A stretch of 34,338 nt of DNA, from contig CAJQKW010000126.1 in assembly GCA_905478975.1 (NCBI GenBank), forward strand, positions 1 to 34,338, in the 5' to 3' direction. The position numbers and the translations under genes are program-made. This document shows positions 1 to 34,338 of the stretch, piece by piece. Positions within the stretch are counted from its first letter, which is position 1. Every line of letters begins with the position of its first letter. The notes below the pieces were generated by a model. It made no database searches. It saw only the letters and a list, made by a program, of their open reading frames with translations, and had not been told where the DNA came from. The stretch is from an uncultured Pseudomonadales bacterium. GTDB lineage: Bacteria; Pseudomonadota; Gammaproteobacteria; Pseudomonadales; Porticoccaceae.

Positions 1-204
1 GCTATAGGTGCTCTTGGTGGCTGCACCCTACCCATCGCCTTTGGGCTGGTGGTGGATATGATGGGCATCTATAGCGCCTGCTTTATGCTGCTCTACGCCG
101 TGCTGGCGGTCTGTATGACCACCATGTTCTTTGCCAATAAAGCCGATCGTTTGCGCCAGCGCATCAACTATGCCCAGAGCCATAATTTTCTCGATCAAGA
201 TTAG
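1..204 (+). CDS. C-terminal end of an MFS transporter, probably nitrate/nitrite porter (partial)
   Basis: Frame 1 is open from the first base to the TAG at 202-204 and gives 67 residues of a protein that begins outside the window. It holds two hydrophobic stretches separated by a short loop with the pattern G-L-V-V-D-M-M-G-I-Y, followed by a polar tail ending in LDQD. The spacing and the Gly/Pro-rich first helix resemble the last two helices of NarK-type (NNP) major facilitator transporters. An FNR/Anr box lies just downstream in front of the next gene, which fits a nitrate or low-oxygen context. With only the last 67 residues, the nitrate assignment is moderate; MFS membership is more secure. 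Confidence 0.55.
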   Translation, partial: AIGALGGCTLPIAFGLVVDMMGIYSACFMLLYAVLAVCMTTMFFANKADRLRQRINYAQSHNFLDQD

Positions 205-224
205 TTCAAGACGCCCCCCCATCA

Positions 225-254
225 CAATCCAAATCCAAATCCAAATCCAAATCC
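225..254. repeat. Hexanucleotide tandem repeat (AAATCC)n
   Basis: About five copies of AAATCC (the first imperfect) lie 20 bp after the transporter stop codon. It is a simple-sequence tract likely to vary in length by slippage. It sits upstream of the FNR box and porin promoter, so copy number could alter spacing to distal elements, though it lies well outside the expected core promoter. Confidence 0.8.
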
Positions 255-326
255 AACCAGCCCGCCAACAAGCAGCTACCTCTAAAAAAGTAACCCTGAT
301 TCAGTGGGGGTAAGCGCGATTTTACC

Positions 327-340
327 TTGATCAAGATCAA
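327..340 (+). promoter_or_regulatory. FNR/Anr box upstream of the porin
   Basis: The sequence TTGATCAAGATCAA matches the FNR/Anr consensus TTGAT-N4-ATCAA at every defined position. It lies 95 bp upstream of the porin start, a distance compatible with an activator site about 40 bp before a transcription start. The 204-435 gap otherwise holds the AAATCC repeat and no gene. Oxygen-responsive control of the porin is inferred from this site alone. Confidence 0.65.
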
Positions 341-435
341 ACCATTGCATCAGAAAGCGCCCTATTCTCTGCTTGTCGATAAGCGCCTAGCAAACGCTTT
401 AACTCACTTTATATTTTTCATGGAAGGACATTATC

Positions 436-1806
436 ATGGGCAGATTCAAGCACCTTGCTCCCGCCACTCTCACCACTGCGATTATGCTGGCATCTGGATT
501 TGCGGTGGCCGCCGAGAGCAGCGGCGATGGGCAGGCTAATAACCACAAGGCGGACAGTTACAAGGCTGACAATTACAAAGCTAAGAATTACAAAGCTAGG
601 AATTACAAAGCTGACAATTACAAAGCTGACAATTACAAAGCTAAGCAACACCAGAGCATCCCCGCAGCCATCAAAGCAGGCAGCGCCAAGCTCAGCTATA
701 GGCTGCGCCATGAAGATGTCGACATAGACAATGCCAGTGAAGACCAGGCCCGGGCTCTAACCCTAAGAACCCGCCTCAACTACACCACTGGACGCTATCA
801 AGGCTTTGGCGCCACCGTCGAAGTCGACAATGTTACCGAGATCAGTGGCGACGACTACCCCACCAGCCCAGCACTGAAAAACTCGGGTGACTTCCCCGGC
901 AAAGCAATAATTGCCGACCCCGAAGGCACAGAACTCAACCAGGCCTACATCAGCTACAAATACGGCACAACCGAAGGCAAGTATGGCCGTCAGCGTATCA
1001 ACCTGGACAACCAGCGCTTTATCGGCGGCGTCGGCTTCCGTCAAAATGAGCAGACCTATGACGCAGTCTCCATTGCTCACAGCTGCGAAGAGTTGAACAC
1101 TAGCGTCTACTACGCCCATATCAATAATGTAAACCGCATCTTTGGTGAGGACGACCCCGCCCTAAGTGACACTGATAGCAGCACCGATATACTCAATATC
1201 AACTACAGCGGCTTAGCGGCTGGCGATATTATCTTTTACAGCTACCTGTTGGATCAGACCCTCAGCAACACCCAGCTCGAGACCTACGGCCTGCGCTTTG
1301 CTGGCAAGAGTTATGGGCTCGGCTACCAAGCTGAATATGCCACTCAGGAACGGGAGCTTGCCAGTGGCAGTGAAGCGGACGCGGATTATGTGCTGCTAGA
1401 AGGCAGTATTGATATGGCAGGCGCCACCTTTGCACTGGGGTTAGAGAACCTGCAAAGCGACGAGGGCGACTTTGGTTTCTCCACTCCACTGGCCACCGGA
1501 CATAAATTTCAGGGCTGGGCGGACCAATTCCTGATCACGCCAGATGAAGGCATTCAGGATATTTATCTATCAGTGGGCGCCAAATTCGACGGTATCAAGC
1601 TACTGGCTATCTACCATGATTTTAAGTCTGACGAGGACAACGTTAACGGCGATGATGATCTGGGGAGTGAAGTCGGTTTTCTCGCGCTGAAGGATTTTGG
1701 TGATTACAAAGTCAGTGTTAAATATGCCAACTATGACGCTGGAGATGATTCGTTTAACAAGAGTGATACTGAGAAGCTTTGGTTGACGGTTAGTGGGGCT
1801 TTTTGA
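436..1806 (+). CDS. Outer-membrane beta-barrel porin (alginate-export-like family)
   Basis: 456 residues. Residues 1-26 form a signal peptide (basic start, hydrophobic core, A-V-A-A before E27). Residues 36-70 are seven copies of a five-residue K-A-x-N-Y type unit. From about residue 80 the protein alternates polar and aromatic residues in beta strands typical of a trimeric-porin or alginate-export (PF13372-like) barrel and ends in a C-terminal Phe (SGAF), the usual BAM recognition end. GGAAGGA at 422-428 lies 7 bp before the ATG and fixes the start. The gene follows an MFS transporter end and has a perfect FNR box upstream, so it may serve as the outer-membrane entry for the same solute. Substrate is not determinable from sequence; C217-type lone cysteines are not diagnostic. 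Confidence 0.65.
   Translation: MGRFKHLAPATLTTAIMLASGFAVAAESSGDGQANNHKADSYKADNYKAKNYKARNYKADNYKADNYKAKQHQSIPAAIKAGSAKLSYRLRHEDVDIDNASEDQARALTLRTRLNYTTGRYQGFGATVEVDNVTEISGDDYPTSPALKNSGDFPGKAIIADPEGTELNQAYISYKYGTTEGKYGRQRINLDNQRFIGGVGFRQNEQTYDAVSIAHSCEELNTSVYYAHINNVNRIFGEDDPALSDTDSSTDILNINYSGLAAGDIIFYSYLLDQTLSNTQLETYGLRFAGKSYGLGYQAEYATQERELASGSEADADYVLLEGSIDMAGATFALGLENLQSDEGDFGFSTPLATGHKFQGWADQFLITPDEGIQDIYLSVGAKFDGIKLLAIYHDFKSDEDNVNGDDDLGSEVGFLALKDFGDYKVSVKYANYDAGDDSFNKSDTEKLWLTVSGAF
541..645 (+). repeat. In-frame 15-bp tandem repeat inside the porin gene (7 units)
   Basis: Seven consecutive 15-bp units begin at 541, 556, 571, 586, 601, 616 and 631. Units 3 to 7 are nearly identical (AATTACAAAGCT plus a variable GAC, AAG or AGG codon). 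They encode a pentapeptide repeat N-Y-K-A-(D/K/R) at residues 36-70, between the signal peptide and the barrel. The length keeps frame, so copy-number change would lengthen or shorten a periplasmic or plug-like linker without breaking the gene. Confidence 0.9.
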
Positions 1807-1824
1807 TTAGTTTTGTGGTTGGTA

Positions 1825-1899
1825 AGCTAACGCCACGCACAACGGTGAGCGTAGCGAGTCCGGCAGCCGAAGGCTGCGAATTGATGCGATTTGTTAGGC
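1825..1899 (+). other. attC-like integron recombination site (relic)
   Basis: The 75-bp segment ends with GTTAGGC, a perfect match to the attC core GTTRRRY, and begins with AGCTAAC, one mismatch from RYYYAAC. TAAC pairs with GTTA, then unpaired 4-nt spacers follow, then CGCACAA pairs with TTGATGCG with one extrahelical base, the L-box arrangement of attC. The central part holds a GCAGCC-GAA-GGCTGC hairpin. A toxin-antitoxin module follows within 600 bp, a common cassette cargo. No integrase gene is visible, so this is at most an orphan cassette site. Confidence 0.5.
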
Positions 1900-1939
1900 A
1901 TGGTGGACTGCTCCGACTTCCCCGAACCTAACGACGAAT

Positions 1940-1994
1940 TGAGAGCCCCACCGCGGTGGGGTAATATCGGAGTTCCAGATATCAGTTGCTCTCA
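1940..1994. other. Nested inverted repeat next to the attC-like site
   Basis: TTGAGAGC pairs with GCTCTCAA across about 40 bp, and inside the 5' part CCCCACCGCGGTGGGG is a perfect hairpin. ACCTAAC at 1926-1932, a match to the attC RYYYAAC core, lies just before it. It may be part of a second, degraded cassette site; no matching GTTRRRY core follows. Confidence 0.35.
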
Positions 1995-2155
1995 ATACGG
2001 CTGTTCTCAATACGACAGCCAAACTCGCCGCCCGCATCCAATAACCACTGAGCCACATAGTCAGCAAAACTGCGTCTAATCACCAGGTCATAAGAGCCAT
2101 CGGACCTGTTGCTAACAGCCGCTGAAGCCTTGGCAAAGGTAATTTGCACTACTCG
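1982..2155 (-). pseudogene. Duplicated 3' fragment of soxG
   Basis: The 152 bp at 2004-2155 match 3050-3201, the 3' end of the intact soxG, without gaps and with about 13 mismatches, in the same orientation. The minus-strand frame stays open for some 57 codons and reproduces the SoxG C-terminus (S-F-A-D-Y-V-A-Q-W-L-L-D). Past the original stop position it runs into a short non-homologous extension, ending at the TGA at 1982-1984. No start codon or upstream part of soxG is present. The two copies form direct repeats around the vapBC module. From 2156 to 2312 I see no gene. Confidence 0.8.
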
Positions 2156-2312
2156 TGCCTAAAGCTATGGAGCCACGCAGAGCCCAAAAATGCCTGCAAC
2201 AAAAACGATAAATCTTATCGCCATGTACAACACTGATCTTCCCAAGTGTGTTCAAAGGACACAATTCAGAGCACCTGGGACGTAGTAATAATGTCAGAGC
2301 CGCAACCGCAGC

Positions 2313-2711
2313 TCAGATCCAGTTTTCCAATCGGAGCCCTGGCACCCTCTCAAACTCACGGCTGTTATTGGTCACTAAAATTAAGCCTCTCGACCTAGCA
2401 TGCCCTGCAATCATTTGGTCGTAGGGTCCAATTGGTGTGCCAGCCTTAGCTAATTCTGCTCGCAGCTGCCCAGAGTGCGTGGCAGCAGTTTGATCGTAGT
2501 CCAGCACCTCCAAGCGAGCCGCCAAACCGTCAATGTCGAGTAGATTACGTTCTGGACGAGACGACTTTTCAGCCCCGTATATCAACTCCATGAGCGTTAC
2601 TGAAGAGATACACATTTGACTGTAATGAGTCTCGAATGCGGCTTTAACCGCCGAAGGTTTATTTTTTATTGTATAAATAACTATATTGGTGTCGAGCATG
2701 TACTTCAGCAT
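2313..2711 (-). CDS. vapC: VapC-family PIN-domain toxin (ribonuclease)
   Basis: 132 residues, normal for VapC. The PIN-domain acidic residues are visible: D7 in M-L-D-T-N-I, E42 in L-M-E-L-I-Y-G, D98 in G-P-Y-D-Q-M-I-A, plus the V-T-N-N-S-R-E-F block at 113-120. VapC toxins are Mg-dependent endoribonucleases that cleave tRNA or rRNA and are blocked by VapB. The ATG shares one base with the TGA of the upstream antitoxin (TGATG), giving coupled translation. The module is framed by the soxG fragment and the real soxG, a sign of insertion into this locus. Confidence 0.92.
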   Translation of the reverse strand: MLKYMLDTNIVIYTIKNKPSAVKAAFETHYSQMCISSVTLMELIYGAEKSSRPERNLLDIDGLAARLEVLDYDQTAATHSGQLRAELAKAGTPIGPYDQMIAGHARSRGLILVTNNSREFERVPGLRLENWI

Positions 2712-2941
2712 CAGAACGCCTCTCGCTCTTGATCTTCAGGCTGATCACGAGTTTCCATAAAATCCTCCGTGACCCCCTCGCCGTTAAACCAACTATCCCA
2801 GGCCTCACCAGCCGGAGCGATTAAACGGGATCGACCAAGCACGACGATATCAACCTGTTTCACCGAGGTTGGCAGCGATACCGCTTTCGGCAGTCTGACT
2901 GCCTGACTTTGATTACTTTTAAAGACACCTGCTCTTTCCAT
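2711..2941 (-). CDS. vapB: VapB-family antitoxin (AbrB-type DNA-binding)
   Basis: 76 residues. The N-terminal block V-F-K-S-N-Q-S-Q-A-V-R-L-P-K is the swapped-hairpin AbrB/VapB DNA-binding region. The acidic C-terminal tail (residues 55-76) is the part that usually threads into the VapC active site. GAGG lies 8 bp before the ATG. It overlaps vapC by one base. An inverted repeat upstream (2992-3014) is a candidate operator for autorepression. Confidence 0.9.
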   Translation of the reverse strand: MERAGVFKSNQSQAVRLPKAVSLPTSVKQVDIVVLGRSRLIAPAGEAWDSWFNGEGVTEDFMETRDQPEDQEREAF

Positions 2942-2991
2942 TTCAACACCTCATCAATACTAGGAAACCAAGTAAGTATCGACCGAGAAAC

Positions 2992-3014
2992 GGGATATGT
3001 CAACCGTATATCCC
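2992..3014. promoter_or_regulatory. Candidate VapB operator (inverted repeat)
   Basis: GGGATAT and ATATCCC form a perfect 7-bp inverted repeat with a 9-bp spacer, 50 bp upstream of vapB. VapBC complexes generally repress their own promoter by binding such palindromes. Position supports this; no footprint is implied. Confidence 0.45.
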
Positions 3015-3042
3015 TTGTGCCTTGATGTATAGCTAGCGAACC

Positions 3043-3678
3043 TCAGCCTTTCTCGATACGACAACCAAACTCGCCACCCGCATCCAATAACCACTGAGCC
3101 ACATAGTCAGCAAAACTGCGTCTAATCACCAGGTCATAAGAACCATCGGACCTGTTACTAACTACCGCCGAGGCTTTGGCAAAGGTGGTTTGCACCACTC
3201 GGCCTGAAGTCGCTTTGGCGGCATCCCAATCTTCAAAATCATAAATACTAGACTTTTTAAGCACAGTCTCCGCAGCCACACCGCGCAAATTGATACAGGT
3301 CTGACCACCACTCACATCGACAATCGAGATATGGCCTTTCAGGGACTTGCGCAATGTTGCTTCTATGGCGGCCGCGTCGCCGCCAACGTCTACCACTAGC
3401 CATTCACTGGGACCGAGCCAATAGATACTGGTATTGCCATCGCGCTGGAAGGTACCGGGTACTAGTGGCAACGACAGATTCAAGGCTGCGGCCACAGCAG
3501 AGCAGAAACTGCTGTCATCGGCATCACCACGCAAATTCAAATGGGCACTAAGAGGCGCTTCTTTGATCACCAAACCACAGTCTATTTGACCATTAAACAG
3601 GCTATCAGGGGCGCTGCTTTTATTAATCGATCCATGAAAATACTGCAGCGGTGATTCAAGTTTTATGGAATTAGACAT
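3043..3678 (-). CDS. soxG: Sarcosine oxidase gamma subunit
   Basis: 211 residues. SoxG is the small subunit of heterotetrameric sarcosine oxidase, which oxidises sarcosine with O2 to glycine, H2O2 and formaldehyde or 5,10-methylene-THF. I chose the ATG at 3678, which overlaps the soxA stop by 8 bp and has GGGAGAG at suitable spacing; an in-frame start at 3744 would run deep into soxA. The S-I-Y-W-L-G-P-S-E-W-L-V motif and the C-terminal S-F-A-D-Y-V-A-Q-W-L-L block are typical. It is last of soxBDAG. Its final 50 codons are duplicated at 2004-2155. Confidence 0.9.
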   Translation of the reverse strand: MSNSIKLESPLQYFHGSINKSSAPDSLFNGQIDCGLVIKEAPLSAHLNLRGDADDSSFCSAVAAALNLSLPLVPGTFQRDGNTSIYWLGPSEWLVVDVGGDAAAIEATLRKSLKGHISIVDVSGGQTCINLRGVAAETVLKKSSIYDFEDWDAAKATSGRVVQTTFAKASAVVSNRSDGSYDLVIRRSFADYVAQWLLDAGGEFGCRIEKG

Positions 3679-6600
3679 GATGACGCTCTCCCTTGGGATC
3701 ATAAAACACCGAACTGACAATTTCTGCGGCGATAGTGCGGCCATCGGCCAAGGGACAATGGACTATCTGCCCGAGTCGGCTATGGCCACCTTTGACCACA
3801 GCAAGGGCAATGGAATGCCCCAGACTGGAACTGTAATAGCTGGAGGTCACATGGCCCTGCATGGACATGGGGATGGTTTGTTTGGCATCAAAGACAACCT
3901 GAGCCCCTTCCGGTAAAACATCCTTGGCTTGCAGGGTTTTTAAGCCCACTAGCTGCTTGCGGTTTTCCCGCAACATATCGCTGCGCTGGAGGGATCGCTT
4001 GCCGATAAAGCTAAAGGTTTTTTTCTTGCCCACTACCCAATCCATATTCATATCTGCCGGGGTCATTGAGCCATCGGTATCTTGGCCGACAATAATAAAG
4101 CCCTTCTCGGCACGCAGCACATGCATGGTTTCTGTGCCGTATGGGGTGATATTAAACTCTTCACCAGCAGCTATTAAGGCCTCCCAAATATGCCGACCAT
4201 AATGGGCTGGCACATTGACTTCATAGGACAGTTCACCGGTAAAGCTGATGCGGAAGATTCGCGCCACAATGCCAGCCACTGTGCCATCGCGCCAATCCAT
4301 AAACGAAAAAGCCTCATTGGACAGGTCGATATCGCTACAGACTTTGGCCATAACCTTGCGTGCGTTGGGGCCGGTAACCGTAGCCGTGGTCCAGTGATCG
4401 GTCACCGAGGTAAAGTACACTTTCAGCTCTGGCCATTCGGTTTGCTGCCACAGCTCAAGCCAGGCCAAGACCCCAGCGGCACCACCGGTGGTGGTAAACA
4501 TTAGGTAGTGGTTTTCACCCAGACAGGCACAGACACCGTCGTCGAAGATCATACCGTCTTCTTTCAGCATTACTCCGTAGCGACATTTTCCCGGTGCTAA
4601 TTTGAGGTAGGAATTGGTGTACATGCGGGTAATAAATTCTGCCGCATCCGGACCCTGAATATCAATTTTACCCAGAGTCGTGGCATCCAAAATACCGACA
4701 CTATTGCGCACTGCCAGCCCTTCGCGGTTAACCGCATCTTGCATTGATTCGCCAGATTGCGGGAAGTACCAGGGGCGCTTCCACTGGCCGACATTTTCAA
4801 ACTCTGCACCCTGGTCAAGGTGCCAGCGATGCATAGCGGTATAGCGTTCGGGGTCAAAGAGATTATTCACGTCGCGCCCGGCGATGGCACCAAAGGTGGT
4901 GGGCGTATAAGACGGGCGGAAGATCGTGGTGCCGGTCTCGGCAATGCTTTGATCCAGGGCATTGGCTAAAATAGCCATGCCATTAATATTGCCCAGTTTG
5001 CCCTGATCGGTACCAAAGCCCAGTGCGGTGTAACGCTTCACATGCTCAACCGATTCAAAGCCTTCGCGCACCGCCAGTTCAATGGCACTGGCACTAACAT
5101 CTAATTGAAAATCAACAAACTGGCTCGGCGCTCGGCTAGTGCTTTTGGTGTGCGGCACCAAAAATAACGCCTGCTGTGGCTGCTCTTTATATTCTTCAAC
5201 CGCACAGACTGGAAACTGAGTATTGCCCTCGCCATAACCGGAAAGCTTAGCGGCTTCAGCACCGGCATTGGCGCCCTCGGCAAGACATCCGGCGAGATCA
5301 AAGGTGCCTCTACAGGCTCCGGCAGACCGTTCCTGCTGTTTTGACTCTCCCGGTCTAAACCCAACAATGGATTCATCCCAGACTGGTTTGGCACCGGTGT
5401 GGGAGCTTAGATGAACTGCTGGACTCCAGCCCCCTGAACAGGCGATCAAATCACAGTTCAAAGTTCGCACGGCACCGGTTACCTCTGTGCCAGCTGCATT
5501 AATCGGGGCTATTAGAGCGCGCTTAACACGCTTATTGCCCTGAGCTTCGATAAGCCCATGCCCGGCAATGACATCTATGCCCTGAGCTTTGATCGCGGCG
5601 ACTATATCGCCGCTGGGATTGCTGCGGCTGTCGATGACAGCAACCACGTCACGGCCGGTCTGATGCCAATCCAAGGCAGTCTGATAGGCATTGTCATTGG
5701 TGGTAAATAGCACCAGCTTATTGCCGGGGGCCACGCCATAGCGATTGACGTAGGTGGAGACCGACGAGGCCAACATCACCCCGGGAATATCATTGTGGGC
5801 AAATACCAGCGGTCGTTCAAAGGCACCGGTGGCCAGCACCACCTGAGCGGCTCTCACTCGGTGCACGCGCTGACGCACCTGGTGGGCCGAGGTGAGGCCG
5901 AGATGATCTGTACGGCGCTCTAAAACGGTTAAAAAGTTATGGTCGTAATAACCAAACACTGTGCTTCGCGGCAGCAGCTGAACATTGCTATAGGCCTTGA
6001 GTTCAGCCACCAAACTTGCAAGCCAATGGGCTGCCTTGATGCCATCAATAGACTGTTTGGAGGCTAATAAACTGCCGCCAAATTCAGACTGCTCATCGGC
6101 AATTATCACTCGAGCACCGGTGCGTGCCGCTTCACGGGCGGCAAGTAATCCCGCCGGACCTGCGCCAACCACCAAGACATCACAGTGCTGATTGAGCCTG
6201 TCATAGCTATCCGGATCCGCCTCCACTGGCGTGGCCCCCAAGCCTGCGGCCTTGCGAATAAAATGCTCGTAGGTCATCCAGAGTTTTTTCGGGTACATAA
6301 AGGTTTTGTAATAAAACCCCGGAGGCATCAGCCGACCAAGGGCCCCGACTATGCCCATGACATCAACGTTAACACTGGGCCAGCCATTGACACTGGAGGC
6401 TTCAAGACCCTGATAGAGTTCCACCTGAGTGGCTTTAAGGTTAGGAATGGTACCCGCCCCAGAGCCCAGTTGAATAATGCCATTGGGCTCTTCGGCACCA
6501 TGGCCAAAGATACCTCGCGGTCGGGCATATTTAAAACTGCGACCGACCACATCAACGCCATTGGCCAGCAGTGCAGAAGCCAAGGTGTCACCGGCGATAC

Positions 6601-6685
6601 CCTGATAGGCTTTGCCATTAAAAGTGAAATCAATAGCGGCGCCAGTATGAGTCGGCAAACGATTAATGCTTCTAAATTGACTCAT
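3671..6685 (-). CDS. soxA: Sarcosine oxidase alpha subunit
   Basis: 1004 residues, the usual length. N-terminal 2Fe-2S-ferredoxin-like fold without cluster cysteines (residues 15-100, with R-S-F-K-Y-A-R-P-R-G), then a pyridine-nucleotide/FAD Rossmann motif G-A-G-P-A-G at 174-179, a second disulfide-reductase-like domain, and a GcvT/DMGO folate-binding C-terminal half (V-G-I-L-D-A-T-T-L-G onward). SoxA channels the imine from SoxB to its THF site to make 5,10-methylene-THF. The ATG overlaps the soxD stop (ATGA), and its own end overlaps soxG, so the four subunits are translationally coupled. Confidence 0.97.
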   Translation of the reverse strand: MSQFRSINRLPTHTGAAIDFTFNGKAYQGIAGDTLASALLANGVDVVGRSFKYARPRGIFGHGAEEPNGIIQLGSGAGTIPNLKATQVELYQGLEASSVNGWPSVNVDVMGIVGALGRLMPPGFYYKTFMYPKKLWMTYEHFIRKAAGLGATPVEADPDSYDRLNQHCDVLVVGAGPAGLLAAREAARTGARVIIADEQSEFGGSLLASKQSIDGIKAAHWLASLVAELKAYSNVQLLPRSTVFGYYDHNFLTVLERRTDHLGLTSAHQVRQRVHRVRAAQVVLATGAFERPLVFAHNDIPGVMLASSVSTYVNRYGVAPGNKLVLFTTNDNAYQTALDWHQTGRDVVAVIDSRSNPSGDIVAAIKAQGIDVIAGHGLIEAQGNKRVKRALIAPINAAGTEVTGAVRTLNCDLIACSGGWSPAVHLSSHTGAKPVWDESIVGFRPGESKQQERSAGACRGTFDLAGCLAEGANAGAEAAKLSGYGEGNTQFPVCAVEEYKEQPQQALFLVPHTKSTSRAPSQFVDFQLDVSASAIELAVREGFESVEHVKRYTALGFGTDQGKLGNINGMAILANALDQSIAETGTTIFRPSYTPTTFGAIAGRDVNNLFDPERYTAMHRWHLDQGAEFENVGQWKRPWYFPQSGESMQDAVNREGLAVRNSVGILDATTLGKIDIQGPDAAEFITRMYTNSYLKLAPGKCRYGVMLKEDGMIFDDGVCACLGENHYLMFTTTGGAAGVLAWLELWQQTEWPELKVYFTSVTDHWTTATVTGPNARKVMAKVCSDIDLSNEAFSFMDWRDGTVAGIVARIFRISFTGELSYEVNVPAHYGRHIWEALIAAGEEFNITPYGTETMHVLRAEKGFIIVGQDTDGSMTPADMNMDWVVGKKKTFSFIGKRSLQRSDMLRENRKQLVGLKTLQAKDVLPEGAQVVFDAKQTIPMSMQGHVTSSYYSSSLGHSIALAVVKGGHSRLGQIVHCPLADGRTIAAEIVSSVFYDPKGERHHV

Positions 6686-6972
6686 GAGTTGGCTCCAGTA
6701 ATAGTCGGCTGGGTGCCGGTTTTGTAGGTTTCTAAAATCTCGTAGGTCACTGTATTGCGGGTGGCATTAAAATAGCGTCGACATCCCACGGCGTGATACC
6801 ACATCTCATGGTGGATACCCCGGGAATTGGTGCGAAAGAACAGGTAGTCGCCCCACTCTTGGTCGTTCAGCGCGTCAGGTTCCAGAGGGCGAACTATATG
6901 GGCTTCGCCGCCATAGCTAAACTCTTCCTCGTCGCGGTGTTCCTGACAGTGGGGGCAATGAATTAGTAACAT
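6682..6972 (-). CDS. soxD: Sarcosine oxidase delta subunit
   Basis: 96 residues. SoxD is the small zinc-binding subunit of sarcosine oxidase; the ligands C6, C9 (C-P-H-C), H60 and C64 (W-Y-H-A-V-G-C) are all present. It lies 28 bp after soxB and overlaps soxA by 4 bp, the canonical B-D-A-G order. Confidence 0.95.
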   Translation of the reverse strand: MLLIHCPHCQEHRDEEEFSYGGEAHIVRPLEPDALNDQEWGDYLFFRTNSRGIHHEMWYHAVGCRRYFNATRNTVTYEILETYKTGTQPTITGANS

Positions 6973-7000
6973 ATTTTTCTCGTCATTTTAGCAATCATAA

Positions 7001-8251
7001 TCAGTGAGCCACACCAGCAGCGCCGTGTTCATCAATCAGCGCGCCAGTATTAAAACGGTCAATATTAAATGCCGCCGCCAGTGGATGGGGACGGTCATTG
7101 GCCACGGTGTCGGCAAACACATAGCCGGAACCAGGCGTGGCTTTAAAGCCACCAGTGCCCCAGCCACAGTTAAAGTAGAGCCCTTCAACCGAGGTCTTGC
7201 TGATAATCGGACAGGCATCGGGGCAGGTGTCGACAATACCGCCCCACTGGCGATTCATGCGCACCCGACTAAAGGCCGGGAACAGTTCGCAGATGGCTTG
7301 AATGGTATGTTCTACAACATGGAAGGATCCGCGCTGGCCATAGCCGTTATAACTGTCGACACCGGCACCAATCACCAGATCCCCTTTATCCGACTGGCTG
7401 ATATAGCCGTGTACCGCATTGGACATCACTACTGTATCGAGACAGGGTTTAACCGGCTCCGAAACCAAGGCCTGAAGCGGTCGCGACTCAACCGGCAATC
7501 TCAGACCCGCCATGGCGGCAACTACACTGGAATTGCCCGCGGTGACACAGGCCACTTTGCGCGCGCCAATAAAGCCACCGGTGGTTTCAACGCCCACCAC
7601 AGCACCGTCTTTGCGGCGAATGCCCGTGACTTCAGTCTGTTGAATCAGATCTACACCCAATGCATCGGCACCGCGGGCATAACCCCAGGCCACGGCATCG
7701 TGACGGGCTGTGCCACCCCGGGGTTGCCATGAGGCACCCAATATCGGATAGCGACTGTCCCGGGAAATGTTAATAAGCGGGGCAATTTCTTTAATCCGTT
7801 CGGGGCTGACCACTTCACCATCTATACCATTGAGACGGTTGGCATTAACTCGCCGCTCTATATCACGCATATCTTGCAGGTTATGACCGAGGTTAAGCAC
7901 ACCGCGCTGACTAAACATGACATTGTAGTTAAGCTCTTGGCTCAATCCCTCCCAGAGTTTTAACGACAGATCATAGAGCTGGGCGGCTTCGTCCCAGAGA
8001 TAATTGGAGCGAATAATGGTGGTATTACGAGCGGTATTGCCGCCCCCCAAATAGCCTTTTTCAATCACCGCTATATTGGTAATACCATGCACTTTGGCGA
8101 GATAATAAGCCGTGGCTAAACCATGGCCACCGCCGCCCACAACAATCACATCGTAATCTTTTTTCGGGGTGGGACTGCGCCAGACTTTCTGCCAGTTTTC
8201 GTGATAACTCAGGGCGTTTTTAAATAGGCTGAAGGCGGAATATTTTTTCAT
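7001..8251 (-). CDS. soxB: Sarcosine oxidase beta subunit
   Basis: 416 residues from the ATG at 8251. The alternative is a TTG at 8269; family members usually begin M-K-K-Y-S-A-F, so I took the ATG although neither has a strong ribosome site. FAD motif G-G-G-G-H-G at 39-44 and R-S-N-Y-L-W after it. H184 in T-A-R-H-D-A-V-A-W is the residue that carries covalent FMN in characterised SoxB. SoxB is the flavin oxidase core of the tetramer. It is first in soxBDAG and divergent from a GlxA-family regulator, the likely controller. Confidence 0.96.
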
Positions 8252-8297
8252 GTTTAACGGTCGACCCAATAGCGGTTAATAACTTCTATTGGAGCAA

Positions 8298-8315
8298 GTT
8301 GCCGGTACCTGCAAC
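8298..8315. promoter_or_regulatory. Candidate operator in the soxB-regulator divergent region
   Basis: GTTGC and GCAAC flank CGGTACCT in the 8252-8474 gap between soxB and the plus-strand regulator. It is the best palindrome there and could be a regulator site for soxB. This rests on symmetry and position only. Confidence 0.3.
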
Positions 8316-8474
8316 TAGAAGAAAACTGACAACCTCAGCCCTTAAAAACGACAAACAGGCGAAAAAAGTCAATAATGGCAGTTAAATTCAAACTATGGAC
8401 TAGATCTGTTGTATATAAATGCCGTCAACCCTACACTGCCAAGATCAAAAAAATTAAAAAATAAGGCCCTCAGC

Positions 8475-9464
8475 ATGCCTAAAAAAGCTAGCCCCAACAA
8501 AATATCCCCAAGCCTTTCGGTGGGCTTTGTGCTTATGCCGAGCTTTACCCTACTGCCCTTTTCCGCCTTTATTGATGCCCTGCGTCTGGCCGCGGATGAA
8601 GGCGATCAGAGCCAACAAATAAACTGCCACTGGACCGTAATGGGGCCCAATCTCGAGCCTATCTCTTCCAGCTCTGGGGTCCAGGTTAAGCCCTGGGAAA
8701 CCTATCGCGATCCAGTGGAATTTGACTATATAGTGGTGGTCGGTGGACTGCTGCAAAAAACCTTGCAGGGCAGCCAACATGTGATCGATTATTTGCAACA
8801 GGCGGACCGCGCCCATGTGCCTATTATTGGGCTCTGCACCGGTTCCTTTGCGATGATTCGCGCGGGCCTGATGCACCAGCGGCGCTGCTGTGTCAGCTGG
8901 TTTCACTACAAGGATCTGACTGATCAGTACAGCGATGTGATTGCGGTGGCGGAACAGCTGTTTGTCGACGATGGCGATCGCATTACCTGTGCTGGCGGCG
9001 CTGTGGCGGCTGATCTAGCGGGCTATATTATTGAGCGTCATTTAGGACAGAGCTGGGCGCGCAAGAGCCTGCGTATACTGGTGATGGATAATCCGCGACC
9101 GGCCAATGCGCCGCAGCCACAACCGGCATCGGATTATCAGGTAAATAATAAGTGGGTAAAACGGGCGCTGTTGTTGCTCGAACAAAATCTCAGCCGTCCT
9201 CTAGCGACAGATGAAATTGCCAGCCGCCTGAATATTTCTAAACGCCAGCTTGAGCGTTTATTTATTGCTGAAACCGGAGATAGTTTGCAGAAGTTTTACC
9301 GCAAGATTCGCTTAAATTATGGGCTTTGGTTGCTGCAAAATACGCCGCGTTTGATTACCGATATTGCCCAGGAAACAGGCTTTTCGGATACCGCCCATTT
9401 CTCCCGGGCTTTTCGCGCCGCCTTTGATAAAAAACCTACAGAATGCCGCGAGCTTTTTATCTAA
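8475..9464 (+). CDS. GlxA-family transcriptional regulator (DJ-1/PfpI domain plus AraC HTH), sox-linked
   Basis: 329 residues from the ATG at 8475 (AAGG about 9 bp before); a TTG at 8409 would add 22 residues with no ribosome site. Residues 15-190 form a DJ-1/PfpI-like sensing domain with the elbow G-L-C-T-G-S-F-A; the last 100 residues are an AraC double HTH (I-S-K-R-Q-L-E-R-L-F and G-F-S-D-T-A-H-F-S-R-A-F). This architecture is shared by GbdR, CdhR and SouR, which sense betaine/dimethylglycine, carnitine and sarcosine. Divergence from soxBDAG suggests a sarcosine-responsive (SouR-like) role. It converges on the GbdR-like gene across a hairpin-rich gap. Confidence 0.85.
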   Translation: MPKKASPNKISPSLSVGFVLMPSFTLLPFSAFIDALRLAADEGDQSQQINCHWTVMGPNLEPISSSSGVQVKPWETYRDPVEFDYIVVVGGLLQKTLQGSQHVIDYLQQADRAHVPIIGLCTGSFAMIRAGLMHQRRCCVSWFHYKDLTDQYSDVIAVAEQLFVDDGDRITCAGGAVAADLAGYIIERHLGQSWARKSLRILVMDNPRPANAPQPQPASDYQVNNKWVKRALLLLEQNLSRPLATDEIASRLNISKRQLERLFIAETGDSLQKFYRKIRLNYGLWLLQNTPRLITDIAQETGFSDTAHFSRAFRAAFDKKPTECRELFI

Positions 9465-9557
9465 AGCCCGAGGCTTTTTATTGCGTGAAGCTCAGGGCCT
9501 TTTGTTACATAAAGCTCAGGGCTGTTTTAACCTAACGCCCGCGGCTCTTTTAACCTA
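9463..9557. terminator. Tandem hairpin array, bidirectional terminator region
   Basis: AAAGCC-CGA-GGCTTT followed by T-runs at 9463-9479 is a short intrinsic terminator for the plus-strand regulator. It is the first of about four imperfect units of roughly 24 bp (starting near 9464, 9488, 9512 and 9536), two sharing AAGCTCAGGGC and two sharing TTTTAACCTAA. The array separates two convergent genes, and its last unit reaches into the end of the GbdR-like gene. Confidence 0.55.
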
Positions 9558-10545
9558 AAGCACGGCGCTCATTACTCGGCGGTTTACCATAGAGTTCACT
9601 GTAGCAGCGGCTAAAATGCGGCGCGGTGGAAAAGCCACAGCTAATGGCTACATCAATCACTGGGATAGAGGTTTGCAGCAGTAATAGGCGCGCCCTGGAG
9701 AGACGCAGTTCAAGATAATATCTAGACGGCGCGCAGTGTAAATAGCGATTAAATAAACGCTCTAACTGACGTCTTGAAATACCCACATAGTTAGCCACTT
9801 CATCCAAGGTTAGGGGTTCTTCAATATTGCTTTCCATCAGCGTGACCGCATCCACTAAGCGCGGTTGGCTGGCACCGATCAAGTACTGTAATGGCGCCCG
9901 CTGGGCATCTTTTTCCGTGCGCACACGATCACAGGTAAATTGTTCTGAGATCTGCTGCACTAACTGATGGCCATGGATACTGGCAATCAGATTAAGCATC
10001 AGGTCAATGGAGCTAATACCCCCAGAACAGGTATAGCGATCACGGTCTATTGCAAATAGATTTGACGATAAATGTAACTTGGGAAATTCCTCGCGCATGC
10101 TGGCGAGGTTTTCCCAGTGAATGGTGCAGCGATAGCCATCCAATAAACCGGCTTTGGCGAGGGCATAAGTCCCGGTGCAGAGGGCACCCAGGGGGATTTT
10201 TCTCTTGGCGAAAACACGCAGACGATCGGTAAGTAACTTGGTGCAATACTGCTTAATATTGTAGCCACCGCAAACCAGTAATATTTTCACTTCAGTGGCG
10301 CTGTCCAGTGCGCTATCCAGGGCCCCATCAAGCTGCACTTCAAGTCCAGAGCTGGACGTTACCGGTTCACCGGTCGAGCTATAGACTGACCAGCGATACA
10401 GCTCACGACCACTGATACGGTTGGCCATACGCAGGATACCCACGGCATTGGAGAAGGTACTCAGGGTATATTCAGGCATTAATAGAAACCCTATATGCAG
10501 GGTTACTACAGGTTCAACGGGGTCTACAGAGATATCATCGGACAT
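9550..10545 (-). CDS. gbdR: GbdR-like regulator of betaine/dimethylglycine catabolism (GlxA/AraC family)
   Basis: 331 residues from the ATG at 10545, preceded by AGAAGG at good spacing; the GTG at 10572 lacks a site. The DJ-1/PfpI-like domain has the elbow G-A-L-C-T-G-T-Y-A-L-A-K-A-G-L-L-D-G followed by C-T-I-H-W-E-N, closely matching GbdR. The C-terminal AraC HTH has I-S-R-R-Q-L-E-R-L-F and G-F-S-T-A-P-H-F-S-R-C-Y. GbdR activates betaine and dimethylglycine genes in Pseudomonas when these are present. Here it lies directly downstream of the methyltransferase operon on the same strand with a 129-bp gap, so it may have its own promoter. Orthology is by motif and context. Confidence 0.8.
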   Translation of the reverse strand: MSDDISVDPVEPVVTLHIGFLLMPEYTLSTFSNAVGILRMANRISGRELYRWSVYSSTGEPVTSSSGLEVQLDGALDSALDSATEVKILLVCGGYNIKQYCTKLLTDRLRVFAKRKIPLGALCTGTYALAKAGLLDGYRCTIHWENLASMREEFPKLHLSSNLFAIDRDRYTCSGGISSIDLMLNLIASIHGHQLVQQISEQFTCDRVRTEKDAQRAPLQYLIGASQPRLVDAVTLMESNIEEPLTLDEVANYVGISRRQLERLFNRYLHCAPSRYYLELRLSRARLLLLQTSIPVIDVAISCGFSTAPHFSRCYSELYGKPPSNERRALG

Positions 10546-10674
10546 TTTTAAACGCCTTCTTATAAGTGCCACTTCTTTTTGGTAGCATCTTTTGAGTATA
10601 GATCAACAAGTCAATTTTTAAGTAGCGTTTTTAGACCTATATCAGCACCTTTTTTCGCAAAAAGAAAACAAACC

Positions 10675-12729
10675 TTAGCGTCGCCGACGCTTTCTGCCAC
10701 CGCCGTTATCTGCAACCTCTTTGACTGGCGGTCGAGTTACTAGGGAAAATAGATTAGGAAAGGCATCGGCCTTATTGGGAAAGGCCATGGCATCGACAAA
10801 ATAATCCTGAAATTTTGGCTCCAGAGCAGTTTCAATTTTCTCAATATTTTTAACCAGCGTTTCAATTAGGTCTCGAGATTGACGATTGAGTAGCGCAATG
10901 CGCGCGCCGGTGCCCGCGGCATTGCCCGCCGAGGAAACCTCTTCCAAGACACAGTCGGGAATTAAACCCAAGACCATGGCATGTTGCACATTGATATGGC
11001 TGCCAAAGGCCCCGGCCAGACGGATACGTTCAATCTTGTCCGTGCCTATATGATCCATTAGCAACTTCACCCCCGCATAGAGAGCGGCTTTGGCCAGCTG
11101 GATTTGGCGAATATCATTTTGTGTTATCAGCATCTGCGGCTGATCAGTGGCTGAATCGGAGGCTGAATAAGAGCTGCCGTCACCTAATGGAGAGTATAAA
11201 AGGTAGGACCAGGTACGATCATTTTGCACCATTCTATGGGTGCGATTAACCAGTTCACCGTCGACAATACCGTCCACCGTCACTATGCCTGCCAGATACA
11301 TCTCAGCAACCACTTCGATAATGCCCGAACCACAGATACCGGTGACGCCGTGATGCTCAATGGCGGCACTAAAGCCCTCTTCATCAGACCAGAGATCCGA
11401 GCCAATCACTTTAAACCGCGGCTCCAAGGTTTCTGGATTGATACGCACTCGCTCAATAGCTCCGGTGGCAGCTCGCTGACCGCAACTAATTTGCGCCCCC
11501 TCAAAGGCTGGCCCTGTGGGACTAGAACAGGCCAGTAGGCGCTGGCGATTGCCCAGTACAATTTCAGCATTGGTGCCCACGTCGACCAGCAAGGTCATCT
11601 GATTCTGTTCCTGAGGCTCTTCCGAGAGAATCATACCGGCAGTATCGGCGCCCACATGACCGGCGATACAGGGCAAAATATAGATGCGCCCGCCGGGATT
11701 AATCTTTAGTTCCAACTCCGCAGCCGGCACTTCAACCGCAGCATCGGTGGTCAGGGCAAAGGGTGCGCCGCCCAATTCCACCGGGCTAATGCCAAGCAAG
11801 ATATGGTGCATAATCGGGTTGGCGACCAAGGTGATTTCAAGAATATCCTCAACAGTGCTATTGATGGCCTCGGCCACCTCCGCAAAGAGACTGTTTAGCG
11901 CTTCACGGATCACCACTGTCATTTCATCCGCCCCCTCTGGATGCATCATCACATAGGAGACGCGACTCATAAGGTCTTCGCCAAAGCGAATCTGCGGGTT
12001 CATCAGACTGGCGCTGGCCATCACTTCGCCGCTGGAGAGATCACAGAGATGGGCGGCAATGGTGGTTGATCCCACATCCACCGCCACGCCATAGGCCTTA
12101 TCGCGAAAGCCGGGCCAGAGGGCAATAATCTGCTGATTGTTATAGACGGCGACTGTGATGGCGCGTTTGCCTTTGGCCAAAACTGGCTGCAAGGTTTTTA
12201 GCAGTGCGTTATCACAGGCTAGATGGGGTAGCTCCCATTCCTGTTCAAGGGCTTCAATCAGCCGTTGCAGATCACCCTTGGGTACATGCATATCGGCTTC
12301 GTCTACTTGCACGTAATACAGCCGCGTCGCCGGGTCGAGATGGATATCTCGGTACTCCGCGTCTTTGCGTACGATCTGTCTGTGAACCTGGCTTTCCGGG
12401 GGCACATCGATGACAACATCGTCCAATAGCAGGGTGTGGCAACTTAGACGACGGCCATTGGCGAGGGGTGTTTTACGCTCGCCATATTTGATTTCCGTGG
12501 CGCAAACAGCAGACAAATGGCTGCTATCTGAGTCGATTTGATGTTTCGGAAAAGAGCCTTCAGCACAGATAATCTGGCAGCGACCACAGAGGCCACGACC
12601 ACCACAGACCGAGTCAATATCAACCCCTAAAACCCGCGCGGCATGGAGTAGCGGCGTATTCACCGCAAAGCTGCCACGGCGTCCAGAGGGGGTAAAAACC
12701 ACTTTCACCTGTTTATCTGTCTTATCCAT
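10675..12729 (-). CDS. RACo-type corrinoid activation protein (2Fe-2S ferredoxin plus ASKHA ATPase)
   Basis: 684 residues from the ATG at 12729 (a GTG at 12738 would add three; ribosome site unclear for both). Residues 1-100 form a plant-type ferredoxin domain with cluster cysteines C42-x5-C48-x2-C51 and C97. A linker follows, then an ASKHA fold with phosphate motifs D-V-G-S-T-T (218-223) and V-D-V-G-T-N (about 378). RACo/RamA-like proteins use ATP to re-reduce inactive Co(II) corrinoid proteins. Being last in the operon with the corrinoid methyltransferases fits exactly. The C-terminus ends in G-G-G-R-K-R-R-R-R, an odd basic tail echoed in two other operon proteins. Domain call is secure; the partner is inferred. 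Confidence 0.92.
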   Translation of the reverse strand: MDKTDKQVKVVFTPSGRRGSFAVNTPLLHAARVLGVDIDSVCGGRGLCGRCQIICAEGSFPKHQIDSDSSHLSAVCATEIKYGERKTPLANGRRLSCHTLLLDDVVIDVPPESQVHRQIVRKDAEYRDIHLDPATRLYYVQVDEADMHVPKGDLQRLIEALEQEWELPHLACDNALLKTLQPVLAKGKRAITVAVYNNQQIIALWPGFRDKAYGVAVDVGSTTIAAHLCDLSSGEVMASASLMNPQIRFGEDLMSRVSYVMMHPEGADEMTVVIREALNSLFAEVAEAINSTVEDILEITLVANPIMHHILLGISPVELGGAPFALTTDAAVEVPAAELELKINPGGRIYILPCIAGHVGADTAGMILSEEPQEQNQMTLLVDVGTNAEIVLGNRQRLLACSSPTGPAFEGAQISCGQRAATGAIERVRINPETLEPRFKVIGSDLWSDEEGFSAAIEHHGVTGICGSGIIEVVAEMYLAGIVTVDGIVDGELVNRTHRMVQNDRTWSYLLYSPLGDGSSYSASDSATDQPQMLITQNDIRQIQLAKAALYAGVKLLMDHIGTDKIERIRLAGAFGSHINVQHAMVLGLIPDCVLEEVSSAGNAAGTGARIALLNRQSRDLIETLVKNIEKIETALEPKFQDYFVDAMAFPNKADAFPNLFSLVTRPPVKEVADNGGGRKRRRR

Positions 12730-12745
12730 GCCTTCCACTATTTAT

Positions 12746-13639
12746 CTAAGCTCTTTTTCTGCGACCGCCACGAACTCGCCCTTCCCCTTCGGGAACCGGC
12801 TCGCGATAGGCTTTAATCCAGTTGGCGCAGTTGGGATCATTGCCCATCATTACATCGCCGCCGCGCACTGCCGCCATCACTTCTGCATGCAGTGGACTGG
12901 TGATAGCTGAGGTCATTCCTGCACCCATGGCCATGGTTAAAAAGGCACTGTTAATACCATTGCGATTGGGCAGACCAAAGCTGACATTGGAGGCGCCACA
13001 GGTGGTGTTGACTCTTAGCTCTTCCCGCAGACGACGGACTATATGCATCACCTGTAGACCCGCGGTATTAATAGCGCCAATGGGCATAACCAGGGGGTCG
13101 ACAATCACGTCGCTGTAGTGAATGCCGTAATCCGCGGCGCGCTCGATAATCTTCTTGGCCACTTTAAAACGTTCATTGGGATCTTCAGAGATACCGGTTT
13201 CGTCGTTTGATATGGCAACAACAGCTGCACCGTATTTGGCCACCAAAGGCAGCACCCTCTCCAGCACTTCATCTTCGCCGGTGACCGAGTTGACCAGGGC
13301 CTTACCCTGATAGACTGCCAAACCCGCCTCCAGTGCTTCAATAATCGAAGAGTCGATACTCAGGGGCACATCGCTGATCGACTGCACCAGCTGAATGGCT
13401 TCCGCCAGAATACGGGGTTCATCCGCCAGTGGAATACCGGCGTTAATATCCAGCATCTGCGCACCGGCAGCAATCTGTGCTAGAGCATCGGCTTCTACAC
13501 GACTGTAGTCACCCACTTTCATTTCTGCGGCTAAAATTTTCCGCCCAGTAGGATTTATGCGTTCGCCGATAATCACAAAGGGCTGATCAAAGCCGATTTT
13601 GACTTCTCTTGTGGCGGAACTGATAGTGGTGATGGTCAT
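12746..13639 (-). CDS. Methyltetrahydrofolate:corrinoid methyltransferase (MtgA/MeTr-like, pterin-binding)
   Basis: 297 residues from the ATG at 13639 (GGAG 7 bp before); a TTG at 13651 is less likely. A pterin-binding TIM barrel: I-I-G-E-R-I-N-P-T-G near residue 24, L-D-I-N-A-G, I-D-S-S, and the A-S-N-V-S-F-G-L-P-N-R signature of the MeTr/AcsE/MtgA group. It moves methyl groups between methyl-Co(III) corrinoid and THF. Beside an MttB-type enzyme the expected direction is corrinoid to THF, giving 5-methyl-THF for MetF. At 297 residues it is too short for MetH and lacks other MetH domains. The tail reads G-R-V-R-G-G-R-R-K-R-A. Confidence 0.92.
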   Translation of the reverse strand: MTITTISSATREVKIGFDQPFVIIGERINPTGRKILAAEMKVGDYSRVEADALAQIAAGAQMLDINAGIPLADEPRILAEAIQLVQSISDVPLSIDSSIIEALEAGLAVYQGKALVNSVTGEDEVLERVLPLVAKYGAAVVAISNDETGISEDPNERFKVAKKIIERAADYGIHYSDVIVDPLVMPIGAINTAGLQVMHIVRRLREELRVNTTCGASNVSFGLPNRNGINSAFLTMAMGAGMTSAITSPLHAEVMAAVRGGDVMMGNDPNCANWIKAYREPVPEGEGRVRGGRRKRA

Positions 13640-13654
13640 GCCGTTCTCCAAAAA

Positions 13655-14641
13655 TTATCGTTGTGGGTGCCAGGGAGTTCGACTTCCCAGTACCTGAGTT
13701 TTTTCTACAATTTCAGCGATCCGCTCTTCTTGGCGATAGGCCATAATATGCACGCCGCTGGCGCCCTCTATTTCGCGAATCTCATTGATCATATGGATAC
13801 AGATATTCACGCCTTCCTGCTTCTGGTCCTGGGCTCCCGCCAAACGTTTAATAATGGCATCGGGAATATGCACACCGGCAACATTCTTGCGAATCCACTC
13901 GGCAGACTTGGCCGAGGCCAGTGGGCCGACACCGGGCAAAATAAAGACTTTTTCGTGGAGCCCCAAATCACGCACTTTCGCCATATAGGTCTTGAGCATA
14001 TCAATATCAAAACAGTACTGAGTCTGGATAAACTGGGCACCGGCGGCGACTTTTTTCGCCAGTCGCAGAGGCCGATAATCAAACGGCGGCGCGAAGGGAT
14101 TGGCCGCTGCGCCCAAAAATACCTGGGGTGGCGAAGTGATTTTGCGGCCACTGAGAAACTGACCGTCGTCGCGCATACCCTTGAGCATTTGCAGACTGGT
14201 CATGCAGTCCATATCAAATACTGGCTTGGCTTCTGGATGGTCGCCGGACTGCACACCGTCGCCGGTTAAACAGAGAATATTCGACACGCCCATGGCCGAG
14301 GCACCGAGCACATCCCCCTGCATGGCAATGCGGTTTTTATCCCGACATGAAATCTGCATAATCATCGAGTAGCCGCGGCGGGTTAACAGCGCACACATAC
14401 CGACACTGGACATATGGCAGTTGGCACCAGAGCCATCGGTGGCATTAATCGCATCCACATAACCATCAAACAGCGCGGCGCGGTCAAACACTTCTTGAGG
14501 GTCGGCAGAATCCGGTGGCGCTATCTCAGCGGTCACGGCAAAGTGACCGGCGCGCAACACCCGTTCAAAGCGACCGGGGGAATCGTGGCCCGGCAGTATC
14601 GGCAGATTCTCTCCGGCTAGGGGTTCGTCGTCAAAGGTCAT
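13655..14641 (-). CDS. metF: Methylenetetrahydrofolate reductase (MetF family)
   Basis: 328 residues. MTHFR TIM barrel with V-T-A-E-I-A-P-P at the start (the catalytic Glu of the family), C-L-T-G-D-G in the middle and I-Q-T-Q-Y-C-F-D near residue 205. MetF interconverts 5,10-methylene-THF and 5-methyl-THF using FAD. In this operon it probably runs towards methylene-THF, oxidising methyl groups taken from the corrinoid. It starts within the MetV-like stop (ATGA) and ends 15 bp before the MtgA-like gene. A separate methionine-pathway metF is expected elsewhere in the genome. Confidence 0.92.
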   Translation of the reverse strand: MTFDDEPLAGENLPILPGHDSPGRFERVLRAGHFAVTAEIAPPDSADPQEVFDRAALFDGYVDAINATDGSGANCHMSSVGMCALLTRRGYSMIMQISCRDKNRIAMQGDVLGASAMGVSNILCLTGDGVQSGDHPEAKPVFDMDCMTSLQMLKGMRDDGQFLSGRKITSPPQVFLGAAANPFAPPFDYRPLRLAKKVAAGAQFIQTQYCFDIDMLKTYMAKVRDLGLHEKVFILPGVGPLASAKSAEWIRKNVAGVHIPDAIIKRLAGAQDQKQEGVNICIHMINEIREIEGASGVHIMAYRQEERIAEIVEKTQVLGSRTPWHPQR

Positions 14642-15096
14642 AGTCTGGCTCTCACTCTTTTACGCACAGCATGCAGCCAAGCACTGGTGCCTTTAAGGCG
14701 GACATCCACAGGGGCCTGAATCACTTGAATGGTGGACTCAAGGTTGCCGACAAGCTTGCTACCCTCCCAGGAGGTCACCCAGACGCAGACCATGTTCGGA
14801 TCAACCTCACAGTTGCCATTGCTGCGCACGCCGCCACAGGGGCCATTGCGGAGGGTTTTCGGGCAATTCATGGGGCAGGCCATACCGGTTTCGCCGAGAG
14901 TACACTGACCACAGGATTGGGAGTCGAACAAGAAGCCTTTAATCACTTTTTCTATGGCGGCAAAACCGCGGTCTAGGCGCTGATAGCCGAGACGGTTAAG
15001 TAGCGGATGCAGTGCCACCAAGCCGCTTTCTAGCCCTTGGTAGACGCGACGCAACCAGCGGGCATTGTTAGCCGACCAGTAACGAACCCGCTTCAA
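14638..15096 (-). CDS. MetV-like protein (MTHFR C-terminal zinc/Fe-S domain, PF12225)
   Basis: 152 residues, with seven cysteines at 62, 65, 74, 78, 87, 96 and 104 in the blocks S-C-G-Q-C, M-A-C-P-M-N-C-P-K, G-P-C-G-G-V and G-N-C. This is the MetV/MTHFR_C pattern that accompanies MetF in acetogens and other C1 metabolisers. It is thought to bind zinc or Fe-S and pass electrons to or from MetF. It overlaps metF and the PF13769 gene by 4 bp each, so a MetF-MetV complex is likely. The first 50 residues are basic with no recognised motif. Confidence 0.87.
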   Translation of the reverse strand: MKRVRYWSANNARWLRRVYQGLESGLVALHPLLNRLGYQRLDRGFAAIEKVIKGFLFDSQSCGQCTLGETGMACPMNCPKTLRNGPCGGVRSNGNCEVDPNMVCVWVTSWEGSKLVGNLESTIQVIQAPVDVRLKGTSAWLHAVRKRVRARL

Positions 15097-15401
15097 GCGA
15101 TCTCTACTCTGAGGCCTTTGCTGGCGACCAGCTGCTTAATATCGGCGTCGGAATAGGCGGCTTCGATAGCATCGGCAAACTGCTGGGCCAATTCCTGGGG
15201 ACTGCCCTCTCCTTCGATTGAACTGGTGAAACGGCGCCAGTCTTCTAAATACTCTTCGCTGCCACCCTTACCGGCACGCATAGCGGCGCGATCTATAGCC
15301 GCCTGAAAACGATGACTAAGAAGCACCTTGCCACGGACTCGGCCACTTTTGACCAGAATCTGAGCTGGGATATCACGCCAAAATACTTCAATTTTTTGCA
15401 T
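15093..15401 (-). CDS. 'Virulence factor' domain protein (PF13769-like), function unknown
   Basis: 102 residues, soluble, no signal peptide. The start M-Q-K-I-E-V-F-W-R-D-I-P-A-Q and the block R-F-Q-A-A-I-D-R-A-A-M-R-A-G are typical of the small family named 'virulence factor'. The family name says nothing about role. In this and similar corrinoid-folate clusters the gene sits between DUF1638 and the MetV-like gene. Its 4-bp overlap with the latter argues for an accessory role in MetFV or the corrinoid step. No cysteines or metal motif are visible, so a binding or scaffold role is more likely than catalysis. Confidence 0.75.
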   Translation of the reverse strand: MQKIEVFWRDIPAQILVKSGRVRGKVLLSHRFQAAIDRAAMRAGKGGSEEYLEDWRRFTSSIEGEGSPQELAQQFADAIEAAYSDADIKQLVASKGLRVEIA

Positions 15402-15422
15402 CGGGTTGCTCTCTCTTCATGC

Positions 15423-16061
15423 TTATACAATCTTCAAGATCTGTTGTTGAAGACCATTTTCTAGGTCGCCATAACCACTCTGTTCATGGCGAAATTCCAA
15501 ACCTAAAAATGCTGCCGCCGCTTTCGCTCTAACTACCAAGGCTGGATCCTCTCTCTGAGACAGATACACCACCAGCTTGTAATTGGCGAAATACTGATCG
15601 CGCAGCTCTGGATGCTTATCCAGCTTTAGCCCTTTAATCATTAAGCGATCAAAGTGCTCAACCAAAAAATCGGTCAGGTAAAAACTGCCCAACTCCTCTT
15701 CTGCAATCTCGGTAAAGCGCGCTTCACCGGCATAAAAAGAATAGCAGTGGGCACCGGGCAGTCGCTCCACAGAGTCTCCGGCCTCGGCCAAGACTCGATC
15801 AATCTCACCACCGGTACCGCAGTCGCCATAGGCAACAAAAATATGCTGGTACTGATTGCGATATTGAGCAATCTTTTCCCGCAGTTTCTGGGGGATTTGT
15901 TTCGGCCTGTTATGTAACTCGGCATCTAAACATTGCAGATCGATCTGACCCCAACCATTGTGCTTTTGCAGCCAGACTATCTCTCGGGCCAGGGCGCCAC
16001 AGGCAATCACCAATAACTTGCCCGGAACGACTGAGCCAGTGACTGGGCTCGCGACGGTCAT
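15423..16061 (-). CDS. DUF1638 family protein, corrinoid-methyltransferase-linked
   Basis: 212 residues. The DUF1638 hallmarks are present: A-C-G-A-L at 20-24, L-H-N-R-P at 49-53 and Y-G-D-C-G-T-G-G at 78-85, with C21, C44 and C81 as candidate metal or corrinoid contacts. The family recurs beside MttB-type methyltransferases, including in methanogens, but has no assigned function that I know of. Its ATG shares one base with the corrinoid-protein stop (TAATG), so it is made in step with that protein. An insertion, chaperone or corrinoid-handling role is conceivable and is inference only. Confidence 0.85.
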   Translation of the reverse strand: MTVASPVTGSVVPGKLLVIACGALAREIVWLQKHNGWGQIDLQCLDAELHNRPKQIPQKLREKIAQYRNQYQHIFVAYGDCGTGGEIDRVLAEAGDSVERLPGAHCYSFYAGEARFTEIAEEELGSFYLTDFLVEHFDRLMIKGLKLDKHPELRDQYFANYKLVVYLSQREDPALVVRAKAAAAFLGLEFRHEQSGYGDLENGLQQQILKIV

Positions 16062-16759
16062 TAGGCCGCCTCTAGGGCTCTGCGTTCCTGGACCAAACGA
16101 ATCGCCGTGGTAGCTGCATCCGCAGCGTCGCGACAGTAGGCATCGGCGCCAACCGCAGTGCCAAATTCTTCATTCAGCGGCGCACCGCCAACCATGACAA
16201 TATATTTTTCGCGCAGGCCATGATCTTTCAGGGCATCAATCACTACTTTCATATAGGGCATGGTGGTGGTGAGCAGAGCGGACATGCCCAAAATATCGGG
16301 TTTGTGACGTTCGAGAGCGGCGAGATATTCTTCGACACTATTGTTAATACCCATATCGTGAACTTCGAACCCTGCGCCTTCCATCATCATCGCTACCAGG
16401 TTTTTGCCGATATCATGGATATCCCCTTTAACCGTGCCAATCACCATGGTGCCCACGGGCTTGGCCCCGGTCTCGGCTAAAAGAGGCTTGAGAATAGACA
16501 TGCCACCTTTCATAGAGTTCGCCGCCAGCAGTACTTCCGGGACAAACAAAATGCCGTCGCGAAAATCCACACCGACCACGGTCATACCGTCCACCAGCGC
16601 TTCACCTAAGACGCGCTCTGGGGACCAGCCTCGATCCAAGAGAATCTGTGTACCCTCTTCGATTTCTTCTTTTAAGCCGTCGTAGAGATCGTCATGCATC
16701 TGCAAAACCAGATCTGCATCGGATAACTCAGTTAGTACAATATCGTCTTCTTCAGACAT
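16061..16759 (-). CDS. Corrinoid (cobalamin-binding) methyl carrier protein, MtgC/MtbC-like
   Basis: 232 residues. An N-terminal helical cap domain (about 15-95, with G-I-L-F-V-P-E-V-L-L-A-A) precedes a Rossmann B12-binding domain with G-D-I-H-D-I-G-K-N at 112-120, where H115 is the lower cobalt ligand. G-M-S-A-L-L-T-T and V-G-G-A-P are the other cobalamin contacts. It carries the methyl group as methyl-Co(III) from the MttB-family enzyme to the MtgA-like enzyme. It lies 38 bp after the MttB-family gene. The substrate follows that of its partner. Confidence 0.95.
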   Translation of the reverse strand: MSEEDDIVLTELSDADLVLQMHDDLYDGLKEEIEEGTQILLDRGWSPERVLGEALVDGMTVVGVDFRDGILFVPEVLLAANSMKGGMSILKPLLAETGAKPVGTMVIGTVKGDIHDIGKNLVAMMMEGAGFEVHDMGINNSVEEYLAALERHKPDILGMSALLTTTMPYMKVVIDALKDHGLREKYIVMVGGAPLNEEFGTAVGADAYCRDAADAATTAIRLVQERRALEAA

Positions 16760-16797
16760 GGGGTTTATTCCTCAAGACTCTTGCTTATTAGTCATGC

Positions 16798-18351
16798 TTA
16801 GTAGTCGCGGTCGGCATAGGAGCCTTTGCGACGGGCCATAAAATCAATCAATGCTTCGTCGATCGCCGGGTCAAATGCCGGTGCCTGATAATCATTGAGG
16901 TTTTTTTTCCACAGCAGATTAGCGCGCTGTGCAGTATCCAGAGAACCGTCTACCTGCCACTGCTCATAGCTATTATTGTCCGCTACAGTTGAGCGGTAGA
17001 ATGCGGTTTCAAAATTCTTCAGGGTGTGGGCTGAACCCAGGTAATGTTTACCGGGACCCACTTCACGGACAGCATCTAGCGCCTGACCGTTCTCGGACAT
17101 ATCCATACCCGAGAGCAGTACAGAGATCATGCTGGCCTGATCGCAGTCCATAATAAATTTCTCATAACCCATAGCCAGCCCCCCTTCTAACCAACCGGCG
17201 GTGTGCAACATAAAATGTACGCCGGCCAGGGCTGCGGTCTGCAATGTGTTAGCGGCTTCATAGGCGGCCTGAGCATCGGGTAACTTGGAGCCGGTGAGTC
17301 CACCGCCACTTCTAAAGGGAACGCCCAGTCGACGTGCCAGTGCCGCAGCGGCATAGATAACTTGGCTTGGCTCTGGGGTACCAAAGGTAGGTGCGCCAGT
17401 GGCCATAGACACTGCCGCAGCAAAGGTTCCAAAGATAACCGGTGCGCCGGGACGACAGAGCTGAGTAAAGGCGATACCGGCCAGAGCTTCCGCCAGGATC
17501 TGGGTCACAGTGCCCGCTGCGGTGACCGGCGACATGGCCCCAGCCAGAATAAAGGGTGAGACTACTGTGGCCTGATTATTCCGCGCATAGACTTTGAGGG
17601 AACCGAGCATGGTGGCATCGTAGGTCATGGGAGAGTTGACATTAATCAGGCTGGTAAGCACGCAGTTTTGGTCGACAAACTCATCGCCAAAGACCAGCTT
17701 GGCCATATCCACTGTGTCCTGAGCGCGCTCATGGTGAGTCACTGAACCCATCAGAGGTTTGTCGCTGTATTTAAAGTGGCTGTAAATCATATCGAAGTGG
17801 CGTTTGTTTACTGGCAGATCCACAGGCTCACAGATAGTGCCGCCGGAATGGTGAATCCCCGGTGCCATATAGGCCAGTTTTACAAAATTTTGAAAGTCTT
17901 CAATGGTGGCGTATCTGCGACCCTTGTCGATATCATGGACGAAAGGTGAACCATAGGCCGGCACTAATACCGTGCGCTTGCCGCCAATAATCACATTGCG
18001 TTCTGGGTTGCGCGCGTGCTGCACAAATTCGCGTGGCGCCGTGGCCTGAATAATCGAGCGACAGAGACCCTTGGGGAAATGCACGCGAGAGCCTTTTACA
18101 TCTGCACCGGCTGCGGTCCACATGGCCAGCGCTTCGGGGTCATCGAGAAAATCGATACCGATCTCTTCGAGCAAGATATCCGCATTGTCTTCGATAAGCT
18201 GCAGATTCTCTTCGCTGAGGTATTCGAAATAGGGAATCTTGCGCTCGATAAAGGGCGCGGTTTTGACTACTGCATTGGCACGAGTTTCACGGCGTCCGTC
18301 ACGGCCACCACCCTCTCTACCCGCTCTTCTACGCCCAGTTGTTTCAGTCAT
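16798..18351 (-). CDS. MttB-superfamily methyltransferase without pyrrolysine (glycine-betaine MtgB-like)
   Basis: 517 residues from the ATG at 18351; GGAAG sits 8 bp before it but abuts the alternative ATG at 18357. The COG5598/MttB TIM-barrel core runs from about residue 40 (E-R-K-I-P-Y-F-E-Y-L) to the C-terminus. No in-frame amber codon interrupts the gene, so it belongs to the non-Pyl branch, whose studied members demethylate quaternary amines such as glycine betaine, proline betaine, carnitine or gamma-butyrobetaine. Downstream dimethylglycine and sarcosine enzymes make glycine betaine the simplest substrate. Residues 7-25 are Arg/Gly-rich (G-R-R-R-A-G-R-E-G-G-G-R). A 124-bp structured gap separates it from the dehydrogenase gene upstream. 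Confidence 0.9.
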   Translation of the reverse strand: MTETTGRRRAGREGGGRDGRRETRANAVVKTAPFIERKIPYFEYLSEENLQLIEDNADILLEEIGIDFLDDPEALAMWTAAGADVKGSRVHFPKGLCRSIIQATAPREFVQHARNPERNVIIGGKRTVLVPAYGSPFVHDIDKGRRYATIEDFQNFVKLAYMAPGIHHSGGTICEPVDLPVNKRHFDMIYSHFKYSDKPLMGSVTHHERAQDTVDMAKLVFGDEFVDQNCVLTSLINVNSPMTYDATMLGSLKVYARNNQATVVSPFILAGAMSPVTAAGTVTQILAEALAGIAFTQLCRPGAPVIFGTFAAAVSMATGAPTFGTPEPSQVIYAAAALARRLGVPFRSGGGLTGSKLPDAQAAYEAANTLQTAALAGVHFMLHTAGWLEGGLAMGYEKFIMDCDQASMISVLLSGMDMSENGQALDAVREVGPGKHYLGSAHTLKNFETAFYRSTVADNNSYEQWQVDGSLDTAQRANLLWKKNLNDYQAPAFDPAIDEALIDFMARRKGSYADRDY

Positions 18352-18419
18352 AATCATTCTTCCGTTGGAGAGTTTTTTCTCTCTTTTATGGGATCTTTAT
18401 TGCTCGCAGTCTGTGCCTG

Positions 18420-18479
18420 TTTAGGCGCTGCCGCATCTGCTTCTACGACACTGAAATATCAGTTTGCGACGCGCCTAAA
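18420..18479 (-). promoter_or_regulatory. Long stem-loop between the dehydrogenase and MttB-family genes
   Basis: TTTAGGCGC and GCGCCTAAA are perfect 9-bp inverted repeats spanning 60 bp, with CTGA-AATA-TCAG nested in the loop. A further GAGAG/CTCTC stem lies just before the MttB ribosome site near 18364-18384. In the minus-strand transcript this would form a strong hairpin shortly after the dehydrogenase stop. It could act in processing, attenuation or mRNA stability. No T-run typical of full termination follows. Confidence 0.45.
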
Positions 18480-18481
18480 AA

Positions 18482-21001
18482 CTAGCTTCGCAAACAGCTA
18501 TTTTCGCCGTCAAAAGGTGACTCTTCGATAATCGTTGCTCGGTAGCGATCACCGAGAATTTCAATCTCCAATTCGGTGCCTATGGCGCCATAAGCGGCCT
18601 TCACCAGACCCAGCGCTAGAGACTTATTGGTGCGAAAGCCAAAGCCCCCAGAGGTAGCTCGGCCTATCAACAGATCATCGCAGTAGAGTCCTTCAGAACC
18701 CCGGGCATCAGCATCGATGACGCCATGAATCTCCAAGGTGGCGAAACAATTATCAAAACCGCGCTGTTGCCAGGCGATCAGCGCCTGCTTACCGACAAAA
18801 TCGCAGTCTTTATCAAGTTTTACAAAACGCTCTAAACCGGATTCAAGGGCGGAGTATTCAATCGACATCTCACGGGGAATCAGACGATAGGATTTCTCGA
18901 TGCGCATACTCTCCATTGCGCGAATACCAAAGGGCTTAATATTGAACTCGGCGCCAGCCTTCATCAGCTCATCGAAGATATAGTTTTGCATCTCTATGGG
19001 ATGGTGCAGCTCCCAGCCCAGCTCGCCAACAAAGTTAACCCGCAGCGCTTCGGCCTGGGCATAACCCACATTGATGGATTTGCCGGTGAGCCATTTAAAG
19101 TTGTCCTTAGACATATCGGTGTCAGTGAGCTTTTGCAGCAGCTCCCGAGACTTGGGGCCAGCGACTACAAGAACACCCATCTGGGTGGTGATTTTTTGCA
19201 GATTAACCGAGCCATCTCGCGGTGCCAGCTTGGTGAGATAGTCCCAGTCATGGCGCTCTTGGGAACCGGCAAAGACCAGATAATAGCTGTTTCTAGCGCG
19301 CTTATAGATGGTGAATTCGGCCCGTACACCGCCGTTTTTAGAGAGCATATGGCAGAGGCCAATGCGCCCAACGGCCTTGGGTATATTGTTGGCGACAATG
19401 CTGTTTAGCCAAGCTTCTGAGCCATGACCGGTGACTGTGGCTTTGGAGAAGGCCGACATATCGAGAACACCAACATGCTGATTTACATGGCGACATTCCT
19501 CACCGACAAAATCAAAGTAATTGGAGCGGCGGAAGGAATTCTTTTCCACAATGCGGCCATCGGCCAGGGCTTTTGAATGATTTTTATTCCACAGGGTATC
19601 TGACTTATTGAGGTCTTCAGCCGACAGGGAATATCCGGGAGGGGCAAACCAGTTGGGTCGCTCCCAACCATAGACCGAGCCAAACACTGCACCTAACGCT
19701 TTCATACGATCGTAACAGGGGGTCGTTTTTAGCGGCCGAGCCGCACCTCGCTCTTCATCTGGATAATGGTTTTTGAACACATGGTCATAGGCTTCTTCGT
19801 TTTTGCTGCGCAGATAACCGCGGGTTGCATAGGGTCCAAAACGACGGGGATCGACGCCCATCATATCCACAGTGGGCTCACCATCAACAATCCATTCCGC
19901 CAACTGCCAACCGGCACCGCCGGCAGCGGTTATACCGAAGCTATGGCCCTCATTGAGCCAAAAGTTTTTCAAACCCCAGGCTGGGCCAACAATGGGGTTG
20001 CCGTCAGGCGTATAGGCAATAGCACCGTTATAGACAGTCTTGATGCCCACCTCGGCAAAGCCGGGAACCCGCTCCATACAGGCTTCAATATGGGGCATTA
20101 GGCGATCGAGATCGCCATTAAACAGCTCGTATTCCGAGTGCTCGCTGGGGCCGTCTACATAACAGCATGGGGCGTTCTCTTCATAGGGGCCGAGAATAAA
20201 ACCGCCGGCCTCTTCGCGCAGATAATAACCGGCGTCGGAATCACGCAGCACGGCCTGCTCGGGAAGCCCTTGGGCCTTGCGCGCCAGAATATCGGGGTGT
20301 GGGTCGGTGACAATATACTGGTGTTCAACTGGAATAACTGGGATATCCAGACCCACCATCTCACCGGTCTTGCGAGCAAAATTGCCGGTGCAGCAGACAA
20401 CCTGCTCACAGTGGATATCACCCTTGTCGGTTTTCACAATCCAGCTATCATCGGGCTGTTGTTCAAGATCCAGCACCGCGGTGTTGCGATAGATCTCTGC
20501 GCCGCGAGAACGCGCGCCTTTGGCCAGCGCCATAGTCAGATCAGCAGCCTGAATATAACCGTCATCTGGATGCTGAATCGCACCGATAACGCCGTCGAGA
20601 TTGGCCATTGGCCAAACGTCTTTGACCTGTTCCGGGGTTAAAAAATTCACCTCGACACCGACGGTCTGGGCCACTCCTGAGTAGTATTTATACTCATCCA
20701 TACGATCTTGGTTAGAGGCCAAGCGAATATTAGACACCACACTGAAGCCGACATTCTGGCCGGTCTCTTTTTCCAGCTCATGGTAAAAGTCCACAGAATA
20801 CTGGTGTAATTTACCCACCGAGTAACTCATATTAAACAGCGGCAGCAGACCCGCAGCGTGCCAGGTGGATCCGGACGTGAGTTCTTTACGCTCAATCAAC
20901 ACCACATCGGTCCAGCCTTTTTTCGCCAGATGATAGAGAGTGCTAACGCCGACTACGCCACCGCCCACGACCACTACTTTTGCACTTGTTTTCATCGCCA
21001 T
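18482..21001 (-). CDS. Dimethylglycine/sarcosine dehydrogenase-like flavoprotein (FAD plus GcvT)
   Basis: 839 residues. N-terminal DAO-type FAD fold: G-G-G-V-V-G at 13-18, then S-T-W-H-A-A-G with H48, the position of covalent FAD attachment in DMGDH. A central FAO-type linker region is followed by a GcvT aminomethyltransferase C-terminal half (V-G-V-L-D-M-S-A-F-S-K onward) that binds THF. It oxidises an N-methyl group and gives 5,10-methylene-THF. With soxBDAG in the same island handling sarcosine, dimethylglycine is the likely substrate, which would link the MttB-family product to SoxBDAG. Sarcosine dehydrogenase is the alternative. It is first in the operon, divergent from fhs; an ATG two codons in is also possible. 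Confidence 0.85.
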   Translation of the reverse strand: MAMKTSAKVVVVGGGVVGVSTLYHLAKKGWTDVVLIERKELTSGSTWHAAGLLPLFNMSYSVGKLHQYSVDFYHELEKETGQNVGFSVVSNIRLASNQDRMDEYKYYSGVAQTVGVEVNFLTPEQVKDVWPMANLDGVIGAIQHPDDGYIQAADLTMALAKGARSRGAEIYRNTAVLDLEQQPDDSWIVKTDKGDIHCEQVVCCTGNFARKTGEMVGLDIPVIPVEHQYIVTDPHPDILARKAQGLPEQAVLRDSDAGYYLREEAGGFILGPYEENAPCCYVDGPSEHSEYELFNGDLDRLMPHIEACMERVPGFAEVGIKTVYNGAIAYTPDGNPIVGPAWGLKNFWLNEGHSFGITAAGGAGWQLAEWIVDGEPTVDMMGVDPRRFGPYATRGYLRSKNEEAYDHVFKNHYPDEERGAARPLKTTPCYDRMKALGAVFGSVYGWERPNWFAPPGYSLSAEDLNKSDTLWNKNHSKALADGRIVEKNSFRRSNYFDFVGEECRHVNQHVGVLDMSAFSKATVTGHGSEAWLNSIVANNIPKAVGRIGLCHMLSKNGGVRAEFTIYKRARNSYYLVFAGSQERHDWDYLTKLAPRDGSVNLQKITTQMGVLVVAGPKSRELLQKLTDTDMSKDNFKWLTGKSINVGYAQAEALRVNFVGELGWELHHPIEMQNYIFDELMKAGAEFNIKPFGIRAMESMRIEKSYRLIPREMSIEYSALESGLERFVKLDKDCDFVGKQALIAWQQRGFDNCFATLEIHGVIDADARGSEGLYCDDLLIGRATSGGFGFRTNKSLALGLVKAAYGAIGTELEIEILGDRYRATIIEESPFDGENSCLRS

Positions 21002-21282
21002 CTGTTAACGCCCAATTGTTGGTGATTTTTAGTCTATTTTTTGCAGTTTAACCCTCAATACTAGACCGCCACGGCGCAGATACGACAGTCATATATCCTC
21101 CAGCGCCATAGCCGCAAAACCCTGCCCTGCTTGACCTAGAGTCGTTTTTAGAACAGCATAAGCCGGTCTCAGCTAGCCGCAGCCATGGCGGTTTATGGAA
21201 GATGACCATCAAAGTGACAACGCCGCCGAGAAATAGCCTTGCCTGGCAGTGTTATTGACATAATTAACGGAGTTAGAGCCCC
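21002..21282. promoter_or_regulatory. Divergent promoter region between the methyltransferase operon and fhs
   Basis: The 281-bp gap must hold promoters for both the nine-gene minus-strand operon and fhs. GGAG at 21269-21272 is the fhs ribosome site. I see no riboswitch fold or clear perfect palindrome. A GbdR-type site is expected here from the context but I cannot point to it with confidence. Confidence 0.4.
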
Positions 21283-22950
21283 ATGAGTGATATCAAAATA
21301 GCCCGCAGTGCCACCACCCAACCGATCTCTGAGATTGCTGCAAAGCTAAATATTCCCGATGCAGCATTAATTCCCTACGGCAGAACTAAAGCGAAAATAT
21401 GCCCTGACCATATCGCCTCGTTAAAAGATAAGCCCGACGGCAAATTGATTTTGGTGACTGCGATTACGCCAACCCCAGCAGGTGAAGGTAAAACCACCAC
21501 CTCTGTGGGTCTTACCGACGGACTTAACCGCATTGGCAAGAAGGCTCTGGTGTGCCTGCGCGAACCCAGCCTCGGCCCCTGCTTTGGCATGAAGGGTGGC
21601 GCTGCCGGTGGTGGCTATGCTCAGGTTGTGCCTATGGAAGATATCAACCTGCACTTTACCGGCGACTTTCACGCCATTGGCGCGGCACACAATCTGCTTT
21701 CAGCCTTAATCGACAACCATATTCACTGGGGTAATAGTCTGGAAATAGATGCCCGCCGCATTGTTTGGAAGCGGGTTGCGGATATGAATGACCGCGCCCT
21801 GCGCAGTATTAACTGTGGTTTGGGTGGCCCGGGCAATGGCTTCCCACGGCAAGATGGCTACGATATTACCGTGGCCTCGGAAGTCATGGCGATCTTCTGC
21901 CTAGCCACTGACTTAGATGACCTTAAAGCGCGCCTCAATAAAATTGTTGTCGCCTACACCCGCGACCACAAGCCAATTCATGCCAGTGAAATACTCGGCA
22001 CCGGCGCCATGACGGTGCTGCTTAAAGACGCCCTGGCGCCGAATTTGGTTCAGACCCTAGAGAACAACCCAGCGATTATTCACGGCGGCCCCTTCGCCAA
22101 TATAGCCCATGGTTGCAACTCGGTTATCGCTACCAAAGCGGGTCTTAAAATGGCCGACTATGTGGTGACCGAAGCCGGCTTTGGTGCTGATTTAGGCGCT
22201 GAAAAATTCTTTGATATTAAATGCCGTGCCGCAGGCCTACATCCCGATGCCGCGGTGATCGTCGCCACAACTCGGGCGTTAAAAATGCACGGCGGTGTCG
22301 GTAAAGAAGATCTCGACAAAGAAGATCTCACCGCTCTTGAAGATGGCTGCTGTAATCTGGTTCGCCATATTGAAAATGTAAAAGCCTTTGGCGTGCCAGT
22401 GGTGGTGGGTATCAACCGCTTCACCTCAGATACAGACGCAGAAATTGCCCTGATCAAAAAGATTGCCCTGGCCAATGGCGTTAAAGCCATCGACTGCACC
22501 CACTGGGCGGATGGCGGTGCTGGCACTGAAGAGCTGGCCCATGAAGTGGTCGAAATGGTGGATTCAGGTCATGCCAATTTTGCCCCACTGTATCCTGACG
22601 ATATGCCGATTTGGGAGAAGATTAAAACGGTTGCCACTAGGCTCTACCGGGCCGACGATATTATTGCTGATCAGAAAATACGCGACCAGATTCAAAAGCT
22701 GCAAGACAGTGGCTATGGGCATTTCCCGGTCTGTATTGCCAAAACTCAGTACAGTTTTTCAACCGATCCGACGCAAAAGGGCGCACCCTCTAATCATGTT
22801 GTGGCCATTCGTGAAGTGAGGTTATCGGCCGGTGCGGGCTTTATCGTGGTGGTCTGTGGGGATATTATGACGATGCCGGGGCTGCCGCGGGTGCCTGCGG
22901 CGAATAGCATTGATATGAATGAACAGGGTGAGGTTGTTGGGTTGTTTTAA
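21283..22950 (+). CDS. fhs: Formate-tetrahydrofolate ligase
   Basis: 555 residues, the normal length. P-loop T-P-A-G-E-G-K-T-T at 64-72, [16 protein letters not shown] and the N-terminal P-Y-G-R-T-K-A-K family signature are present. Fhs interconverts formate, THF and ATP with 10-formyl-THF. Beside this betaine island it probably drains C1 units coming from methylene-THF as formate, with ATP gain, or supplies formyl-THF. The bifunctional folD step is not in the window. It is divergent from the methyltransferase operon and followed by a terminator. Confidence 0.97.
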
Positions 22951-22973
22951 AGAGCAACTCAGTGATGAATGCA

Positions 22974-23006
22974 GTCGGGGCGGCAGGCTCTGTCCCGACA
23001 GTTTTT
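22974..23006 (+). terminator. Intrinsic terminator of fhs
   Basis: GTCGGG at 22974-22979 pairs with CCCGAC at 22994-22999, followed by AG and five T, 24 bp after the fhs stop codon. Confidence 0.6.
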
Positions 23007-23046
23007 AGCGCTTGGGGATATCGAGATGACAAGCCCAAGGACTGCC

Positions 23047-23131
23047 ATCTCGAACGCATCTGAGAGATCTCTTGGACGATCAACCGCACTAGATGCTAAT
23101 AAAGTGATACTGAAAATAGACCGCAGGATTT
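23047..23131 (+). repeat. Dispersed repeat, copy R1 (left of second TA module)
   Basis: Shares with 23874-23959 the head ATCTCGAACGCAT plus GAGAGATCTCTTG, the middle GCACTAGATGC, GTGATACTG and an end like GCAGGATTT. It lies in the same orientation as the other copy, just after fhs and before the toxin gene. A partial inverted copy (GAGATGACA) precedes it at 23023-23031. Confidence 0.8.
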
Positions 23132-23143
23132 GCCAGCGGTGTG

Positions 23144-23536
23144 CTACAACAACTCCATACCAACATTTACTGCCCGCTTATCGAAAGTGACCACCCGACT
23201 ACAGCCTTCCTGTTCCGAAAAAATGGTAATCAGCGCATCACTAAAATCAGCATTGCCATTTGCGAAGCGCCTCATGGCCATGTAGACCTTATCGGCCTTT
23301 TCAACCACCAATTGTTTGGTGGTCAACAAAGCATGCAGCACATTAAGAACCCCCTCTTTCGATTGGTCATAGCAAGATTCCAGGACCCATACGACTTCAA
23401 CCAAAGTGATCGCTGTAATGAAACCAGGGTTTTGGGCGGTAAGCTCATTTTCGATCAAGGCATTAACTTTGGCTGACTGTTTTTTATCATCCTGAGTCAA
23501 ATAACGAACCAGAACATTGGTATCCAAGCCGATCAA
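23144..23536 (-). CDS. PIN-domain toxin of a second VapBC-type module
   Basis: 130 residues. D5 in I-G-L-D-T-N-V-L-V-R, E47 in L-V-E-V-V-W-V-L, and the pair in N-A-D-F-S-D-A-L-I are the PIN catalytic acids, so it should be a Mg-dependent RNase. The start appears to be TTG overlapping the antitoxin TGA (TTGA); no ATG is available without losing the D-T-N motif. It is little related to the vapC at 2313, so the two modules are independent arrivals. Direct repeats at 23047 and 23874 flank the pair. Confidence 0.9.
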   Translation of the reverse strand: MIGLDTNVLVRYLTQDDKKQSAKVNALIENELTAQNPGFITAITLVEVVWVLESCYDQSKEGVLNVLHALLTTKQLVVEKADKVYMAMRRFANGNADFSDALITIFSEQEGCSRVVTFDKRAVNVGMELL

Positions 23537-23769
23537 CGCTGTCCAGCCTTAGCCCTTACGGCCTTGTTCATCTCATCAATGCTAACTGTGCGCTTGGCTT
23601 TGATCATTCCCCGCAGCTCAACCACTTCTTGAGTGACAGCCACCACCTCAAAGCGATCATCCGCTGTCCGGACAAATTCGACGCGATCACCCGCCACTAC
23701 GTTCAGCGCCGACCTGATGGAGGACGGTATTGTGATCTGCCCTTTGCTGGTAACTGTTGCTTTGGACAT
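23533..23769 (-). CDS. AbrB/MazE-family antitoxin
   Basis: 78 residues. A-T-V-T-S-K-G-Q-I-T-I-P-S-S-I-R is a textbook SpoVT-AbrB DNA-binding start; the basic, helical C-terminal part would bind the toxin. GGAG lies 9 bp before the ATG. It overlaps the toxin start by 4 bp. A perfect palindrome 22 bp upstream is the likely autoregulatory operator. Confidence 0.92.
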   Translation of the reverse strand: MSKATVTSKGQITIPSSIRSALNVVAGDRVEFVRTADDRFEVVAVTQEVVELRGMIKAKRTVSIDEMNKAVRAKAGQR

Positions 23770-23790
23770 GGTATTGCACTCCTATAATTG

Positions 23791-23807
23791 CCTTACTTAA
23801 AGTAAGG
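23791..23807. promoter_or_regulatory. Palindromic operator of the second TA module
   Basis: CCTTACTT-A-AAGTAAGG is a perfect 8-bp-arm palindrome immediately upstream of the antitoxin ribosome site, overlapping where its promoter should lie. Autorepression by the antitoxin complex is the expected use. Confidence 0.65.
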
Positions 23808-23873
23808 TAGCAGGCGGCCGAGCTTAAGTCCAATTAAAGTTTTTCACCAAGGCTACCTACTAAACCCACTGTT

Positions 23874-23959
23874 ATCTCGAACGCATGTGAGAGATCTCTT
23901 GTATGGGTCTACTGCACTAGATGCAGCGGCGTGATACTGGAGCCTCGACAGCAGAATTT
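23874..23959 (+). repeat. Dispersed repeat, copy R2 (right of second TA module)
   Basis: Second direct copy of the element at 23047-23131, with head, GCACTAGATGC block, GTGATACTG block and end conserved and the stretches between them diverged. It lies between the antitoxin promoter and the DUF2855 gene. Confidence 0.8.
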
Positions 23960-23988
23960 CATTCAGCCCATCCTTGGCCGCCCACAAA

Positions 23989-25098
23989 TTATTTGGGCAA
24001 TACAATAAGCCCTTCATTAGGGTTCATCTTACCCACCACAACCTCAGCATAAACCTCAGCAAAAGCCCCAAAGTCAGGCACCGTCTCCACAGTCATCCAG
24101 CCTGCGCTCTGCTGCATGCGCGCCTGGGTAAAAGCGCCAGCCTGCTGATTAAATCCGTCCTGACCCCAATCACCCACACGCTTTTGAACATGGGCAGGAG
24201 CAAAGAAAAAGCTGCTGCGCTGGCGATTGATTTTGGCCGCCAGAGGATCATTATCACTGAGGGTTTCCCAGTGAGTCATACCGACACTGATGCAATTGAG
24301 CATATTGTCGCCCAGGGCTTCATGCAGGGTTCCTAAAACACTGCGATTACCGCTCATATCCACCATAACCGTGGTCTTGCTTTCATCAATATTGCCCAGC
24401 TGGTCGTAACAAATAATCTCATCGTAACAACCGAGAGAGGCGACAAAATCATAGTTTGTCCGGGAGGTCACGCCGACAACTTTAGGGCTGTCTTTTGCAT
24501 CGGCTAAACCCTGAGCAAGACCTATGGCGGTTTTACTTGAGGCACTCAAAATAACCACCTGGGAGGCTCCGTGATATGTCTCTGACTGCAAGGCATCACA
24601 GAGACAAAAGGACGTGACATGCAGAGGATTTAACAGGGCGCGAACATTGTCGCTGGAGGGGTCATAATTCGCTTCGCCTGACATCAGCAGATAATTGTTG
24701 TACACCGCCGGCAGTTCTGCCCGATGTGCGACACCGTCCATAAAGCGTTGCGGGGAGACCTTTATTGGCGACATTACAAGAAAGTCAGCCGGAGGAAAGT
24801 AGCCATAGATTCGTTCACCTATAGAAAGCCCATTAGTCTTAGACGCAGTAATTTCGGCAAACCCCCAGACCGGCAGACAACCCCAGTCGCCACTTTCATT
24901 TGCTGTTGCGGGGAAGAATTTCCAATAGCCAATCGTATCCCCAGCTGCACCATAAGTGACATTGTTGGCGGTAAAGGCAAAGCGCTCGATTTCCACCAAA
25001 ATATCACCCGCTTTTAAATCGGCGAGGGCTTGTGTCTTATCAGTCTCAACCAAACGTGATCGGGTGAGGTCTTTTTTATAGGTTTGAAATTCACTCAT
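23989..25098 (-). CDS. DUF2855 family protein, MDR-like oxidoreductase fold
   Basis: 369 residues. The N-terminal half (G-D-I-L-V-E-I-E-R-F-A-F-T-A-N-N near 31) resembles the catalytic domain of medium-chain dehydrogenases without zinc ligands; V-V-I-L-S-A-S-S-K-T-A-I-G-L near 185 looks like the dinucleotide-binding turn in a variant form. DUF2855 proteins have no assigned reaction that I know. It is 12 bp downstream of the flavin monooxygenase-like gene, so the two probably act on successive steps of one substrate. It may be a reductase for the product of that enzyme. Confidence 0.8.
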   Translation of the reverse strand: MSEFQTYKKDLTRSRLVETDKTQALADLKAGDILVEIERFAFTANNVTYGAAGDTIGYWKFFPATANESGDWGCLPVWGFAEITASKTNGLSIGERIYGYFPPADFLVMSPIKVSPQRFMDGVAHRAELPAVYNNYLLMSGEANYDPSSDNVRALLNPLHVTSFCLCDALQSETYHGASQVVILSASSKTAIGLAQGLADAKDSPKVVGVTSRTNYDFVASLGCYDEIICYDQLGNIDESKTTVMVDMSGNRSVLGTLHEALGDNMLNCISVGMTHWETLSDNDPLAAKINRQRSSFFFAPAHVQKRVGDWGQDGFNQQAGAFTQARMQQSAGWMTVETVPDFGAFAEVYAEVVVGKMNPNEGLIVLPK

Positions 25099-25110
25099 TC
25101 TTTGTTTCCT

Positions 25111-26541
25111 TTAGATAAGTGCTTTAGATAGCGCTGTATTCAGCAGCTCTACATTGAATTGTTGTAACTTGGCGATAGCGGGCATTGCGCTGTTTTGAAT
25201 GCGCTGCAAAATCTCCATCTTCTGCTGATCGGCTTTGTCAGCACTACTGATTAGTTTGGTAAAACCATCCAGTCGATTCTCTCGCACCCAAAGGCGCAGG
25301 GTCTTATCCAGAGACCAATTAAATTGGTTCATCATCATCGCCAGTGTCATGGGAATAAAATCCACATCATGGTTTGGCGGTGGGACTAGAGCACAGAGGC
25401 GGTTCTTGTCGGCGTCACTGTCATAGTTAACCTCAACATAGGCTGCCATAGATGCGCTAAAGGCTGGTTGATAGGCGCGGATCATCTGCGGCGTAATACA
25501 GTCATCAGCAAATACCGGGCGTGGGGCTTTGTGAGCAAAAGATCGCTCCAGACTTGCCGAGCAATCAACATGGATATGGGCTGGGGTGGTTGGGATTTCA
25601 CCCTTCGTTAAAACAATACGGTCTTTTTCAATGGCGCTCACCTGGCCCATACGGACGATAGTTTTAATCCGCTGTAACTGCTCTATTTCAGGTTTGCTGA
25701 TTGTGGCGGCATGGAACATAGTCGGCCGCACCGCTTTATCCAAACGCAGCAGATAACCGCCCTCTTCAAGGCGGTCAAACATATCTTCAATAGAACTGGC
25801 ATTGGCAATCGCCTCATATTGCGCGGCAATGGAACCCACAGACTTGTGGAAGAACTCATGTGTAGGCTGGGTGTTGGCGCGATCGAGCAGCCAGGCATCA
25901 CGAGATCGAATCCAGGTAATATCATCGGGGTCAACGCCCTGAGCAAGCAACCATAGGCAGGCATCTATACTCGTCTTACCGCCACCAATCACTACATAGC
26001 CAGCAGGTTTTTCAGTGATGCTTGGCATATCGTTGAGCGGCATAAATTGCGCCTCAGCCGCTATGCTGAAGTTCGGTGTGTGGGTAGAGGGCACGGCAAT
26101 GGTCAAGAACGTGGCGTCGACTAATTTCTCATAGTCTACTGAGTGCGTTTCACCGGTCAGCTTAGAGGTGAACTGACCATCCCCTTCATATTCACACATG
26201 GGAAAGTATTGCACTCTGCCGCTGGCTAAAAACCGCTGGCGCATCACATCGTCGAAGTAGGCACAGATTTCATCACCGGTAGCAAGATCACCCATGCCTT
26301 TATTCAAACCAATCTGATCAATCTCCCCTCGGCTTAGCTCCTTTGAGCTAACACCGAAAAATGATGAGGGTTGATGCAGAGTGACAAAGGGATAGGCCAA
26401 GTTCCAGTGACCGCCAGGCTTCGCGTAGCGATCGACAATAATGATATTGGCATCAGTTTCAGTAAATAGCGTATCGGCAAAGGCCATGCCCACTAGGCCG
26501 CTGCCAATAATCAGATAATCTGTTTTTAGTGATTTGCTCAC
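25111..26541 (-). CDS. FAD/NAD(P)-dependent oxidoreductase, flavin-monooxygenase-like
   Basis: 476 residues. Two Rossmann motifs are visible: G-S-G-L-V-G at 13-18 for FAD and V-I-G-G-G-K-T-S near 184-191 for NAD(P). K-P-G-G-H-W-N-L-A-Y-P-F-V near 41 is similar to the FMO/Baeyer-Villiger entry region. A full FxGxxxHxxxW signature is not seen, so a monooxygenase call is tentative. First gene of a two-gene unit with DUF2855, divergent from the acyltransferase. Substrate unknown. Confidence 0.75.
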   Translation of the reverse strand: MSKSLKTDYLIIGSGLVGMAFADTLFTETDANIIIVDRYAKPGGHWNLAYPFVTLHQPSSFFGVSSKELSRGEIDQIGLNKGMGDLATGDEICAYFDDVMRQRFLASGRVQYFPMCEYEGDGQFTSKLTGETHSVDYEKLVDATFLTIAVPSTHTPNFSIAAEAQFMPLNDMPSITEKPAGYVVIGGGKTSIDACLWLLAQGVDPDDITWIRSRDAWLLDRANTQPTHEFFHKSVGSIAAQYEAIANASSIEDMFDRLEEGGYLLRLDKAVRPTMFHAATISKPEIEQLQRIKTIVRMGQVSAIEKDRIVLTKGEIPTTPAHIHVDCSASLERSFAHKAPRPVFADDCITPQMIRAYQPAFSASMAAYVEVNYDSDADKNRLCALVPPPNHDVDFIPMTLAMMMNQFNWSLDKTLRLWVRENRLDGFTKLISSADKADQQKMEILQRIQNSAMPAIAKLQQFNVELLNTALSKALI

Positions 26542-26584
26542 CCCTTACTCCTTTATTATTATTTTTGAAGCCAACGAGTCGCAT

Positions 26585-26613
26585 ATCAAAGGGCCTTGCC
26601 CGCAAGGTTTTGA
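26585..26613. promoter_or_regulatory. Palindrome in the divergent oxidoreductase-acyltransferase gap
   Basis: CCTTGC-CC-GCAAGG lies inside an outer ATCAAA/TTTGAT pair, about 50 bp upstream of the oxidoreductase start. It may be an operator for either divergent gene; only symmetry supports this. Confidence 0.35.
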
Positions 26614-26710
26614 TGGTATCCTCTTCTTATTAACTTACCAATAGACCAGCCTGTAAAATGCGGTTTTAATATGCGCCTCAGCTATTACTACGCATTCTGG
26701 AGAGACAAAT

Positions 26711-27295
26711 ATGCGCTACACCCTTTTTTCCACACCGCTGCTCTCGCCATTACTCCGTGTACTGTCAAAAGTTATCTTGAAAATAATTCGCTGGCGGGTG
26801 GGTGGGACTCTGCCCACAGATCAGAAAAAGTACGTGCTGATCGTTGCACCGCACACATCAAACTGGGATTTTTTCCTTTTTGTGCTTACCGTATCCGTGC
26901 TCCGTCTACAGCCAAGTGTGCTGATTAAAGATACGCTATTTGTGGGACCTCTGGGCTGGTTCCTGCGCTACTGTGGTGCAGTCCCAGTGAATCGCAGGCA
27001 AGCAGGGTCTCTGGTGACTTATATATCGGGTATTTATGAGGCACGTGAGGAGTTTGTGTTAATCATTACGCCTGAGGGTACGCGCAGTCCCAATGCTAAT
27101 TGGAAACGAGGGTTTCACCATGTGGCGAAGGCTGCGGGGGTGCCAATTCTAGTGGTCTATGTTGATAGCGCTGTGCGCACTATTGGCATTGAGGGGCTGA
27201 TGGAACCCAGTGATGATATTGAGGCGGATATGCAGCAGTTGAAGACTTTCTTTGATACTAAGAAGGGGCTTAAGCCGGGGAATTATGCTTCTTAG
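26711..27295 (+). CDS. PlsC-type 1-acylglycerol-3-phosphate O-acyltransferase family protein
   Basis: 194 residues, short for the family but with its two hallmark motifs: H-T-S-N-W-D (HX4D) at 48-53 and P-E-G-T-R-S at 121-126, plus P-V-N-R-R near 92. A hydrophobic segment around residues 53-66 suggests membrane association. Such enzymes acylate lysophospholipid or similar acceptors. GGAGAG lies before the ATG. It is monocistronic between the oxidoreductase pair and the GH16 gene, so its particular acceptor is unclear. Confidence 0.88.
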   Translation: MRYTLFSTPLLSPLLRVLSKVILKIIRWRVGGTLPTDQKKYVLIVAPHTSNWDFFLFVLTVSVLRLQPSVLIKDTLFVGPLGWFLRYCGAVPVNRRQAGSLVTYISGIYEAREEFVLIITPEGTRSPNANWKRGFHHVAKAAGVPILVVYVDSAVRTIGIEGLMEPSDDIEADMQQLKTFFDTKKGLKPGNYAS

Positions 27296-27402
27296 AGTGA
27301 TTAATTAGGCCCTCGAGTCAAAAATTGGGCTGGTTAAGCGAAAAGCCCTCCGCCCTCGATTTGTCATCCGGAGCTTAACCAAAGGATGTCATGCAAACTA
27401 AC

Positions 27403-27499
27403 AGAGATCCTTCGGTTCACTTCGTTCTCTCAGGGTGACAGCCTTTGGTGTGAATCTACCGATTAAATCTGTCACCCTGAGCGCAGCCGAAGGGTCTCT
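27403..27499. repeat. Dispersed repeat R3, inverted pair
   Basis: GAGATCCTTCGG...CTCTCAGGGTGACAG near 27404-27441 is inverted at 27470-27499 as CTGTCACCCTGAG...CCGAAGGGTCTCT, so the RNA could form one long hairpin. Both arms belong to the family seen at 23047, 23874 and 29930. It fills the 27296-27537 gap between two convergent genes and may serve as a bidirectional terminator. Confidence 0.75.
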
Positions 27500-27537
27500 T
27501 CTGGTTCACTTACTAGCCTGTTATCTTGTGTCCAGTT

Positions 27538-29505
27538 TTAGGGGGTTAATTGGAACACTCGCACATAGTCAACCAGCATGCCGCGAGGGAACTGTGTCGC
27601 AGTGGTTGGTGCGCCCGGCCAATTGCCACCTACCGCAACATTCAAGATTAAGAAAAAGTCGTTTCTAAATGCCTCCGCCCGATCAGAACCATCGGCAATG
27701 GATACCGAGTGAGTCCGAATATCATCGACATACCAAACAATCTCATCCGCTGACCACTCAATACTGAACACATGGAAGCTGTTAGAGTAAGTCTTACCAC
27801 TCGACAGTTTATGCTCTGTCCCTGCCGACTGTGGGCTGTAGCTGGCGTCTAAACCACCGTTGTTATAGTAGACATTGTGCACTGCAGTGTCTTCATTACC
27901 CGAACCACCAATGGTATCTACAATATCGATCTCACCACTGTAGGGCCAGCTAATGTCGGCGAAATTCTGCCCTAGCATCCAGGCCGCAGACCACAGGCCT
28001 TTGCCCTCTGCTACCACAGCGCGGACATCTACCCGACCGTAGGTAAAGGAAAAATTGTCCTCGGTTTTAATGCGAGAGGATGTATAGCTTCTGCCGCCAA
28101 AATTTTCTTTGCGGGCTTCGATGACCAGCAAGCCATTTTCGACTGAGGCGTTTTCTTCACGATAGTACTCCAGTTCATTGTTGCCCCAGCCATTACTGCC
28201 AGTGCCAATATCAAAGCGCCACATATCCGTATTTAGCTCAGTGCCATCAAACTCATCAGAGAATATCTTGGTATAGCCGGGATAGGATTCTGCTGACTGG
28301 TAACCGATACTGGGGTCAGTCTTAACCCAATCAGAAGCAGTACCACCAGTATTGCCTGAACTGGCATTTGGCCCATTGGGGTTAGCGACCCAGCGTACAT
28401 TGTCTACCTGAAACACTGTAGAGTCATGGTCTGTGGCCCAGATTGCAAAGCCGATATCTACGCCTGATAGGTTAAGTCCCTGATCGACCAGTTCGTTTAC
28501 ATTGACCGATAATGCGTCCCAACCTGCGCCGTCGACCGCGCCAAGGCTAAAGTCACCCGATGTGCAGGGATAGCTACACTCCGATTTCATCGTTAGCTTG
28601 TTATCGCCACTTATAATCTTCACATCAAACTCGATGGTTCCGCCAGCATAAGCAGACAGGTTATAGGGGGTTGATGTCTGAGCAATAACAAAGCCGAGCC
28701 TTGCGCCAGCCGCGTGACTAATTTGCAACACATCGCCGCGCTCAGAGTCGCTTACCACTGACCAGCTAGCGCTTGGGCAGGTGGTATCATCGCCGGTCTC
28801 ACATCGACCCCAGCCTTTAGCCTCATCAACGATAACCAGGCCAGTATCCCATTCTATTGAGGTTACGCCCTCTTGAATAATCGGCAGATCATCGGCGACA
28901 GTAACACCGGAGTCGGCATCTTCGACAGTGACTGTTCTGGCTGCACTGGCTGTATTGCCAGCAGCATCAGTTGCCGTGTAGGTGAGCGTGTAAACGCCCG
29001 CAGTGCCATTGTCGACCACACCAGTAACGGTAACAGCAACTTCGCCATCAACGGTGTCCGCTGCTGTGGCACCGGCATCAGACCAGGCACCACCAACGTT
29101 AATAGAGACTGTCTGGTCACCAGCTAAAGTAATAACCGGTAAGCTTGTGTCGGCGACGGTGACGGTTCTGGTTTCGGATGCAGTATTGCCCGCACTGTCA
29201 CTGCTAGAATAGGTCAGAGTGTAGGAGCCAGCTTCCGCTGAATTTACCTCGCCTGCTACGCTAAAGCTCAGATTTGAATCTACATTGTCCGTTACACTGG
29301 CTCCGGGATCTGTAAATTCTATGCCCTGCTCATGGGGCATTGAAGATGAGCCACTCAGTGTAATCACCGGTGCACGGGTATCAGCCGCTGGAGGGTTGGC
29401 TGGTGATCCACTGCCGCCTCCACCGCCACATGCACTAAGTATAGTTGCGGTAATGCCAACGATAAGGGATTTACTTGTGTGGTGGAGCAGATAATCTGAA
29501 AACAT
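27538..29505 (-). CDS. GH16 family lipoprotein (laminarinase-like beta-glucanase) with Ig-like domains
   Basis: 655 residues from the ATG at 29505 (GAGGG 6 bp before; an in-frame ATG at 29598 has no site). Lipobox L-S-A-C with C26 then a G5 linker. Residues 43-125 and 125-205 are two DUF5011/HYR-like Ig domains (both with Y-T-L-T-Y and A-G-N-T-A-S). About 215-375 is a beta-sandwich resembling the ExoP galactose-binding-like domain. From 400 the GH16 jelly roll follows (F-S-D-E-F-D-G-T-E-L-N, Y-G-R-V-D-V-R). The active-site strand reads G-E-I-D-I-V-D: E525 and D527 are kept, but the expected second Glu is D530. Probably surface-bound and acting on beta-1,3-glucans such as laminarin; activity is uncertain because of the change. 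Confidence 0.88.
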   Translation of the reverse strand: MFSDYLLHHTSKSLIVGITATILSACGGGGGSGSPANPPAADTRAPVITLSGSSSMPHEQGIEFTDPGASVTDNVDSNLSFSVAGEVNSAEAGSYTLTYSSSDSAGNTASETRTVTVADTSLPVITLAGDQTVSINVGGAWSDAGATAADTVDGEVAVTVTGVVDNGTAGVYTLTYTATDAAGNTASAARTVTVEDADSGVTVADDLPIIQEGVTSIEWDTGLVIVDEAKGWGRCETGDDTTCPSASWSVVSDSERGDVLQISHAAGARLGFVIAQTSTPYNLSAYAGGTIEFDVKIISGDNKLTMKSECSYPCTSGDFSLGAVDGAGWDALSVNVNELVDQGLNLSGVDIGFAIWATDHDSTVFQVDNVRWVANPNGPNASSGNTGGTASDWVKTDPSIGYQSAESYPGYTKIFSDEFDGTELNTDMWRFDIGTGSNGWGNNELEYYREENASVENGLLVIEARKENFGGRSYTSSRIKTEDNFSFTYGRVDVRAVVAEGKGLWSAAWMLGQNFADISWPYSGEIDIVDTIGGSGNEDTAVHNVYYNNGGLDASYSPQSAGTEHKLSSGKTYSNSFHVFSIEWSADEIVWYVDDIRTHSVSIADGSDRAEAFRNDFFLILNVAVGGNWPGAPTTATQFPRGMLVDYVRVFQLTP

Positions 29506-29711
29506 GGAACCCTCTTGAATAATTGTGTATTTAATCAGTTCTAACGACGATATTTTTATGGGATGCAGTCTGCAACCTGGAGTAATTGACATCCACAAAA
29601 ATAAGATAAAGAGGGATAGAGGTGAGATAAGAGGCTCTTTTATCTTGAAACAGTAGATTGTTAGAGCGACTTGGACAGTCGAGGTACAGTTTGCCAGGCA
29701 GGGTTTATAGT

Positions 29712-29799
29712 AATAGCCTGAGGGCTATTGCCACCCCTTTGGGGCTGCGTAGCTGCGCGCCTCGTTTAAATTTCGCCGCAGGCGTAATTTGTCAACCTG
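29712..29799 (+). repeat. Hairpin-plus-conserved-core repeat, copy 1
   Basis: AATAGCC-TGAG-GGCTATT (29712-29729) is followed by CCCCTTTGGGG and a 60-bp core (GGGGCTGCGT ... TTTCGCCG ... TAATTTGT ... AACCTG). The core matches 30094-30158. The first hairpin has a different sequence from that of copy 2 but the same place. 29506-29711 upstream holds the GH16 leader and no gene. Confidence 0.7.
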
Positions 29800-29886
29800 A
29801 CGCTTTAGCCCTCGAAATCCGCCGTTCCGGCGGTTAAATAAAAAAGGCCACCTGCTCGCCACGCTGTCATCTCAAACAAACAAGCT

Positions 29887-30062
29887 TGTCATCTCGACCA
29901 CAGTGGAGAGATCTGGTGCAGTACGCGGGGAGATCCTTCGGTTCGCTGCGCTCTCTCAGGATGACATAATTATTTGTCATCCCGAGCGCAGTCGAGGGAT
30001 CTCTTGGGTGGGTTAGTGCACTTAAGGACTGGGTGCAATACTGAGAGGGGACGGCAGGATTT
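29887..30062. repeat. Dispersed repeat R4, compound copy with inverted arm
   Basis: GTCATCTCGACC at 29888 begins a partial copy. An inverted arm (GAGATCCTTCGG ... CTCAGGATGACA) at 29930-29966 faces a full-length unit at 29976-30062, which ends with GTGCAATACTGAG and GGCAGGATTT as in R1. It lies between the two copies of the hairpin-core repeat. Confidence 0.75.
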
Positions 30063-30064
30063 AA

Positions 30065-30158
30065 TTATTAACAAACTAAAGTTTGTTAATAATCCCCTTG
30101 GGGCTGCGTCGCGTTGCGACTCGTTCAAATTTCGCCGTAGGGGTAATTTGTGAACCTG
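30065..30158 (+). repeat. Hairpin-plus-conserved-core repeat, copy 2
   Basis: TTATTAACAAACT-AA-AGTTTGTTAATAA is a perfect 13-bp stem (30065-30092), directly followed by CCCCTTGGGG and the core shared with 29734-29799. GTCGC-GTT-GCGAC forms a further stem inside the core. Confidence 0.75.
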
Positions 30159-30162
30159 CGAC

Positions 30163-30795
30163 CACTACACCCCCAGTGTAATGGCGTCTATTTCTATATA
30201 AACCAATGGCTTACAAACCGCTCGACTCAGAGGCAAGCCACTACACTAGAGGTTGTTTTACGACTCACAAGGAAGTTACCAAGCATGTCTACTGGCCCTT
30301 TCACCTCATATCCAGAAACATACAAAGCATCCGTTGCAACAGCCCCATCTGCAAGAGCTGTAATTATTAAAAAATAAATTCTAAAGAGCAGACCGTCATG
30401 GCTGACAAGAATACTATAGCTGCGCCCTTCTCGATGTCGCTCCATTGGCTCATTATTTTAAAATTTTAGCGATGTTCTCGCCACTTCTGTCCACGACATA
30501 ACTGACTAGACCTGTTTGAAGTAGTGACCATGCTTCATCTCTTTAGGGGCTTGCGAACAGCCTCGAGGTATCGCCACCAACCAGAACCAGAACCCCAAGC
30601 ATGGTGATCGGCCTCCAACTTGCCGCAAGCCAGTTTCCGCTGTTCGCCTATGCGATGACTATTACGTGTTGCCCCTTGATATTTTCCTTTGTGTAATCAA
30701 AACCTCCGCATGGCTGCCGCCTGCATTCAACAGTGCAGTATTATGGCCCTATGGGCTTACCCCCTTCCCATGCGCATATTTTTACGTATATTTTG
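30163..30795. other. Gene-poor stretch with decayed coding fragments
   Basis: No convincing gene. On the minus strand 30227-30445 gives 72 open codons without ribosome site, and 30535 upward gives about 53 codons without a start, ending in R-Y-L-E-A-V-R-K-P-L-K-R. Another frame nearby reads G-G-F-D-Y-T-K-E-N-I-K-G-Q-H. Together they look like a frame-broken coding relic, possibly a transposase or cassette gene, but I recognise no family. Confidence 0.4.
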
Positions 30796-31323
30796 TCAAA
30801 AAGTTAGCTCTACAATAATGATGTCGCTGTAGCTGCCCGCGTGTACGTTCTGGAGGGCGGGGATACGTCCATAAACCACGTGATTTACATTCACACCAAT
30901 ACCGGTGCCGTTTACTGTAACGGTGCCGCTGGTGGCATCGCCCCAAATCACGGCGCGGTTAGCGGCGGTGTAAAGATTGTAGTTGAGCGTGTCGGTGCCG
31001 CTGCCCATGACACGCTGCGTATGGGTCCCGCCGCCCGCGGTGAGGGCCATGGAATACCCGACGCCGTTAGGGCAGTTCACGTCAATGTTACCGGTGCTAT
31101 CAAGCGCTGTATTGCTGAACACATCATAACTTCCGAAGTTCACCCCTGTAACGTTAAGGGTGCATGCATACCCCTGCTGCGCTGTTAGCGCAAAGGCTAA
31201 TGCAATAAGCCAGGGCGCCAAAACGTTACGCTTGCAGGTGCCCGCAAGGGTACTTGCCGCTGCAGAGCGAGCTGGTTGAAAAGTTCGGCAGACGCCGAGT
31301 TTTAGGCTGATAAATACTCTCAT
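30796..31323 (-). CDS. SCPU-domain (Csu-like) pilus subunit
   Basis: 175 residues. The mature domain starts C-T-L-N-V-T-G-V-N-F-G-S-Y-D and has the Gly/Ser/Thr-rich strands and the A-G-S-Y-S-D-I-I-I-V-E-L-T-F end of the spore-coat-U family found in archaic chaperone-usher pili. The leader is unusually long: a basic 32-residue stretch precedes the hydrophobic core W-L-I-A-L-A-F-A-L, with cleavage after G-Y-A near residue 53. The ATG overlaps the usher stop by 4 bp (ATGA). In Csu operons the gene after the usher is the two-domain tip adhesin; here a single domain fills that place. Confidence 0.85.
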   Translation of the reverse strand: MRVFISLKLGVCRTFQPARSAAASTLAGTCKRNVLAPWLIALAFALTAQQGYACTLNVTGVNFGSYDVFSNTALDSTGNIDVNCPNGVGYSMALTAGGGTHTQRVMGSGTDTLNYNLYTAANRAVIWGDATSGTVTVNGTGIGVNVNHVVYGRIPALQNVHAGSYSDIIIVELTF

Positions 31324-33659
31324 GGGTCTACTCCCGTGCAGATATAAGTCCCCAGGTGCGGCAGCGGGTCGGTAGACTCAGGGAAATGCAGCACGAACTC
31401 ACAACTCTGCTCTCGCCAAGTGACTCGCAGCCGATTGCTCACCGCCAGCCCGGTCAGATAAACCTCGCCCCTCATGCCGGTGGGGAAGACTTCATTTTGT
31501 TCAACGTTATCTCCAATAATTTGCGCCTGTGCGCGCGCTGGTAAAGGTTCGCCGTTTTCCAGCACCACGGTGAGCAGCGCCCCGCGTCTGCGCTTAACTG
31601 GAAACTTCAGCAGCAGGCCACTGCGGAAATACGGCACGGCGTCGAGCTGCACCGCATCGATCTGCGCATCCAGCGGTAAATCAGCCTGCTCGATGCGCAC
31701 CGTGTTCTTTTGGTAAGGGCGTAGCCTTGGCAGCAGTGCATTGCCGTTGGCGTCGGTGCGCGCTACCAGTTGGTTGTCCGCGTAGATGCCCACGCCGGAA
31801 TAGTCGGGCACCTGCACCACAGCAAAGCTGTCGGAGATGCGCCGGCTCAAGAACGCGCTACCCCCTAAGAAAGCTACACCGCCGCTTGCACTGCCGCGGA
31901 AGGCAGTCTGGCTGAGGGACTGGTCTGCCAGCAAGGTATAAGTACCGACCTCATTTTGCAGCTTGACCTCGACCCCACGTTGGTCTGAATCGCCTACTCC
32001 GGCGACTAGACGATAGCCCATCCCGCTACCTGCCGGCATACCGCGGCTCACCTGTAAACGCGCCTCCTCGCGGCCTGGTTGCGCCGACGTGCTGATGCTG
32101 GCGTTGGTCCTATTCCCTAATGGCACAAAGAAATTCAGGTTGAAGATCGTCTTTGCGTCCCCACTGAGAGGCCTAGTCACAGACGCGCTCAGGTTGCCTA
32201 GACGCCCTATTTTCCTGTTATAACTCGCGGCCAGTATCTTGTTCCCCTGCCGGTCACGGAAGGCCTGCTCCGTGTAGTTCGCTGTGAATGAGCCGTGGTC
32301 GCTAGTCGCCAAATTGACAAACACCCGGCTTATGTGTCGGGGCGCAAGCTCTTCGGGCTGCAGCCCCAACTTCGCGAAGCGCTGGCTGGCGAGCTGAGTG
32401 TTTGCGCCGAAACTAAAGTAGCGGCCCTGACGCTGAAATCCAAGCTCCAGTAATCCGCCCACGCCTCGATCGCTATGGCTCGCAGCAAAGGAACCGGATA
32501 ATACGCCAGCGGCAGGCAACATCAACACGCCGCCCAGGCCTAAGGTCTGCTGATGGCCGAGCAGCTCACCATGGAACTCGGCGGTGAACTGCTCGGTGAT
32601 CCCTAAGCGGTGCGTACCGATCGCCAGGGCTCGGCCGTAGTTGTTGCTGTCGGTACCAAAATTCCTGCGCACAAATCCCAGCTCGTATGAATAATCTTGC
32701 AGGCCCTGCTGCAGCAGGCGGCGTGTGGCATAGAAGGGCTGGGTGATGACCTGCTCCCGCCCTAAAATATCGCGTACCACCAAACGAGCATCCCCTTGGC
32801 CAGTCGTAACTGGCAGATCCTCGATGCTGAATGGCCCGCTGGGCACTTCGCGGCTCATGCGCAACGCATTATCAACATAAAGATCCACCGTGGAGGGCAG
32901 CGCCGCTTCGCCAGACATCCCTGGCAACGGGAAAGAAGTGAAGCCAGGCTGGGTGGAAAAATTGGTCGCCCATTGCACGCCGCCGAAGCGCACCGCCCCG
33001 CCCCAACTGCTCGTGCCGCTGATCGCGTCGCCGAAGCGCAAGCTGGCGAGTTGCATCGGCTGGTCGAGCGTCCAGGTGGTATCCAGACGGATGGCGCTAG
33101 CATGCCCGCCCAGGTCCCGCGCCAAAATATGGGTTTGGCCGGCACCCCAGCTGCCGAACCCGCCCAGTTCAAGCAGCCCGCTGGCCGTTGTTCGCCCTTG
33201 CGCATTATTGGCAGACACATCGTAATTAAGAAAGCCGCCGGGCGACGCCGGGGTGGGCGCACTGAAATTGGTCACCGTTCCCTTTAGCCGCGTGGCATCA
33301 AATAAGCTTGGGGCCGCTTGAACCGTCAGCGCTTGACTGGATTCATCAAATCTATACGACAGGCCTGCCAGCGCATCAAGCGCGAAGAAGTCCTCGCCGT
33401 AGTGGGTAAGAGGGGCAGTATTCGGCAAGCGCAAGCGCCAGCGCCGCAGATCTTGAGCTCCCGCGAACAGACGACCGTCGCTGCGCAGTATAAAGACGGT
33501 GCCATGTGTTTGCCCGTTGATAAGCACCGCCATAAATACTTCGTCTGCATCATGAGCTGGGTCTTCCGCCAGCGCCGCTGGCGGTGTTAGCGTCACCATG
33601 GCCAGCAGAAGTAGGCATGCATTTAGAGACTTGGTGGCATTAATCTTATGAGCAACCAT
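31320..33659 (-). CDS. Outer-membrane usher of an archaic chaperone-usher pilus
   Basis: 779 residues from the ATG at 33659, 16 bp after the chaperone stop; earlier in-frame starts would overlap the chaperone. Signal peptide N-A-C-L-L-L-L-A-M-V with A-L-A before E31. Then an N-terminal domain (V-F-M-A-V-L-I-N-G-Q), a long beta-barrel (140-640) with P-S-G-P-F-S-I-E-D-L-P and Y-S-G-V-G-I-Y-A-D-N-Q-L-V blocks, and C-terminal plug/CTD strands with two Cys (Q-S-C-E-F, Y-I-C-T). It secretes and assembles SCPU subunits across the outer membrane. Base composition is visibly more GC-rich than the betaine island. Confidence 0.92.
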   Translation of the reverse strand: MVAHKINATKSLNACLLLLAMVTLTPPAALAEDPAHDADEVFMAVLINGQTHGTVFILRSDGRLFAGAQDLRRWRLRLPNTAPLTHYGEDFFALDALAGLSYRFDESSQALTVQAAPSLFDATRLKGTVTNFSAPTPASPGGFLNYDVSANNAQGRTTASGLLELGGFGSWGAGQTHILARDLGGHASAIRLDTTWTLDQPMQLASLRFGDAISGTSSWGGAVRFGGVQWATNFSTQPGFTSFPLPGMSGEAALPSTVDLYVDNALRMSREVPSGPFSIEDLPVTTGQGDARLVVRDILGREQVITQPFYATRRLLQQGLQDYSYELGFVRRNFGTDSNNYGRALAIGTHRLGITEQFTAEFHGELLGHQQTLGLGGVLMLPAAGVLSGSFAASHSDRGVGGLLELGFQRQGRYFSFGANTQLASQRFAKLGLQPEELAPRHISRVFVNLATSDHGSFTANYTEQAFRDRQGNKILAASYNRKIGRLGNLSASVTRPLSGDAKTIFNLNFFVPLGNRTNASISTSAQPGREEARLQVSRGMPAGSGMGYRLVAGVGDSDQRGVEVKLQNEVGTYTLLADQSLSQTAFRGSASGGVAFLGGSAFLSRRISDSFAVVQVPDYSGVGIYADNQLVARTDANGNALLPRLRPYQKNTVRIEQADLPLDAQIDAVQLDAVPYFRSGLLLKFPVKRRRGALLTVVLENGEPLPARAQAQIIGDNVEQNEVFPTGMRGEVYLTGLAVSNRLRVTWREQSCEFVLHFPESTDPLPHLGTYICTGVDP

Positions 33660-33675
33660 TCCTGCCTGATGCACA

Positions 33676-34338
33676 TCAAGGCGCAATAATGACTTCGGCC
33701 TCAATGTCACCGGCATCCGTCTGAGCAAAAAGCTGTAAGGTGGCGCCTGGCGGCGGAGCTGGGTTTTCCGGGTTAGCCAGCACGATCCAGTCGCGGCTCT
33801 GACCAGCTAGCACATAATCAGACGTCTCTAGGGTTACCCAAGGTTGCGCGCTTTCAAGCAGTGATAACTTGAAGTTTTTAATTTGGATGTGGGCGTTTCC
33901 GTTGTTGCTCAGGCTGATCTTGAGTGCACCCTGGGGGGTATCAGTCGCCTGCCAGCGTAGCACGGGTTTAGCGGCAACCTCAGGCAAAACAAACACTGGC
34001 AGACTGATGCGCATCAACATCCGCGTACCCATAAAATCGAGATTGGGTGGCGGCGGCAATTCCTGTAGGATGACGCGATAGGTCAGCTCGCGCTGCGCAT
34101 CAGGTGCGCGGCGCAGCCCAGCTCGGATCAACTGCGAGCTACCAGCTGGAATGGTGAAAATGGGCGGATTGGCGAGCAGGTCGCGGCTGGGCGTCAAAAT
34201 ATCTTTGCCCTCCGCTTGTGACCAGCTCAGTACCTCCATTTGCATCGTTACTGGTTCAGTACCATCGTTGCGCACGGAAAGCGAACCTATCTTCTGGCCG
34301 TCCGACAGCGTTACACGCACCGGACTCACCCCAATTTT
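33676..34338 (-). CDS. Periplasmic pilus chaperone (5' end outside the window)
   Basis: At least 220 residues; the frame stays open to the window edge (K-I-G-V-S-P-V-R-V-T-L-S), so the start and signal peptide are missing. Ig-like PapD/FimC fold: V-R-V-T-L-S-D-G-Q and L-R-N-D-G in domain 1, the Q-L-I-R-A-G-L-R subunit-binding strand, and Y-R-V-I-L-Q-E-L-P-P before domain 2. It delivers pilus subunits to the usher encoded just downstream. Confidence 0.9.
   Translation of the reverse strand, partial: KIGVSPVRVTLSDGQKIGSLSVRNDGTEPVTMQMEVLSWSQAEGKDILTPSRDLLANPPIFTIPAGSSQLIRAGLRRAPDAQRELTYRVILQELPPPPNLDFMGTRMLMRISLPVFVLPEVAAKPVLRWQATDTPQGALKISLSNNGNAHIQIKNFKLSLLESAQPWVTLETSDYVLAGQSRDWIVLANPENPAPPPGATLQLFAQTDAGDIEAEVIIAP

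What the first reader, a model, noticed from the sequence alone, without database searches (positions are those of the whole stretch)
10675..22950. Anaerobe-style corrinoid demethylation module wired into an O2-using betaine pathway
Seen: a Pyl-free MttB-family enzyme, corrinoid protein, MtgA-like enzyme, RACo, MetF and MetV-like protein in one operon led by a DMGDH-like flavoprotein, with fhs divergent, and soxBDAG plus GbdR-like regulators next door. Known: MtgB/MtgC/MtgA demethylate glycine betaine in anaerobes, whereas well-studied aerobes use Rieske GbcAB or BHMT for that first step; neither is in this window. Inferred: the first methyl is taken without O2 and conserved as methyl-THF, while the next two go through flavin enzymes to methylene-THF. 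This would conserve methyl groups and suit low or fluctuating O2, but needs B12 and RACo to protect Co(I).
Basis: partly seen in the sequence, partly recalled or inferred. Interest (0 to 1): 0.8.

Follow-up and report, generated by a model that had tools for sequence, protein, structure and literature searches.

The report
Vitamin-B12 betaine demethylation operon in SAR92
A marine bacterium of the SAR92 clade carries a vitamin-B12-based gene set that very probably strips the first methyl group from the osmolyte glycine betaine without oxygen; this route was published in 2025 for other aerobic marine bacteria, and what looks new here is how the harvested methyl group is oxidised and how the genes are jointly controlled.

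Summary
One tight operon (10675-21001, minus strand) encodes a DMGDH-like enzyme, a Pyl-free MttB, an MtgC-like corrinoid protein, DUF1638, PF13769, MetV, MetF, an MtgA/MtgD-type methyltransferase and RACo; fhs is divergent, soxBDAG and GbdR-like regulators adjacent. The genome is SAR92-like; the isolate HTCC2207 has the same gene order.

Added here: (1) a GTCGYTTTT element in both the demethylase and sox promoter regions (13 of 14 and 11 of 11 loci); (2) MttB and SoxD together in 48 of 112 family genomes, one alone in 4; (3) GbcA over cut-off in 0 of 112, and no CbiC/CobH over cut-off, so B12 is probably imported; (4) MetH in 22 of 26 good MttB genomes, so no methionine-synthase role is needed; (5) methyl-THF is handled by MetV+MetF, a type described as anaerobic, and five relatives carry a distant, SYK-6-like MetF in that slot. 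Substrate and reaction direction are untested; the low-oxygen claim has no support.

The parts
18482..21001 (-). dimethylglycine dehydrogenase-like flavoprotein, first gene of the operon
   Evidence: DAO/FAO_M/GCV_T; solved dimethylglycine dehydrogenases 4pab, 4p9s, 5l46 at 625-626 bits
16798..18357 (-). MttB/MtgB-type methyltransferase without pyrrolysine, proposed glycine betaine:corrinoid methyltransferase
   Evidence: PF06253 749.8 bits; 44.9% identity (210 of 468) to D. hafniense MtgB; Y135, N239, R349, H385 conserved
16061..16759 (-). MtgC-like corrinoid protein, contains DIHDIG
   Evidence: PF02310 + PF02607; MtgC models 195.1 and 167.8 bits, below their cut-offs 370 and 310; motif printed
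15423..16061 (-). DUF1638 protein, proposed corrinoid reactivation partner
   Evidence: PF07796 101.9 bits; link to B12 reactivation in P. inhibens (PMC5764234, passages); invariant C21, H50, C81, H105, C106 in 33 rows
15093..15401 (-). PF13769 small protein of unknown role, operon member
   Evidence: 69.6 bits; 18 invariant columns in 33 rows
14638..15096 (-). MetV-like iron-sulphur subunit of methylene-THF reductase
   Evidence: PF12225 87.8 bits; seven cysteines invariant in 29 of 29 rows, NGPCGG in 29 of 29
13655..14641 (-). MetF subunit, frame overlaps metV by 4 bp
   Evidence: PF02219 127 bits; overlap
12746..13651 (-). methylcorrinoid:THF methyltransferase (MtgA/MtgD type)
   Evidence: PF00809; NF005719 359.5 bits, cut-off 259
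10675..12738 (-). RACo-type ATP-dependent corrinoid activator with an N-terminal 2Fe-2S domain
   Evidence: RACo linker, middle and C-terminal domains and Fer2; 3zyy E 1.1e-84
9550..10572 (-). GbdR-like AraC regulator, next gene downstream of RACo
   Evidence: NF052371 431.6 bits, cut-off 480
8409..9464 (+). second GbdR-like AraC regulator, divergent from soxB
   Evidence: NF052371 180.8 bits
3043..8269 (-). soxB-soxD-soxA-soxG, heterotetrameric sarcosine oxidase
   Evidence: TIGR01373, TIGR01372 and TIGR01375, PF04267
21283..22950 (+). fhs, formate-THF ligase, divergent from the operon
   Evidence: NF010030 913 bits, cut-off 652
21141..21168 (+). operator-like element GTCGTTTTTA...GGTC in the fhs/dmgdh intergenic region
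   Evidence: GTCGYTTTT in 13 of 14 loci
8328..8352 (-). operator-like element GTCGTTTTTA...TTGTC in the soxB/regulator intergenic region
   Evidence: GTCGYTTTT in 11 of 11 loci

Best explanation
This is the glycine betaine regulon of a SAR92-clade marine gammaproteobacterium. MttB (acting as MtgB) moves one methyl of glycine betaine to Co(I) on the corrinoid protein without using O2. The pterin-binding methyltransferase moves it to THF. RACo, probably with DUF1638, restores Co(I) when it has been oxidised to Co(II). MetV-MetF then oxidises methyl-THF to methylene-THF, and FolD (not seen in the window) and Fhs run on to formate with ATP gain. The DMGDH-like enzyme and SoxBDAG take the other two methyls to methylene-THF, leaving glycine. 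A GbdR-like activator probably switches both operons through the shared GTCGYTTTT element. Methionine is made separately by MetH. Shown here: gene content, conservation of order, conserved pocket residues, co-occurrence, shared promoter element, no GbcA over cut-off, MetH present. Inferred: substrate, direction of each reaction, which regulator binds, electron acceptor of MetVF.
For: Gene identities. Same 13-gene order in HTCC2207 and seven other loci. Y/N/R/H proposed for betaine binding in MtgB (docking, PMC6855144, passages) identical in window, D. hafniense MtgB and 80 of 80 orthologues, and not kept in 5 of 5 distant paralogues. MttB and SoxD both in 48 of 112 family genomes, MttB alone in 1 (a fragment), SoxD alone in 3. 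GbcA over cut-off in 0 of 112. Shared promoter element. MtgC and MtgD mutants of R. pomeroyi lose growth on glycine betaine, and MetF2 is the most differentially synthesised protein there (PMC12478193). In five relatives the metVF slot holds a MetF like 7xg9 (L012: E 4.4e-45); the SYK-6 MTHFR is reported to oxidise methyl-THF (PMC12585457, whole text), and I recall, not from a call, that 7xg9 is that enzyme.
Against: No activity or expression data exist here; in the parts of Mausz et al. that I read no MttB of R. pomeroyi was knocked out either. The fifth pocket position (F/Y353 in MtgB) is glycine here. MtgC models score below cut-off. At E 1e-60 or better, Rieske proteins scoring 256-338 bits against the GbcA model (cut-off 670) occur in 24 of 112 family genomes, 22 of them MttB carriers, so a Rieske oxygenase of unknown substrate often co-occurs, though not in this genome or HTCC2207 at that level. 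Many MttB orthologues stand without the module: mtgC lies directly downstream in 44 of 80 fetched loci. The assembly is about 80% complete. Co-occurrence counts are not independent: the genes are linked and the genomes related.
Confidence: 0.8

Rival explanations
1. Same machinery, but MttB acts mainly on another quaternary amine (proline betaine, carnitine, gamma-butyrobetaine) or on DMSP; the dimethylglycine and sarcosine steps serve a separate supply.
For: MttB-superfamily members differ in substrate (PMC12478193 names MtpB, MtyB, MtcB, MthB); on the Paracoccus methylovorus plasmid the module lies a few genes from a carnitine 3-dehydrogenase gene; the fifth pocket residue differs from MtgB.
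Against: Four of four proposed betaine-binding residues kept; the DMGDH gene leads the operon and sox shares its promoter element; near-perfect co-occurrence with SoxD.
Confidence: 0.13
2. Split methionine synthase, as in Phaeobacter and Ruegeria: the corrinoid protein and pterin methyltransferase mainly feed homocysteine methylation.
For: MtgC and MtgD have this dual role in R. pomeroyi; the homologues serve methionine synthesis in P. inhibens. Two panel genomes, G006 (L009) and G008 (L012), do have a stand-alone PF02574 protein with an open frame of 363-368 aa, which could be an MtgE or a BHMT.
Against: MetH is present: cut by a contig end in this genome, an open frame of 1261 aa in HTCC2207 with no second PF02574 protein; MetH activation domain in 22 of 26 good MttB genomes of the family.
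Confidence: 0.04
3. The module works mainly under low oxygen, Rieske or other oxygenase routes taking over in air.
For: The corrinoid step needs no O2 and Co(I) is oxygen-sensitive (established chemistry); some relatives also carry a GbcA-like Rieske protein.
Against: R. pomeroyi, called aerobic by its authors, uses the route for growth on glycine betaine (PMC12478193); no GbcA over cut-off in this genome or HTCC2207; the coupled sox step is expected to use O2 itself.
Confidence: 0.08

Closest known systems
MtgBCD glycine betaine demethylase of Ruegeria pomeroyi and other marine Pseudomonadota (Mausz et al. 2025, PMC12478193)
   Same: MttB-type enzyme, MtgC-like corrinoid protein, pterin methyltransferase, RACo/RamA-type activator, DUF1638, a MetF; aerobic host; the paper also reports such genes clustered with the later demethylation steps in marine Gammaproteobacteria.
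   Different: MetH kept, and no MtgE found in this genome or HTCC2207; MetV and PF13769 present (the terms MetV, SAR92, HTCC2207 and virulence occur 0 times in that paper's main text).
MtgBCA of Desulfitobacterium hafniense
   Same: Same reaction scheme; MttB 44.9% identical to MtgB.
   Different: SAR92-type host; corrinoid protein below the MtgC model cut-offs; coupled to DMGDH and sarcosine oxidase.
Chloromethane pathway CmuA/CmuB/MetF2 of Methylorubrum extorquens CM4 (PMC3621897, passages)
   Same: Aerobic corrinoid methyl transfer to THF with a dedicated MetF; the alternative MetF of relative L012 is 35.6% identical over 86% of its length to a MetF on pCMU01, presumably MetF2.
   Different: Other first enzyme and substrate.
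MetFV-type methylene-THF reductase of acetogens (PMC8515935, passages)
   Same: metV upstream of and overlapping metF, NGPCGG motif, conserved cysteines.
   Different: Aerobic clade and presumed oxidative direction; short MetV (152 aa). That paper says MetFV exists mainly in anaerobic bacteria, and its figure legend calls these types found only in strict anaerobes.
LigM/S6MTHFR module of Sphingobium SYK-6 (PMC12585457, whole text)
   Same: Demethylation to methyl-THF followed by oxidation to methylene-THF; the alternative MetF resembles solved MTHFR 7xg9.
   Different: Aromatic O-demethylation; the paper's scheme has no corrinoid step.

Membership tests
MtgB (non-Pyl MttB, glycine betaine methyltransferase) | PF06253 enzyme without pyrrolysine | tested here: met
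   749.8 bits, open frame of 519 aa
MtgB (non-Pyl MttB, glycine betaine methyltransferase) | Proposed glycine betaine pocket Y94, N199, R309, H345 | tested here: met
   Y135, N239, R349, H385; 80 of 80 orthologues, 0 of 5 distant paralogues; the pocket itself is a docking proposal and chain 9yce was numbered with an offset of one chosen to fit the published letters
MtgB (non-Pyl MttB, glycine betaine methyltransferase) | Glycine betaine:Co(I) methyl transfer | not testable with these tools
   needs enzyme assay
Aerobic MtgBCD demethylase (Mausz et al.) | mtgB, mtgC, mtgD with RamA/RACo and DUF1638 | tested here: met
   one operon
Aerobic MtgBCD demethylase (Mausz et al.) | Dual use as split methionine synthase with MtgE in place of MetH | tested here: not met
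   MetH present; the only PF02574 protein of this incomplete genome and of HTCC2207 is MetH. So only the betaine branch is claimed, not the dual enzyme
MtgC of anaerobes (NCBIfam NF047996, NF047995) | score over curated cut-off | tested here: not met
   195.1 against 370 and 167.8 against 310
MetFV-type methylene-THF reductase | metV upstream of metF, NGPCGG, conserved cysteines | tested here: met
   (29 of 29 rows)
MetFV-type methylene-THF reductase | one or two [4Fe-4S] clusters | tested here: inconclusive
   seven invariant cysteines; cluster content needs protein
GbcAB glycine betaine monooxygenase | GbcA over curated cut-off 670 | tested here: not met
   best in this genome 118.6 bits; 0 of 112 family genomes
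BHMT | stand-alone PF02574 protein in this genome | tested here: not met
   the only PF02574 match is MetH; assembly about 80% complete
RACo | 2Fe-2S, linker, middle and ASKHA domains | tested here: met
   3zyy E 1.1e-84. The AcsV model of NCBIfam is not reached: 369 bits, cut-off 800
GbdR | score over curated cut-off 480 | tested here: not met
   431.6 bits for 9550-10572 and 180.8 for 8409-9464

The most novel reading that the evidence does not exclude
An iron-sulphur MetV-MetF enzyme of the type known from anaerobes works in aerobic marine bacteria as a methyl-THF dehydrogenase, passing electrons to a high-potential acceptor rather than to NAD+. It is interchangeable in the same operon slot with a distant single-subunit MetF of the SYK-6/chloromethane kind. 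Together with a GbdR-type operator shared with sox, it makes a dedicated glycine betaine regulon, uncoupled from methionine synthesis, in bacteria that must import B12.
Probability: 0.4. Interest if true: 0.6.

Novelty: new member of a known kind. Interest (0 to 1): 0.42.

Why it matters
It places the SAR92 clade, which is abundant in coastal waters (PMC6588378), among the likely B12-dependent consumers of glycine betaine, and suggests that B12 supply limits betaine turnover in a group that seems unable to make the corrin ring. It also gives a natural experiment, MetVF swapped for another MetF in the same slot, for asking how aerobes oxidise methyl-THF and where the electrons go.
Full report
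What is there. The operon at 10675-21001 (minus strand) reads, in order of transcription: DMGDH-like flavoprotein, MttB, corrinoid protein, DUF1638, PF13769, MetV, MetF, pterin-binding methyltransferase, RACo. From mttB on the gaps are 38 bp or less, three junctions overlapping by 1-4 bp; after the DMGDH gene there is one gap of 124 bp, and 281 bp separate it from divergent fhs. SoxBDAG lies at 3043-8269 and two AraC-type regulators at 8409-10572. The closest loci are Porticoccaceae/SAR92: MttB is 97% identical in UBA1989 (L002) and 96% in the isolate HTCC2207 (L004). The 13-gene order from fhs to soxB is kept in 8 of 80 fetched loci (L002, L004-L009, L047), six core genes in order on one strand in 30 of 80, and mtgC directly follows mttB in 44 of 80; the rest are cut by contig ends, rearranged, or carry mttB without the module nearby. 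The GC content of the window is even, 0.49-0.55, so composition gives no sign of a recent island.

Substrate. MttB is 44.9% identical (210 of 468 columns) to D. hafniense MtgB (that 2QNE is this enzyme is stated in PMC9842639 and PMC6855144, passages, and chain 9yce matches the window in the same columns). Residues that docking placed around glycine betaine in MtgB (Y94, N199, R309, H345) align with Y135, N239, R349 and H385. They are identical in 80 of 80 orthologous frames from the fetched loci and not kept in the five distant paralogues in those loci that were long enough to align (two shorter paralogues and one fragment were left out). The fifth position, F/Y353, is glycine here. This supports a quaternary-amine pocket with a carboxylate partner; it does not prove glycine betaine.

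Pathway. The first gene matches solved dimethylglycine dehydrogenases at 625-626 bits and RACo matches 3zyy (E 1.1e-84). Across 112 genomes of the family, MttB occurs in 49 and SoxD in 51, both together in 48; MttB alone in one genome (G029, an 89-residue fragment) and SoxD alone in three. One more of the 49, G070, also has only a short MttB fragment. Linkage and shared ancestry inflate this association, so the Fisher value should not be read as a probability.

Shared control. The fhs/dmgdh and soxB/regulator intergenic regions of SAR92-type loci align with conserved blocks. GTCGYTTTT lies in 13 of 14 of the first and 11 of 11 of the second; of 29 occurrences in the 14 sequences compared (the window and 13 loci), 25 are in these two regions (my sum). 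In the window the 10-mer GTCGTTTTTA occurs three times against 0.03 expected; the third copy is inside the DMGDH gene at 19722. The longer gapped form occurs only at the two promoters, but five of 100 shuffles gave at least two matches. An enumeration of all 8-mers shared by the two sets (at least 9 of 14 and 6 of 11) returned only overlapping pieces of this motif and their complements; reversing either set returned none. That the GbdR-like protein binds it is inference.

First-step alternatives. The three Rieske proteins of this genome score at most 118.6 bits against the GbcA model (cut-off 670). In this genome and 21 genomes behind chosen loci GbcA passes the cut-off in one, Pseudomonas aestuarii (G021); in 112 family genomes it passes in none. 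Weaker Rieske relatives (256-338 bits, E 1e-60 or better) are in 24 of 112, and 22 of those carry MttB: a result that does not fit a simple replacement story. A search for CbiC/CobH found no match over cut-off in 112 family genomes (one, G054, at 19.1 bits against 22.5), while 7 of 14 control genomes rang, so B12 or a precursor is probably imported.

Methionine. PF02965 was not found in this genome, but a MetH frame cut by the contig end was (442 aa, 740.5 bits). HTCC2207 has an open frame of 1261 aa with the MetH homocysteine domain, one PF02574 protein in all and one MttB. Among family genomes at least 90% complete and at most 5% contaminated with an MttB match, 22 of 26 have the MetH activation domain; leaving out the fragment-only genome, 21 of 25. 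Over all 49 MttB genomes, incomplete ones included, it is 31. In the panel of 22, 18 had a PF02574 match; those without were G002, G007, G009 and G013, and G006 and G008 had a stand-alone PF02574 protein besides MetH, as did several genomes outside Porticoccaceae. Mausz et al. report that about 70% (108 of 156) of MtgBCD genomes lack MetH. SAR92 therefore mostly belongs to the minority in which MetH is kept.

Methyl-THF oxidation. Of 80 loci, 40 hold both PF13769 and the pterin methyltransferase; between them lie metV+metF in 25, a distant MetF in 5 (L011, L012, L015, L031, L035), nothing in 8, a metF remnant in one (L021) and one locus is rearranged. The distant MetF of L011, L012 and L015 scores 19.7-22.1 bits against PF02219 (cut-off 24), and the window MetF does not find the L012 copy by phmmer; yet the L012 copy matches the solved MTHFR 7xg9 at E 4.4e-45, which I recall to be the SYK-6 enzyme, and a MetF on the chloromethane plasmid pCMU01 at 35.6%. 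MetF2 of that plasmid is said to be essential for chloromethane use (PMC3621897, passages), and the SYK-6 MTHFR oxidises methyl-THF (PMC12585457, whole text). That two unlike MetF kinds share one operon slot is a good sign that the slot does methyl-THF oxidation. The window's version has a MetV with seven invariant cysteines and NGPCGG in 29 of 29 rows, a type that PMC8515935 (passages) places mainly in anaerobic bacteria in its text and only in strict anaerobes in a figure legend. MetV relatives also occur on plasmids of Paracoccus, Sinorhizobium, Shinella and Azoarcus (36 records matched, 15 listed; 24 of the 36 are Acinetobacter, the listed ones weak), and on the Paracoccus methylovorus plasmid p1 MttB, B12-binding protein, DUF1638, MetV, MetF, pterin methyltransferase and ASKHA activator lie together. 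Whether R. pomeroyi MetF2 is of one kind or the other I could not test.

Prior art. Mausz et al. 2025 (PMC12478193; outline and parts 1-4 of 6 read, and a term search) showed by mutants that MtgC and MtgD are needed for growth on glycine betaine in R. pomeroyi and found homologues in marine Gammaproteobacteria, often clustered with the later steps. MetV, SAR92 and HTCC2207 have no occurrence in its main text; its figures and supplementary datasets were not seen and may show SAR92 or MetV. Price et al. [quoted passage not shown] inhibens. So the core of the finding is known, and this window is a further member with a variant oxidation step.

Verdict. Observation confirmed; interpretation mostly right, but the combination is already published and the low-oxygen argument is unsupported. 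What remains worth testing is the MetV-MetF enzyme in an aerobic clade, its exchange with the SYK-6-like MetF, and the shared operator.

Noticed in passing
L086 (own genome, contig C142) 5072-11262: A second soxB/soxA/soxG-like set, with the second SoxD match between soxB and soxA, follows a frame that reads like formyl-THF deformylase and precedes a LysR-like gene (all names but SoxD from reading only). In the family 37 of 51 genomes with SoxD show two or more matches.
   Followed up: partly
window 15093-15401: PF13769 protein, called virulence factor in Pfam, is a regular member of this B12 operon (found in 42 of 80 loci, DUF1638 in 43); no paper in the library holds the accession. Its role is open.
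   Followed up: partly
window 15423-16061: DUF1638 has invariant C21, H50, C81, H105 and C106 in 33 rows, which could be a metal or redox site.
   Followed up: no
L018, L021, L025, L026, L038: Distant second MttB (27-29% identical) next to DMGDH-like frames, lacking the betaine pocket residues; probably another substrate.
   Followed up: partly
L021 12155-12343: Remnant of metF (last part only) in the slot where others carry metVF: a sign of gene loss.
   Followed up: no
L087 (Paracoccus methylovorus plasmid p1) 5240-13452: A similar B12 gene set a few genes from carnitine 3-dehydrogenase and next to a GlxA-family regulator gene, on a plasmid.
   Followed up: no
family genomes, e.g. G052, G040, G039: GbcA-like Rieske proteins far below the GbcA cut-off, enriched in MttB carriers; substrate unknown.
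   Followed up: no
genomes G006 (L009) and G008 (L012): Stand-alone PF02574 proteins besides MetH, possibly MtgE or BHMT.
   Followed up: no
window 2313-2711 and 23144-23536: Two PIN-domain genes, perhaps toxin parts of toxin-antitoxin pairs.
   Followed up: no
window 27538-29598: GH16 glycoside hydrolase with Ig-like domains, which would fit use of algal polysaccharide.
   Followed up: no
window 31320-34329: Frames that read like a chaperone-usher pilus usher and chaperone (reading only, not searched).
   Followed up: no
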